Shown: positions 1 to 64,000 of the stretch, in pieces
Position numbering within the stretch: the first letter of the stretch is position 1
Layout of the letters: each line of letters starts with the position of its first letter
Origin: Diacronema lutheri
Lineage: Eukaryota; Haptophyta; Pavlovophyceae; Pavlovales; Pavlovaceae
NCBI GenBank assembly: GCA_019448385.1
Contig: JAGTXO010000033.1
Location: forward strand, 355,474 to 419,473
Direction of reading: 5' to 3'
DNA: 64,000 bases
Program-made: the position numbers and the translations under genes
Notes under the pieces: model-generated
Seen by the model: the letters and a program-made list of their open reading frames with translations, nothing else
What the model was told of the DNA's origin: nothing
Databases searched by the model: none

Positions 1-2150
1 GCCCAGATCGTCCGCATGGCACGCCACGGTTGCGCGAGTGGGGGCAAGGGGCCGGACGGAAGACACGTCCCGTCCGTGGCGCACGAGGGCGACGGCGCGT
101 ACGGAGTGCAGTGCCAACCCACGAGATGCGTCGAACGCGCCGCACATACAGCAACACGACCGGCTGGCTCAGTCGCAGGGCGAAGTGTGCGCCCTCGACG
201 CTCGCCACGCGGCACCCACGCTCTTGTGTGGAGGCAGGACAAGCTGGGAGAGGAAAGCTGAACATCGCCTACACGACGGCAGGGCTCAGACGCGCTCGTT
301 GAAAACCTGCGCCGAGACGAGTGGCGCGCGAGCGTCGAGCGTCGCTGATGCACCCGCATGCGCGGCGAGCGCGCCCCCGCAGTTGAGCAGCCGCTGCGCC
401 TCCGAGCAGCCGCACTCGAGCTGCGCGCGTAGCCCGGCGCGCAGCACTCCGGCAGGTGGGCAGACGCGTGCGCTGGGCTGCGCGCGCTCGCGCGCGGCGC
501 TCATCGCCGCGCGACCGTAGTAGGTGCGCAAGTCGACAACTTCGTGCATCCCAAACTGCCAGAGCCACGGATACTGCAGCGTGTCGTAGCCCGCGCGCCG
601 CGCTTCGTTGATCGCAATCTGCTGGCGCGCGTGGCTCGGCCATGTCTTGTTGACGACGAGCGTCCGGCCGACGTTGAGCCACACGCCCGAGCCGCGGACG
701 GCGTAGTACCACGTGCCGCCAAAGCGCATGCGGCCGTGCACAGCGTAGCCATGCGCGTGCCCCTCTTCCCCTTCGTACGGGTTGCGCACGCGCAGCACCT
801 CGATCCACGTGTTCTCGGGCGCGGGCGCGGGCGCGCCTCGCGCACGCACAAAGAAGCCGTACGGCTCGTGCGCCTGCATGCCGTCGGTCCAGTTGGCGCC
901 CATGAAGCCAGCGCCCATGGGCACGTCCTCCAAAAGCGAGACAATCCGCGGCGTGTCGCGCGTCGGCGCGTCAGGCGGCAGGTGCGCGCAGTGCACGGGC
1001 GGGCGCGACCTTGCGAGCGCCGCGCGCGCTCTGGGAGTGACCGCAAACGCGTCGAACGGGTCGAAGGGCAGCGGGCCGGGCGAGCAGCGGTACACCCATT
1101 CGAGCGAACCGAGCATGTCGCGCGCGAGCTCGTTGCTGAGCGTCGGCTCGCTGTACACGGCGGCGAGATAGGCACGCCACCGGTCGAGCGTACCCTCCTC
1201 GCTCGCGCGCGTGACCGGCTCGACGGGCGTGGGCGCGGGCGCGGGCGCCGGCAGTACGCCCGCCTTGGCGCACGCGACGAGCGAGGGCAAAAGAAGATGA
1301 ATAGTGAGGGTGGCGGCGCAACGCAGCGCCGAACGGCGCGCGGGGGCCATCGGCTCGAGGAGCGCACGGTGTCGCCGGTCGGCCCGGCCGAGGCGGGTCC
1401 GAACGTGTTTTTCGCGCGCGATAGAATGGCCGGAACGGGCCGGCCGGACGGGCATGGGAAACGTTGAGCCTAGCGCGATGGCGCGGCCCTTCTTTCGCGC
1501 GCGCTTTCCTCCGGAGCCGAGCGGCCATTTTGCGATCCGCCTGTGTGCGGGCCTTCTTGCGCGGCAGGATTTTCCTCGGTTTCCCAGCGCAAACAAACAC
1601 AGTGCGGGGCCGACGGGGGGCCACCATAAGTCGCGAGTTAGAGGGAAGGACGACTCGCGCGCGGCTCGCTCTCGACGGATTCGAGCCCGGGCATGGCCGC
1701 AATGAGCAGAACAGGCCTTGCATGCGGGGCGCACGCCGTCACGCGCGCGCGCGTTGCGTAGTGGCCGTGCGCTGCGCTGTGAGTCTCAACGTCCTCGTCA
1801 CTGCGCGCACTGCGTCCCACCCGCTGGCCGGCATCGACGGGTTTGGCACGCACAAGTTGCGCAAAGGGACACGTTGTCGCCGGCCGGCCCGGCGGAGGCG
1901 GGTGGCGATCATGCTTTTGACGCGCGAGGAACGGTCGGAACGGGCCGAACGGGCATGAGCACGAATGCATGTGCCGCGGGCCTTCTCGCGCGCGTCTTCC
2001 AGAAAACATGGGAATAGCGCGAATCGCGTGGCCCTTCTTACGCGCGCGCTCTTCTTCAGAGCCGAGCGGCCATTTTGCAATCCGCCTGTGTGCGGGCCTT
2101 CTTGCGCGGCAGGATTTTCCTCGGTTTCCCAGCGCAAACACAGTGCGGGG
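1..2150. repeat. Left arm of a ~2.15-kb inverted duplication
   Basis: This stretch is the near-identical reverse complement of 13262-15420. Base 1 pairs with about 15420, and the match runs to about 2150/13262 with scattered substitutions and a few small indels. It carries the secreted-protein gene at 286-1350 and one 540-bp repeat unit. The arm may continue to the left of the window. The two arms enclose about 11 kb containing WDR6, its divergent neighbour and the dehydrogenase gene. High similarity in non-coding parts suggests a recent event or ongoing gene conversion. Confidence 0.9.
286..1350 (-). CDS. Secreted hypothetical protein, duplicated copy A (354 aa)
   Basis: I do not recognise a family. 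The chosen ATG (1350) is followed by a short basic stretch and a hydrophobic run ending in LLLPSLVACAKAG, which reads as a signal peptide. The open frame extends upstream to 1734, but that part is repeat DNA with no protein-like character. The mature part contains conserved-looking tryptophan/tyrosine-rich blocks (FMGANWTDGMQAHEPYGFF, GGTWYYAVRGSGVWLNVG) and a C-terminal cysteine cluster (ECGCSEAQRLLNC). A second copy lies on the opposite strand at 14074-15135. Most differences between the copies are substitutions that keep the frame, plus a two-residue length change in an Ala-Pro stretch. Both copies stay open, which suggests both are, or were recently, functional. The role is unknown; export from the cell is inferred from the signal peptide. 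Confidence 0.6.
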   Translation of the reverse strand: MAPARRSALRCAATLTIHLLLPSLVACAKAGVLPAPAPAPTPVEPVTRASEEGTLDRWRAYLAAVYSEPTLSNELARDMLGSLEWVYRCSPGPLPFDPFDAFAVTPRARAALARSRPPVHCAHLPPDAPTRDTPRIVSLLEDVPMGAGFMGANWTDGMQAHEPYGFFVRARGAPAPAPENTWIEVLRVRNPYEGEEGHAHGYAVHGRMRFGGTWYYAVRGSGVWLNVGRTLVVNKTWPSHARQQIAINEARRAGYDTLQYPWLWQFGMHEVVDLRTYYGRAAMSAARERAQPSARVCPPAGVLRAGLRAQLECGCSEAQRLLNCGGALAAHAGASATLDARAPLVSAQVFNERV

Positions 2151-2880
2151 CCGACGGGGGGCCACCATAACTCGCGAGTTAGAGGGAAGGACGACTCGCG
2201 CGCGGCTCGCTCTCGACGGATTCGAGCTCGGGCATGGCCGCCATGAGCAGAACAGGCCTCGGGTGCGGGGCGCACGCCGTCACGCGCGCGCGCGTTGCGC
2301 AGTGGCCGTGCGCTGCGCTGTGAGTCTCAACGTCCTCGTCACTGCGCGCACTGCGTCCCACCCGCTGGCCGGCATCGACGGGTTTGGCACGCACAAGTTG
2401 CGCAAAGGGACACGTTGTCGCCGGCTGGCCCGGCGGAGGCGGGTGGCGATCATGCTTTTGACGCGCGAAGGACGGCCGGAACGGGCCGGACAGCCATGAG
2501 CACGAATGCATGTGCTGCGGGCCTTCTCGCGCGCGATTTCCGGAAAACGTGGGACTAGCGCGAATCGCGTGGCCCTTCTTGCGCGCGCGCTTTTCTTCAG
2601 AGCCGAGCGGCCATTTTGCGATCCGCCTGTGTGCGGGCCTTCTTGTGCGGCAGGACTAACCTGGGTTTCCCAGCGCAAACACAGTGCGGGGCCGATGGGG
2701 CCCCAGTTTAACTCGCGAGTCAATTGGGTAGACGACGCGCGCGCGGCTCGCTCTCGACGGATTCGAGCTCGTGCATGGCCGCAATGGGCAGAACAGGCCT
2801 TGGGTGCGGGGCGCACGCACGCGCGCGCGCGCGCGTTGCGTGGCAACCGTGCGCCGCGCAGTGCTATGAGGCCTGTCTGT
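1622..2880. repeat. Tandem units of a 540-bp interspersed repeat
   Basis: A unit beginning near GCCACCATAA/CTCGCGAGTT recurs at about 1622, 2162 and 2702 with a period of about 540 bp, giving two full units and a partial one. Each unit contains the same landmarks: GAGTCTCAACGTCCTCGTC, an AGCACGAATGCATG block, and TTCCCAGCGCAAACACAGTG. Further copies lie at 13262-13800 and 19421-19680, with a decayed one at 15425-15640. I see no gene in it; short open frames are low-complexity Arg/Ala. It could be a non-autonomous mobile repeat or satellite-like unit. Confidence 0.8.
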
Positions 2881-2941
2881 GCCTCAGAGCCTCGGAGGCA
2901 CCGCCGAGGCAGTGCAGCGCAGACCCCTCGCCCGCCAAGCC

Positions 2942-5900
2942 TCAGTCATCAGAGTCGTAGCTGTTGAGCTCAAAGAGCTCGGTCCCTTCGCCCGCGACGA
3001 CGGCGAGGGTGCGCCCGGCGAGCTCGACCACGTCGAGGGCGTTCGCGTGCTGCACCGCCGTGTGCGCCTCGCGCCGGCGCTCGACGAGCCGTTGTGCGTG
3101 CGGCGCGCGTGCGTCCTGCAGAGCGTCGACGTGCTCGAGCTCGGCGATGATGTCCGCACAGCACTCCTCGATCGTGTCGGCCGGCCCGCGCGCCGGCGGC
3201 AGCCGTGCCCAGTGCACGGAGCGCACGTGCAGCAGCTGGTCCGGCCCGACGGACACGACGCGCGTGGTGCGTCCCCCGGCCGGTGTCCGGCTCAGCCAGA
3301 CCGCACGGACGGCCGCGCCGTGCGCGCGCGCGATGCGCGCGCCGCGCGCCACGCGCACGCGCACGGCATGTCGCGCCTGATCGGCCTCGAGCTCGAGCAG
3401 CGCGATCGCCTGGTCGTCGCCGCCGCAGCACACGCAAAGCGCCGACGCCGGTATTTTCGCGCCCACCACGTCCGACTCGGCAGCGACGGCGCGCTCGGCG
3501 CACGCGCCATGCGGCGCACAGCTCATGGAGTTCACGCCCATTGCGTGCACGCGCACGGCGAGGACGCAGCGCAGCTCGGCGCACGACGCGCGCGCGCCGG
3601 CGCGCGTGCCGGCGTACGCAGCGGCCGCCGCGGCGGCGGTCGCGTCAAAAGCGCGCAGCACGCCGTCCGTGCAGCCAACGAGGAGCAGGAGGATCGCGTG
3701 CGCGCCGGCCGCGCTCTCAGCGTCGTCCGCCACGGGCGCGGGGGCGGGCGCGGGGGCGGGCGCGGACGGCTCGCGCGCGGCGTGGCGCGTGCAAAGCGCG
3801 CCGAGCGCGAGGGCCAAGACGGGCCCGGCGCGCGGGCGCGCCTCGCACAGGGGCTCAAAGCCGTGCGCGTGCGCACCACCGTCTGCGCCATCGTCGTCGG
3901 CGGCGCGCGCGCCATGCGGCGCGCGCGCGCACAGTACGAGCAGACGCACGACACCGTCCGACCCGCCCGCTGCGACGAGCACGCCCGGATCGCGCGACGT
4001 GCCGCCCGCCGCGCTGCCCGTCGCGCTGGCCGACAGCGCCGGCGGCCCGAGCGGAGGCAGCGCGGCGAGCGGCACGGCCGCGAGCGACAGGCAGCGGCTC
4101 TCGGCGCGATTGCTCCGCGCGGCCGACTCCTCGCCGACGGCGCGCGCGACCTCGCCGGCTGAAACGGCCAGCCCGCGCGCGTCGGCGTCGTGCGCCGGCG
4201 GCGCGCGCTCCCAGCTCGCCTGCCAGGCGTGCAGCGCGTTGAGCCCTCCACCGCTCACGAGCAGCGCGCACGTGCCAAGCGCGGGCGGCGCGCCGACGGC
4301 GAGCAGCGCGCGCACGCCGCTCGCGTGCCCGAGCAGCGCGCTCGTGGCGGGTAGCAGCGCGACATGCTCACCGCGCTGCTCCGCTGCGCCTCTCGCTGCC
4401 GGTACCGCCGCATTTGAAAGGACGTGCTCGGAGAGAACGATGGCGCCGTCCTCCGCGCCCGTCGCGACGATCACGCGCGCCGCGCCGCTCGGCAGCGCGT
4501 CGCAGCCAACGAAGGCGGCCGCGTACACCTTGCGGCCATGCGAGCGCGGGCGCAGGGCGTGGTCGCACGCCACCGCGCTCCACGCGAGCGGGGCCTCGTC
4601 CCCGTCGGGGCGCGCGCGCGCGCGCTGCTCGCGTCCGCCGCCCGGTGCGCCGCCGCCGCGCTCGCCGCCGCCGCCCACGCCGCTTCTGCGGACGAGCAGC
4701 ACGGACGCGCCATCGGCGAGCGCGAGCTCGAGCGGCGCCTTGCCTGCGACGCAGCTCAGCGCGGGCGGCTCGCCCCCTGCGCTCGGCTCGAGCCGCAACG
4801 CGCGCGGCCGCCGAAAGCCGCCGATCGCGACCTTGGCGACAAGCGCGCCGCCGCCCAGCTCCCAGACGGCCACGGCGCCTTGCTCGAAGCAGAGCGCGAG
4901 GAGCCGCGGTGGCAGCGCGCCGCCGCCACTGCCGCCGTCCTCGCCGGCGCGCTCCGCGCCGCTCAGCACGAGCGCCTCGATGCCCGCGCATGGGCAGCGG
5001 AGCGTGCGGACCGCGCGCATCGCGCCCGGCGGCTGCGCGCCGCTGGCGGGCGCGCCATCGCTTTCGCAGATCGAGCGCACGTCGAAGGCGAGCACGCGCC
5101 CGTCCCACCCGGCGCTCACGAAGACGCCGTCGAGCGGCGCGCGCTCCGGCGCCGACGGCGCGCGACCGCGCGGCAGCGCGCGCGTCGCGGGCGCGCCGAG
5201 GCCGGCGAGTCCGCGCGCGTGCGCGGGCGCGCAGATCATCGTCGAGACGAAGTTGGCGCCGTGCGCGCGCGCGAGCGCCGCGTCGCGCCACGCGCCCGCC
5301 GCGCCGCCGTCGTCGGCTCCTCGCCATGACAATCCCACCGTGCCTCGGTTGCTGCCCCACGCGAACGCGTTACCGTCACACAATGGCAGCAGGCAGAACG
5401 GCCACTCGCCGCGCGCGCCGCACGCCACGCGGTGTAGGCGCACAGCGGACGCAGGCGCGCGAGCCGCCGCCTCGCCGCTGTCATCGTGCGCGCGCGCCGC
5501 CTCTATCTCGCCCGCGTGGGCGTCGCTGGTGAGCAGCCCGCCGCCGAGCGCGCGCACGGCCCATGCGCTCACGGCGCCCGCGCCCGCGCCCGCGCCCGCG
5601 CTTGCGGTGAGCACGATGTCGTGCGCGCCGGCGCGGCCAGCCAGCCACGCCAGCTGTGTGATGCGCCCATCGCCGCTCTGCCAGCGCGCGAGCTCGCGCG
5701 CGCCGCCGAGCGCGCGCCCCGCCGCACCGCACGACGAGTCGACCGCGCCCGTCGCGCTCTGCGCCGCGTTCGCGTCCTCGTCGCCTAGGGCGCGCGCGAG
5801 GTCGTCCGCGAGCCCCGCCTCGCCGCTCGGCAGCAGCAGCACGCTCACCGTGCCGTCGGCGCAGCCGCAGCCGAAGAGGATGGGGCTGGCGCCAGCCCGC

Positions 5901-7762
5901 ACCGGACCGTCCGATGCGTCCGGGCGCGCGGCAGCCGCAGCCGGAGCCACGCTCGCACGGTGCGTCGCATCGGGCGCGCGCGGCGCCCATGCGGGCGAGA
6001 GCATCGTGATGACGCGACCGCTCGCGCCGAGCAGCGGGCGGACGGCGGCGAATGGCCTGTCATCGGCGCTCGCATCGGCCGCGGACGGCCCGGTTGCCGT
6101 CGCGTCCTCCGCGCCGTCAGCGGGCGGCGGCACGAGCGCGGCGTGTAGGGCTCCGTCGGACGTGACGACGAGGAGGACGGAGCCGCGCGGCAGCAGTCGC
6201 ACGGCTCTGACGCCGCGCCCGCCCGACGCGCGGCGCTGTGTCAGCCCTGCCGGCTGCCCGCCCTCGTCCTCGCCCTCGTGCGTGCCCGTTTCAGCCCCCT
6301 GCCGCTGCGCGCGCCCCTGCGCCCGCTGCGGCGCGCCGGCCGAGCCGAGCTGTTGCGGCTCCACCGCGTCGACCTCACGTTGCGCGCGCGCGCGCATTGG
6401 TCCGGGCGCCGCTGGCAGCAGCAGCCGCTCTGCGCCGTCGCTCGCGGTCACCTCCCACGCGCGCGCGCCGCCTCTGCGCCCACCCGCGCCGGCCGCGCTC
6501 GCTCCGAGCGCGCCAGCTGGCGCGCGCGCGGGTGCGCCATCGAGGCGCCAGAGCCGGACGGACGCGTCCGCGCCGCCGGTCGCGCAAAAGACGGTCGCGC
6601 CGTGTTTGTCGTCGCCGTTGGCGGCCGCGCGCTCGCACGCGTGGCTCAACGCGAGCGCGCGCACGCCAGCGCCGACGTGCCCGGGTAGAGAGCACACGGC
6701 GGCATCGGCGCCGACCGCGCACACCCTGCCCACGCAGTCCTCGCCCGCGCTCACGACCGTCCGCCAGTCGACGAACGCGACGGCCCACGGCCGCGCGCGG
6801 TGCGCAAACCATGCCTGCACGGCGCTCACGCCCGCCGGCGCGTGCGCGCCAGCCGCCGCCCACTGCCAGATGACGACGCGCCGGTCGTCCGAAACGGTCG
6901 CAAGGCGCGCGCCGCTCGAATGCCACGCGCAGCCAAAGATGGCGCCGTCGTGCGCGCGCGGCAGCACGCAGAGCGTGCGCGCGCCCGCACCTGCGCGCGC
7001 GCGCGCGCCCATGCCCGCGCCCGCGCCCGCGCCAGCGCCAGCGCCAGCGCTCGCGCCCGTGGGCAGTGGCGCGTCCGCCGGCCGCGCGGGCGGCGCCCAG
7101 AAGACAAGAGACCCCATCACGCTGCCCGATGCGATCACGCGCTCGTGCCAGCCGCACAGGCCGTCGTCGCGCGCGCCGCCAGCACCGACCGCCGCGCCGA
7201 GCGGCTGCGACGCGATGCAAAACGCAGCCGCGCGAGCGCCGCCCTCGAGCGCGCAGCTCGCGACGAGCGCGGCGCACGGCGCGCCACTGCCGTCAGCGGC
7301 CGGGACGACGGCGTCGATGGTCCCGCCTAGCGCGACGCTCCAGAGCTCAAGCCGGTTGTTGATGAAGCCCACGCGAACAAGCGCGGACGCGCCGCGGGCC
7401 GTGCCGCCGTCCGCATCGGCGGGAGGCGCGTCGAGCGTCGCCTCGAGAATCCACGCCGGGCAGCGCGCGTGCCAGAGCGCGCGGACCGGCGCGTCGCGGC
7501 GCACGTGCATGAGCGCGAGCTCGCGCCCGCCCGAGACGAGCACCAGATGCCCGTCGTCGCGCGGGGCGGCGCACGCGTCGATGGCGTGGAGCCACGCCTC
7601 GCGCAGCACGGCCTTCGCGCAGACGAGCGATCCGTCGGCGGTGTCGTGGACGTGCAGCGCGCGCCCGACGCCGGCGAGGAGCAGCCGGCCGCCGCGCGCG
7701 CCCTCGGCGAAACGCAGCGAGCTCACCGGCCCGTTGAACGCTACGGAGCGCGGCGGCGCCAT
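2942..7762 (-). CDS. WDR6: WDR6-like WD40 protein (tRNA 2'-O-methylation cofactor), 1,606 aa
   Basis: A long WD40 protein with blades spread along its length, for example GARLATVSDDRRVVIWQ, VVSAGEDCVGRV, ATGGADASVRLWRLD and FVSAGWDGRVLAFDVR. The order of repeats resembles WDR6: an N-terminal GPVSSLRF/GVGRALHVHD blade, a SDDR-type blade followed by a SAGEDC-type blade, and a short C-terminal tail LAVVAGEGTELFEL. In yeast and humans WDR6 (Rtt10/Trm734) partners the Trm7/FTSJ1 methyltransferase to modify the wobble base of tRNA anticodons in the cytoplasm. I chose ATG 7762 because the protein-like sequence (MAPPRSVAFNGPVSSLRF) begins there. The frame stays open upstream to 9061 only because that DNA lacks stops, and it overlaps the divergent gene. 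The protein is longer than human WDR6 because of Ala/Gly/Pro-rich inserts between blades. No intron is required. Confidence 0.72.
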   Translation of the reverse strand: MAPPRSVAFNGPVSSLRFAEGARGGRLLLAGVGRALHVHDTADGSLVCAKAVLREAWLHAIDACAAPRDDGHLVLVSGGRELALMHVRRDAPVRALWHARCPAWILEATLDAPPADADGGTARGASALVRVGFINNRLELWSVALGGTIDAVVPAADGSGAPCAALVASCALEGGARAAAFCIASQPLGAAVGAGGARDDGLCGWHERVIASGSVMGSLVFWAPPARPADAPLPTGASAGAGAGAGAGAGMGARARAGAGARTLCVLPRAHDGAIFGCAWHSSGARLATVSDDRRVVIWQWAAAGAHAPAGVSAVQAWFAHRARPWAVAFVDWRTVVSAGEDCVGRVCAVGADAAVCSLPGHVGAGVRALALSHACERAAANGDDKHGATVFCATGGADASVRLWRLDGAPARAPAGALGASAAGAGGRRGGARAWEVTASDGAERLLLPAAPGPMRARAQREVDAVEPQQLGSAGAPQRAQGRAQRQGAETGTHEGEDEGGQPAGLTQRRASGGRGVRAVRLLPRGSVLLVVTSDGALHAALVPPPADGAEDATATGPSAADASADDRPFAAVRPLLGASGRVITMLSPAWAPRAPDATHRASVAPAAAAARPDASDGPVRAGASPILFGCGCADGTVSVLLLPSGEAGLADDLARALGDEDANAAQSATGAVDSSCGAAGRALGGARELARWQSGDGRITQLAWLAGRAGAHDIVLTASAGAGAGAGAVSAWAVRALGGGLLTSDAHAGEIEAARAHDDSGEAAARAPASAVRLHRVACGARGEWPFCLLPLCDGNAFAWGSNRGTVGLSWRGADDGGAAGAWRDAALARAHGANFVSTMICAPAHARGLAGLGAPATRALPRGRAPSAPERAPLDGVFVSAGWDGRVLAFDVRSICESDGAPASGAQPPGAMRAVRTLRCPCAGIEALVLSGAERAGEDGGSGGGALPPRLLALCFEQGAVAVWELGGGALVAKVAIGGFRRPRALRLEPSAGGEPPALSCVAGKAPLELALADGASVLLVRRSGVGGGGERGGGAPGGGREQRARARPDGDEAPLAWSAVACDHALRPRSHGRKVYAAAFVGCDALPSGAARVIVATGAEDGAIVLSEHVLSNAAVPAARGAAEQRGEHVALLPATSALLGHASGVRALLAVGAPPALGTCALLVSGGGLNALHAWQASWERAPPAHDADARGLAVSAGEVARAVGEESAARSNRAESRCLSLAAVPLAALPPLGPPALSASATGSAAGGTSRDPGVLVAAGGSDGVVRLLVLCARAPHGARAADDDGADGGAHAHGFEPLCEARPRAGPVLALALGALCTRHAAREPSAPAPAPAPAPVADDAESAAGAHAILLLLVGCTDGVLRAFDATAAAAAAAYAGTRAGARASCAELRCVLAVRVHAMGVNSMSCAPHGACAERAVAAESDVVGAKIPASALCVCCGGDDQAIALLELEADQARHAVRVRVARGARIARAHGAAVRAVWLSRTPAGGRTTRVVSVGPDQLLHVRSVHWARLPPARGPADTIEECCADIIAELEHVDALQDARAPHAQRLVERRREAHTAVQHANALDVVELAGRTLAVVAGEGTELFELNSYDSDD

Positions 7763-7829
7763 CGCGCGCGACGCTCCAGCGCGAAGCGCGCGAAGCGCAC
7801 GGTTTGAACGCGTTGGTGCCCCGGCCAGA
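7763..7829. promoter_or_regulatory. 67-bp bidirectional promoter region between two ATGs
   Basis: The start codons of WDR6 (minus) and the next gene (plus) are only 67 bp apart, so both transcripts must start from the same short interval or from within each other's 5' end. I see no TATA-like element. This is inference from gene layout. Confidence 0.4.
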
Positions 7830-9531
7830 ATGCTCGCGTCGCTGCCGCGCGCGCCGATCCTCGACCCGCGCGACTTTGTGCGGCCGGAGGTTGAGCGCCA
7901 GCCCGAGTTCCACCCGCAGCTCGCGCGCGCCATTGCCGACCTCGTCCACCGCCTCACGGCCCTCGCGCCGCCCGACGCGCCCGGCGCGTCGTCGGCCGAT
8001 CCGCCGTCCGTCGAGCAGCTCGGCGCGCTCGTCGCCGAGCTGCGCGCGCTGCTCGACGAGTTCGCGCCGAGCGTGCAGGTGGTGATGACGTCGTCAAGCC
8101 TCCTGCTCGCCGCGCTTCCGCTCGAGCGCGCGCGCGTGCCGCTCGGCACGCAGCTGCAGTGGGTGCACGCCCTGTGCGTGCCGCACCTCGTGGAGACGTC
8201 ATCGTTCCGCGAGGCCGAGGCGCACATCAATGGCGCGAAGCGCTTCCTCGAGGGGCAGCCGGCGCACGCGAACGGCGCAGTGGCGCAGCCCACTGCCGTC
8301 TGGTCTCGCGCTCTCGCGTGTGCGATGCTCCCCTTCTGGGCGCGCGCGCTGAGCGCCGCGTCCAAGCACGTTGGCGCGCAGCTTGCGATCACGACGCGCA
8401 ACCTGTGCACCGTGATCGCCGAGTGCGCGCAGCTGCGCAACGAGGGCGGCGGCGGTGGCGGCGGCACGGCGCCGTGCTTGGCCGGCGACGCGCTCTGCGC
8501 GCTCGTCGCGACCAACTCGCTCGTCGCAATCATCAGCCATTGGACGCGCGCTCTCCGCCGGCCGGCGGGCGCGCACGCGCACGGCGGCGACGAGGCGCAG
8601 TGGGCGCTCTCGCAGGCGCGGATGGGCTGGCAGGGCGAGCTGCTGCTCTCGGGCGTGCACGTTCTCCTCGAGCTGCTCCTGCCCGGCGCGAGCGCTGCGC
8701 CGGCCGCCGCCGGCGGTGCTGGCGGTGAGGGCGGCGCGCTCCTGCACGCTGCGGCAGTCGGCGTCGCGCTGCTGCTCGGCGGCTCGGCCGAGACGCTGCA
8801 CCAGCTCGAAGCAATGCGCGTCATGCGCGCGCACGCCGGCCGTCCGCTCGACCAGTACGCGCCGCCAGGCCTCGAGACGTCTGGCGCGTGCTTCTCGCAG
8901 CGCATCGTCCGTGCTGCGATCGCGTGCTCCTCGCCGGTGCGCGCCGCGCCGCGCCGCCTCGTCACAGCACCGCGCGCGCGCCGCACCCGTTCCCCTTCGC
9001 TTCGCCCCTCAACCCCCTTTGGACCCCGCCGCCCGGGACGGCCTGGCGCGCGCGCGCCCATTCCCCTTCGCTCCGCCCCTCAACCCCCGTTGAACCCTCA
9101 TCCGGGGCTTCCTTGCGCACCGCGCGCCGCGCCGCCGCGTGCAGGCGCAGCCGACGTGCGTGACCGACGCGGGCCTCGTCCTGCTGTGCGCGCTGCATGG
9201 CGACTTATGGGCGGCGCTGCTCGCGATCGTGCCGGCGGACGCGATGCGACTCGCGCGCGCGCTCGCCGACGTGCGCTGGCGGCGCGGCGCGGACGACGCG
9301 CCGGGCGGCCCGCAGCCGCTCGGCTCCTTCCACGCGATCGGCGAGCGGCTGCTGTACGGCTTCATGGAGCACGTGTGCGCGCTTCATCGACGCGCGTGCT
9401 GCGAGGGCGACGCGTCGTCCGCGCAGTTGCTGCTGCTCCCGCTCCTCACTGCGAGCGAGCTGCGCGAAGATGGCTTCGAGTGCGCCGCCGTCTTCTTCGC
9501 GACAGCGCACCGGCTCAGCCGTGACGCGTGA
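7830..9531 (+). CDS. Hypothetical protein, two exons (497 aa)
   Basis: Exon 1 is 7830-8936 and exon 2 is 9145-9531. The first frame degenerates into intron-like sequence after IVRAAIACSSP. A GT donor at 8937 and an AG ending at 9144 join the frames at a codon boundary, and exon 2 continues as AQPTCVTDAGLVLLCALHG. The 208-bp intron holds two copies of a pyrimidine-rich block (TTCCCCTTCGC...CCCCTCAACCCCC). The protein is mostly alpha-helical in character, with hydrophobic helices (LLLSGVHVLLELLLPG) and a Gly8 linker near residue 210. I recognise no family. It is divergent from WDR6 with a 67-bp gap, a layout often seen for co-expressed genes. The alternative acceptor after GCGCAG at 9150 would also keep frame. 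Confidence 0.6.
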
Positions 9532-9821
9532 GCTGCGGCGGGGCCTAGAGGACCGCCCCCGACGATCCGGCGCGCAGTGCGCGCTGAAGCATCGGGCGGG
9601 GGACCAAAGTCGCGATCGTGTCGAGCGTGCACGAGACAGGCGCCTAGCAAGGTCACTTGTTTCGTTCAAGCGGCCGAGTTGTTTGGCCCGCGCGATACTT
9701 TTTGGTCGCGCGCAAGAAGGCCCGCGAAAGGGTGCCAAGCCCTTACTTTTTTTACGCGGCCGTCCCATTCGGTCTCGTCGCCGCCCAACGCCGAGGCCGA
9801 CGGGCTCGGCGTCTGCACCGC

Positions 9822-11540
9822 CTAGGGCGGAGCGCCGTCCGCGCCGCTCGAATCGAGCACGATGTCGAGCCAGCTGGCGAGCGCACCGGGCGTGAGCGTG
9901 AGCGCTATCGCCGATTCGCCGTGTGCGTGATCCCGATCGCGGCTATCCATCGTCCGCGAGCTCGCGTGCGCTCGCCGGGCTGGCGGGCGCGCAAAGCGCG
10001 CGCGAGCCGCGCACGTGCCGCGCGCGCATGGCTCGGCTTTGCGTCGCTCGAGCGCCTTGAGGCGCATGACGAGCCAGTGGTGGCGCGTCGCGTGCGACAC
10101 GGCGAGCCGCGCGTGCAGCTCGGTCGATGCCTCCCTATCGTCGCGCAGTAGGACATTGAGCCGCACGGGCGCACGCGCCTGCGCGTGGTGCACGGATCGG
10201 CGGGAACGAATTGAGGCACGCCTGCATTGGGCCCACCTGGCCCGGCTGGGCTCACGCATCCCCGCCGAGCTGGGCGCACGCGCGCCGCCGCTCGCCGCCG
10301 ACGGCCGCCGCCCGCCGCTCAGCTGCCTGGCAGCGGCGCGTGTTTGACTGGTCGTAGCGCGTGGGGCAGTACGAGATCGACTTGAGCTCGCACAGCGTCT
10401 ACACGAGCTGGGGCGCCGAGCCCCGCGCCGTTGAATACAACGACGAGATCGACGGTGGGCACGCGCCGACGCCGCAGGGCCGCGCGCCCGGCCGGCGGCA
10501 CGCCGGCGAGCACGGAGCCAAAGACGTCCGCGTCCTCGCGCCGCGCGAACGTCCCAGCGTAACCGTGAGCGAGCGAGGCGAGCAGGTTGAGCGCGGGGTC
10601 GTGGCGAAGCTCTGCGACGTGGTCGTGGGCGACGTCAGGAGCCCCTGCGAACGCGTCGCCGTACGCATCGACCGGGATCAGGCGCTGGCTGCCGCTGCGC
10701 GCAAGGCGCGCGCCCGCCGCCGCGAGCTGTGCGCACACGGGGCTCGGCAGACCCAAGTAGCGCGCGCAACCGCCTTGGCCCACTCCGCCGTGTGAGCCAG
10801 CGGCAGCACTTCGAGGAAGAGGCCGCTCTGTTTGCCGAGGCCAGACCAGAGGCCGCGTGGACGCGAGGCCGGAGGCATGGCGGCGTGCTCGGCGTTGAGC
10901 ATGTCGAAACGGCAGCGCTCGCGCCAAGAGGCTAGGCCGGCGGCCGGCGGCGGGAGCGGCGGGCGCGACGGAGTCCGGCGGAAGGCGGAGGACGCGCACC
11001 TCCGTGTCGACCTGTCCGCCACCGAGCTCCACCTGCATGCCGTGCTAGGCGGAGGCGAGTTCGCGCCCAAGGCGCGAGTCCGAGGCGAGGAATGAGCGCC
11101 ACCCGTGCGCCCCCATGTCGGCGAAGGCGCCGCGCCCGAGGCGCGCCGCGATGACAGGCCAGTCGAGGACGCCCGCCTCCAGCACCGAGCCCTCCCCGGC
11201 GCGCGTGTCGAGCGGGCCCGTATACAGGACTGCCCGTATCGGATGGAGGCACGTTGAAGTCTAACATGCCTGCCGCGGCGGATGTAAGACTTCAGGTCGC
11301 AGTCGATCGTCTCAACCTTGCGCCCGCCGTCGCAGTGCAAGCAGCGCAAAAGCGGATGCACCTTGCGCGCCGAGCCGTCCATTGCGAGCAAGTAGTCTTG
11401 CTCGACCACCGCGCAGCAGCGCTGCAGCTTGTCCGCCGCGATCTGCCTCGCACGCCAGTTGAGTCTGCGTACAGCGTCGGCACGAGCTCGACGCGCTGCC
11501 CTGGGGCTGGAGACCCCGCCGGGGGGCCGGGGGGCCGTCG
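9822..11540 (-). pseudogene. Decayed or unrecognised multi-frame coding region
   Basis: Between the divergent gene and the dehydrogenase lie short protein-like stretches on the minus strand that change frame repeatedly. They include RLNVLLRDDREASTEL and SHATRHHWLVMRLKALERR near 10,050-10,180, VDLVVVFNGAGLGAP near 10,420-10,460, LFLEVLPLAHTAEWAKAV near 10,770-10,830, and QDYLLAMDGSARKVHPLL near 11,350-11,400. No set of splice sites I tried joins them cleanly. One 24-base stretch (encoding VETIDCDL, about 11290-11313) is identical to part of the neighbouring dehydrogenase gene in opposite orientation. I regard this as a decaying gene or several gene fragments. Positions 9532-9821 hold nothing I can name beyond fragments similar to the 540-bp repeat. 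Confidence 0.3.
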
Positions 11541-11770
11541 AGCAAAATCGTTTGGATTATAGCATCTCAGAGGGCTCGGTGTCCACCTCAGCTCTGTTTA
11601 AAAAGCTGAGGGGTCTTCAGGATTATGCTTGCAAAAGAGCATCGTTTGATCAAGTTATGACCCAAGATATTCATTCAATATAAACTAACGACGCTTTCAA
11701 TCTTAGGCACTGCTACAGGCGATTTCAGCGCGCGTTCCGACAGAGGACACCGGCGTCATCCTCCTCGACC

Positions 11771-12916
11771 ATGGGCTCGTCCGCCTCCGCGCCGCGCGTG
11801 CCCATCGTCGAGAGCAAGCACTTTGCCAGCGTGGTTGCTGGCATCCCAGACTCGGCTTTTGCCGGCATAACCATTGCCATCACCGGCTCGTCGTCGGGCA
11901 TCGGCAAGGAGGTCGCGCTCGTCGCCGCCGAGCGCGGCGCGGCGCGCATCTTCATGCTCAACCGCGCGAGCACGCGCGCGTCGGCGGCGCACGAGGCGGT
12001 GCGCGCCAAGGCGCAGCCATCGACGACCGTTGAGACGATCGACTGCGACCTGCAGTCGTTTGCCTCCGTCCGCACGGCCGCCGCCAACCTTGTCGCGCGC
12101 GCGGGCCCCGCCGGGCTGCACGTCCTCCTCCTCAACGCCGGCGTGATGGCGTGCAACGAGGAGGCCACCACCGACGGCTACGACGTGCAGATGCAAACAA
12201 ACCACCTCGCGCACTTCCTGCTCGCGCGCGAGTGCATGCCCGCGCTCGAGAAGGCGGCAAACGGCCCGCGCGGGGAGGCGCGCGTCGTGTCGCAATCGTC
12301 CGGCGCCCGCTTCGGCTCGCGGCTCGAGAAAAAATACTTCGGCAAGCTGGGCGCGCCGGGCTCGCTCGGTGGCAACGGCAAGAGCATCATAACGTGGGGC
12401 GGCAACTGGGAGCGCTACCACCAGACCAAGCTGGCCAACGTGGTCTTCACGCTCGCGCTGCACGACCGGCTCCAGGCTGCGCACTCCAAGGCGCGCGCGT
12501 GCGCACCCGCCCCCCGCGCGTCGCGCGCACGGCGCCGTCGCCGCCTCACCGCACGCTCCGCGCGCGCGCAGGTGAAGGCGGTCGTGTGCGAGCCCGGCGT
12601 CGCGGCGACCAACCTGCAGAACACGACGTTGGACAAGGGCGGTATGAATGCGTGGGAGGCGCGCTTCCTCGCGCCCTTGTACCAGAGCGCGGAAGACGGC
12701 GCTCTGCCCGCGCTCGTCGCGTGCTTTGCGCCGGACGTGCGCTCCGCTGACTTTGCCGTGCCCAAGGGCGGCTTGCGCGGCCCGCCCGTCATGGCCGCCA
12801 AGGCCGGCGTCTTCGCCAGCCCGTGGATGGAGCGCGCGTGCACGCACGTGCCGTCGCGCGACCTGCTGTGGGAGGCGTCCGAGGCCGCCGTCGGCGCGTT
12901 CCGCATCTCCAAGTAG
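11771..12916 (+). CDS. Short-chain dehydrogenase/reductase, GC-AG intron (354 aa)
   Basis: A classical Rossmann-fold SDR. It has the cofactor motif TGSSSGIG near residue 40, NAG in LLLNAGVM, the catalytic serine in VVSQSSGARFG, and YxxxK in YHQTKLANVV. Overall layout is like retinol-dehydrogenase/protochlorophyllide-reductase-type SDRs that use NADP(H); the substrate is unknown. The frame is open throughout, but 27 residues (ARACAPAPRASRARRR...) interrupt the conserved stretch between AAHSK and VKAVVCEPGVAATNLQ. Removing 12491-12571 (81 bp, CAAG/GCGCGC donor, GCGCAG acceptor) restores the expected family sequence and keeps the frame, so I call a GC-AG intron. Exons are 11771-12490 and 12572-12916. 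The 3' end of the gene and its downstream flank are duplicated at 19717-19973. Confidence 0.85.
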   Translation: MGSSASAPRVPIVESKHFASVVAGIPDSAFAGITIAITGSSSGIGKEVALVAAERGAARIFMLNRASTRASAAHEAVRAKAQPSTTVETIDCDLQSFASVRTAAANLVARAGPAGLHVLLLNAGVMACNEEATTDGYDVQMQTNHLAHFLLARECMPALEKAANGPRGEARVVSQSSGARFGSRLEKKYFGKLGAPGSLGGNGKSIITWGGNWERYHQTKLANVVFTLALHDRLQAAHSKARACAPAPRASRARRRRRLTARSARAQVKAVVCEPGVAATNLQNTTLDKGGMNAWEARFLAPLYQSAEDGALPALVACFAPDVRSADFAVPKGGLRGPPVMAAKAGVFASPWMERACTHVPSRDLLWEASEAAVGAFRISK

Positions 12917-13261
12917 CGCGCGCAGGGCCCATCGCACGTCGAACGTGCTCGCCTCGCGCTGTGCGCCGGCGTGCATGCAGCCAGCCGGCCGGATGGCCAG
13001 GCCGCGGCGCCCAGGGCCCTGGGCCGCGGCACCGTCCCCAGCCCCGCCCTCGCGCCAAGCGCGCGTGCCGAGCCGCTTCAGCACGGTTGAGCCCAGGTGC
13101 GCTCGAACTTTTAGCGCACCTGGGCGCGGCCCGCGACGACTGCCACGCAGCACGCGCGCGCGTGCCGGCGTGCGCTCCGCACCCAAGGAAGGCCGCATCT
13201 GCTCATGCTCGAGCTCGAAAAAAATCGTCATCCCCTCTAACCACGAGGTTACTTACTTTGG
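12917..13261. other. Intergenic region, 3' flank of the dehydrogenase
   Basis: No gene seen. The first 160 bases are the original of the segment duplicated at 19810-19973. A block at about 13115-13160 (GCGCACCTGGGCGCGGCCC, then CTGCCACGCAGCACG) resembles 17340-17385 inside the 3' part of the armadillo-like gene, so it is part of a dispersed repeat. Confidence 0.5.
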
Positions 13262-15420
13262 GCCTCCGTCGGCCCCGCACTGTGTTTGCGCTGGGAAACC
13301 CAGGTTAGTCCTGCCGCACAAGAAGGCCCGAACACAGGCGGATTGCAAAATGGCCGCTCGGCTCTGAAGAAAAGCGCGCGCGCAAGAAGGGCCACGCGAT
13401 TCGCGCTAGTCCCACGTTTTCCGGAAACGCGCGCGCGAGAAGGCCCGCGGCACATGCATTCGTGCTCATGCCCGTTCGGCCCGTTCCGACCGTTCCTCGC
13501 GCGTCAAAAGCATGATCGCCACCCGCCTCCGCCGGGCCGGCCGGCGACAACGTGTCCCTTTGCGCAACCTGTGCGTGCCAAACCCGTCGATGCCGGCCAG
13601 CGGGTGGGACGCAGTGCGCGCAGTGACGAGGACGTTGAGACTCACAGCGTAGCGCACGGCCGCCACGCAGGGCGCGCGCGCGTGACGGCGTGCGCCCCGC
13701 ACCCAAGGCCTGTTCTGCCCATTGCGGCCATGCCCGAGCTCGAATCCGTCGAGAGCGAGCCGCGCGCGAGTCGTCCTTCCCTCTAACTCGCGAGTTATTC
13801 TGGGCCCCCGTCGGCCCCGCACTGTGTTTGTTTGCGCTGGGAAACCGAGGAAAATCCTGCCGCGCAAGAAGGCCCGCACACAGGCGGATCGCAAAATGGC
13901 CGCTCGGCTCCGGAGGAAAGCGCGCGCGAAAGAAGGGCCGAGCCATCGCGCTAGGCTCAACGTTTCCCATGCCCGTCCGGCCGGCCCGTTCCGGCCATTC
14001 TATCGCGCGCGAAAAACACGTTCGGACCCGCCTCGGCCGGGCCGACCGGCGACACCGTGCGCTCCTCGAGCCGATGGCCGCCGCGCGCCGTTCGGCGCTG
14101 CGTTGTGCCGCCACTCTCACTACCCAACTCCTTTTGCCCTCGCTCGTCGCGTGCGCCAACGCGGGCGTACTGCCGGCGCCCGCGCCCGCCACGCCCGTCG
14201 AGCCGGTCACGCGCGCGAGTGACAAGGGTACGCTCGGCAGGTGGCGTGCCTATCTCGCCGCCGTGTACCACGAGCCGATGCTCAGCAACGAGCTCGCGCG
14301 CGACATGCTCGGTTCGCTCGAATGGGTGTACCGCTGCTCGCCCGGCCCGCTGCCCTTCGACCCGTTCGACGCGTTTGCGGTCACTCCCAGAGCGCGCGCG
14401 GCGCTCGCAAGGTCGCGCCCGCCCGTGCACTGCGCGCACCTGCCGCCCGACGCGCCGACGCGCGACACGCCGCGAATTGTCTCGCTTTTGGAGGACGTGC
14501 CAATGGGCGCTGGCTTCATGGGCGCCAACTGGACCGACGGCATGCAGGCGCACGAGCCGTACGGCTTCTTTGTGCGTGCGCGAGGCGCGCCCGCGCCCGC
14601 GCCCGGGAACACGTGGATCGAGGTGCTGCGCGTGCGCAACCCGTACGAAGGGGAAGAGGGGCACGCGCATGGCTACGCTGTGCACGGCCGCATGCGCTTT
14701 GGCGGCACGTGGTACTACGCCGTCCGCGGCTCGGGCGTGTGGCTCAACGTCGGCCGGACGCTCGTCGTCAACAAGACATGGCCGAGCCACGCGCGCCAGC
14801 AGATTGCGATCAACGAAGCGCGGCGCGCGGGCTACGACACGCTGCAGTATCCGTGGCTCTGGCAGTTTGGGATGCACGAGGTCGTCGACTTGCGCACCTA
14901 CTACGGTCGCGCGGCGATGAGCGCCGCGCGCGAGCGCGCGCAGCCCAGCGCACGCGTCTGCCCACCTGCCGGAGTGCTGCGCGCCGGGCTACGCGCGCAG
15001 CTCGAGTGCGGCTGCTCGGAGGCGCAGCGGCTGCTCAACTGCGGGGGCGCGCTCGCCGCGCATGCGGGTGCATCCGCGACGCTCGACGCTCGCGCGCCAC
15101 TCGTCTCGGCGCAGATTTTCAACGAGCGCGTCTGAGCCCTGCCGTCGTGTAGGCAATGTTCAGCTTTCCTCTCCCAGCTTGTCCTGCCTCCACACAAGAG
15201 CGTGGGTGCCGCGTGGCGAGCGTCGAGGGCGCACACTTCGCCCTGCGACTGAGCCAGCCGGTCGTGTTGCCGTCTGTGCGGCGCGTTCGACGCATCTCGT
15301 GGGTTGGCACTGCACTCCGTACGCGCCGTCGCCCTCGTGCGCCACGGACGGGACGTGTCTTCCGTCCGGCCCCTCGCCCCCACTCGCGCAACCGTGGCGT
15401 GCCATGCGGACGATCTGGGC
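13262..15420. repeat. Right arm of the ~2.15-kb inverted duplication
   Basis: This is the reverse complement of 1-2150. It contains one 540-bp repeat unit (13262-13800) and copy B of the secreted-protein gene. The breakpoint at the inner side is near 13262, where similarity to the left arm stops at a CCGTCGGCCCCGC motif, which is also the edge of the 540-bp unit. The duplication may therefore have used the repeat as its boundary. Confidence 0.9.
14074..15135 (+). CDS. Secreted hypothetical protein, duplicated copy B (353 aa)
   Basis: Same protein as the minus-strand copy at 286-1350. It has an N-terminal signal peptide (LLLPSLVACANAG), then the GGTWYYAVRGSGVWLNVG and WLWQFGMHEVVDLRTYYG blocks and the terminal cysteine cluster. 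ATG 14074 corresponds exactly to the start chosen for copy A. Upstream open frame back to 13690 is the 540-bp repeat read in one frame and is not believed to be coding. Differences from copy A include PAPATP versus PAPAPTP in a linker and a few conservative changes, so both copies look maintained. Confidence 0.6.
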   Translation: MAAARRSALRCAATLTTQLLLPSLVACANAGVLPAPAPATPVEPVTRASDKGTLGRWRAYLAAVYHEPMLSNELARDMLGSLEWVYRCSPGPLPFDPFDAFAVTPRARAALARSRPPVHCAHLPPDAPTRDTPRIVSLLEDVPMGAGFMGANWTDGMQAHEPYGFFVRARGAPAPAPGNTWIEVLRVRNPYEGEEGHAHGYAVHGRMRFGGTWYYAVRGSGVWLNVGRTLVVNKTWPSHARQQIAINEARRAGYDTLQYPWLWQFGMHEVVDLRTYYGRAAMSAARERAQPSARVCPPAGVLRAGLRAQLECGCSEAQRLLNCGGALAAHAGASATLDARAPLVSAQIFNERV

Positions 15421-15424
15421 GACT

Positions 15425-15640
15425 ATGCGCAAACCCCCTCGAAACCGGCCAGCGGGTGGGACGCAATGAACGCAATTGGCACTACTCAGCGCGGCGCCAC
15501 GCAGCGCGCGCGCGCGTGAGCCGGCGTGCGCCCGGCGCCGAAAGCCTGTTCGTTCTGCTCATTGCGGCCGTGCCCAATCTCGAATCCGTCGAAAGCGAGC
15601 CGCGCGCGTATCGTGTTCAACTCGCGAGTACCCCGTCACC
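15425..15640. repeat. Degenerate copy of the 540-bp repeat
   Basis: Landmarks of the 540-bp unit recur in order with many changes: GGCCAGCGGGTGGGACGCA, a CGCGCGCGTGA block, CTCATTGCGGCCGTGCCC, TCGAATCCGTCGAAAGCGAG and AACTCGCGAGT. This older copy directly abuts the right inverted-repeat arm. From 15641 to 15940 there are further short direct repeats built on AAGAAGGCCCGCACACAGG. Confidence 0.65.
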
Positions 15641-15937
15641 GAAGGCCCGCCCGCCCGCACACAGGCGGGTTGCAAAATGCCTCGGCCAGGCTTTCGGAAT
15701 TTACCGCCGCGCAAGAAGGCCCGCACACAGGCGGGTCGCGCGCAGAATGCCTCCGGGGCCAGGCTTTGGGAAACTTACTGCCGCGCAGGAAGGCCCGCAC
15801 ACGCTGCGCGCTCATACCACTTCATCTGGAAAGCGCGCGCGGAAGGAAGGCCAGCGCTGGCTAACTGCTTTTCTTACGACCCGAGAGGCACGCCGAGCAT
15901 GCCCACGCGCGCAAGAAGGACCGACGCGCGACGAGTC

Positions 15938-16204
15938 ATTCCGATGCAGCTGTCGTGGACGCGTCCCATCGCGCTCAAGAAGGCCGCGGGAGAGAGGAGG
16001 GAACAGCTATTCCGATGCGGCTGTCGTGGACGCGTCCCATCGCGCTCAAGAAGGCCGCGGGAGAGAGGAGGGAACAGCTATTCCGATGCAGCTGTCGTGG
16101 ACGCGTCCCATCGCGCTCAAGAAGGACCGACGCGCGACTAGCTATTCCGATGCAGCTGTCGTGGACGTGTCCCTTCGCGCTTAAGAAGGCGCGGGAGAGG
16201 AGGG
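15938..16204. repeat. 71-bp tandem repeat, about 3.7 copies
   Basis: Units beginning ATTCCGATGCAGCTGTCG start at 15938, 16009, 16080 and 16144 (periods 71, 71, 64). Copies 2 and 3 are almost identical. The fourth has an internal replacement (GACCGACGCGCGACTAG) that also occurs just before the first copy. The array ends about 40 bp upstream of the ATG of the armadillo-like gene, so it would lie in that gene's 5' UTR or promoter. Confidence 0.85.
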
Positions 16205-16242
16205 AACAGTGGCTGGCACGTTTCACGCGCACGGGACGGGGG

Positions 16243-17640
16243 ATGGCCGCTCGCGCGGTCCGTCGTTGCGCGGAGCTGCTGCGCGACTCGCCGTGGTCGG
16301 AAGGGGCGGGCCAGGCGGTGCGCGCGCTCGCCGAGCTCGTGTCGGAGATAGACGAGGGTGGCGCCGCCGTCGCGCTCGTCAACGCGCTCGGCGAGGCCGA
16401 GCTCGTGCCGGCGCTCGTCGTGTGCGCGCGCGCAGCGTTCGGCGCGGGCGACGCGTCGCTACCGTTCGCGCTCGTAGCACTGTCGGTCCTGACGAATGTG
16501 GCGGACGTGGGCGGCACGCGCGTCGTTCACACTGGCGGTGGCTTTGCCCTCCTCGAGCTCCTCCGCAGCCCGCATGCGCAGGCGCGCCACTACGCGGCGC
16601 TCGGTGTCCAAAACATGGCGCACGACGAGGCGTGCGCGCGGGAAGCGGTCGGTGCGGGCGCGCTCGGCGCACTCGCGGCGCTGACGGACACACACGCGGC
16701 GGATCCGACGGACGAGACGCTCGCCGCGATCGCCGCGGCCGCCGCCGGCGCGCTCGCCAACTTGAACGGCCGCGTGCCGCGCCTCGCGCTCGTGCCCGCC
16801 CTCGCGCGCGCGCACGACGAGGCGGGTGCGTGCGCGGCTTCGCGCCTGGAGGGCGCGCGTCGCGTGTGCTGGCGCGCCACCACTCAGCTGCAGGCGCGCG
16901 CGCGCGGCCTCCTCGCGCGCGAGCGCGCGCGCTCGGACGGCGAGCGCGCGGCGCGCGCCGTCGCGCGCTGCGCCGCGCGCCTCCGCGCCGGCCGGCCAGC
17001 AGCGGCGAGCGCGCGCGCGCTCGAGGAGCTGGCCGGCGCGCTCGCGCGCGCGCACGCGGACGAGGCGCAGCTCGCCGCCGTGCGCGCCGCGCGCGAGGCA
17101 CGCCTGCCCGCGCGCCTCGTCGAGATGGCGCTCGAGAGCGCACGGTCGGGCGAGCGGGGCGGTGCGACCGCCGCCGTCGGCGCGCTCATGCAGATCGCGC
17201 GGCTGCGGCCGGGCGGCGGTCGGCTGCTCGTCGACGCGGAGGCGGTCCCGTTGTGCAGCTGGCTCGCCCACGCGCCCGACCACGCGCTCTGCGCGCTCGG
17301 CCTCACGTGCGCGCTCAGTTCGCTTGACACGTCTAACTTTGTGCGCACCTGCGCGCGGCCCTTGGCGGCTGCCACGCAGCGCGCCTTCGCAGTGCGCTGC
17401 ATTGCGGCGCGACGGAAAATCAGCGGGCGTCAACATCAGCGTCATCGCGGACGCGACGAAAATTACCGTCATCGCGGGCGTTGCGCGCGCGGCCCGTATC
17501 GACTCAAAAGTAACAGCCTTGCTCCGGCTTGTTCTGCTGCCTTTCTGCAGCCTCGCCGCTCAGAGCCCCGAGGTGGAGCATCCCGCGTCCGATGCCATCC
17601 AGCTCGACTCGCGGGAAAGAGCCGCCGAGCATATCCTTGA
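16243..17640 (+). CDS. Armadillo/HEAT-like repeat protein with repeat-derived tail (465 aa)
   Basis: Alpha-helical repeats typical of ARM/HEAT proteins fill residues about 20-230 and 320-360: ALVALSVLTNVADVGGTRVV, FALLELLRSPHAQARHYAAL, AAAAGALANLNGRVPRLALV and TAAVGALMQIARLRPGGGRL. Such proteins act as protein-binding scaffolds; no specific partner can be named. The start ATG 16243 follows the 71-bp tandem array. After CALSSLDTSNF (about 17335) the sequence changes to a block also seen at about 13115-13160, so the last 100 residues probably derive from dispersed repeat DNA. The other frame across 17400-17665 also looks protein-like (ISVIADATKITVIAGVARAA ... AAEHILDRLQQSDA), so the true C-terminus may be spliced or frame-shifted there. 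Confidence 0.5.
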   Translation: MAARAVRRCAELLRDSPWSEGAGQAVRALAELVSEIDEGGAAVALVNALGEAELVPALVVCARAAFGAGDASLPFALVALSVLTNVADVGGTRVVHTGGGFALLELLRSPHAQARHYAALGVQNMAHDEACAREAVGAGALGALAALTDTHAADPTDETLAAIAAAAAGALANLNGRVPRLALVPALARAHDEAGACAASRLEGARRVCWRATTQLQARARGLLARERARSDGERAARAVARCAARLRAGRPAAASARALEELAGALARAHADEAQLAAVRAAREARLPARLVEMALESARSGERGGATAAVGALMQIARLRPGGGRLLVDAEAVPLCSWLAHAPDHALCALGLTCALSSLDTSNFVRTCARPLAAATQRAFAVRCIAARRKISGRQHQRHRGRDENYRHRGRCARGPYRLKSNSLAPACSAAFLQPRRSEPRGGASRVRCHPARLAGKSRRAYP

Positions 17641-18470
17641 CCGCCTGCAGCAGTCGGACGCTTAGCCGTCGCTCGTCTTAGTGCGTGAGCATGCAGGGCG
17701 GATCAGCAGCACCTGGCCATGCAGCAGCACCTGGCCATGCAGCTGATCCGCCTGCCGACCAGGCTCCGAGCGCTGCCCACCAGCTGCGCCGGATGGCGCG
17801 CGCGCGTGCGCTCCCGCCGAAGGCAGCTCTTGTTGTGGCGGTGAGGGCGACGTGAGGTCCACGGTCACTGCGCAGCCGTTGCCGAGCGACCACGAAGTCG
17901 CCTGCTGCGTGCTCATGCCACAATTGGCGTGAGGCTGTGAGGCGAACGGCGAGGCGGCGGGCGCCGGCTGCTGCGAGCGGTGCTCCGGACTAAGCGGCGG
18001 CGGCGTCGGGCGTGCACGCTCGATGCGCTCGGGTGTGAGACTCCGACCGGGCTGCGAAGCAGGCGACTCGCCGAGCCGCTCGGCAGCGCGCGCGCCGCGT
18101 GCAGCTGCGCAGCGCCGTCGCCACCGGCCTCGCACGCGTTGAGCCGCTGCGCGCTTTCGCCGCTCGAGCGCATCGCGCCTGCTTTGGTGTGCGCGTTCGC
18201 GCTGCTGGTGGTGAGCGGCACTGACACACCGGCCACGTTTGTGACGCCGCTCAGCGGGTGCGGCTACGCGCTCGGCTGTCCTGCCTGCCGCGCAGGCGGT
18301 GGCAGGGGCGGCGACTGCGGCTGTGGATGGTGCAGCCACGGCTGCGCGTGCGGCGGCCGTTTCAACGACGCCTGCGCCTGCTGCTGCTGCTGCGGCGGCG
18401 GCGGGCGCACAGCCGCGGCGCCGGCCGTGGCAGTCGGCTGCCAAAAGAGGCATCGGCGAGGCAGGCTCCG
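17641..18470. other. Intergenic region with low-complexity sequence
   Basis: No gene supported. There is an exact 18-base direct duplication at about 17703-17742 (CAGCACCTGGCCATG units). Open frames on both strands here are rich in Ala, Arg or Cys and resemble nothing known; the Cys-rich plus-strand frame at 18290-18420 is a product of GCTGCTGCGG-type triplet runs. Confidence 0.4.
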
Positions 18471-18473
18471 TCT

Positions 18474-18605
18474 GCGGCGACAAGCACGTCGTCGTGTACA
18501 TGTCCATCTGCTCGCTGATGGGCTCGATCGGCGTGATGGCCGTCAAGGCGCTCGGCATCTCGATCAAGCTCACCGCAGCGGGCGCGAACCATGTGCAAAA
18601 TGGGA
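18474..18605 (+). pseudogene. Orphan exon of a NIPA-type magnesium transporter
   Basis: The plus strand encodes KHVVVYMSICSLMGSIGVM followed by AVKALGISIKLTAAGANH. This closely follows the membrane segment of NIPA/DUF803 magnesium transporters (pattern VYISICSLxGSxxVMxxKxxGxAIKLT). It is directly followed by a possible GT donor (CAT/GTGCAAAAT), but I find neither the preceding nor the following NIPA exons nearby. It therefore looks like an isolated exon moved or left behind by rearrangement in this repeat-rich interval. Confidence 0.55.
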
Positions 18606-18639
18606 GGATCTCAGCGGCGCAGCGGAAGAGATGAACGCG

Positions 18640-18900
18640 CGCGCCGCCAGCAGACAAATCGTTGTTATTGAAAGCAAGGAGACGCGCGAGCTCCTCCACG
18701 AACGACTGGACGGACAGGCGGCTGAAGATCCATTCACACCAGTCGGCGGGATCGTCCGACGAGAAGGCGGTGCACGGGTGGACGTGGAAGCGCAGGTGCA
18801 CCTTTTCGCGGTGGTTGACGAGCCCGCAAACGTAGGCGCACGCGTCGGTGGCCTTGATCCAGCCGGCACAGACGGTGCAGCGCGCCGTCATCCGTTGTTC
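18640..18900 (-). CDS. Possible exon of a Cys4 zinc-binding protein
   Basis: On the minus strand, RCTVCAGWIKATDACAYVCG has a CxxC...CxxxC spacing suitable for a zinc ribbon. It continues as HLRFHVHPCTAFSSDDPADW and SFVEELARLLAFNNND with good codon use. A plausible AG acceptor lies just before VEPEQRMTARC, and an upstream ATG at 19253 starts MDLHELFIVVEQE, but I could not find a donor that joins them in frame. The minus frame stays open to 17662, but below about 18,600 it is the antisense of the NIPA exon and of triplet repeats, so I end the call there. Function unknown. Confidence 0.35.
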
Positions 18901-19420
18901 TGGCTCGACCTGCGCGGCGTGCGTGCGCGCGGCAGGCCGCGCGCGCGCGCTTGGAAAGGCGGCGCGTGGTGCGTGGCAGGTGGCGCGAAAGTAAATCCGT
19001 CTGCCTTCGCTTGGAAAGGCGGCGCGTGGCAGGTCGCGGCGAGAGCGCACGGGCTACGCGTGGCTCGCAGCGCGCGTCCGCCGCCATCGCTGGTGCGGCG
19101 CGGCCGCGTGAGGGTGACGCGGCCTTTCGCGGATGCGCGCGGCGGCGCGCGCCCGGAACGCGATGATGCACCGGCGCTTGCGCTCGGCGTGGTCGCTGAG
19201 CGTCGGCGTGCGGTTTCCTGCTCAACGACGATGAAGAGCTCGTGGAGGTCCATCGCGCTGCGCGCCGAGCGCGCGCACGCCGCCCTCGGAGCCGCGCCTC
19301 CAGGCGGACGGACACGCGAGTTTTTGGCGTGTCCGATGATAGAGCTTTGGCGTGCCCGATAATAATAGGAGCGTGACCGGGCACGCACTTTATAAACAAA
19401 CCTCACTTGCTTGACACGGA

Positions 19421-19680
19421 GAAACCCGAGGATAGTCCTGCCGCACAAGAAGGCCCGAACACAGGCGGATTGCAAAATGGCCGCTCGGCTCTGAAGAAAA
19501 GCGCGCGCGCAAGAAGGGCCACGCGATTCGCGCTAGTCCCACGTTTTCCGGAAACGCGCGCGCGAGAAGGCCCGCGGCACATGCATTCGTGCTCATGCCC
19601 GTCCGGCCCGTTCCGGCCGTCCTTCGCGCGTCAAAAGCATGATCGCCACCCGCCTCCGCCGGGCCGGTCGGGCGACAACC
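19421..19680. repeat. Partial copy of the 540-bp repeat
   Basis: Almost identical to 13290-13545, in the same orientation: CTGCCGCACAAGAAGGCCC, CAAAATGGCCGCTCGGC, CGTTTTCCGGAAACGCGCG and GTCAAAAGCATGATCGCC. It ends at GGGCCGGTCGGGCGACAAC, exactly where the dehydrogenase 3'-end fragment begins. The two sequences were therefore joined at this point. Confidence 0.85.
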
Positions 19681-19716
19681 GTGGATGGAGCGCGCGTGCA
19701 CGTTGTCGCCAGCCCG

Positions 19717-19973
19717 TGGATGGAGCGCGCGTGCACGCACGTGCCGTCGCGCGACCTGCTGTGGGAGGCGTCCGAGGCCGCCGTCGGCGCGTTCCGCATC
19801 TCCAAGTAGCGCGCGCAGGGCCCATCGCACGTCGAACGTGCTCGCCTCGCGCTGTGCGCCGGCGTGCATGCAGCCAGCCGGCCGGATGGCCAGGCCGCGG
19901 CGCACAGGGCCCTGGGCCGCGGCACCGTCCCCAGCCCCGCCCTCGCGCCAAGCGCGCGTGCCGAGCCGCTTCG
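19717..19973 (+). pseudogene. Duplicated 3' end of the short-chain dehydrogenase gene
   Basis: This segment matches 12815-13078 almost exactly. It covers the last 30 or so codons of the dehydrogenase (WMERACTHVPSRDLLWEAS ... FRISK, stop at 19809) and about 170 bp of its 3' flank. The first bases (GTGGATGGAGCGCGCGTGCA) are also repeated just upstream at 19680-19702, a small duplication at the junction. There is no promoter or N-terminal part, so it cannot encode the enzyme. Confidence 0.9.
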
Positions 19974-20077
19974 CCATGGCGGCGCCGTAGACATCGACGT
20001 GTGCCCGGCCCAAATGCGCCCATTCCGTGTCGCGGTGCCTCGCTGACCGAGTTTGGTTACGCGCGGTTGAAACACAA

Positions 20078-21679
20078 TCAGCCCGCGGCCGCCATGACCG
20101 CGGTGCGCCCCGCGGCATCGACCGCCGCGGCGACGACCGGCTCGGCTTGGTCCGCATCGCGCCGCGGCCTCACCTCACCGCGCCGCCGCCCTGCGCGAGC
20201 TCGATCGCCATCGCTTCGCGCGCCGCCGCGCCCGCCGCGCGGCTGCGCCGCGCCGCTCGACCGCGCCTTCGCGCCGGGCGCGTGCAAGTGCTCGGCCGCG
20301 CCCAGCATGGCCTGCGCGGAGCGCAGGAGCTCACGCAGCTGCGCGCTCTCGCCGTCGAGCTGGCGCAGCTCCTCCTGTCGCCGCGCCGCACCGTCGTCCT
20401 GCGCGGCGCCGTCCATCTCGCCGACAGCGCCGCGCGCGTCGTTCGCGCAGTCCTCGAGCCGCACGTCCGCCAGCCTGTGCACGAGCAGCGGCGCGTTGCA
20501 GTCCGCCTCGCCGTCCGCGCGATGCACCGCGCACGCGACGAGCACGTCGCCCAGCCTTAGTCCGGTGACGAGTGTGTCGAGTCCGGAGCCGAGCTCGCCT
20601 GCATCGCAAAGGGACGGTTCGGCGCCAATCGCGCCACCAGCCGCCTCAAAGCGCGCGCGGACGAGGCGCGCATCGAAAGGCGCCGAGTTGAAAAGATGCA
20701 AGTCGAGGTTGGGCTGCACGCCGCCGCCCGGCCGCTCTCGCGCCGCAGCGGGGGTCTGAGACGTGCCGTCGCCCGTCGACGTTGCGCTGTCAGCCTCACT
20801 GCACACCCTCCCCTCACCGTCGCGCGCAGCGTGCGCGCCGTTCGCGCGCCTCGCGGCCTCCGGCACCTCCGTGTCTGCCTCGCGCGCGCCACCCGCGGCG
20901 GCGTCCGCACCCGCGCCCGCGTGTGTGCCCGCGCCCGCGCTCGCGTTCGCGTTCGCGTTGGCCACCGAGCGCAGCCGCTCGGCGCGCAGGCCCAGCTCGT
21001 CGCGCTGCGCGGCGCACGCGCAATGCTGCACGAGAGCGCGGCCGGCGAGGTGCTCCGCGACGAGCCTGTCGTCCGGCGGCGGCCTGCGCACCCGCCACAA
21101 AGCGCCGGAGGCGCTGAGGACCTCCTGGCGCGTGCCGGGCAAGAGGGTGAGGAACCAGCTGTCGTGCGCGCCGTCGCTCCAGTGCACGTCGAGCTGCGCG
21201 CGCGAGCCGGCGTGTACAAAGCCGAGCGGTCGCGGCACCGATGACGCCGACGCGGCGCGGTACGGCCATCCCCATTGCGCAGGGCTCGACGGCGCGCACG
21301 GCGGCCGGATTCCCGCGCACTCGTGCGCGTCGCACGCGCGCGGCACGCGCGCCGACGGGCGCGGGCCGGCACGCACGTACGTGCGCCACGACGGGTCGGG
21401 CCACACGCTCGGCAGCGCGGCTCCGCTCGGAGGGTACCGCTTGTACGAGTACCACGCGCCGGTGTGGACCGAGCCGGCGCTGTGCTCGTCCTCGGGACGA
21501 AACGTGACGGCGGCGCACGCGGCGATCGCAGCGCACGCATCGATGGCGCCCGGCAACGACGGGTGAAAGGCCTGCGCCATGTCGACGGCGGGCGTCGACG
21601 GGATGTACCCGTGCATCAGCGTGAAGTTGACGTGCATCGTCGCGCCGTAGGCGAGTAGCGGCGCGAGCACACCCGCCAT
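20078..21679 (-). CDS. Hypothetical protein with possible VHL-beta-like domain (533 aa)
   Basis: The first true ATG is at 21679 (MAGVLAPLLAYGATMHVNF). The open frame extends a little further but without an ATG. Around residues 150-210 the stretch GFVHAGSRAQLDVHWSDG ... LTLLPGTRQEVLSASGALW RVR has the layout of a VHL beta domain (N/V-W-D-G then LPPG then a final W-x-V/A-R). This domain is found in several algal proteins, but this is a judgement by eye. A second beta-rich stretch (NLDLHLFNSAPFDARLVRA) follows an Ala/Asn/Gly-rich linker, and the C-terminus ends in a short coiled coil (RRQEELRQLDGESAQLRELL) and an Arg/Gly/Ala tail. It is divergent from the next gene with 73 bp between ATGs. Function unknown. 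Confidence 0.5.
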   Translation of the reverse strand: MAGVLAPLLAYGATMHVNFTLMHGYIPSTPAVDMAQAFHPSLPGAIDACAAIAACAAVTFRPEDEHSAGSVHTGAWYSYKRYPPSGAALPSVWPDPSWRTYVRAGPRPSARVPRACDAHECAGIRPPCAPSSPAQWGWPYRAASASSVPRPLGFVHAGSRAQLDVHWSDGAHDSWFLTLLPGTRQEVLSASGALWRVRRPPPDDRLVAEHLAGRALVQHCACAAQRDELGLRAERLRSVANANANASAGAGTHAGAGADAAAGGAREADTEVPEAARRANGAHAARDGEGRVCSEADSATSTGDGTSQTPAAARERPGGGVQPNLDLHLFNSAPFDARLVRARFEAAGGAIGAEPSLCDAGELGSGLDTLVTGLRLGDVLVACAVHRADGEADCNAPLLVHRLADVRLEDCANDARGAVGEMDGAAQDDGAARRQEELRQLDGESAQLRELLRSAQAMLGAAEHLHAPGAKARSSGAAQPRGGRGGARSDGDRARAGRRRGEVRPRRDADQAEPVVAAAVDAAGRTAVMAAAG

Positions 21680-21752
21680 GCGTTTGCCTCCGTCCGCGAG
21701 CCGCCGCGCGAAAAAGAACACTACTCACACCGTCACACGCGGTTCACCCGCC
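21680..21752. promoter_or_regulatory. 73-bp bidirectional promoter region
   Basis: This interval separates the ATGs of two divergent genes. It contains a short AT-richer patch (AAAAAGAACACTACTCACAC) that stands out from the GC-rich surroundings and could be the core promoter. This is inference from layout only. Confidence 0.35.
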
Positions 21753-24700
21753 ATGCCGCGGACGAGCGTGCTCGCGTCGCCCAAGCGGCCGGGGGCGCGC
21801 ATGCACGGGTCGCCACGTGCGTCGTACCCGGCGGATGGCGCGCCCTCCTCGTGCGCAACGAGCGCAGCTGCTTTGCCTGCACGCGCCGCCGACGCACACC
21901 GGCCGCCGGAGCACGTCGCGGCCGCGCTGCTCAACGCTGCGCATGACGGTCTCGGCGCGGCGCTCGCGCGCGTGATGAGCGAGGCCATGGCGCAGGAGCG
22001 CGCGGCGCCGGACGACTGTGCGCAGCCCGTCGCTGCAGAGGCCGCGCGCACGCACTCCGCCGCTGCCGGCGCATCGACCTCGCCGGCGTCTGCCCGCGGC
22101 AGCGACGTGGAGACGGGCGATCGGCGCCGCGGCGGCGCGCCGCGCGCGCACGCAACTCGGCGCCTTGCTGCGGAGCTGCAGCGCGAGCAAGCGCCTGGCG
22201 TCTTCGACACTTCGCAGCGTGCCGCGGCGCACGCGCGGAGCGCACAGCCGAGCCCTGCGCGCGCGCGCCAGGCGTGCGGCGATCACGAGCGCGACGGCGC
22301 TGGCGACGGCGCTGGCGACGGCGCTGGCGACGGCGCTGGCGACGGCGTGGGCGAGATTGCGGGCGCGGAAGAGGGGGGCGACGAGGAGCAGGGCACGGCG
22401 CCGCGCCACGCAGAGTGTGCGCAGCCGCCGTCGGGCAGCGCGCGCTCCCCCGCGCGTGCAGATTACGGCGCGCTCGCCGGCGCGGCCGCGGCGCACGCGC
22501 GTGCGGTCGACCTTCGAGCAAGCGGAACGGTGCCCGCGCCTCCGCCCGCGTTGCCGGGGGTGGGCACGCCCATGGATGTGGACGATGAGGAGCGCGCTCC
22601 GCCCGCCGCTCCGTCACCGGCGCGCGGCACCGCGCTCCATCCGCCAGCTATGCTGGCCTCGCCACGGGTGGGGCGTGTGTGCATGCACGATGGCGGTCAG
22701 GGCGGCGGCATCGAGCACTCCGGCGCTGAGGCGCGGCCGACGGAGGCGGGCGACTGCTCGCGCGACGCGCACGAGGCCGCTGCGGCGGCGAGCGGCGCGC
22801 ACCGCTCGGCGCCGTCGCCGCCCGCCGTGTCGCCGGGCGCAGCGACATCGAACGGGCGCTCGCGCGGTGAGGTGATGAGCACGAGCCAAGGGGCGGAGGG
22901 GCCCGCGGCACGTGCGCGCGTCGAGCCATCGCCGAGCGCGCTGCGCAAGGCGCGCTCCGCTCACGCCCTGCTCGCGCACCTCGTCGCGACTCTGCCCAAG
23001 GGCTCGTCGCAGCTCGGTTTTAAAAGCATCTACCGTCAGCATGGCTGCTCGTCGCGCTTCCAGGTGCAACTGCCGACGGGCACGCTCGCCGCGTGCAAGG
23101 CGTCCAAGAACGCTGCCTCGTTCGGCTCGCTCGCCGCCGCGACCGCCTTCCTCGCCGTCGCCAGGCTCGCGACGCGCTCGTCCGAAAAGGCGCTCACGCT
23201 CGCCGACGCGCTGCTGCGGCAAGCGCAACGCGCGGCGGGCGGCGCGGGCGATGCCAGCGCTGCCGGACTGGCCAGCGCTGCCGGACTGGCCAGCGCTGCC
23301 GGACTGGCCAGCGCTGCCGGACTGGCCGACGGCGAGCCGACCGAGCCGCTCGACCCGGACGTGCTCGAGGCCGTGCAGCAGGCGGTTGCGGGCTTGCGCA
23401 CGCCCGCAGAGGCCGCAGCCATCGCCGCCGCTGTCCACACCGCGCCGAACGCTCGCAAGCGCACGTCGCCCGCACGTGCCGGCACGTCGCCCGCACGTGC
23501 CGGCACGTCGCCCGCACGTGCCGGCACGTCGCCCGCACGTGCCGGCACGTCGCCCGCACGTGCCGGCACGTCGCCCGCACGTGCCGGCACGTCGCCCGCA
23601 CGTGCCGGCACGTCGCCCGCACGTGCCGGCACGTCGCCCGCACGTGCCGGCACGTCGCCCGCACGTGCCGGCACGTCGCCCGCACGTGCCGGCACGTCGC
23701 CCGCACGTGCCGGCACGTCGCCCGCACGTGCCGGCACGTCGCCCGCACGTGCCGGCACGTCGCCCGCACGTGCCGGCACGTCGCCCGCACGTGCCGGCAC
23801 GTCGCCCGCACGTTCGGACACGGCGCCGGCGCGTGCTGCGCCGTCATCCGAACCGACAATCGTCACAGCAATGGCGGTCGCTGGCCAAGCAGCAGTCGCA
23901 ACGCCGCACGCGCGCACAGCCGACGCGCCGCTGCCGGGCGTTTGCGGCGAGGGCGGCGTTCGTGGCGCGCACGTCGTCGCGCCTCCGGGAGCGGCGGATG
24001 GCCACCGCGGCGCTCGCGGCGTGCTCGCCCAGCTCGATGGCGATGACGGGCACGTGGCGCGACACGATGGCGGCGCGGAGAGCGCGCGCGTCGACGACGC
24101 TCCGCGCCGCGCCGTGGACCCGGCGGCCGCGATTGCCGGGGAACCTCCGGCGACGATCGTCAACCCGACGTGCACGGACGCGGCGGCCGACCCGACGGAC
24201 GAGCCGACGTTGGCTATCGTCGCGCTCGTGGCCGCGTGCGCGGGCGCCGCTGCGCGCGTGGAGGGCGTCGACACGGCCGAGCGCACCGACGTGGACGTGC
24301 CGGACGCCGCCGAGCCGCGCGCGGTGCAGCCAACAACGCGATCGACTCTGGTGCCGATTGCCCACGCCGGCGACGCCGCGGGCGACGCGGGCGTTGCCGA
24401 GGATGATGCGCAGACAGAGGACTTGCCGGACGAGAAGCTGGCGGCGGTGGAGGAGGAAGAGGACGAGGACGCGATGGCGCTCGACGCTGTCGTGCAGCCT
24501 GAGGCCGCCGCTACCGCCGCCTCTACCGCCGCCGCCACCACCGCCGCCGTCGCTGACGCCCATATCGCTGACGCCACAGCCGCTGCCGCCACCGCCGCCG
24601 CCGCAGCTTCCGACGCTGACGCCGAGGAGGGCGATTACGAGTACATCCTCCCGGATTCCGAGTCCGAGTCCGATTCCGGGTCCGATTCCGTGTCTCCCCG

Positions 24701-27700
24701 GGCTATGGCCGTGTCGCAGCGGCCGCAGCTGCCGTTGCAGTCCAGCGAGCCGCGCGCACAGGGCGGAGCGGGGCCGAGCTCCCTGCAGCAGCCGCCGCAG
24801 CCGCAACCGCAGCCAAAGCCACAGCCGCAACCGCAGCCGCAGCCGCAACCGCCGCACGATGGCGCCCTCAGCGCGGCTGACGCGCAGTGCGCATCCGCGC
24901 CAGGCAGAGCGCCTGTAGGCGCCCCGGAGCCGGAAGGCGCCTCCGCTCCGCTCACTTCGCGCGCGCACGGCGCGGCACGCTCGCGGGCAGCTGTGGCGGA
25001 CGGCGCAGCCGACGGCGCGGCGGACGGCGCGGCGGACGGCGCGGCGGACGGCGCGGCGGACGGCGCAGCGGACGGCGCGGAGGAGGGGAGGCTGCAGGAG
25101 CGCGAGGACGCCAGCGTCGAGGCAGGCGACGCGGCGGACACGCAAGACGATGCGCGTCCGCGCCCGCCGAGCGCGCGCGTCGCGCGCGCGCGCGCGCGCA
25201 CCGCCGGCGCGTCGCGCCCGGAGAAGGACACGGACTCGCGCGACAACGCGCGCGCGCGCACCGCGTCCGTGCCGGCGCCGGCCGACGCGCCGGCGCGGTC
25301 GCGCGACACGTGCGAGCCGGCCGGCGGCGCGCAGCCCGCCGTGGACGAGTCGCGCGCAGGTTCGACTGAGCTAGCCGCGCAGCGCGCGCTCGTCGTGGCG
25401 TCGCTCGCGGCGGCGGTGGAGGAGGTGGCGGTGGCGGAGGCGGAGGCGGAAGATGCGGCAGCCACCCTCCTTGCCTTTGAGGCGCGCCGCGGCATGAGCC
25501 CCGCGGCGCGCGCGCGCGCGCCGGCGGGCTCCCCCGCCGCGCCCGCCGCGCCCGCCACCTCCTCGCCGACCAGCGCGCCGGCGCCCGCCGACGTGCTCAA
25601 CGCGCTCGCGCCGGACGACGCGCGCGCGGGCGCGGACGCGGGCGCACAAGGCTTGGCACGCTCTGGTGAGAGCGATGGCGACGGCGACGGAGCTGCCGAC
25701 GACGGCGCGGTAACGGAGCGTGTGCTCGCCCTTCGTGCGATCACGCACTTTGCGCACTCGGCCGCCGACGCGCTGGGCGGCACGGCGGCGGGCGTGTGCG
25801 CTGAGGCGGAAGCGCTCTTGACGGACACAGTCTGCGCGCCGGGCTGCGGATTTGGCGAGGTGCCCTCCCTCGCCGACCGCGATGTTGCGCGCGCGAGCAG
25901 CGCGATCGGCGCGCGCGCGCCGCGCGCGCGCGCCAGCGCGCCGCGCGCCGGCACGCTGCGCGAGCGCGAGATTGGTTCGCTGCCGCTGCCGCTGCGGTGC
26001 GCGCAGCTCGCGCGGTGCATGCGCGCGCAGCTCGCGCTCGTGCGCCTCGCCGAGCAGGAGGCGGGCGCCGCCGACGCGGCCGCCGCGGCCGCCGAGGCGG
26101 AGGGCGCGGGCGCCGTGCCGCCCGTGCAGCTCGCCGAGCGCCGCTGCGCGCAGTGCGCGCACGTGCTCCTCGCGGGCGCGCGCGAGCTGCTCGATGGCAC
26201 GCGCGCCGCGCAGGCGCAGCTCGCCCACGCCGCCGCGCGCGTCGACGCGGCCGCGCACGCCGACCGCGAGGGCGGCACGCCGGCCGCCGCCTCGGCCGCG
26301 CTCGGCGCCGCGCTCTGCGAGATCAACGCGCGCGCGCCCTTCCACGCCGCGCTGCGCGCGCTGCACGGCGCGAGCCAGCGCGCCGCACAGCTCGCGCTCC
26401 TCGCGCGCATCTGCGCGCTGCGCGCCATCGGCTCGCACGGCGGCGCGCGCGTGCGCACGGACGGCGCTGCCGCGGCGGAGCGCGCCGTCGACGCTGGGCT
26501 TGAGCTCTACTTGCCCTCGCCGCCAACGCTGACTGAGGCGTCGGTGCTCAAGGACGTTGACGCGCTGCTCCCGCGCGACGCGACGCTCGTCGCGCACCTC
26601 GCCGCGCACGGCGCGCCGCCGCGCGCGCCCGCCGCGGCCGGCGGCGCGCGCTCGCCCGCGCGCGCCTTTTTGGCGGACCTACGATGGCTACGTATCTCGT
26701 CGCGCGCCGCGCGCGAGGTTGCGCTTCGCTGGCTGTGCGACGGCACAGAGGCCGAGCGCGCGCTCGCGGGTGCGGACGCGCTCGCCGCCGACGTGGATGT
26801 GCGCGCCGCCGTGCGCCGCGCCGCGCTGCCTGATAGAGCGCGCGCGCGCGCCCGCGCCGCGTGCGGTCGCGCGGTCGCGCCGCGCGGCGCGCGCCGCGCG
26901 CCACGTGCCGCGCCGCGCAGCGGCAGCGCAGCGCGCTCACGCGCCGGCCGCGCCACCCGCGCGCCCGCCGCCTCGCGCGCTGGCGCGCCTCCGCCGTCGC
27001 GTCGCGCGCGCGCACCGCAGCGCGAGCTGAACGCGGCTTACCTCGCCGTCGAGCAGGCCGCGCCCGCCGCCGTCGCGGCCGTGCGCGCCGCGCTCGGCGC
27101 GCTCAGCTCGCCTTTGCCGCCGCTTGACGCCGTCGAGGCTTTCGCCGCGCCGCCGTCGGCGCCCGCCGCGCCGTCGTCCGCGCGCGCGAACGCCGTCCTC
27201 GCCGCCCTCTGCTGCGCGCTGCAGCCCCTCACGCGCCTCGTCGACACATGCGACGCTGCGGGTGCGCCCAGTGCTCCCGACGCGGCCATCGTGCGCCGCG
27301 GTGGCGCACAAGCAGCCGCGCCGCCGCGCGGCGCGGCCCGTCGCCCTGACGCGCGCACGCCCGAGGCTGCGCGCGCGGCGCAGCCGGCCGGGCTGCTGCG
27401 CGCGCACGCCGCATCGCACGCCGCGTCGCCGGCGCGCTTGGCAACTGTCGCGCGTTGCGCGCCGGCGCCTTCGCCGTCTCGCGCCGAGCCGCGCCCGCTG
27501 CCCGCGGCGGGCGTGCCCACGCCGCCGCGCGCAGCGCCCGCGCCGCGCGCCAACGCCGCCACGGCTGGCGTCGCGCCCGCGCCGCTGCCGAGCCGCGGCG
27601 CGTCCAACCCACCGTCGCAGCACGCCACGCCGCGCAGCGCGCGCACGCCGCAGGCCGCACCGTCGCAGCACGCCACGCCGCGCAGCGCGCGCACGCCGCA

Positions 27701-29267
27701 GGTCGCACCGCCGCGCGCGAGCAGCGGCGTGCTGCCCGTTGTGGCGAGCGGCGCAGCCGGGATGCGCGATCAACTGCCCACCGCGCGCGCGAGCGCACCG
27801 ATCGACGAACTTGAGGCGAGGCGTGAGCTTGGCGAGCGAATGCATGTGCGCATCTCTTCGGCGCAGCATTTACCACCCGCGCCGCGCGAGGCCGTCGCGC
27901 CGCTTGCTCGCTCCGCGCGCGCGCGCGTCGTGCGCGCGCGCGCGGACGACGCGCCCGCCGGCGGCAGCAGCGCGCGTGGCGCGGTGCCACGCGCGCCGAG
28001 CGGCGGCGCTGCGATCAAGCGCGCCGCGGCATCCGCGAGCGACGCGGCGAGCAAACGGCATCGCCCGGCGGCCGCACCTCCGGCCGGCGGCGTGCCGATG
28101 CGCGCGCGCGCCGCGGCGTGTTCGGCCGGCGCCGGCGCCTCGCGCGACGCGAAAGTCGCCGTGCACTTCGCGGCGGAGCCCGAGTCGGTCGAGGCGAGCG
28201 TCGCTGGCATGCTTATCGGTCTCACCCACGCCGCCCGCGCGCGGCGCGCCGCCGCCGCGGCCGAGCGCGGCGATGCCGACGGCGATGACGAAACACGCGC
28301 GCTGGCGGACGCGCGGCGCAAACGCGCGCGGCTCGCGGCCGCCGGGCCAGCCGAGCCGTGCGCGTCGGCGCCGCCGGCGGCGCGCGCACCCGCGGTGGGC
28401 GAGGCGCGCGGCGCGGCGCGCGCCCACTCGCTCCCGCTGCCGCCATCCGTCCTCGCCAGACGGGCGCACGGCGCGTCGCGCCGCCTGCCGCGCGACGCAG
28501 ACCCGGATGCACCTTTGCTCCCGCCACGCGCGCTCTCGCCGCAGGCGCGCCGCGCCTCGCTTCCCGCGCTCGCGCCGGTTGGACGCGCCGCGCTGCCACC
28601 CGCACGCCGCGCCTCAGCGCCGCTCGAGCGCCGGACGCAGCCGGACGCTGCCACCGCCATCGCACACGCCGGCCGCTCGCCGCTCGAGCGCCGGACGCAG
28701 CCGGACGCTGCCACCGCCATCGCACACGCCGGCCGCTCGCCGCTCGAGCGCCGGACGCAGTCGGACGCTGCCACCGCCATCGCACACGCCGGCCGCTCGC
28801 CGCCGCCGCCTTCATCGCCGTCGATCGCGGCGCGCGCGCCCAGCGCCGCTGCCGCCCGTTCGTCGCGCGCTCCATCGCTGCCCGCGCGCTCGCCCGTGTC
28901 GGTCGTTCGTGCGCAGCACACGGGCGCGCGCGAGCCGCCGCCCGACGCGCGTGACGCGCACACAGCGCGTTACGCGCACACGCTGGACGACTCGCCGCGA
29001 TGGGCGGCGGCTTCAAGCGCTCCTCCGCTGCTGCTGCAGCCCGGCAACGTGCGCGTTCGCGTGTGCGACGCGCAGAAGCTGCTCCTCTTGCCGCCCACGG
29101 CGATCACGCTGCGCGCACCGCTCATTCGGCAGTGGGGTGCGCCGCGCGCCGACCGCCGATGGGGGGGGGGGGGGGGGTGCGCACGCGCGCCATGCGCGCC
29201 GTCGCGCGCACAGGGGTCGCACCGTGGTGCTTCACCCGGTATTTCCTTGCGCGCGCCCAGCGGCTGA
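21753..29267 (+). CDS. Giant low-complexity protein with possible AP2-like domain (up to 2,504 aa)
   Basis: A single open frame from ATG 21753. Most of it is Ala/Arg/Pro/Ser-rich and built from tandem repeats: GDGA units near residue 185, SAAGLA x4 near 505, TSPARAG x17 near 570-690, PQ-rich near 1010-1030, DGAA units near 1090-1110, a duplicated PSQHATPRSARTPQ block near 1955, and three copies of a 20-residue block near 2290-2350. A short stretch near residues 420-470 (GFKSIYRQHGCSSRFQVQ ... ASFGSLAAATAFLAVA) resembles an AP2/ERF DNA-binding domain (strand, then F-x-S-x-x-A-A helix), suggesting a nuclear regulatory role; this is weak. An acidic patch with alternating Ser/Glu/Asp lies near residue 970. 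In-frame introns may be hidden in Arg-rich stretches (for example 26830-27020). The C-terminal end is uncertain because a G17 tract at 29161 could shift the frame. Confidence 0.5.
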   Translation: MPRTSVLASPKRPGARMHGSPRASYPADGAPSSCATSAAALPARAADAHRPPEHVAAALLNAAHDGLGAALARVMSEAMAQERAAPDDCAQPVAAEAARTHSAAAGASTSPASARGSDVETGDRRRGGAPRAHATRRLAAELQREQAPGVFDTSQRAAAHARSAQPSPARARQACGDHERDGAGDGAGDGAGDGAGDGVGEIAGAEEGGDEEQGTAPRHAECAQPPSGSARSPARADYGALAGAAAAHARAVDLRASGTVPAPPPALPGVGTPMDVDDEERAPPAAPSPARGTALHPPAMLASPRVGRVCMHDGGQGGGIEHSGAEARPTEAGDCSRDAHEAAAAASGAHRSAPSPPAVSPGAATSNGRSRGEVMSTSQGAEGPAARARVEPSPSALRKARSAHALLAHLVATLPKGSSQLGFKSIYRQHGCSSRFQVQLPTGTLAACKASKNAASFGSLAAATAFLAVARLATRSSEKALTLADALLRQAQRAAGGAGDASAAGLASAAGLASAAGLASAAGLADGEPTEPLDPDVLEAVQQAVAGLRTPAEAAAIAAAVHTAPNARKRTSPARAGTSPARAGTSPARAGTSPARAGTSPARAGTSPARAGTSPARAGTSPARAGTSPARAGTSPARAGTSPARAGTSPARAGTSPARAGTSPARAGTSPARAGTSPARAGTSPARSDTAPARAAPSSEPTIVTAMAVAGQAAVATPHARTADAPLPGVCGEGGVRGAHVVAPPGAADGHRGARGVLAQLDGDDGHVARHDGGAESARVDDAPRRAVDPAAAIAGEPPATIVNPTCTDAAADPTDEPTLAIVALVAACAGAAARVEGVDTAERTDVDVPDAAEPRAVQPTTRSTLVPIAHAGDAAGDAGVAEDDAQTEDLPDEKLAAVEEEEDEDAMALDAVVQPEAAATAASTAAATTAAVADAHIADATAAAATAAAAASDADAEEGDYEYILPDSESESDSGSDSVSPRAMAVSQRPQLPLQSSEPRAQGGAGPSSLQQPPQPQPQPKPQPQPQPQPQPPHDGALSAADAQCASAPGRAPVGAPEPEGASAPLTSRAHGAARSRAAVADGAADGAADGAADGAADGAADGAADGAEEGRLQEREDASVEAGDAADTQDDARPRPPSARVARARARTAGASRPEKDTDSRDNARARTASVPAPADAPARSRDTCEPAGGAQPAVDESRAGSTELAAQRALVVASLAAAVEEVAVAEAEAEDAAATLLAFEARRGMSPAARARAPAGSPAAPAAPATSSPTSAPAPADVLNALAPDDARAGADAGAQGLARSGESDGDGDGAADDGAVTERVLALRAITHFAHSAADALGGTAAGVCAEAEALLTDTVCAPGCGFGEVPSLADRDVARASSAIGARAPRARASAPRAGTLREREIGSLPLPLRCAQLARCMRAQLALVRLAEQEAGAADAAAAAAEAEGAGAVPPVQLAERRCAQCAHVLLAGARELLDGTRAAQAQLAHAAARVDAAAHADREGGTPAAASAALGAALCEINARAPFHAALRALHGASQRAAQLALLARICALRAIGSHGGARVRTDGAAAAERAVDAGLELYLPSPPTLTEASVLKDVDALLPRDATLVAHLAAHGAPPRAPAAAGGARSPARAFLADLRWLRISSRAAREVALRWLCDGTEAERALAGADALAADVDVRAAVRRAALPDRARARARAACGRAVAPRGARRAPRAAPRSGSAARSRAGRATRAPAASRAGAPPPSRRARAPQRELNAAYLAVEQAAPAAVAAVRAALGALSSPLPPLDAVEAFAAPPSAPAAPSSARANAVLAALCCALQPLTRLVDTCDAAGAPSAPDAAIVRRGGAQAAAPPRGAARRPDARTPEAARAAQPAGLLRAHAASHAASPARLATVARCAPAPSPSRAEPRPLPAAGVPTPPRAAPAPRANAATAGVAPAPLPSRGASNPPSQHATPRSARTPQAAPSQHATPRSARTPQVAPPRASSGVLPVVASGAAGMRDQLPTARASAPIDELEARRELGERMHVRISSAQHLPPAPREAVAPLARSARARVVRARADDAPAGGSSARGAVPRAPSGGAAIKRAAASASDAASKRHRPAAAPPAGGVPMRARAAACSAGAGASRDAKVAVHFAAEPESVEASVAGMLIGLTHAARARRAAAAAERGDADGDDETRALADARRKRARLAAAGPAEPCASAPPAARAPAVGEARGAARAHSLPLPPSVLARRAHGASRRLPRDADPDAPLLPPRALSPQARRASLPALAPVGRAALPPARRASAPLERRTQPDAATAIAHAGRSPLERRTQPDAATAIAHAGRSPLERRTQSDAATAIAHAGRSPPPPSSPSIAARAPSAAAARSSRAPSLPARSPVSVVRAQHTGAREPPPDARDAHTARYAHTLDDSPRWAAASSAPPLLLQPGNVRVRVCDAQKLLLLPPTAITLRAPLIRQWGAPRADRRWGGGGGCARAPCAPSRAQGSHRGASPGISLRAPSG
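22291..22350. repeat. 12-bp tandem repeat (GDGA codons)
   Basis: GACGGCGCTGGC is repeated about five times inside the giant low-complexity gene. The period is a multiple of three, so copy-number change would not break the frame. Confidence 0.85.
23256..23330. repeat. 18-bp tandem repeat, 4 copies (SAAGLA codons)
   Basis: The unit GCCAGCGCTGCCGGACTG is repeated four times without change, encoding SAAGLA repeats within the giant low-complexity gene. Confidence 0.9.
23463..23819. repeat. 21-bp quasi-palindromic tandem repeat, 17 copies
   Basis: Seventeen units with a strict 21-bp period (first at 23463, last at 23799), essentially identical except the final one. Each unit reads TSPARAG on the coding strand. 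Each unit also contains the inverted arms GGCACGT and ACGTGCC around a 7-base centre, so the array can fold into a row of small hairpins and is open in several frames on both strands. Perfect identity implies recent expansion or homogenisation. Confidence 0.95.
25009..25083. repeat. 12-bp tandem repeat (DGAA codons)
   Basis: About seven near-identical GACGGCGCGGCG units inside the giant low-complexity gene. The array preserves frame. Confidence 0.85.
27612..27707. repeat. 48-bp direct duplication
   Basis: Two adjacent copies differing at one base, each encoding PSQHATPRSARTPQ followed by A or V and AP. They lie within the giant low-complexity gene. Confidence 0.9.
28621..28800. repeat. 60-bp tandem repeat, 3 copies
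   Basis: Three consecutive 60-bp units start at 28621, 28681 and 28741, with one base difference (CCGGACG to TCGGACG, Pro to Ser) in the third. Each encodes a 20-residue block containing LERRTQ and TAIAHAGRSP. Length is a multiple of three, so the protein frame is kept. Confidence 0.95.
29161..29177. repeat. Poly-G tract (17 G)
   Basis: A run of 17 G bases near the 3' end of the giant low-complexity gene. Its length is probably uncertain in the assembly and could hide a frameshift. It is one of six long G or C runs in the window. The interval 29268-29571 that follows holds no recognised gene. Confidence 0.9.
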
Positions 29268-29571
29268 GCGTGCGCCTCCGACCTGCGCGCGTTTGTGCTA
29301 TCCGCAGGCACGCAGCGCTTTAGCTAAGGCCGACCTGGTCCGATGCCAACGACCGCAACCGCATTTCAGAGAGACAAGGATGGGAGTGGATGGGTGGCGC
29401 GCGTGTCGGCTTCTGTGAGCTCGCGCCTTCTTCTCCACGGCTCCTCCTCGTCTTCGAGTCCCTGTCCGCACGTCATGCTGTCAGTTTCAGTGACACAGTC
29501 GGACCGCAGTCGGACCGCAGTCAACTCGCGGAGACTTGAGCACCCTGCCAGCCACTCTCGCTCGCGCGGCG

Positions 29572-31333
29572 ATGGCGAGCGAGGGCGGCGCAACGTACCA
29601 GGACCTCTTCGGCTCGGACGAGGAGGACGAGGGCGAGGCGCGAGCGGCAGGCGTGGATGAGGAAGGGGTGGCTGCGGCCGCGGTCGCCGAGGTGGGCGGC
29701 GAGGAGGGCGGCGGCGAGGAGGGCGGTGGCGAGGAGGGCGGCGACCACGCGAGCGCGCGCGCGGGCGCGGGCGGCGACGGCGCCGGCGGCGAGGAGGGCG
29801 CGGATGGCGAGGACCTTGACCTCTTCGGCGAGCGGGAGGAGGAGGCAGAGGGCGAGGACGAGGGTGCGACGGACGGCGAGCGCGCCGCCCGCTCCGCGCG
29901 CCAGGGCATGCAGGCCGAGGACGCGCCGCGCGCGCCTCCCCTCGCGCTCAACCTTCCGCCGCTTCCGCGGCCAAAGCCCGGCCGCCTCTGCCTCGTGCGC
30001 CTGCCCAACATCCTCGGCATCCAGGCGCGGCCGTTCGACGCGCACACCTACGACCCGGCCGACGAGGCGGAGCACGCCGCCTCCCGGCAGAATGTCGTGC
30101 GCTGGCGTTACGCGGCGTCGGGCGCGGCGGCGGCGGGCGGGGATGGCGAGGTTGAGCGCGAGTCCAACGCGCGCGTGGTGCGCTGGTCGGACGGCTCGCT
30201 CACGCTGCACATCGGCTCGGAGGTGCTGCTCGCGACCGAGCAGCCGCTCGAGTCGGAGCACGCGCACGTCTTCGCGCGCGGCCCGAAATCGTTGATCGAG
30301 TGCCATGGCGTCCTGTCGCGTCGCCTGCACTTCCAGCCGGCGACGCGCGACTCGGCGACGCACCGCACGCTGATGAGCAAGGTGCAGAACACGGCCAAGA
30401 TGGGCAAGGAGCGCAAAATCCGCATGACCTCCACCCTCTCCGACCCGGAGAAGGCCAAGGAGGCGATGGAGAAGGCGAGCGCCCTCGCGCGCCGCGCGCG
30501 CGCGCGCGCGCCACGCCGCGCGCAGCACGCGGTCGCGCTCGCGCGCGCCGTGTTTGGCCGGCGGGCGCGCTTCCTCAGCCGTGCGCGCCGCGCCGCGCCG
30601 TGCCGTGCCGTGCGCACGTTGCTCGCGTCCCTTTTGAATTGAAATCGGCTGCAGCTCGAGGAGGAGAAGAAACGGTTACTACTGAGTCAGGATCGCGCGG
30701 GCGCTCACTTTGGCGCGGGCGCGGGCGCGGGCAGGTGGGAGGCGGGCTTTTTGGAGGGAGGCGACGACGCAGACCCGGGCGAGGGAGAATTGGGCGCGAT
30801 CCGCGCGCAGCTTACCGGGCGCAAGCGGCGATCGGCCGGCGGCGGCTCCCGCACCCGCCGCACGTCGCGCGCGCGCCGGCCGGCGATGAGCGGCGCCTCT
30901 CGGCGCCTGTCAGGCGGCGCCGGCGCCGGCGCCGCGCGCCGCCGTTCGCGCGCGGGCGACGACGAGGAGGAGGAGGAGGAGGAGGAGGAAGAGGGTGCGC
31001 GCAGCACGCGGCGCGCGCCGCCGCAGCGGCGCGTGGCCGTGCGCTTCTCGCACCCCCGCCGCTCTATTTCTCTCTCTCTCTCTCTCTCTTTTTTTCCGCC
31101 CGTGTTGGGCAAGCCGCGCCTCACGCCGCTCATCGAAGCGCGCGCACACTCGGCTCCGCCGCGCGCCGGTGCGCTCTTGCCCTGTGCGATGTCGGCCTGC
31201 CCAACCCGCCCCGCTGTCTGCGCCGCGCGCGGCAGAGGCCGGCTCGGACGACGACATGGAGGGCTTCATCGTCGACGACGAGGAGGACGACGACGAGGGC
31301 GTCGCCGACGACGACGACGACGACGAGCTGTAG
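29572..31333 (+). CDS. LEO1: LEO1, Paf1 transcription-elongation complex subunit (446 aa, three exons)
   Basis: LEO1 joins PAF1 and other subunits on RNA polymerase II and supports elongation and histone modification in the nucleus. The N-terminal third is acidic. The conserved core is clear: LVRLPNILGIQARPFD, NVVRWRY, ESNARVVRWSDGSLTLHIG, then ATRDSATHRTLM and KERKIRMTST. Exon 1 is 29572-30474, exon 2 is 30655-30994 and exon 3 is 31236-31333. Intron 1 starts with GC (GAGAAG/GCGAGC) and ends CTGCAG, restoring LEEEKKRLLL in frame. Intron 2 is GT-AG and contains a (CT)n tract near 31067-31090. Exon 2 includes the GELGAIRAQLTGRKR stretch equivalent to the conserved LEO1 C-terminal region, and the protein ends in an acidic tail (GFIVDDEEDDDEGVADDD). 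The total length is close to other LEO1 proteins. Confidence 0.9.
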
Positions 31334-31641
31334 GGCACGTTGGGCGAACACCGGGATTGAGTCGGGTGGTGTCTTTGTCCCTCTTCACTCTTCCGGCGCC
31401 GTGCGCTCACACTGGGACGGGAGACTGGGCTCGCCCGGCGGCCGGCGGCCGCCCGCCGACTGAGGCCCCCGCCAGGCCCCGGGGGACCGTGTCGAGCGCG
31501 CTGTGCGCCGCAGCGAGTGCCAGTGAATTCCGCCCTCACGCTGCGCGGCGTGCTTCCAAGCGTTCGTTGTGCGCGGCAGGCCGTGATGACTGGTGATGTC
31601 GCGACCTCGCGCCGCCATGGAAGGCGAACCATCAAATTCGG

Positions 31642-32952
31642 ATGGCGCGAAAGTCTCCGCCTGACGCGCTCCTGGTCGGCACGGGCGAGTACACGACGGG
31701 CTACGTGCGCGGCGAGGGCGCAGATTCGGACAAGGGCGCGGGCGTTGTTGCGCTCGTCTTCTTCGACCTGCGACGCCGTGGGCTCGTCGGCGACCGCCTG
31801 GGCATGTGCGGCACGGACGGCGCAAAGTTTGCGGGCATCCGCGCGCACCTCGCCGCCAAGCTCGCCGCCTACCCGCGCACCTTTGCCGCGCCCGAGCGCG
31901 ACTTTGCCTTCGCCGCGTACCCGCCCGACGCGCGCGCCGTCGACCCGCTCGCGTACGAGGCCGCGCTCGACGACTACCGGCCGGGCGACGTCGCCGTCGT
32001 CTTCACGCCGGACGACACGCACTGCGCGATCGCGCGCGCGTGCCTGCGGCGCGGGCTCCACGTGCTGCTGACCAAGCCGGCGGTGAAGACGCTCGCCGAG
32101 CACGCCGAGCTGCAGGCCCTCGCCGCCGCGCGCGGCCTCCTCTGCTGCGTCGAGGTGCACAAACGGTGGGACCCTGTGTATGCCGACGCGCGCGACGCCG
32201 TGCGCTCGCGCCTCGGCGCGCTCTCGTTCTTCACCGCGTACATGTCGCAGCCCAAGCACCAGCTCGACACGTTCGCCGCGTGGGCTGGCCGCGCCTCCGA
32301 CATCTCGTACTACCTGAACTCGCATCACGTTGACTTCCACGCGTGGGTCGAGCGCGGGCGCGCGCGCGCCGTGCGCGTGAGCGCGCACGCCTCCAACGGC
32401 TTTGCGAACCGGCACAACGGGCTGCCCGCCGGCTGCGAGGACACGATCACGCTGTGCGTCGACTGGAGGAATTTCGTTGACGGCACGCGCGCGCACGCGA
32501 CGTACACAGCGTCATGGGCGGCGGCGCGCTCGGACGTCCACTCGCAGCAGCGCTTCTTCTGGCTCGGCCGGAACGGAGAGCTCACGGTCGACCAGGCGCA
32601 CCGCGGCTACTCGAGCGCGGAGGACGAGCACGGCTTTGGCGCGCGCAACCCGCATTTCATGAAGTACACGCCGACGGACGGTCGCTTCAGCGGTCAGAGC
32701 GCGTATGGCTACCAATCGTTTGAGGCGTTCATCGCCGCCGCGCGCGCGGTGAACGCGCGCGAGGAGGCGGCGAGCGCGTTCGACGACGGCAGGCTCGCGA
32801 CGCTTGCGACAACCGCGATGACGACCGCGGTGCTCGAGGCCGGCCGGCGTAGCTTGGATGCGGGCGGCAAGGCGGTCACGATTATGTATGCTTGCGGCGC
32901 GGCCGGACGGGCCGACGCGACGCTCGCCGACCCGACGGGCTTTGCTATATAG
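31642..32952 (+). CDS. Gfo/Idh/MocA-family oxidoreductase (436 aa)
   Basis: An intact single-exon NAD(P)-dependent sugar-type oxidoreductase. The N-terminal nucleotide-binding fold starts with LLVGTGEYTTGYV. Next come DVAVVFTPDDTHCAIARACL and the family's lysine motif, here LLTKPAVKT (usually EKP). The catalytic region then shows CCVEVHKRWDPVYADARD, DISYYLNSHHVDFHAW and YTASW. The GTGEYTTG start and HKRWDP block resemble the branch that includes fungal and algal D-galacturonate-reductase-like enzymes, so a role in sugar-acid metabolism is possible but not shown. ATG 31642 immediately precedes the Rossmann fold. It lies 308 bp downstream of LEO1 on the same strand; that gap shows no other feature. 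Confidence 0.85.
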   Translation: MARKSPPDALLVGTGEYTTGYVRGEGADSDKGAGVVALVFFDLRRRGLVGDRLGMCGTDGAKFAGIRAHLAAKLAAYPRTFAAPERDFAFAAYPPDARAVDPLAYEAALDDYRPGDVAVVFTPDDTHCAIARACLRRGLHVLLTKPAVKTLAEHAELQALAAARGLLCCVEVHKRWDPVYADARDAVRSRLGALSFFTAYMSQPKHQLDTFAAWAGRASDISYYLNSHHVDFHAWVERGRARAVRVSAHASNGFANRHNGLPAGCEDTITLCVDWRNFVDGTRAHATYTASWAAARSDVHSQQRFFWLGRNGELTVDQAHRGYSSAEDEHGFGARNPHFMKYTPTDGRFSGQSAYGYQSFEAFIAAARAVNAREEAASAFDDGRLATLATTAMTTAVLEAGRRSLDAGGKAVTIMYACGAAGRADATLADPTGFAI

Positions 32953-33215
32953 GGCGCGGTCCGGGCTGGTCCGGCCAGTGTAAGGCTGAGAGTACGACCC
33001 GGGTCGTACAATCAAGGGTTAAAAGCCAGCCAATGAGCGCTCGAGGGGTCGGGGCGAGGCTTATGACGAGCCTAGGACCGAGACACCCTCCTGACCGGCC
33101 GATTTGGAGTAGAATTCGGGGTCGAGCGGGCGCGGCGGACGGAGGGCCTGAGCCGGGCCGACGGAGGGTCCGACCCCGGAATGCGGGCGACCGGAAGGGC
33201 TTGGGTGATTTACGC

Positions 33216-33664
33216 CTAGTAGAATAGAATGGCGGATTCCGGGGGGGGCTCGCAACTGGCATCGCGCAAGCTGAGGCCCCCTGACTGACCGGACCGCGCC
33301 GAGTGCGCGTGCACCCCGTGGAGGGCGCGGCCAGTCGGACACTCTTCGCGACTGAGCTCGCCGCGGCATACCGTGCGCTGCGCCGGCGCGCTACTTGCCG
33401 TTGGCCGAGCTGCGGGTGTTGCGCACCGCCGTGTTGCGCAGCCAGCGGCTGGATGCGCCGGTGGCCGGAACCTTGGCGCGCTTTGGCTAAGCGACCTCGG
33501 CCTGCACAGACTCGAACGCGTGCGTAAACTCGAGGCGTTGCAGGTGGCGAGCACGTGAGTTCGCGTAGGAGGTCTTGTACTCGGTGGCCTGACTGTCGAC
33601 CGACGAGAGCTTGGGCGAGTTCGGCGGCACGTTGGCTCACTTGGGCTCGGTGCGCGGCTCTGCC

Positions 33665-33697
<33 letters not shown>

Positions 33698-34530
33698 CTT
33701 CGGACTCGCTGCCCGGCTCTGCCTGTGCGGGCGCGATGCACTCGGACTCGATGCCCGGCTCTGCCTTCGTGGGCGCGGTCGCGGGCACGGGCGCGCCCTC
33801 GACCCCGTCGCGGTTGAAGACATCGAACTCGACGCACACGCCGTGGTCCTTGAAGTCGGTGGCCTCGCTGTCGTTCGCGTAAGCCTCGGGCGAACTCGCA
33901 ACGAGCGACGACATCTCGGCGTGGAGCCAGCACATCTCATGCTGCACCGCGTGTTCAGGTTCTCGAGCGCTCCGTTGAAAGAGTCACTCTCACCGAGGCG
34001 CTCGCTGCACCACACCAGATAGCCATCGAGCTTGTGAGCGTGCTCGTGCGCCCGTGCGAGGTCCTTGGAGAGCGCGTCGGCGCGCGCGCACATGCCGTCG
34101 CATGACTTGGCCGGTGTCATGCTGTGCTTCCAAGGCCTGGTGCTCGGCGTTGAGCGTGTCGTGATCCTCGCGAACGAGCTGCAACCAGCTGCAGCAGCCG
34201 CGCGACGCCGCTGTCGCCGACGATGCGCTGGAGCATGTGGCCCATGAGGTGTGCGCGGCACGTGGCGAGCGCCACATTTTTGCGCAGCAGCGCGAGGATC
34301 CGGGCGCCGCGGACGAGCCGGCCCATGCACTTGAGCGCGTAGATTCGGCCGCACATGCACGCGCCGACGACCGAGTCGGCGGGCCCGCCGTCGAGCCAAA
34401 AGTTGGCCTCGGCCGCATCGCGGCGGCGGGCGACGCGCTGAAGGATGCGCACGCGGTAGTGCCGGTCGACGAGCAGCTCGTCGCCGAAGATCTCGTCGGG
34501 CAGCAGCTCGGAGACGTTCTGGGGGTACAT
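33216..34530 (-). pseudogene. Frame-broken coiled-coil protein gene
   Basis: Protein-like sequence starts at ATG 34530 (MYPQNVSELLPDEIFGDELL, then RHYRVRILQRVA and LRKNVALATCRAHLMGHM). It continues in a second frame (QLVREDHDTLNAEHQALEAQ), a third (ADALSKDLARAHEHAHKL, DGYLVWCSERLGESDSF) and a fourth segment (EMCWLHAEMSSLVASSPEA, DFKDHGVCVEFDVFNRDG). Joining them would need three or more frame changes and I see no consistent introns. I therefore call a pseudogene, although an unusual multi-exon gene is possible. The family is unknown; the middle looks like a coiled coil. It lies next to the MITE cluster. Confidence 0.4.
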
Positions 34531-34616
34531 GCTGTGCGAGCGTGCACGCGACGAGATCTCGTCGGGCGTGCCGTCCGTTCGTTCAGAGCAGAGCGCGTCG
34601 GACCGGCAGACAGACG

Positions 34617-34820
34617 ATGCAGCGCGCGAAGGCACCTGCGGCGCGCGGCGTGGCCTCGCGTGCCGTCACGAAGCCGCCTGCGCGCACTGCGGAGGCGGCG
34701 AGCGCGACGAGGGCGGGCGCGGACGAGGTGCTGAGCGGCGTCACGTACGCGCCCTCGCTCGCCGAGCTCGACGCCGCGGCGCTGACGATGCGCGCGGCGT
34801 ACCACACCGACCGCCCCTGA
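34617..34820 (+). CDS. Small hypothetical protein (67 aa)
   Basis: A short frame from ATG 34617, divergent from the broken coiled-coil gene (86 bp between ATGs). It begins with basic, Ala-rich sequence and ends GVTYAPSLAELDAAALTMRA AYHTDRP. No family is recognised. Given how easily open frames arise in this DNA, the call is weak. Confidence 0.25.
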   Translation: MQRAKAPAARGVASRAVTKPPARTAEAASATRAGADEVLSGVTYAPSLAELDAAALTMRAAYHTDRP

Positions 34821-34945
34821 GACGATGCGCGGCGCCCGCGGAGGACTGGTCCGTTGGCGCGCAAACCGTGGGCGAAAGGGCGCGAAGCCAACGGCCGTCC
34901 GCGCACGTTCAAACGCGCGCATACGGGTGGCATCCTCCCACCTTC

Positions 34946-35267
34946 GGCGCCGCTTTCTAAAAGGGTGTAGGGTGTAGGGTGTAGGATGCAAAACAAGCCC
35001 TCCCCACATTTGGGCCCGACGTCATTCCTTCTTCGAAGCCGTGACGTTACTCACATACGAGTACCTTTACTTAGTGTAGGATGTATCTATTCTCTAGGTA
35101 TTTGCATAGTGTAGGGTGTAGGATAAGTACGGTTATGAAAGTCCCATAGGGGGGAGAAGGAATGACGCTGTGACGAAAGAAGGAATGACGTCGGGCCCAA
35201 ATGTGGGGAGGGCTTGTTTTGCATCCTACACCCTACACCCTACACCCTTTTAGAAAGCGGCGGCGCC
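34946..35267. mobile_element. MITE copy 1 with ~85-bp terminal inverted repeats
   Basis: The element runs from GGCGCC/GCTTTCTAAAAGGG at 34946 to CCCTTTTAGAAAGC/GGCGGCGCC at 35267. The two ends are reverse complements for about 85 bp, through three TGTAGGG-type repeats, AAAACAAGCCCTCCCCACAT, GGGCCCGACGTCATTCCTTC. One end has a 3-base insertion. The interior is much richer in A+T than the host DNA and has no coding capacity. A second copy in opposite orientation lies at 35495-35818. Small size, inverted ends and lack of genes fit a miniature inverted-repeat transposable element. Confidence 0.85.
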
Positions 35268-35500
35268 TCGGAGCATGGCGGCTCGACAGCATGGCGCCTC
35301 GACAGCATGGCGTCGTCCAGCGTGGCGTCCAGGATGGCGACTGCGCCCGGGCCGTGACGCCGCGACGTCGTTCGGCTGCGTCACGGAGGAGCGCCATCCG
35401 TGCGCCACGGAGGAGCGGCAGGACCACGACGCGGCGTGACGCTGGACGACGCCATGCTGTATAGGCGCCATGCTGTCGAGCCGCCATGCTCTGAGGCGCC
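35262..35500. repeat. Hairpin spacer with ~60-bp inverted repeats between the two MITEs
   Basis: The first 60 bases (GGCGCCTCGGAGCATGGCGG ... GGCGTCGTCCAGCG) are the reverse complement of the last 60, with about three mismatches. GGCGCC at each end is shared with the MITE ends. The inner part has a repeated CACGGAGGAGCG motif. The same left edge (GGCGCCTCAGAGCATGGCG) reappears directly after MITE copy 2 at 35813, so another hairpin copy may start there. Confidence 0.8.
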
Positions 35501-35818
35501 GCCGCTTTTCAAAAGGGTGTAGGGTGTAGGGTGTAGGATGCAAAACAAGCCCTCCCCACATCTGGGCCCGACGTCATTCCTTCTTTCGTCACAGCGTCAT
35601 TCCTTCACTCCCTGTAGGACTTTCGTAACCGTACTTATCCTACACCCTACACTATGCAAATACTTAGAGAATAGATACATCCTACACTAAGTAAAAGTAC
35701 TCGTATGTGAGTAACGTCACGGCTTCGAAGAAGGAATGACGTCGGGCCCAAATGTGGGGAGGGCTTGTTTTGCATCCTACACCCTACACCCTACACCCTT
35801 TTAGAAAGCGGCGGCGCC
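35495..35818. mobile_element. MITE copy 2, inverted relative to copy 1
   Basis: Same element as 34946-35267 in reverse orientation. The interior ACTTATCCTACACCCTACAC and TACTCGTATGTGAGTAACGT correspond to the reverse complement of copy 1, and the terminal repeats are retained (one T/C difference and TTTTC versus TTTCT at one end). The copies differ at a few interior bases, so they are related but not identical insertions. Confidence 0.85.
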
Positions 35819-35912
35819 TCAGAGCATGGCGCCCGCCCGCTCGAGCCGGACCTCCGCGCAGCCGGACTCGCCCCGCCCCGGGCTGCTCTGGCTGGGCGAC
35901 GTCGTGCGCGCC

Positions 35913-36278
35913 TCAGAACGCCGCGCTCGCCACGCGCACGTAGCCCTCGTCCGGGTCCGGCTCGGGCGCCGCGTCGCGCACCGAGCGCGACGCGGCCTCG
36001 ACGCCCGGCGTTTCGGCACGCGAGGCGACGGATGCCTCGTCCGGCCGGCCCCACGGCAGCTGCAGCTCGAGCTGGCGCTGGATGATGCGCGGCGTCGCCA
36101 CGCGCCCGTGCTGCACCTCGCGACGTCGCGCGCGCACGTAGAGCACGATCGCCACCGAGCCGCTGAGGCCCATCATCGCGCCGAGCAGCACCGAGATTGT
36201 GGTCTCATTGTCTGCTTGGGCGCGAACGGAAAACGCGCGAAGGGTGGCGACGAAGATCGTTGGGTTGGGTTGGGCCAC
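35913..36278 (-). CDS. C-terminal part of a single-pass membrane protein
   Basis: The minus strand encodes DNETTISVLLGAMMGLSG and SVAIVLYVRARRREV, which is one transmembrane helix followed by a basic stop-transfer sequence and a short tail ending DPDEGYVRVASAAF (stop at 35913). The open frame continues to 36278 but has no ATG before the membrane segment. An AG acceptor (CCAAGCAG) precedes the helix at about 36212, so this looks like the last exon of a type I membrane protein. I find no upstream exon before the divergent gene that starts at 36388. The upstream part is missing, too short to see, or displaced by the neighbouring element. Confidence 0.45.
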   Translation of the reverse strand: MAQPNPTIFVATLRAFSVRAQADNETTISVLLGAMMGLSGSVAIVLYVRARRREVQHGRVATPRIIQRQLELQLPWGRPDEASVASRAETPGVEAASRSVRDAAPEPDPDEGYVRVASAAF

Positions 36279-36387
36279 CGGCTCCCGAGGATTGCTTGTG
36301 GCGCTCGACTGACCGTTGGCCCAGCTTTTTTTTTCTCGAACCTACTGTGGAGCCCGCCTGCAGCGTGATCTCCCGCGCACAACGACC

Positions 36388-38760
36388 ATGGCCGCCATCG
36401 ACCTGCGCGCCTTCGACGCGGCGCTCGTCAACTGCGAGATCGTGAGCACGCGGCCGGTCAAGCCGAGCGAGCAGGCGCGCACGGTCGACAAGCTGAGCTA
36501 CGGGCCGTCGCGCCGCGCGCTCGCCTTCGTCTCGCCGCCCTGCGTCGTCGACTGGCCCGAGCTCACGGGCGACGGCAACTTTGGCACCATGTACGGGCCG
36601 ACGGACGTCGACAAGGCGGCGTACACGGCCGGCGTGACCGACAAGGAGCTGCCGATTGAAGGCGCGCCGCTCGCGCAGATGGACGCCTACTTTGGCGCCC
36701 TGCGCGCCATCGACGATCAGCGCGTCGAGACGGTGCACGCGCGCCAGAAGGAGCTGCTCAACACGCGCGGCCTCTCGAAGGAGGAGGTGCGCGGCAAGCT
36801 CTCGCCCGCCGTCAAGCCCAAGTACGAGGACGACACGCTCGCGCACACGCGGCTGAACATGTCGACGCGCACGTTCACGTGGGCGGGCTCCGAGCGCGTC
36901 GTGCCGCTCGTCGACGCGCGGCGCGAACCGGTCGACGAGATCCGGCACGAGGACGTCTGCGCCATCGCCACGCAGCTCGACCGCGTCTACACGGGGCTCC
37001 CGGGCTCGATGTTTGGCACCAAGTGGAACGTGTGCGGGGTCATGCTCCTGAAGCGCGCCGAGCAGCGGCCGCAGCCCGGCTCGGACGCCTTCGCCTCGTA
37101 CGGCGTGCCCGCCTGGGCCGACACGTTCGACTCCACGGGGCTGTACGTGCCCGACGAGCGCGAGCGCGCGGCGGCGCTCGCGGCGGTGGCCGGTCTGCGC
37201 ACGGCGCGCGCGCCGGCCGGGCCGGGCGGGCGCGAGCTCGCGCGCGCGCAGGGCTACCATCGCGCCGAGCGGGCTGCGAGCGCGGCGGCGGCGCGCGCGG
37301 CGATGGCCGAGGGCGGCCAGCAGTGCGCGCTCCACGGCGCGGTCGTCAAATCGGCGCTGCGCGGCGTGGGCAACCGGCTGCATCTTTGCGACGCGCCGGG
37401 CGGAACGGGCAAGACGTTCGTCGAGCGCGCCATTATCGCCGCCGTGCGCGCGGATGGGCACGCGGTCGTCGTGGGCGCGTCCTCGGGCGTCGCCGCCACG
37501 CTGCTGCCCGACGGCCGCACCTTCCACTTGACCTTCAAGGTGCCCGGCGGTGCCGACTCCGACGGGCAAGCCGTTCAATGGCGTGCCGCGCTCCGAGCGC
37601 GGGCGCTCCCTGGCCGCCGCGGCGGCTGGTCGTGTGGGACGAGGCGCCGATGCAGACGCGGTGCCACCTCGACTCGCCTGATCGGTGTTTGCGCGACGTG
37701 ACGGGCGTCGACGAGCGCTTCGGCGGCGAGACGCTGCTGCTCGCCGGCGACTTTCGCCAGTGCTTGCCGGTGGTGCGGCGCGGCTCGCGCGCGCAGATCG
37801 TGCGCTCCTGCCTCAAGTACTCGGCGCCGTGGCAGCACGATCGGCAGCACGCCTTGGTCGAGAACGTTCGCGCCTCGAGCGCGGCGCGCGACACGGGCGA
37901 CGCGCTCGGCGCGGGCGAGTGGGCGGAGCTGCTGCGCAGCCCCGGCGACGGCGCCGTTCCCGCGGCGGTGCCGGCGGCCGGGGCCATGCCCGGCGCATTC
38001 CCGCTCGATCCCGTGCAGCTGCCCGAGGCCGTCGGCGGCGTCCCCATCCGCGTGGGCTCGGCCTACCCGACGGAGCTCGTGACGACTTTGTCCACGGCGC
38101 GACGTGTTGGACCGACGACGGCTCGCTGTGCGACCGCGCGGTGCTCTGCGCCAAGCAGACGGACGTGGCGCGGATCAACTGGCTGGCGATCGGCCGCTTC
38201 CCGGGCGCGGCGGCGAGGTGCGCGTCGGCGGACGAGCTGGCGCGACGACGGGGCGGGCAAGCAGATTGCGCGGGCGTCGGTCGAATTCCTCGACTCGCTC
38301 GAGCACGCGCAGATGCCGCACCGCGTCCTCGACCTGAAGCCCGGGATGGTGGTGATGCTGCCGCGCAACCTCTCGCCCGGCGAGGGGCTGTGCGGCGGCA
38401 CGCGGCTGATCGTGCGCGGCGTGCGCGCCGGCGGCCGGCTGCTCGAGTGCGCACGCCCCGGCGCGGCCGCCGGGCGCGACAGCACCGTGCTCGTCGCGCG
38501 TGTCGACCACCACTCGCCCGACGACGGCACGTTCGCGCTTGTGCGGATGCGCCGCCAGTTCCCCGGTGCGGCCGGCGTAACGAGGCGCAGGGGCAAGCGC
38601 TCGGGTGCGCGGGCGTGTGGCTCGCCGAGCCGTGCTTCACGCACGGCCAGCTCCACGTGGCCGCTTCGCGCGTCGGGCACACGTCGCGCGTCCGCTTTGC
38701 GCTCGGCCCGGACCTCGTGACGCGCAGCGTCGTCTTCAAAGAGGTGCTCCGCGCGGTCAG
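36388..38760 (+). pseudogene. Virus-like N-terminal domain fused to a PIF1-type helicase, frame-broken
   Basis: ATG 36388 opens an intact frame to 37701. Residues about 1-220 (KLSYGPSRRALAFVSPPCVV, QMDAYFGALRAIDDQRVETV, LSKEEVRGKLSPAVKPKYED) follow the layout of a domain of unknown function common in algal large DNA viruses (DUF5871-like, judged from memory). A PIF1-family helicase follows: Walker A CDAPGGTGKT near residue 335, then Walker B VVWDEAPM, LLLAGDFRQCLPVV, HRVLDLKPGMVVMLPRNL and the C-terminal motif FTHGQLHVAASRV. These later motifs lie in different frames, with switches near 37.58, 38.09, 38.25 and 38.57 kb. Just before the last motif a few conserved residues are missing (RRQFPGAAGV then NEAQGQAL). 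Neighbouring long frames are intact, so decay is more likely than sequencing error. Confidence 0.65.
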
Positions 38761-38913
38761 CGGTGGCGAGGCGGCGGCGGCGGCGCTCGCCGCGGCCGCC
38801 GTCGCCGCCGCGCGCGAATGCGCGGCGGCGGCGCGCGGTGGCGGCGGGCGCGGACGGCGCGCGCGGCGCCGGCGGCGGGCGGCGCGCTGGCGGCGGGCGC
38901 GCCGCCGGCGCGC

Positions 38914-38993
38914 GGTGCTGGCCAGCACCCGCCGGCGCGACGCCCGCCGCGCCGCTCGCGCCGACGCGCAGCCGTCGGGTGCTCGCCAGCACC
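38914..38993. repeat. Paired 16-bp palindromes
   Basis: GGTGCTGGCCAGCACC at 38914-38929 is a perfect palindrome. GGTGCTCGCCAGCACC at 38978-38993 is the same with one central change. They sit just after the helicase end in otherwise low-complexity DNA. From 38761 to 40292 I see no supported gene. Confidence 0.8.
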
Positions 38994-39356
38994 GCGCGCC
39001 GCGCGACCGGCCCGCGTACCTGCGCGCCCTTCTAGGGCGCGCAGGGCGGCGCCAATGCGGCCGGCGCGCAGGGGCCTCACGCTGGCGCGCTGCCCGCCGC
39101 CGCGTGGGTCGCCGCTGCGCGCGTGCCGTCGGCGCTGCCGCCGCCCGGCGTCGCGCTCGCGCCGCAGCCGCAGCCGCCGCCGCCGCCGTCGCCGCCGCCT
39201 GCCGCCTGCCGGCAAGCTGGGCAAGTGCGCAGCGGCGGCGACGGCGGTGCGCGACCCGGCGAGCAGGCGGCGCGCCGCCGAGCCGGGGGCGGGCTCCGTG
39301 GGCGACGAGGCTCGCCCGCCACTCGCACTACTCGCGCGCCAAGTGCGCACAACGCG

Positions 39357-39376
39357 CCCCCCCCCCCCCCCCCCCC
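39357..39376. repeat. Poly-C tract (20 C)
   Basis: Twenty consecutive C bases followed by ACCCCACCCCCC, in non-coding DNA between the helicase and the protease gene. Confidence 0.9.
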
Positions 39377-40292
39377 ACCCCACCCCCCGATGAATTTAAT
39401 GCTCATACCATGGCGTCGCGCCACGGCAGTACGCCCGTGGCCCCGGCGGCCAGCCTCGCGCCGCTACGCCGTGTCGTCGCGGCCGGCGCACACAGCGAAC
39501 TGTGTTTCCGCGGCACATGCCCGGCTGCTCGCGCGCTGCAAGCTTGCCGAACTGCTCGCGCTGGAATGGCGCGTTGCGGGCGTGCCCGCGCACCGCGCGT
39601 GTGCCATGCGCGTTCCGGGAGCGCCGCGCCGCGCGCCAAAGCGGCGCGCGGCGGACGTGCGGCCTCGGGCCGAAGAGGGGCCGGCGCGACCGGCCGCGAG
39701 GCGGGCGCAGACGCTCGGCGTGCCGGTCGATGCGTCGTCCAAATCCGCGTCGGGCGGATGCGCGCCTGGGCCGGCGCTGCGTGCAGTCGGCGGGGCCCGG
39801 CCACGCGCTCGGGCGTAACGTTCGCGCCTGTTCGGCCGAGGCGCACTCGCCGTCCCCTCGCGCCGGCAACGTGCGTGCGGGCCAGCACGCAGGCAGCGTA
39901 CGATGCCACGGCAGCGGCGAGCGCGTCCCCGCCGGTGTGCCGCTCGGCGCCCCGTCACGCGCAACGTGCGCGCCGCCCGCTGCATGCGCACGCATACGCG
40001 CGCTGGCAGCGTGCGCAAAATTGCCCGGGCAAGATCGTCCCGCGCTCGCGCCGCCGACGCATCATTCCATGTGTCCGTTTCGGCATCTGCCACCATCCAC
40101 CAGCCCTCGAAAGCCGGCTTGCGCGTGGGCGCCCGTCCGGTGCGAGAAGCGGCTCGCGTCCTCGCGCGGGGCGCCTCCGCGCCAGGCGCCCGGCGCGCGC
40201 TCGTCTTGCCGCGCCACCACGCTGATCTGCGCCCAACCCTCGCTCGCCAATTCCCCCGTCGTCCCTGCTGCGCAGCCCGCAACAGCGCGCGC

Positions 40293-41729
40293 ATGGCGCG
40301 TGCACGGCGCGGCGCCTTGAGCAAGTTTTACGTCGTCGGTCGGCAGCCTGTGGAAGACGCGTTTGACGGCCCGATGTGGCCGGTGAGAGTGCCCGGCGTG
40401 CCGCGTGGTGAGCGCCTGCACGGCTTGCCGGGCTCGGCGCGCGCCCAGCCAGCCTCCCTCCATCCCGCCGCAAACCGTGCGTGCGCACCCCGCACACCCG
40501 GCGCTGCGCGGCGCGGCGCAGGCGCGAAAAACGAGGGCAGCGCGTGCTACACGACCGTCCTTATGCAATCGCTCTTCGCCCTGAACATGCTCCGTGCGAT
40601 GCTTCGCTCCGCTTCGCGCCGTGCCAACAGCGTCGAGAGGGCGCGTTTTCGGGACTTTGGCACGCTGATCGAGGACACCAGGGCGCCGACACGGCTGTGT
40701 CTTGTGTCCGTCATCGACGTCATCTCGGGCCGTGGCGCGCGAAGGACGCCGCAGGATGCCGCTGAGTTCTTCCGGTTGCTGCTCGGCCGAGTGCCCGGGC
40801 TCGCTGCGGCCTTTGAAGCCGACACACGCGTCGGGCCAGTGCTCGAGCAGATCGCCGTGCCTTCAGAGGCCGGCGAGGGCATCGCCGTACTCGTCAGCGT
40901 CGGCGGCGATGCGGCGCGCGCGCTTGCACACGCTCTGGGGGGCGCCGCTGGGCCGCCGCGGGATCGCCACACGAACGCGGGCCACTCGGGCGTGCTCACG
41001 CCAGCCAGCATTGCTGTCGAGGCGCCGCGCACGACGCGCGGCAATGGCTCGCAGTGCAAGAACAACCGCGCGCTCGTGTGCGCGCCGCGGCTGCTGCTCG
41101 GCGGGCGCGACCACCTCCCCGTCGCCGGCGTGGTGCACGTGGGCGAGGGGCCGATGAGCGGGCACCTTGTCGCCATCGTGCTCCGCAACGAGGCTTGGTT
41201 TCCGTGCGACGACTACAACGTGCGGCGGCGCGCACGGTCGCTCGGTGCCGCGACCGGCGGTCGAGCGCAGCCGCGACCGCCCCGTCCTCCCGCGCGGCAC
41301 GCGCGCGTGGCCTGAAAGCTCGCGCGCGCGCCTGCCGCACGCACGCGCGTTGCCCGCGCAGATCTACAACGTGCCTGAGTCCGACGCGCTGGCGTGGGCA
41401 AGTGGTGCGAGCATGCTCGTTCACAGCCGGCTCGACGTGGAGCCGTTGGACCCGGCGCTGGGCTCAGCGTCACCGCCGTCGGCCGCATCGCCTGCGTGGC
41501 CGAGCTCGGAGCCCGACGCGCCGACCTTGCCGGCAGCCTGGCCGCGGGTGCGGCAGATGGCAGCGGTGCCAACAGATGCGACGATCGGCATCGCGGAGAC
41601 GGCTGCAGACATCTCTACGGCGGCGATCGGCCCAGCTGCGTGCGAGGCCCGCCAAGTTGTCTCCGTGACGCGCGCATTGCCAACAGCGGTGAGTGCGTCC
41701 TCGTCTCCGGCGGCCGCTGTGCCCCCCCC

Positions 41730-41760
<31 letters not shown>

Positions 41761-41967
41761 ACAACTCTCCCTACCTTCTTCCACCTTTCGCACCTCGCAC
41801 GCGCACGCCGTCCGCTGTCCGCTGTCCGCGGCCCAAATTGCCTTGCGGAAGCCGAGCAGGCAGAGCCCTGCTTGGATGGCTCCAGCGCGCATCTTGTGGA
41901 TGGCGACGCTGTGGGCGAGCACGGACGCTCAAATGTGACCAGTGGCGCGCACGTGCACGTGCGCTAA
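40293..41967 (+). CDS. Ubiquitin-specific protease (peptidase C19), two exons
   Basis: This protein removes ubiquitin from targets. The cysteine box is NEGSACYTTVLMQSLF (Cys at about residue 85; the family norm is N-x-G-N-x-C-Y-x-N). The QDA box is PQDAAEFFRLLLGRV. The histidine box is GPMSGHLVAIVLRNEAWFPC followed by DDYN (His about 291, Asp about 306). A GT-AG intron at 41220-41361 joins DDYN to IYNVPESDALAWASGASM LVHSR in frame, completing the usual end of a USP domain. The catalytic domain is small. ATG 40293 is my choice; the frame is open further upstream. The C-terminal part runs through a C25 tract and (AC)n to a stop at 41967, and that tail is doubtful. Its presence among element genes suggests a role against host ubiquitin pathways, which is inference. 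Confidence 0.7.
41722..41763. repeat. Poly-C tract (25 C) followed by (AC)n
   Basis: A run of 25 C bases directly followed by about eight AC units, inside the doubtful 3' part of the protease gene. Confidence 0.9.
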
Positions 41968-42305
41968 CTGGACGTCGAGCGTGTGCGCCTTGTCCGCACG
42001 TGTGCACTCACGTGCGTCTGCGGCGATCTGCCCGGCGTAGTAGTCCGCGCGCGCGGGAGCCGCGTCGGCAGTAGGAGCAGGATAACGTACTTGCGCCTGA
42101 CGAGGACGGCGAGAAGTGCGGCTTTTCGCTCGGGGTCTACCATGCCGCCGAGGTTGGCGCTGGCGCGCGTGAGGCAGTCGGAGCGCGCTGGGCCCGGGTT
42201 GAAGGCCTCACCCCGGGGGACGGGAGGATTCAAGGCGCCGAGCCGCTGCGGGTGCGGCGGGAGGCCCCGGGCGGGTGTGCTAATGCGGCTCGATGGCCGC
42301 CTGCC

Positions 42306-42345
42306 GGGGGGGGGGGGGGGGGAGGGGGGGGGGGGGGGGGGGGGG
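42306..42345. repeat. Poly-G tract (17 G, A, 22 G)
   Basis: Forty bases, all G except one A at 42323. It has strong G-quadruplex potential and would stall many polymerases. Confidence 0.9.
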
Positions 42346-42747
42346 CGTTGGGCCGCCCGCGGAAACGGAGGTGAGCGTGTGGGAGCGGCGCGCGTCGGCG
42401 CGCGCGGCTGGCGTGCAGCACGGATAAGTCTTGTGTGGACTTCGCGGGGCGGATCCCGGTGCAGGGATTGCCGACGTAGGCCGCGAGCGCGAGCAGGGCG
42501 GGGATGAAGACGGATGATGGGGTTGGGGCCAAGGCCGCCGCACCCGCAGCTATCACGGTGGCAGCGACCGCCACGGTCAGTGCGAGGCTCGCGTGGCCGC
42601 TGCGCGGGCAGCTCGCCCGCCAGGTCCAGGAGGGCCGGCCTGCGGCCTCAGTGCCCAGCGTTGGGCATGTCAGCGTCTGCGTCTGCGGGCCCGCCACTGC
42701 GATGGCGCATTGAGCCTGGCGCACCAAAACGCAATCGGTCCGCCGAT

Positions 42748-42748
<1 letters not shown>

Positions 42749-42788
<40 letters not shown>
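42749..42788. repeat. Poly-G tract (40 G)
   Basis: Forty consecutive G bases, the longest homopolymer in the window. The true length may differ. Confidence 0.9.
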
Positions 42789-44156
42789 CGAGGCGTGCGC
42801 GGGGGCTTGGGGTGGGCTCCGGGTGCCGGCGCTGTGCCAGCGGCGGGCTTGGTTGACGCCGTCTCGCCGGGGCCCTTGCGCCTTGCGGCGCGAGCGTCGC
42901 GGAGGGGCGTCGGCTGCGCTGGCTCCGCGTCGGCGGTGGCGTGGGGCAGGCTCTTGTGGAGGGCGGAGCGCTCGCGCACGAGTCGGTTGCCAAGGCGGGC
43001 TGTCTGCGTGCCGTTGGGCTGCGCTTGGGCAGGTAGGACCTGCGGCCTCGGGGGCGGGCGGGTTTTCGTGTTGGGCCAGGCGGCAACGCGCACCGGCCGT
43101 GTTCGCGGCCGGCAGGCGGACGTCCGCAGCGGGGCGGAGAATGCGGGTGAAGCGCTTGCACGGGCGCGGTTCGCACCTGGCGGCCAGGCGATCACGAACC
43201 GTTGGGTCGCCCGGCTGTTTGGTGGAGCCGAGGGCAGCAAGGATAGCGAGCTTGGCCGCCTCATCGGTGACGAGCGGCACTGTTGCCCAGCTCTGTACCT
43301 CGAAGCCCTGGATGTGCAGGCGTCGGGGAAGTTCCCGGCAGCGTCGCCTGCGTCCGTCGAGAGGCGGACCGAAGTCGCGCCCGTGCCCCCGTTGGCGACA
43401 CCGAGCTCTCGCTCGTTCACACCGGCCCGCCGACGCGGGCGCGTGGTGCGCGCGCGTTGGGTGCGTGTCTGCCTCGAGCAGCGTGCCCAGTCGCAGTGTG
43501 GGCGCGTGTCCGTCTGCCTCAAAACGCCACGTGGAGGGGAAGGCGCGGGGCGGGCTCGCCGAGGAGGTGCCGCCGCTCGCTGCCACCCGGCGCGGGCTCG
43601 GGGCAGCCGTCTTCGGGTGCCGCGCTCTTCGCGCCATGCACGAACGTTCCGCCGCGCTCGCAGCGCGCGAGCGCACACACAGAGCGCGCGGCGACCCCGG
43701 CGGGGGCAGTGCGTCCCGGTGGCACTCGCGGGCGCGCGCCTGGCCTGGGCGCAGCTGGGCGCGTTGCCGCCCGCGCAGCGAGCCGCCCGCGCGCCTCGCC
43801 GCGCGCGCGCTTCGTCGCACGCGTGCGCCCTGCATGCACGCGCACAGCGCGCGGCGGCTCGGCGCAGTGCAAGGCAGAGCGTGCTGCAACGGTTGCGAGG
43901 GCGCGCACGCGCGGCGCGGCGCGCCCCTGTGTGGTCGCCTGCGCGCGGCGCGTGGTCCGGACGCAGCTCGGTGGCGTGATGCCGTCCGTGCAACACAGTG
44001 CGCGTGAGAGCCGCACGTGCACACCTGCAGTGCAACGCGGCATTGCGCGCGTTGCGTGGGCGGAGCGCGGCTGGATGTGCTTGAGGTCGCGCAGCATGCC
44101 GCGCGCCGCGCGCTGTGCGGCGCAGCGAGTCGGCCATGCCCCTGGTCCTCGTCTCC

Positions 44157-44175
44157 GGGGGGGGGGGGGGGGGGG
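44157..44175. repeat. Poly-G tract (19 G)
   Basis: Nineteen G bases followed by TGGTGGTGG, about 500 bp upstream of the giant Fanzor-containing gene. Confidence 0.9.
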
Positions 44176-44694
44176 TGGTGGTGGCAACCAGGATCCGCCA
44201 GCGCGTGGTGGGCGCCGTCCAACTCCCAGCCAGGATGCGCCCCGTTCTTCCCCGACACTCTCCGTCCAAACCCGCCGCCCAGCCTGCCGCCGCACCCGCC
44301 GCCAACGCCGCCGCGCACCCATCCGCCGAGCTCACCTCGCGCGCGCTCGCGCTCACGCTGCGCGACGAGGCTGCGCAGGCCGGCGCGCGGCCGTGCAGAG
44401 CAGCGCAGGCCGGCGCGCGGCCGCGCGCGCGCGCTCACGTTGCGGCCGCGCAGCGAGCTTTCGCCGCGTCGCAGCCCCTCCGAGCAGCCACGATGCACGC
44501 CCCCGGAGGACGTTGGCCGCGCTCGGAGGCCGCGCTCGGGCGCGCAAAGAGAGGCGGCGCGGGCAAACGAGTAGGCTCGGCGCGCTGGCGGGTCCTGGTT
44601 GTGGGAGAGCGGGGCATTCTCCAGGGCATCATGTAAATTCTCCCAAGTATCATCCGGGCCGCCATCCGGACACTGACGTGCCCACAGTCTGCAG

Positions 44695-47600
44695 ATGGAG
44701 GACTCCGTGAAGGACGCTTTGCCCGGCGGGCGGGGCGGCTCGGACAGTTTCTCGCTGGCCCTCAGCACCATTCTGTCGCCGGGAGATACCCACCCCCACG
44801 TGGTCCCATCCACTTGCCTCATCGCCCTGCTGCGTTACGCGGATTTCGGCACGAGCAGGGTTAGGGTGGGCGACACGGGGTGCTCGCAGCATGCGCTCAA
44901 GGTGGCGCTGCGCAACCTGCGCAAAGCATGCGCGGATGCGGACCGGTTTGGGCAGGTGCTCGTGGTCGTGCTACCGCTCTGCCTCCGCGCGTCCAGCGGC
45001 CTCGTGCACTGGACGGCGGCGTACCTGCTCCTCGCGCCGCCCGCGCAGCGCGGCGCGCCGCCCGGCGCCGCGCTCGCCCTGCTCGCCGATTCGCGCACCT
45101 TGGGCAACGGCGAATCGGCGTACGCCACGGCGGCCGGCGTGCTCATCAAGAAGCTTGCGCAGCGCATCGGCAGAACAGCGCCGCCCATCGATGCCTTCAA
45201 GGCGCCCCCGCAGAGTGGGGCCGCGTGTTGCTTCGCCGCGGCAACAGTCGCGGCCGAGGTCGTGGCGAGCGCATCGACGCTCTACGGCCGCCGCGCGAGT
45301 GTCCTTGTCGACATCAAGAAGGCTTTGGACGCGCGCCTCGCGCGCCTCACGACGGCCGCGTACGAGGAGACCCGCGCGCGCACGCTCCGCGCCGCCATCG
45401 GCGCTCTGCTCGGCGACCGCGCCAGGCGCTTCGGCCCGTTCACCCGCGAGGCCGCGCGGCTCGCCGAGGCCGCGCGGCTCGCCGAGGCGTGCGATGCCAG
45501 TGTCGGCGGATCCGCGCCCGACGGGCTGCTGCAGGCCGTCGAGGCGGCGCTGCGCGCGCCCGACGACCGCATCGCACGCACGGCCGCGCTCGACGCGCTC
45601 ACGGGCGCTGCAGGCCGCGCGCTGTCGACGGCGGCCAGGCCGCGCGGCGCGGCGGCGCCAAGGCCGCCGTCGCGAGCGCCACCGCCGCGTGCGCCGCAGC
45701 GGCGCGCCGCCTCGGCGTGGGGGCCCCGACCATTCAGCAGCCTCGGCGGGGGCGAGGGCGACGGGGACGATGGCGACGCCACCACCGCTGACGACGGGGA
45801 GGGCGCGGAGGACGGGGACGACGACCCCGCGGGCGCGGCGGCTGCGGCGGTGGCGACGGGCACGGCGGCGACGAGCGCGGTGGCGGCGGGCGCGGCGCCA
45901 ACCTCGCCGGCGGCGGCGGACGGCGGTGGCTCGGCGCCGCTCGAACGCCGCTGCGTCTACACTGCGCCTGATGAGGGCGACGCGGACGCGCGCGTGTACG
46001 ACGCCAAGGACCCCGAGCAGCTAAAAGCGGGCAGGGCGCGGCTACGGGCGAACAGCGGGCGCGCGCCCGCCGTGGTCGACACGCTTTTCGCGCACGCGAC
46101 GGGCACGATCGTCACGCGGCAGCGCACGGAGGGCGTGACCGGCGCGGGCATGCACCACCTCGCCGCCCCGACGCAGGGCGCGGGGTACGGTACCGTCGTG
46201 CGGGCCGAGCTGGGCGAGCCCGGCTTCGCGGGGACGACATGGCACATGACGTCGGGCGTGGAGAACCAGCCGCGCGCGGTACGAGCGGCCGCGCGCGCGT
46301 ACGCGCACGACGGCTGGGGCGGCGTGTACAATGCGCACGAGGACTTTGCCGCCTTCGAGGGCTTGCCGCGGCTCGCCGCGCCCGAATCGCTCGCGGCCAT
46401 CGCCGGCGGGTCGGCGGACGCGGTGTTCTGCTGGCGGTCCGGCCGGTCCGTCATCGGCGAGGTGACGACGGTTCACTTCAATGGCGACCGCGCCGCCGCC
46501 ATCGACCACGCGCGGGCGCTGCGCGTCAGGCCCGATTGGCGCTCGCAGCCCAGGATCTACGAGGCGGCGTGCGGCGCGGAGGGCACGGTGCTGCTCGTGT
46601 GGGTCGTGCCCGACCGTCACAAGAACCCGCGGCTGGACTGGGCGCCGATTCTCGTCGTGATCCACCTGCCCGCCGACCCCGACTGGCTCGCGCGCGCCAC
46701 GCCGGCGATCGCGAAGGCGCGGCGCGAGGTCGAGGACGGACGCGCGCGCGCGGAGGCGCGCGGCGTGCCGCAGCACCTCGCCTACACGCTGAGCCCACGC
46801 TTCCGAGGCACCGCGCCGCGCGGAGCCGCGCGCGTGCCGCCGCGCCTCGGCGCGAGCGACGCGCGCGAGGCGCGCGCGCTCGCGGCGCTCGAGCCGGCGC
46901 TCATGTTCGCGCCGGCCTGGCGGCGCGCGGTGCGCGCGGCGAGCCGCGCCCCCGGCAGTGGCGCCGCGGCCGTCGAGCGCGCGCTCGCGCGCCTGCACAA
47001 CGCGCTCGAGCCCGATGACGAGAGCGCGCCCGAGTCGACGCGCGTCGCGCCGCTCGCCGCCGCGCTCGAGCAGTCGGCGGGCTGGCCGGCGGGCACGGCG
47101 CGCATGGCGGCAAGCGTGACCAAGGGCCCCGGCGTCGGAGATGGCGCAGGTGGCGACGAAGTGACCAAAGTGGAGGAAACGGCGAAGACGAGCGGCGACG
47201 GCTGCACCGGCACGCCTCCTCTGCGCCCGGCCGCGCGCGCGGCCGGCGCGGCGGACGACGGAGGGGCGGCGGTCGTGGCGGGCGTCGAGGGCGAGCGCGA
47301 CGCACTCGCCAAGACGGGTGCCGGCGGCTGCGACGACGACGCTCGCGAGCCGCTGTCGGCCGGCAAGCCCGGCGCACTCGCCGCCGCGGCGACCGTCGGG
47401 GGTCTCGGCGAGCTCGTCGGCAGCCTATGCGCGTGGCTGGCGCGCGGCGCGGCTGGCGGCGCCATCGCGGCCATCTCCCCCGGGACGGCCGCGCGCGGAG
47501 CAAACGGCACGCCGCAGCGCGCCGAGCCGCCGGCCGCCGGCGATCCCGTCGCTCCGCACGCGCGCGTCGCCGCTGCGGCGCCCTTGGCGGGCAGCGCGGC

Positions 47601-50600
47601 GGCGCCGTCGTCGGCCGCGCGCGACGCGCAGCGCGGCGTCGCGGGAGTCGACGCGGCCGCGCACGCGCACGCGCGCGACGGCAGGCGGGCGGCACGGCGG
47701 ATGCGCGAGCACGAGGGGGCGGTGCACAGGGCCTTCCGCATGTCCCTCTGGCGCGACGCGACGTTTGTCGAGTTCGTTGAGAAGCTGCGCCCCGACGGCG
47801 GCGCGCAGCTGCTCGCGCGCGAGCCCACGCGGCGCGCGGCGGCGGTGCTGTGCGAGCTCGCGCGCGGCCGCGACGGCGCGAGCGGCGCGGCCGGGCTGCT
47901 GCACGAGATGAGAGCCGCCGATGCGCGCGCGCGCGAGGCCGCCAAAGCGGCGGAGGCAGCGCGGCCTGCGCACGGGACGCTGCGCATCGTGGCAACCGTG
48001 GCGCTGGGCGGTGCGGTCTTCGCCGGCATGTCAGCGCTGGTCGTTGCTTGCGCGGCGCGCACGGCGACCGGTGCGCTTTTTGGGGCCCGCCGCCCGCGGG
48101 CGGCCGCGCGCGGAGCCGACGACGCGCTCGGCACGCTGCAGCGCGCCGAGCCGCCGCCCGCCGACAAGGGCAAGCGCAGGCGCGCCAGAGCCAACGACGA
48201 CCCCGTCGACGCGGCGCGCAAGGCCGTGGGCAAGGCGGAGGGCAACTGCCGCAAGGCAGCCCGCCGGCTGCACCTCGCTGCACTGGGCGAGGAGGAGGCG
48301 CAGCAGCGCGTGCTCGACGCCGAGGCGGCGGAGCAGCTGGCGCGCTCGCGCGAGCCGGCCGGCGGCTGGGTAGGCAGCGCGCGCGCGCGCGCGCGCGCGC
48401 GCCCCGCCGCGCGCGCGCCCGTCGATTGGCGTGCGCGCAGCGCAGAACGGCGCGCCAGCTCCGTCACCTGCGCGCCGCCGCGCCCGTGCCCCTCGCGCGC
48501 AGGGGCGCCCTGCGGACCTGCGGCTGCAACAGGCGCACTTTGGCATGCGCGAAGATGCCGACGCGGAAGTGCGCCGCGCGCACGAGGCGCTGCGCCGGGC
48601 GAGACAGGGTGTGGCGTGCGCCAAGGCCAGCGTGCGGCAGATGGAGGCGGCGTTGCTCAACGCGACGCGCTGCGCCACCGCGGTGCTCGCGCCGCGTGGC
48701 GTGCCGGAGGGTGACGAGCAGGCCGCGGCGAGAGAGCAGGCGGCGCTGGACCGGGAGGCGCCGCCGGCCGCGCAACGCGCGGCGCCGACGGCGCGCTCGC
48801 CCTCGGAGCCGCCGTCCGAGTGGGGCCCGCCAGCGGTCGGCCGGCGCCCGACGCCGCGTGCACTGTCGCACGCCGCGGGTCGCGGGGACGACAACCCGTT
48901 TGCGCCGCTCGCAACCGTCAGCGGCGATTGGTCGCCCACGCCGAGCTCGCGCTCGCCGTCCTCGCCGCCGCGGCAGCCGCCGTCCGACCGCCGCAGCGCG
49001 CAGCGTCGCAGCGCGCGCGCGCGGCCGCCGAGGCCGACCGTTTCGCCCGAGGACGCGCTCGCAGCCGAGCGCCAGGCGCGCGCGCTGTCGGAGCAGGCGG
49101 AGCAGAGGCGCGCCAAAAAGGCCGCCGCCAAGGCCGCGCGCCGCGCCGCGCGCGCCGCCGACAAGCGGACGGCGCGCGTCGTCCACGCGTGCGTAAGCGC
49201 CGCCTTGCGGCGCGTCTGCACGAGCGTCGCCACGGGCACGCCGCTCGCCGTGCTCCGCGAGCGCGCCGAGGGGCCGCGCGCGCCGAAGCCCGCGCCCGCG
49301 CCGCCACGCCGCGCAGCGGACGGCGGCCGCGCGCTCCGCCACGCGCGCCGTGCGGCCGATGCGGCGGCGGAGCGCGAGGCGGCGGTGGCGGCCGACGCCG
49401 ACGAGCGGTTCGAGCGGCAGCCCTCCGCCGCCCGGTTCGACGGCGGCGATGGCGGCGGAGGCGGCCACGTCGAGGCGAGCGCGCGACCGCGCGCCGGCGA
49501 GGCCGGCGAGGCTGGCGCGCACGGCGCGCCTGGCGCAGCGGGGCCCCCGGCGGCGTCGCTCGCGTCGCGCAGCCCGTGTGATGCGCGCCGCACGGCACGC
49601 CTCCCGCACGCACGCGCCGCAGCCACCTGCGCACGCAACGGCGGCTGGGGTGGCAACGTCGGCGGCGACGTGTGCGGCGGTTGTTTCGGCGGCGGCGGCG
49701 TCCGTCGCGACGCCTGCGGCGGCGGCGACGCCACCTGCGGCTGCGGCGATGGCGGCGTCGGTGCTGGCGCTGGCGAGGCCCCTGCACACGGTGCGCCGGC
49801 GCGCGCGACGGCGTCGCGCTTGCTGCGCTTGCTCGGCGCGCCACGCGCCGTGCTCGGTGCGATGGCGCACGCCGCGGCCGTGTTGGCGCGCGGCGTGGCC
49901 GCAGCCGTCGCTGGCGTGCGCGCCGCCGCGCGCGCCGTGCGGCGCGCGCGCCGCCGAGCGCCTCGCGCGCGCCGCACGGCTGCGCGGCGGGCTCGCGGCC
50001 CGCCGATGCGCGACGTCGACGGCGCCCTGCGGCCCTCGCCGTCCTGGTTGCGCACACGCCTCGTCTGCGGCCGGCGCCTCGCGCCTCTGCGCCGCGCGGG
50101 CGCGCGCCCGCCGCCCGCACACGCCGCGCCGAGTTCCCGCGCGCGCGCTGCGCAACCCGACAGCGACGCGCCGGCGTGCGCGCCGCGGCGCTCGGCGCCT
50201 GTCGGTGCGCCGCCGCGCGCGCGTGGCCTGCGCGCGGCGCGCGCACGGCGCTTCCTCGACGTCGCCGGCCGCGCGGCGCGGAGCGCGCGCCTCGGCGCGC
50301 GCATCACGCGCCAGCGCACGCCGGGTTCGCCATCGGAGCCCTGCACGGCCGAGAGCGGCGACGGCGCGGGCGCCGGCGGCGTCGGCGCGGCGGCGCCTGG
50401 CGCGGCGACGATGCGCGCCACCGGCGCGCGCGCAGCGCGCGCTGCGGCGGCGGCGGTCGGTGGCGCCTCGCGTCTCGCGCGCCGCGCGATGGCAAGCGCC
50501 GCCGCCGCTGCCACCTCCATCGCCGGCGCTGCCGCCTCCACCGTCGCCGCCGCCGCCGTTGCCATCGGCGCGGCCGTCACGTCACCGGCGTTCGCCGCGG

Positions 50601-52950
50601 CGCGCGGCATGGCGGCCGCATGCGTCGCTGCCTGCGCCCGCCCCACCGCCGCGCAGGCGGCCGCGTCGCGCGCGCTCGGCGCGCTCTTCGTGCTCGTCGA
50701 CGCGGCCGACGCGGCGGGCGACAGCGACGCCGCGCTCGGCGCGCTCGCGGCCGCGGTCGACGCGACGGAGCTGCGCCCGCCGCCGGCCTTTTGGCGCGCG
50801 GGCCGCGCCGCGGCGTACGCACCGCGTCCGCCGCCCCTCGACTCGGCGCGGCCGCGCTACAACCGGCGCGCGCGCGCACCTAGCCCTCCCGTCGCGGCCG
50901 CGCGGCGCAATCTCGCGCGCGCGGTGCGCGAGCTCACGCGCGCCGCGCGCGCTGAGCGCGAGCGCGCGCCGGCGCCGCGCGGCGCGCGCGGCGGCGTGCT
51001 CCACGCGCTGCGCGCGTCGCTCCCCGTGCACGCGCGTGCCGCGCTCGGCACGGACGCGGAGCTGCGCGCGGACATCGCCGCGTTCGCGCGCGCGCGCCGC
51101 GAGCTGCACAGCCTCACCGACGCCGAGGTGGCGGCGCTCGCGCGCCCGGACGGGCCGCCGCTGCCCGTGCGGCTCGCGTGCACGGCGGTCGCGCGCGCGC
51201 GCGGCGTGACCGTGCTGCTCGACATCGTGCCGCGCGGCGGCGGCGCGCCCGAGCGGCTCGTGTGCCGCGCCCGTCGCCGCGGCGCCGCCACGCGCACGCC
51301 ACGGCCGACAGCCGCCGTTATCGCGCGCGCGCCTTGCATAGCGGCGCGCGTTGGCCACACTGAGCCGGCGCGCGCGTGCGCGGGCGGATCGATCGGGGTC
51401 GCGCGCCTCCGTTCAGCGCGCCGCCGCTCTTGGCGTGGGGCGCGGCTCGACGTGCACACCCGCGAGCGGCTGGCCACACCGGTGCCAGGCCACGTCGTGG
51501 CCTGCGCCGCCGCCTCGGCCATCGGCGCGTGCGTCGCTCGCGCGCGGCTTGGGCTTGCACGGCTGGCGCGCGCGTGGCCCTGCGCCTCCGCTCCACTGGC
51601 CGCTGCTGCTGTCGCCTTCGCGCCTGCCGCCGACGGTGTTTTCTGCGCCCCGCTGGGCGCTCCTGCATCCGCCTTCGCGCCTGCCGCCGACGGTGTTTTC
51701 CCCGCCGCACTAGCCGCTGCTGCATCCGCCTTCGCGCCTGCCGCCGATTTTCCCGCCCCACTAGTTGCTCCTGCATTCGCCTCCGCGCCTGCCACCGACG
51801 GCGTTTTCCCCGCCCCACTAGCCGCTGCCGCTGCCGCGTCCGCGCCCGCCGCCGCGGGCGCGTCTTCCGCCCCACCAGCCATCGCCGCCGCGCCCGCCGC
51901 CAACGCGCGCACCGCCAACGTGCCCGTTGCCAACGAGGCTACCGCCACCGAACCAGCCGCCCTTGAGCTTCCCCTCCAACCCGCCAACTCGGCGCTGCTT
52001 GCGTGGGCGGGCGACGCGGCTGCGCGCCGGCTGGCCGCCGCCGCCGCGAGCGCCGGCCTCCCGCAGGCAGAGGTGGAGCGCATCGCCAGCGGCGACATGC
52101 TCGCCTCAACCGTCGACGCGTGCTGCGAGGTCGTGCTGCGCGTGCACGGGCAGGCCGGCGGCGGGCATGTCTGCCACGTGCCGCTCGCCGCGCAACCCGC
52201 GGTGTTTCAGGACGACGCCGAGCGCGCCGCGCTGCTGCACCGCCTGCGCAGCGAGGCGACAACGCAGGCTGTCATCGGCGTGTGGAGCCCGTCGGACGAG
52301 CGCGGCGGCGCGGGCGGTGACGACGGCGCGCAGCTCGCCTCCGGCCATTTCACCGCGTTGCGCCTTGTGCGCGTCGCGCGCGCGGGCGAGCATCGCTACG
52401 ACGCGGTGCTCGTCGACACGCTCGCGTCGCCCTGCAGGCAGGCGCTCATGCTCGCCAAGGCGATAACTGCCACGCTGCACGCGGCGGGTCTCGACATTTC
52501 GCGCGTGCGCCGCGCGCTGCTGCTCAACGAGGCGGCGCAGCGTGGCGCGACGTGCGGCCTCGCGATAGTGGGCGCGCTCAACGACGCGCTCGCCGCGGCG
52601 GGCTGCTCGTCCGCGCCGCGCACGTTCAGCGTGGCGGACATGTACGCTGTCGGCGAGCGCCTCCGCGTCGCGCTGACCGGCGCGGCCAGCGATCGTGCGC
52701 CGGGCGGCGTCTGCGCGGTCACGAGCGCGGTGCGCGGCGGGGGCAGCCCCGATGGCGCCGAAACGCCGCCGCAGACGCGCGGCGCCAAGGCCGCCGCTGG
52801 CGTCACCGCCGCCGCCACCGCCGCCGCCACGCCGCCGCCGCCCGCGCTGGGCGCCGCCGCCGCCGCCACCGCCGCCGCCGCCGCTGCTGCCGCCGCCGTG
52901 GCCGCGCCGCCACCGCCGCCACCGCCGCCGCCGGCCGGCGACGCGGGCGA

Positions 52951-53020
<70 letters not shown>

Positions 53021-56000
53021 GCCGCGCGCACGTTCTTGAAGCTCGCGCCCAGGGCGCGCGCGGCCGCCTCGGCGCGTGAGGCGTTGCGCGCCGCGTGTGC
53101 GCGCGCGGACGCGGCGGCGTCGTCACACGCGTCGGCGCCGCACGCGCCCGCCGGTGCGCGCCGCCGGCGGCGCGCGGGCGCAGGCGAGCTGGCGCTCGCG
53201 GCTGCGCGCGCGCTCGCCTCGACGGAGCACGGCGATTTGACGGACGACGCGCTCGAGGCCGCCGTCGAGCAGGAGCTGGGCGACGAGCGCGGCCAACTGC
53301 TGCTGTGCACGCGGGGCGCAGCGGCGCAAAGGCCCGCGCTTTGCCGGCTCCTGAAGCACGCGTGCGCGTCGGCGCGCGCGGCGAAGCGCGCGCAATTCAC
53401 GGTGTTCGTCGTGCGCGCGGCCACGCGCGGCGAGCGGGGGGGCGCCGCCGCGAGGCGCGTGGACTCGGTGGTCGAGCTGTCGTGCGCGCTGCACGAAAAG
53501 GCGGGCGCGCTCGGCGGCCTCCAGAGCGTCTGTGTGCGTGGCTTTGCCCTCGAGCGCCGCCGGACACTCGACGGTGGCGCCGAGGCCGGCGCGTCCGCCA
53601 TCGGCCAGGACGAGCAGGTCGAGGCAGAGGCGGGCGAGGCGTCCGTCGCCGGCGTGACGATGGCCAAGCAGCTGCGTCAGTTTGCCGAGCAAGCTGCCCG
53701 CGACGACGTGCTCTTCCGCGTCGCCGTGTCCGAGGCCGACGCCCACGCCCGGCTGGCGCGCGTTGCGGGTGACGATGTCGGCGCGTACAGCGTCGTGCTC
53801 GCAGTCGCCGGGCTCGTCTGGCTGGCCAAGGCCGACGAGGTTGCGCCGGCGGCCGCCCGGTCCGCCGCCGCGCCGCCCGCCGCCCCGCCTGCTGCCGCCA
53901 CGTCCGCCGACGCCGAGCGCGACGCCTCGCCTTCCGACCGCCTGCGCGCGCTGACGCTCGCCGTGCGAGTCGCGCTCGCGCGCGGCGTGCTGCGCCACCT
54001 CCTCGCCGACGCGTCGCCGGGCGCGTCCGCGACCGCTGGCGGTAGTTGCGCGACGCCCGTCGAGGCGGCCGCGTCCGACGCCGCGCCGCCCGCCACGGGC
54101 GTCGTGACGAGTGGCGTCGCGGCGGGCGCTGTGGCGGCCGCACCGGCTGCTGCGGGCGGTGCGACGGCGGGTGCATCGCCCATCACGCGGCCGGCGAAGC
54201 GCGCGCGGCGCACGCTCACCGCCGCTCCAGCCGCCTCGGCCGTTGCGGCCGCTGGAGGCGCACGCGCTGGCGCACGCGGCGCGGCCGGCGCGCCTCGCGC
54301 GCGCGCCGCGCGCGCGCCGGCCGAGTACGTCTGGCTTGCCATCGCGCGCCGGATGCTGGCGGCGCGACACGCGGCGGCCGCGGGCGGCGACTTTGTCGCG
54401 TCGTGCGTCGCCGCGATGCAGGCCGAGTACGGCGACGGCTGTGCCGTCGTCGTCGGCGACGCGCCTGATGACGCCTTGGTCGAGGCTGCGGCGGCGGCGC
54501 TGCTCGAGGGCAAGCACGCGGCGGTGAGCCTCGGCTGCGTCGACCGGCCGGCGGTGCTCGTCGTGCAGCGCGCCGTGGACGCGCCCACGTCGCGCGTGCA
54601 CGGGTGGTGCGCGCACGCGGCGGGCGCCGCCGAGTTTGACGAGGGCGCCGCGCACGGCGTGTTCAACGCGATCGTCGAGCGCGCGTGGGCGCTGCGTCCG
54701 GACCCGGCTGACGGCAGCCCGCCGCCCACGCGCACGTGGGAGGTCGAGCAAATCGCTGGCGACGCGCCCGACCAGGCGGGCATGGCCGCGCTGCGCGTGC
54801 TCTACGCGCTCGTCGCGGCGCACGGCCGCTACCGCTCGGCCGCCGCGCTCTTTGGCGCGCTCGCGCAGCTGCACGCGCCCGACGCCGCCGGCGCGCGCGC
54901 GGAGGTCGTCGCGGCGGCGTGCGCGGTGCCGCACGGCGCGCGGCCGGGCGCCGCGCCGGCGGCCGCGCGGGACGACGCGAGGGAGCGCGCATGGGAGGGC
55001 GCTCAGATCGCCGCGCTCGCCGTCGGCGCGGACGCTGCGCGCAGGCGTGTCGCGCCCGTGCGCGCGCTCGTCGACGCGCTCGGCACGCCACCGACCTCGG
55101 CGATCACGGGCGGGCCGGCGGTCCGGCTCGCGGGCGCGGGCGACGGCGGCCACGGTGCACGGTGGGTGGGCGGGCAGGCGGCGACGCCCGCCGAGCAGCT
55201 GCCGAGGGAGCTGCTGCGCGCCTACCACGAGGCGGTGCTGTGCGTCACGCCCGGCAGCCTCCAGCTCGGCCCGGCGGCGCTCGACGCGGTCACGCGGCCG
55301 CGCGAAAACGACACGCTGGAAGGCCTCCTCGCGCGCGTCAGCTGGCAGTGCGGCGCGAGGGCGAGCACGTGCGCCATGCTCGCCACGTTTTCCGAGCAGG
55401 CGGGCACCGGCTCGCGCGTCGCGCTCAAGGCCCTCCGCACGAGCTCCGACCTGGCCGGGCTGACGGCGGCTGCGGTCGGGCAGCAGGCGCCGCAGACGCC
55501 GCCGCCGCCGCTGCTCGTGATGCTCGGCCGCTGCCCCAGCCCGCTCGTCGGCGGCGGCCTCTTCCCGCCCGACCGCGCGACGGGCGAGCCGGCGGTGCAC
55601 GCGGCGACGTCCGAGCTCGCCGTCGAGCTGCTGCGCGACGCGCGCGCGCTGGCCGGCACGGACGGGCGGCTCGTCGTGCTGTGCCTCGAGGCGTCCAACC
55701 CGCTCTGGTTCTGCCCCAAGGTGCGCGAGCTCGAGCTGCCGCGGACGCGGTCGGACGGCGTGCGCGCGTCCGGCTGCACCTGCCCTGCGACGTGCAGCGA
55801 TGCGCGCGGCGCGGCGGGTGGCGCTGCCCGCGGCGCATCGACGCGGCCGGCGGCGCGCGCGATCAACAAGGCGGTGCTCGACCACTTCGTCGCGCTTTTC
55901 GGCCGCGAGGGCTTCGCGACCTTTGAGTTTGCGGGCGGCGGCGAGGCGAGCTGGCTGTGCGACAGCGCGGCCGGCACGACGACCGTCGCGGCGTGCGCGT

Positions 56001-59000
56001 CGCTGCCGCCGCGCATGGGCGATGGGCAGCTGGCCATCCGGCGGCACACGCTCGGCACGGGCGCCGACGCGCCGGCGCACGCCGTCGTCTCGCTCCGCGT
56101 CGCGCACGTGAGCCACGCCATCCGCCGCGCGGCGGACGACGGCGGCGCGCGCGCCGAGCGGATGGCGCGCGCCGCGCGCGCGTTCTGCGATGTGGCGGCC
56201 GCGCTGCGCGTCGACGCGATCCTGGCGGAGGTGCCCGAGGACCGCCCGACGGGCACGCCCTTCCTTGGCGGGCTGCTCAAATGTTGGGACAAACGCAACG
56301 GGAGCTGGACGGCGCCAGCCACGCTCGCGCTCGGAGACGTGCGCGAGGTGGCCAAGCGGACGGCCGACGCAGCGGCCGGCCGAGCGGACGAGGTCCCTGC
56401 GGCTGGCCGTCCGCAGGTCGCGGCGCGCGCGTGCGCTGGCGCGATTGGCGGCGGCGCGGGCGCGGCGGGCGCCTCGGACGCTGCGCCGCGTGCACTGGCG
56501 GGCGCGTCGGGTGCGCGCACGGACGGCGGCCCTGCCGACGCACCGCGCCAGCTGGAGAGCCGCTACGGCGAGGCGAGCAAGCTCGACCTACCCCAAGATT
56601 CCACTACGGGCCGCGTCCTCGACGCTCGCGAGGCCCAGGACCGCGCGCGCGTGCCTGCTGCGCCCGACGGCACAGCGCTGCGCCGCGTGCTCGACGCCGT
56701 CGGCGCGGGCGCGCCCGCGCAGCGCAGCCCGCGCTGGCACGACGAGCGATGGGAGGAGGTCACGGGCAGCAAGGTTGGCGACGTCGTGAACGACAACGCC
56801 GGCGTCGCGCACGAGACGCTCACCGACGAGTACGTGCACCGGCGGCGGCGCGAGGTGCGGACCAAGGCGACGACCGCGGGCATCCTCGGCGAGGCCGTCG
56901 CGCTGCGCAAGCTGGCGGCCGCGTACGGCATCACCGTCGTGTGCAACCTGCCGATGGTGCGTGCGGACCCGCACGACAAGAGCGCGCCGTTCGCCTTCTC
57001 GCCGGACGGGCTCGCCATCCTCCCCGAAAACAACGAGCAGGTCCTCGTCGAGGTGAAGACGCTCACCAAGGCGGGCGCCACGGCGCACGAGGACGGGCCG
57101 CCGCAGCCGCACCGCGATCAGCTGCAGCTCGGCATGCACGTCCTCGGCGTGAGCAAAGCGCTCTACGTGCAGTACCTCAGGCACGAGGACCGGATCGTCG
57201 TGCACGTCGTGACGCGCGGCGCCGGCTGGCTTGCATTCGCGCAGCCGAGGGTGCAGGCCTTCTGGGCGCGCGTCGTCGAGCGGCGCGCGCGGCTCGAGCG
57301 CGCGCGCGCCGACCACCCGGCTGCGAGCCGGCGGCACCGGCGGCAGCAGACGCCGGCCGGGCCGCCGCTCGTGCTCGCGCTGGACGGGCGCATCCCCGCC
57401 GCGCGCGCCGCCGCGCTGCACGCCGTCGCGCACGGCACCGCGAGCGCGGCGGCGGTGACGGCGGCGGCGGCGACGGGCGACGCGACGGCGTTGCAAGACG
57501 CGATCGCGGCGCTGCGCGCGCCCGTCGGCAATGCGGCGATCGACAGCGCAGCGCGTGCGGAGCGCGCGGCCGTCGAGCGGGCGATCGCGTACCTCGGGCA
57601 GCCGACAGGCGACGCCGCCGCCCGCGGCACGGCCGAGGCGGCCGAGGAGGAGAGGACGGTCGACGCCGACATCTGCGCGTTGCTGCACCAGCTCGGCGCG
57701 AGCGTGGCGCACGTGCACGTCGAGGACGCGGATTGCGTCACGCGTGAGCACTGGGGCGGGGCGGTGCTCGCTGCAGCGGGCGACCCGTCGAGCGCCCCCG
57801 CCATTTCGAGCGTCATCGTCGCGCACATCGTGCGCCTCGCCGGCTTTGGCGTCGAGCTCCCGCAGTCGATTCGCGTCGCCCCCAGCACGGCCGACTGGCA
57901 CGAGGGCTGGCTCGACGTGCAGTGCGTGCTGCTGCGCACGCGCCGGCGCGGGCGGCGCGACGACGACTTTGTGGCCGTCGTCAGGCGCGGTGGGCGCTGG
58001 TTTGCGTGCGAGCCCGGCCGCGCGCGGCGGCTGCAGTGGCGGTCGGTCCTGCGCCGCGCGCGCGGCGGCGTCGACGGGACCGGCGAGGAGGCGTTCGCGG
58101 TCGTCTACGTGCGGCGCGGCGACGCGGCCGGCGACGCGGCTGGCGACGCGCAGGCCGAACGGGCGCGCGGCGGGCGCGCGCGCAGGCGCACGCGCGGCGG
58201 CACGCGCAAGCGCAAGCGCGGCGCCTCCGCCGGGCTCGAGGCGGCCGCGCCCGCCGGCGCGCCGGCGGGCGCTGCTCACCGCCCGCCCGCCAGGCGTGCC
58301 ACGGTCGCCGCGCGCACCACGCGCTCTGTGACCGACGCGCGGCACTCGGCGCCTGCCGCCACGGTTGCACCTGTCTTCGACTGGCGCGCCGGCCGCCCGC
58401 CCCCTGCCGCCGCCGCCGCCGCCAAGCGCGGCCAGGCGCTCGAGCCGGGGCAGTTCGCGCGGCCGCGTGGGCGCGCGCCATGGGGCAAGGTCTGGGACAG
58501 AGTCTCGGGTGCGTGGGCGGACAAGCCGACTGGTGCTGCCGTCGCCGCCGCGCCGCCGCCGCTGCCGCCCGCCGCCGCGCCGCCGCCCGCCGCCGCGCCG
58601 CCGCCCACCGCCGCGCCGCCGCCCGCCGCCGCGCCGCCGCCCGCCGTCGCGCCGCCGCCCGCCGCCGCGCCGCCGCCGCCGCCGCCACCGGCGGCGCTCG
58701 GCCGCCGGCAGCACGTCGGCGCGGGCGGCAGCGCGGCGGGCCGGCGGCTCGCGGCCATCGCACGGCGGCAGCGCGGCGTGCGCGCGCCGCCGCCCGCCGC
58801 GCGCTTCCTCGCCACGCTGCCGCCACCGCCACGCGACGGCCTCGCGCGCACGAGCAAGCAGGCGCGCGCGAGGCGCAACGCGGACGGACGGCCGGCGCAC
58901 GCGCGCGCGGCCAACGCGCGCGCCTTCTACCGCGGCGTGGAGCTCGGCGTGCACGCGACGCGCGCCATCGTCGACGCGCGCCACGCCGACCTGCCGCAGG

Positions 59001-62000
59001 CCGTCTTCGTGGCGGAGGCGCGGGCGATCGTCGCGCGCTCCGCCGGCGGCGGCGCGCTGCTCGCGCCGGACGACGTGCGCGACCTGTGCGACGCGCAGAC
59101 GGACGCCGATCGCGCTGCGATCTGGGCGTCGGTGGGCGCGCACGAGGCGACGCGCATCTTCGCGCTCGTCACGCGCAACGCGAGCTTGGCGGGCGCGGCG
59201 CTGCTCGTGCTGCACACGCCGGCGGGCGCGCCGGCGCGCGCGCTCGGGCTCGTGGCGACGCGCTCGCGCGCGCCGTCGACGGGCGCGCCGCGCGACGCGC
59301 ACAGGGCGCTGGTGCAGCGGTTGGACGTGCTGATGGACGCGATCGCCGCGGCGCGAGGCGTGTCGCCGCTCGAGCTCGAGCTCGCGCTCGCGCCCGAGCC
59401 GCAGAGCGCGTGCAACGCGCGTGCGGCCGCGCTGCTCTGCCTGCAGGCCGTCGCGGACGCGAGCGGCCGTCCCGCCGCTGAGGACGCGCTGGCCGCGCTC
59501 GACGACGCGCGCGGCATCGACCGGCACTGCCACGCCGTCCGGCAGCAGATCGAGGCGAAGCTCGCGTGGCGGCGCGCCGACGGCGCCGTCGGCGTTGACG
59601 GCGCCGACGGCGCGCCCGCGCTCGCGCCTGCCGCCGCACCGCCGGCGTGCGCGCCGGCGCACGCTGCCGGCGAGGCGGCGGTCGACCAGGCGATCGTCAC
59701 GCGGGTGCGCGACGCGCTGCGCGCGTGGGCGACGACTGGCACCGCGCCCAGCGCGGCGGTGCTCGACGACGCCTGCGCCGCGTACACGGCCCGCGCACGC
59801 GCGCGCAAGGACGCGCGCACGGCGCTGGGCCCGACGCGCGCGGCCGAGCTGCTCGCCGCGGCCGCGCGCGGCGGAGCCGACGGGGCGGATGCCGCGCGCG
59901 CGCTGCTCGGCGGCACGCCGCGCCTGCTCGTCGTGCTCCTCTGCGTGCCCGTCGCCGCGCCGTCCGGCGAGCCGCCGCGCCCGGTCGGGCTGCTCGTCGC
60001 CGACCGGCCGACGGACGACTCGCGCCCGGCCGCGCTCGTGCGCTACGACTTTGCGCCGCTCGACGCGGACGTGGCCGTCGCGGTCGGCGCGCATGCCGTC
60101 GCGCTGGCCAGTGCGATCTGGCCGCTGCTCGCGGCCGAGGGGGAGCCGCGGCCATCGCCCGTCGTGCGCTCGCAGCCGCGCGGCGGCGACGATGGCGCGC
60201 GTGCGCTCGCAACGTTCGCGTGCCTCGACGCGCTGATGACCGCCAGCGTCGGCGCGCACGGCCTCGCGGGCGGCGCGGGCATGCTGCCCGCGCTGGTCGC
60301 GCGAGGCGCCGCGGCCGCCCAGCGCGAGCGGCAGCTGCGCGCGGCCGCCGAGAGGCTGGGCGGCACGGTCGCTGGGTGGCCGGACACGGGCGCGAGCGCG
60401 GCGGGCGCGAGCGTCGACGAGGAGGCGCGCACGTACGAGGTCGAGGCGGTCGTCGACGAGCGCCGCAAGGCGGGCAAGAAGGTGACGTTCCAGTTCCGGA
60501 TCAGGTGGCGGGGCTACGACGAGAGCGCCGACACGTGGGAGCCTGAGGCCAACGTGAGCAGCGACCTCGTCGCCCAGTTCCGCAAGACGCGCGACGAGCA
60601 GAAGCGGCGCGCGGGCGTATCGGGCAGCGGCAGCGGCGGCGCGGGCGCGGCGTCGGCATTGGCGTCGGCGCCGCTTCGCGCGCACGGCGAGTCGGGCGCC
60701 GCGGGCAAGCGCGCCGCGGCGGGTGCCGCCGCGAGCGCGCGCGACGCCGCGGGCGCGCGCGCGCCGAGCGTTCCCCGCGCGCGCGGCGTCGAGCGCGCGC
60801 GCGTGGACGAGCCCGCTGCGCCGAGCGCGCGCGCCGCCGGCGGCGCGACGGCGCGCACGCGCGTCAGCGTGCTCCCGGGCTTCGTGGTCAAGCGCTCGAC
60901 GCTCAACGCGGGGCCGCAGGCGGTGACGGCGCAGCCCGGTGCGCGGAAGGAGCTGCGGCGCATCGCGGCGGCCGTGCACAGGCTCACGACACAGGCGTAC
61001 CGCGTCATCAACAAGGTGGTGCGCGACGAGGCTGCGGTGGCGAGCGCGCAGGCCGTCGGCGCGGCGTCGGGCGGCCCGTCGACCAGCGTGCACACGTCGA
61101 CCACGATGGACAAGGGAACCGTCCGTGCGATCTTCTCGGCCATCGGCTGGCACAAGGACGAGAGCACGTACGGTGCAGCGCCCCGAGGCAAGCCCGCCGA
61201 GCAAGCCGCCGCGCAGACCAAGGCGGCGACGGCGCGCGCCGTCGGCGAGATGGCCGAGGGCGTCCAGCCCGTCTGCGCGGTGGGCCTCACGGAGATCCTC
61301 GAGGCGGAGGCGACGCAGGTGTCCACCGCGTGCCTGATGCATCCATCGCGCGTCGTGAACGGGCTGCTCCGCGACGTCGTCCGCGCGGCAGTCGAGCGCG
61401 ACGAGGCGCTCGTCGCGCTGCCCGAGATGCAGCGAAACGCGCGCGTGCGCGAGCTGTGCGAGCGGCTGCTGCGCGGCGACGTGGAGGGCGCGCGCGTCGG
61501 CTGCCCCGCCGCGCTCGACCGCCACCTGCCCGACATGGTCCTCCACAAGATCGACTACAAGTGCACGCCCACGAAAAGGTGGAACTACGACCGGCACACG
61601 ACGCGCTACTTCCTCGTGCAGATCCGCACCCTGCAGCACGTGGCCGAGGGGCAGGCGCTGCTCTGCCGGCTCGCGCACATCCACACGCAGCTGACCGGAC
61701 GGCCGCCGCGGTACAATGTGGCGCCGCTGCGCACGCACAATGTGCGCGCGAGGCGTGGCTGCCGCTGCCGCCGCCGAGCGCCCAAGCGCGCGCGCCGCCG
61801 CCGTGCGCGCCGCCCCGCGGCCAGGTTGGTCACGCGCCCGCGCGCTCGCGCGCCGCGCGCTGCGCGCAGGTGCCGCGCAACGTGCGCCTCGCCGCGAGCG
61901 CCATCTGGGTGACGCTTTCGGATGACGAGCGCAAGGAGCTGCGCGCGCGGCTCAAGGCGCTGGACCTGCGCGACCACGATGGCGAGCCGATCAAGTGGAC

Positions 62001-63597
62001 AGGCACAAACGGCAACACCCCGCCGATGTCGGACGTGCGCGTCAGGTACGCGGTCTTTGCGACGCGCTTCGACATCTCCAACCGCGTCTTCGACTACGCC
62101 GGGCGCGAGCGGCCGCCGGCCGATCTGCCGTGGCACGCGCGGCGCTCGTGGGTTGGCCTCGCGCCGCTGCCGCGCGTGCCGCTCCCGGGCCGGCAGCCCG
62201 TCAAGTCGGTGGTGACAGATGGCGTCGCCGTGCACGCCGTCGGGACCGTCCTCGTGCCGAAGGCGCAGGCGCCGGCCGGCGGCTCGGGCGTCCTGCACCG
62301 CTGGCGCCGGCCGGACGGGCGCATCGCCGTCGCGCTCGGCTCCGAGCTGCGGCGGGCGATCGACGTCGAGGCGGCGGTCGTCGTCGCGGCCGACCCGAAC
62401 ATGGGCAACATCACCACCTACTCTGCGCACGTCGGGCGGGCGGCCGTCTGGCGGCAGTTCACGCAGCGCGCGCGCGCGCGCGCCGCGGGCTTTGCGCGCG
62501 AGACGGCCAAGACCAACGCGGCGCGGCGGCGCGTGCGCAAGGACGGGCGCGGCGAGGAGTTCAGCGTGGAGGCGGACGAGGCGCGGCTTGGCGAGGCGCA
62601 CAGCGCCAAGGTGCTCGGCGAGGGCGAGTTCCACGCCTTCCACCGCGAGAGCGCGCGGGTGCGCGAGCGCGCCGCCGAGCACGTGTACGACGCGCCGGCG
62701 CGCCGGAAGGAGCGCTGGCGGCGCGACAGCGGCGGGCGGTCCAACGCGGCGCGCGTCGCCGAGGCGCTCATCGCGGCGCACTGTGTCGACGGCGTGACGC
62801 GCGACCGGCTGCTCGTGTGCGTGGGCAAGTGGCTGCGCGACCACAAGGGCGCGCAGCCCAAGGGCGCGCCGCCCGCCTTCCAGGTGGGGCTGCTGCGCGA
62901 GCTGCGGCGGCGCGGCGTCGCGGCCGTCTTCGTGCCCGAGCCGTACACGTCGATGCACTGCTCGATGCCGCGGCTCGCCAAGGGCGGCAGGCTGCAGCGC
63001 TGCGGCGCGGAGCTCGCGCAGAACCCGCGCCTGCCCGTGGCAAAGGGCGGCACGCGCACGGTGCACGCGCTCGTCATCTGCCCGGCGTGCAACGGCGGCA
63101 AGAAGCCCGTGCACCGCGACTACAACGCCGCGCGCAACATCTTCTACGACGTGCACGACATGGCGGCGCACGCGGCCGGGCGCGACACCACGTCGACGCC
63201 TGAGCGCTTTGCCCTCGTGCTCGCCTGGTGGGCGCGCGGCGAGGTGTGGGAGCGTGAGGAGCGCATGGTGCACGGCGAGGGCGACGACTGCGACGACGAG
63301 TGCGACGGCGACGACGAGGGCGACGACGAGGGCGACGACGACGACGACGACGATGGCAGCGGCGACGGCGGCGCGGCGGCGAGGGCGACGGCGACGGCGA
63401 CGGCGACGGAGGCGGCGGCGGCGACGACGACGATGACGGCGGGGGAGGGCGGCGGCGGCGACGGCGGTGGCGACGACGGCGGCGGGCGCGGCGGCGGTGG
63501 CGGCGGCGGCTCTCGCGCCCGCACCCCCGCCCGCGGAGCTGCCAGCGCCAGTGCCGGCGGCGGCAGCGCGCGCGGGCCGAAGCGCGGCCGGCGTTGA
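44695..63597 (+). CDS. Giant Fanzor-containing multidomain protein (predicted 6,213 aa)
   Basis: Model: exon 1 44695-48369, exon 2 48503-61741, exon 3 61870-63597, all joined at codon boundaries. Intron 1 (133 bp, GTAGGC...GCGCAG) joins two halves of a coiled coil (AEQLARSREPAGGW / GRPADLRLQQAHF). Intron 2 (128 bp, GTGCGC...GCGCAG) restores the Fanzor motif NVAPLRTHN/VPRNVRLAASA. Domains by approximate residue: C48-like protease 95-190; an unrecognised globular region 420-700; a transmembrane helix 1097-1120; a coiled coil 1160-1280; a Pro/Ala linker; C48-like module 2 2440-2600; degenerate C48-like segments near 3310, 4860 and 5100; YqaJ nuclease 3964-4158; chromodomain 5200-5260; Fanzor 5346-6080; an acidic then Gly/Arg tail. 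A single protein is inferred only from open frame and splice phase. It could be several genes, or a polyprotein cut by its own protease modules. Confidence 0.55.
45001..45237 (+). other. C48 (Ulp1-like) cysteine protease module 1
   Basis: Within the giant protein, LVHWTAAYLLLAP gives His105, LALLADSRTLG gives Asp132, and PQSGAACCFAAATVA gives Gln173 with Cys178/179. The order H-D-Q-C and the Gln-to-Cys spacing match Ulp1/SENP-type proteases, which cleave SUMO/ubiquitin-like linkages or, in viruses and transposons, their own proteins. The usual DCG around the cysteine is ACC here. The call is by eye. Confidence 0.5.
51614..51830. repeat. 57-bp tandem repeat, about 4 copies
   Basis: Units starting GCCTTCGCGCCTGCCGCC begin at 51614, 51671 and 51728 (period 57), with a shortened spacing to 51779. 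They encode AFAPAADGVF-type blocks in the linker before the second protease module and keep the frame. Confidence 0.85.
52340..52600 (+). other. C48-like cysteine protease module 2
   Basis: GHFTALRLVRVA supplies His (about residue 2507), YDAVLVDTLASPC supplies Asp (about 2530), and NEAAQRGATCGLAIVGALN supplies Gln (about 2571) and Cys (about 2576), followed by Gly as in the DCG motif of Ulp1-type proteases. It looks catalytically complete and is the best of the protease-like modules in the giant gene. Confidence 0.55.
52952..53018. repeat. (GCC)n microsatellite coding for poly-alanine
   Basis: An uninterrupted run of about 22 GCC triplets inside the giant gene, encoding part of a long alanine tract directly after the second protease module. 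Confidence 0.9.
56717..57300 (+). other. YqaJ-type viral recombinase/exonuclease domain
   Basis: The domain starts RSPRWHDERWEEVTGSKVG. It has the family's GILGEAVALRKL helix, the metal-binding Asp in FAFSPDGLAIL (about residue 4060), ExK in QVLVEVKTLTK (Glu about 4075, Lys about 4077), and the downstream glutamine in RDQLQLGMHVLGVSKAL. This PD-(D/E)xK fold is found in phage and giant-virus recombination exonucleases (YqaJ/lambda-Exo type) and in some large eukaryotic transposons. All expected catalytic residues are visible. Confidence 0.8.
58561..58690. repeat. 18-bp Pro/Ala tandem repeat
   Basis: About seven GCCGCGCCGCCGCCCGCC units (one with ACC, one with GTC) encoding alternating PPP and AAA, a linker in the giant gene. 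Confidence 0.85.
60421..60606 (+). other. Chromodomain fused upstream of the Fanzor
   Basis: TYEVEAVVDERRKAGKKVTF, then FRIRWRGYDESADTWEPEAN and VSSDLVAQFRKTR form a complete chromodomain. It has the first aromatic (Tyr) of the methyl-lysine cage, the WRGY turn, and the TWEP motif before the C-terminal helix. In Ty3/gypsy retrotransposons and other factors this domain binds methylated histone H3 tails and steers insertion to particular chromatin. It is about 85 residues from the start of the Fanzor region. Confidence 0.9.
60863..63240 (+). other. Fanzor (eukaryotic TnpB-like) RNA-guided nuclease region
   Basis: The N-terminal part starts VLPGFVVKRSTLNA and has a helical segment with ELRRIAAAVHRLTTQAYRVI. 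The bridging motif NVAPLRTHN/VPRNVRLAA is rebuilt by removing intron 61742-61869. The RuvC core is complete: VVVAADPNMGNITTYSA (Asp codon at 62392), VFVPEPYTSMHCSM (Glu codon at 62938) and HRDYNAARNIFYDV (Asp codon at 63118). A lead-in VCVGKWLRDHKGAQPKG matches the conserved segment before the second RuvC motif. Cysteines in MHCSM, LQRCGAEL and VICPACNGG form the zinc ribbon typical of TnpB/Fanzor. Fanzors cut DNA guided by a small RNA encoded next to the gene. All three acidic residues are present, so the nuclease looks intact. Confidence 0.88.
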
Positions 63598-64000
63598 CGC
63601 ACGGCCGAGCCGCGCAGCGGTCGACGCTTTGCGGGCTCTGCCAGGTCGCGCGCGGCTGGCGACGCGTGCCGCGCGCGGCACGACCGTGCACGCCGCCCAC
63701 CCGTGGCCGAGCGCGCCGCACCAGCCGGCCCGCTCCAACCGCCGTGCGGATCACGGACGCTCGCTACGGCTCGTCGGCGCGCGTCACCTGCGCCGGCGGC
63801 CACGGCGCCGTCTGCTCCGGCCTCGTCGCGAGCAGCCCGACCGCTGCTCGCCGCCCGCACGCCGCCGCAGCAACGCTGCGCGTCGTGCTCCCCCGCTCGC
63901 CAAACGCGAAGAGCTCCCTCACAAGGACGTCCTTCCGAACGGCCCGCGCTGCACTCGGGGCGCGATCGTGCCCCTGATCGGATTTGGCTTGACCATCTAT
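63598..64000. other. Region downstream of the Fanzor stop codon
   Basis: No gene is supported. It contains an 18-base perfect palindrome, CGTGCCGCGCGCGGCACG, at 63665-63682, about 70 bp past the stop. In TnpB and Fanzor loci the guide RNA is usually encoded at or just beyond the 3' end of the nuclease gene, so this interval is the natural place for it. No direct evidence is seen. Confidence 0.3.

Follow-up and report, generated by a model that had tools for sequence, protein, structure and literature searches.

A Fanzor in one predicted coding frame with a recombination-type nuclease and a chromodomain, carried by a giant, recently amplified transposon of Diacronema lutheri

In the marine haptophyte alga Diacronema lutheri, we found a Fanzor that appears to share one coding frame with a lambda-exonuclease/RecE/YqaJ-type nuclease domain and a chromodomain, a fusion that is well supported at the DNA level. 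The gene concerned occupies the right part (44695–63597) of an interspersed repeat of ∼31 kb, and this repeat is a giant, recently amplified DNA transposon, with many copies, fixed ends and differing flanks. All positions refer to the window, which is the whole stretch of 64 000 nucleotides that was analysed (contig C13, positions 355474–419473, of an assembly with 43.49 Mb and 103 contigs), and the features are collected in Table 1. Fanzors are eukaryotic RNA-guided nucleases whose role for their transposons is unsettled. The ordinary side of the finding is that we are dealing with a transposon gene; less ordinary is a giant and very successful transposon fusing a Fanzor, a recombination-type nuclease and a chromodomain. 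The genome is small, and the element, with its RNA-guided nuclease in frame with an exonuclease and a domain that binds chromatin, has recently reached at least 146 places in it.

Table 1. Positions in the window of the mobile element, its genes, domains and terminal structures
Feature	Position	Strand	Basis and remarks
Mobile element of ∼31 kb, window copy	32945–64000	+	Common junctions, differing flanks; last few bases beyond contig end
Left subterminal palindrome	32992–33009	.	18 bases; sequence
Imperfect palindrome of ∼870 bp	34945–35813	.	91% identical to its own reverse complement; self-comparison
PIF1-like helicase gene	36313–38717	+	Two frames; Pfam PIF1 and Pif1_2B
USP/UCH-type deubiquitinase-like open frame	39819–41312	+	Pfam UCH, 33.5 bits (cut-off 23.9)
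Exon 1 of giant gene	44695–48369	+	1225 codons, ATG at 44695, no internal stop; no recognized domain
Candidate membrane helix in exon 1	47989–48054	+	Hydropathy
Putative intron 1	48370–48502	+	GT-AG, 133 bp, holds a (GC)n tract; uncertain
Exon 2 of giant gene	48503–61741	+	4413 codons, no stop
Lambda-exonuclease/RecE/YqaJ-type nuclease domain	56711–57286	+	In exon 2; profiles and motifs
Chromodomain	60434–60586	+	In exon 2; Pfam PF00385
Probable N-terminal part of Fanzor	60869–61741	+	In exon 2; alignment of joined exons 2 and 3
Intron 2	61742–61869	+	GT-AG, 128 bp, inside the Fanzor; homologue support
Exon 3 of giant gene	61870–63597	+	575 codons and stop; Fanzor RuvC and zinc ribbon, then acidic/Gly-rich tail
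RuvC triad and ribbon	62386–63141	+	D (AADPNMG), alternative E (PEPYTS), D (HRDYNAARNI); Cys in MHCS, RCG, CPAC
Right end	63598–64000	+	Predicted site of right-end (guide) RNA scaffold; role inferred

A preliminary description of this DNA had proposed a protein of ∼6200 residues encoded by three open segments joined by two GT-AG introns. The segments lie where it placed them and are stop-free inside, and both introns are present in the sequence; since all exon lengths are multiples of three, both are in phase 0. Long frames arise easily by chance at the GC content found here (72–85%), the longest of three frames averaging 1112 codons in order-2 Markov simulations. The stop-to-stop frame in the window, with 4512 codons, is longer than the longest obtained in 200 such simulations (2156 codons), and in its other two frames this stretch contains 34 and 19 stops. 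The giant frame is real and goes beyond chance length. The GC content at third codon positions was ≥0.85 in 20 of the 21 windows of 600 bases between 48901 and 61500, the exception being 0.72 at 51301, and its contrast with the other codon positions is weak at 49.5–50.7 kb. It points to the same coding phase in exons 1 and 3 and to a different one in exon 2, with switches near both introns.

The two introns differ in their standing, intron 2 being supported by homologues (see later in the text) and intron 1 being uncertain. The stretch of intron 1 is 2 bases longer in 5 of 40 scored copies, and by simple arithmetic these 2 bases place exons 1 and 2 in one frame. One of the five, on contig C75, indeed has a continuous frame of 5753 codons; those on C14 and C4 have shorter frames (1290 and 2461 codons) despite the additional bases and must be broken elsewhere. 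Frames of at least 5300 codons were found in 7 of the 146 copies. Exon 1 may thus join the rest by way of an intron, or the length of the repeat may be enough to connect them, and its joining to exon 2 is likely. Exon 2 holds the nuclease domain, the chromodomain and the probable N-terminal part of the Fanzor, and exon 3 holds the RuvC and ribbon, which puts the three modules in one predicted coding frame. At minimum, the product would be a nuclease-chromodomain-Fanzor protein; the single protein of 6213 residues that we predict depends also on intron 1. The membrane helix proposed earlier comes down to one candidate in exon 1, identified by hydropathy alone.

The YqaJ nuclease of the preliminary description is best described as a domain of the lambda-exonuclease/RecE type. 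It matches a RecE-like family in PHROGs (E = 5.7e-15) and contains GxxGE, PDG, ExK and Q, the PD-(D/E)xK motifs, which we take to be those of lambda-exonuclease/RecE/YqaJ-type nucleases. Its scores are under the cut-offs of NCBIfam (TIGR03033, E = 1.4e-6, 28.5 bits, cut-off 68) and Pfam (YqaJ, 15–19 bits, cut-off 22). A PHROG search of the giant gene and 10 frames of the left part of the element returned no annealing partner protein for the exonuclease. The chromodomain is clear-cut, with 45.9 bits for PF00385 against a cut-off of 25.1. Protein searches with regions of exon 2 gave no matches among candidates that were limited in length and perhaps swamped by Ala-rich words, and a search of viral contigs gave no relatives.

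A complete RuvC/zinc-ribbon Fanzor had also been claimed, and here the profile and motif evidence agrees. In exon 3, the Pfam TNB profile (PF07282) scores 28.5 bits against a cut-off of 26.3, and the D, E and D residues of RuvC, placed by eye on alignments, are present together with the cysteines of the ribbon; the E is the alternative glutamate directly before the zinc ribbon. The RuvC-I motif of the window copy is DPN, not DPG. Scoring of 8000 candidates from a set of 5.8 billion proteins yielded five relatives of exon 3, one 99% identical (P0004) and four at 39–47% (P0005–P0008), with DPG in P0006–P0008 and DTG in P0005. The exon 3 family (A1) matches a second D. lutheri Fanzor family, A2 (L051/L052), with an hhalign probability of 98.2% (E = 3.5e-14), and A2 matches the Spizellomyces Fanzor 8gkh (E = 1.8e-5). 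Compared directly with the PDB, the exon 3 family has Cas12f1 as its best match, a weak one (E = 0.011). Exon 3 is related to a proven Fanzor indirectly, with the A2 family as intermediate. AlphaFold gave a poor model of this exon (pLDDT 46.6).

The end of exon 2 is probably the N-terminal part of the Fanzor. Joined to exon 3, it aligns to the A2 family across the junction (96.5%, E = 9.3e-10); on its own it reaches a probability of 3.2% against the same family, so that the assignment leans on the neighbouring exon 3 match. The relatives P0005–P0008 all have their first codon where exon 3 has its own (xPR, the x being V in one of them and M in the other three), and the near-identical P0004 starts four codons after it. 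At the acceptor, the window reads AG at the end of the intron and GTG at the beginning of exon 3. Since four distant homologues start at the first codon of exon 3, the simplest reading is that the acceptor of intron 2 is common to them; a GTG start shared by the homologues instead of an acceptor is unlikely in a eukaryote.

The extent of the element follows from a left junction common to eight copies and the window and a right junction common to 13 copies, with differing flanks. Left ends were sought in 12 other copies, of which eight were found and four were missed at extrapolated coordinates. Both ends could be placed in eight copies, and in all eight they are 30.9–31.1 kb apart. TATA precedes the element at nine of nine left junctions (window included) and CTATA at eight of them, CTATAC is found at 13 of 13 right ends, and the five bases CTATA occur at both ends of the element. 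The right end also carries a short palindromic stretch, GGGGC-GCCCC, at 63957–63974. The right end is where contigs C1, C3, C12, C13 and C26 start or break off, which is usual for assemblies at repeats. When the joined flanks of the eight copies were searched for empty sites, four apparent spanning matches were obtained, which are really ends of other short repeats (GTTAGTAT...) that cluster near TATA.

A genome search with the chromodomain gave at least 146 copies in D. lutheri at nearly equal score. This number is a lower bound, since 150 of 260 candidates were scored; 146 of the 150 were assigned to the element family by score, the others being C30:607158, C5:1019290 and two at C69:981566 and 982265. 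Within 44000–44600, all 40 scored DNA matches, window copy included, print as 100%, and within 48150–48750 a full score was reached by 34 of 40, again including the window copy. Provided that most copies are complete, the family would account for about one-tenth of the assembly. In the available text of the D. lutheri genome paper (PMC8379373), repeats are given as 22.9% and no word beginning with ‘transpos’ occurs. The preliminary description had set this Fanzor against stand-alone Fanzors carried by transposons, a contrast that fails, as the giant gene is itself carried by one. Two other copies look like variants of ∼26 kb.

The copies are young and appear to be drifting. Compared with the copy on C46 (98.3% identical), dN/dS is 2.06, 1.06 and 0.83 for exons 1–3, and with the copy on C86 (99.65%), on few changes, it is 2.3, 1.2 and 1.8; with copies this young there is too little divergence for dN/dS to say anything on current selection. 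The evidence for a past coding function of the giant gene is its codon periodicity and intact motifs. The C46 copy has six length changes in exons 1 and 2, several of them in tandem repeats; four are multiples of three, and the remaining −29 and −4 sum to −33. Of the four length changes in its exon 3, three would shift the frame. In the C86 copy, exon 2 carries six insertions of 1 base and one in-frame insertion, and exon 3 carries nine changes.

Two or more genes on the same strand could look like one frame because of the high GC content, an internal promoter then giving a stand-alone (chromodomain-)Fanzor and a separate nuclease. We consider this doubtful, although it is the most serious competitor for the single frame: in-frame Met codons lie just before the chromodomain (residues 3912 and 3927 of exon 2), no Pfam domain besides the Fanzor was found in two further Fanzor families of the genome, P0005–P0008 were called as proteins of 271–674 amino acids, and chance frames are long in this DNA. 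Yet the frame and its third-position GC run on from 48.9 to 61.5 kb, through the one weak window of 21, its length exceeds every simulation, and P0005–P0008 begin exactly at the exon 3 acceptor, which is where a prokaryote gene caller would begin them at an intron. That the element is a dead repeat, its frames being relics or assembly artefacts, seems improbable to us. The PIF1 gene of the left part is divided over two frames, the copy that lies at the end of contig C86 has many length changes of a single base, and 28 of the 146 copies have frames of <2500 codons; against this, 102 of the 146 keep frames of at least 4000 codons, and the active-site motifs of two nucleases are present.

The preliminary description had further seen two C48-like protease modules and, with them, the possibility of a self-cleaving polyprotein that frees the nuclease and a chromodomain-Fanzor. 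We regard this as the least credible of the readings considered. It had in its favour a His...Asp...Cys spacing seen by eye at 45004–45231 and 52343–52561. In a low-confidence model of the second region, the His is followed by a strand, the Asp sits at the end of a strand and the Cys at the beginning of a helix, which is the order in C48. However, this single-sequence model is poor (pLDDT 45.4), and in a fold comparison its rows were filled by a helix bundle (model residues 142–205), with no cysteine protease among them. The Pfam C48 profile (PF02902) gave no match in the three exons or their slices, and a genome search gave nine C48 matches elsewhere and none in the window copy. Against one D. 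lutheri C48, in a sliding comparison that had no positive control and printed window probabilities of <1%, the two claimed regions scored 8.2–9.8, below the best other window of the protein (14.6). When six regions picked by eye were compared module to module, 2 of 15 pairs exceeded all 15 shuffles (B-F, 18.4 versus 15.9; E-F, 16.6 versus 16.5), E and F not being regions of the preliminary description; its own pair, A-B, scored 17.2 and failed to beat the shuffle maximum of 17.6. As no protease could be demonstrated in the giant gene by profile, most of what supported a polyprotein falls away.

Pfam searches of 20 frames of the left part and PHROG searches of 10, together with the giant gene, revealed no transposase, integrase or Rep. 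The left part encodes a PIF1-like helicase, which is split between frames in all 10 copies inspected, window included. The split is a frameshift and not an intron, because the Pfam matches of the two frames overlap in the DNA, and it may reflect a lesion passed on with the copies or a systematic error of the assembly. The helicase, the absence of long inverted repeats, the palindromes near both ends and the target preference would fit a rolling-circle element, such as a Helitron of the Helitron2 group, that acquired a Fanzor and is now mobilized in trans, and Fanzors in Helitron2 elements are known in Chlamydomonas, according to the available part of PMC3627910. We nevertheless find such an origin unlikely. 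No Rep (HUH) domain was detected in the window copy (20 left-part frames and the giant gene), which lacks the Rep (HUH) and helicase in one protein that mark a Helitron; the single Helitron_like_N match in the genome is partial (profile positions 73–163 of 191) and lies in a frame of 326 codons, and a comparison of the two ends over their outermost 100 and 122 bases gave no exact inverted repeat of 7–12 bases.

A tyrosine-recombinase (Crypton-like) element that inserts at the short crossover sequence CTATA is equally unlikely in our estimation. The identical five bases at both ends speak for it, and two of 16 Phage_integrase matches in the genome, C17:194914 and C69:95472, lie 22–25 kb before the Fanzor of a copy. 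But no tyrosine recombinase was found in the searched frames of the window copy, 16 matches stand against at least 146 copies, and the offsets of these two differ by 3 kb. Less probable again is a transposon without a classical transposase, in which the giant protein, with its Fanzor, exonuclease and chromatin reader, cuts CTATA-flanked sites that match the flank of the element and the element is copied in by break repair; if this were true, at least 146 near-identical copies would be explained without a recombinase gene.

We lean towards a giant (∼31 kb) Fanzor transposon that was recently amplified; the giant gene would be its main gene, and a guide RNA would come from its right end. In Fanzor and TnpB transposons, the motif that flanks the left end serves as TAM, and (C)TATA adjoins all nine left ends read. 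The stop codon of the Fanzor lies ∼400 bp short of the right terminus. In this scheme, the right end of the element would be transcribed as the right-end RNA of the Fanzor with the adjoining flank as guide, and (C)TATA beside the left end would be the TAM. As has been suggested for transposons with TnpB, the Fanzor might then cleave empty sites beside CTATA, and repair of the break from the element-bearing copy would keep or multiply the element. The exonuclease domain could resect the break, the chromodomain could bring the protein to marked chromatin, and the insertion enzyme may act in trans. A recombination-type exonuclease in the frame of a Fanzor fits the same job, resecting the cut. The fold of 63598–64000 as RNA is no better than that of shuffles (z = −0.97), and Rfam has no match in this segment. 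Several observations weigh against this explanation: the dN/dS values of 0.83–2.3, the RNA fold like that of shuffles, the DPN motif, the poor exon 3 model, the weak Cas12f1 match, the nuclease scores under the cut-offs and the split helicase. ‘Cut, resect, copy’ becomes directly testable in a culturable alga, which offers many flanks (guides), one scaffold and one predicted TAM.

Known systems offer comparisons, as described in the available portions of the literature. Fanzors and TnpBs use a right-end RNA with a guide adjoining the transposon end and recognize a TAM (PMC10711439), and by cutting at the sister chromosome a TnpB enables its element to be copied, which has been suggested for Fanzors as well (PMC10432273). 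The (C)TATA of the D. lutheri element is similar in kind to the short, A/T-rich Fanzor TAMs CATA and TTAA (PMC11423790). As in characterized Fanzors (Spizellomyces 8gkh; PMC11423790, PMC10711439), the RuvC of the module is of the D-E-D kind and its alternative Glu precedes the zinc ribbon. The module differs in having DPN for DPG, and its tie to 8gkh passes through the L051/L052 family only. Characterized Fanzors have ∼500–800 residues (PMC10711439), whereas that of D. lutheri forms the C-terminal end of a frame thousands of codons long. The D. lutheri frames L051 and L052 (1681 and 1412 codons) also have a Fanzor at the C-terminus of a long frame; however, they contain no other Pfam domain, are 43% identical to each other and are distant from the giant-gene Fanzor.

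Among transposons, the element resembles the Fanzor1-bearing eukaryotic DNA transposons, which are of several kinds, carry a TnpB-like RuvC protein and include Helitron2 elements with hairpins at both ends (PMC3627910, available part). The D. lutheri element differs from these in its size, in the exonuclease and chromodomain in frame with the Fanzor and in the lack of a recognized transposase in the window copy. The nuclease domain resembles phage lambda-exonuclease/RecE/YqaJ nucleases in its PHROG match and motifs; unlike phage lambda-exonucleases, it scores under the Pfam and NCBIfam cut-offs, has no annealing partner detectable by PHROGs and is embedded in a eukaryotic transposon protein. 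In the literature searched, including the available parts of PMC3627910, PMC6338049, PMC10432273, PMC10711439, PMC11423790 and PMC6431247, we found no fusion of a Fanzor with a chromodomain or an exonuclease. As a large element with accessory genes, it recalls the giant eukaryotic transposons of PMC6431247, namely Polintons, Teratorn, Terminons, giant Gypsy-like elements and Helitrons; the word Fanzor is absent from the available text of that source.

The left part also encodes a USP/UCH-type deubiquitinase-like frame. We take its Cys and His boxes to be recognizable, and a frame of this kind is found in L017 too.

In two copies of the giant element, L016 and L017 (the latter in contig C86), the left half shows 89-99% identity and carries deletions and one inverted piece, whereas the right half of L017 is 99.65% identical to that of the window copy. 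In L017, this combination of halves suggests either exchange between subfamilies or assembly chimaeras. Two other copies, delimited by C5:895653 paired with C5:921068 and by C9:1930403 paired with C9:1904994, appear from their end coordinates to span ∼26 kb and look like a shorter variant of the element. Tyrosine-recombinase matches were found in the D. lutheri assembly at C17:194914 and C69:95472, each 22-25 kb ahead of the Fanzor of a giant-element copy, and these could be located within variant copies. The sole match to Helitron_like_N in the genome (locus L064, C63:35738) is partial and lies inside a 326-codon frame, and the frames adjoining it are short. The PIF1 helicase of the giant element (36313-38717) is divided over different reading frames in all 10 copies inspected, despite the amplification of the family.

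Short repeats (L055-L061), ending GTTAGTAT, were found clustered with the giant element close to TATA. Several repeat families seem to have this target in common.

Additional Fanzor families (L051, L052 and L002) are present in D. lutheri. By profile comparison, L051 and L052 are akin to the Spizellomyces Fanzor (structure 8gkh), and a Pfam search of their frames revealed no domains besides Fanzor.

Features of the window (bare positions) and of other D. lutheri contigs
Feature	Position	Strand	Remarks
Inverted repeat, ∼2.2 kb	1-2164 and 13259-15420		Arms 97% identical
Long frame	2945-9079	minus	WD40 repeat match, barely above cut-off
1 kb repeat	10190-11216		88% identity to at least 34 other genome places
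Imperfect palindrome, ∼870 bp	34945-35813		Within lowest-GC part of giant element
L051 Fanzor	C9:378200-388199		C-terminus of 1,681-codon frame
L052 Fanzor	C86:1017400-1027399		C-terminus of 1,412-codon frame

To the left of the giant element, the window begins with one arm of a long inverted repeat, relatives of which occur close to C78:522-529 kb.
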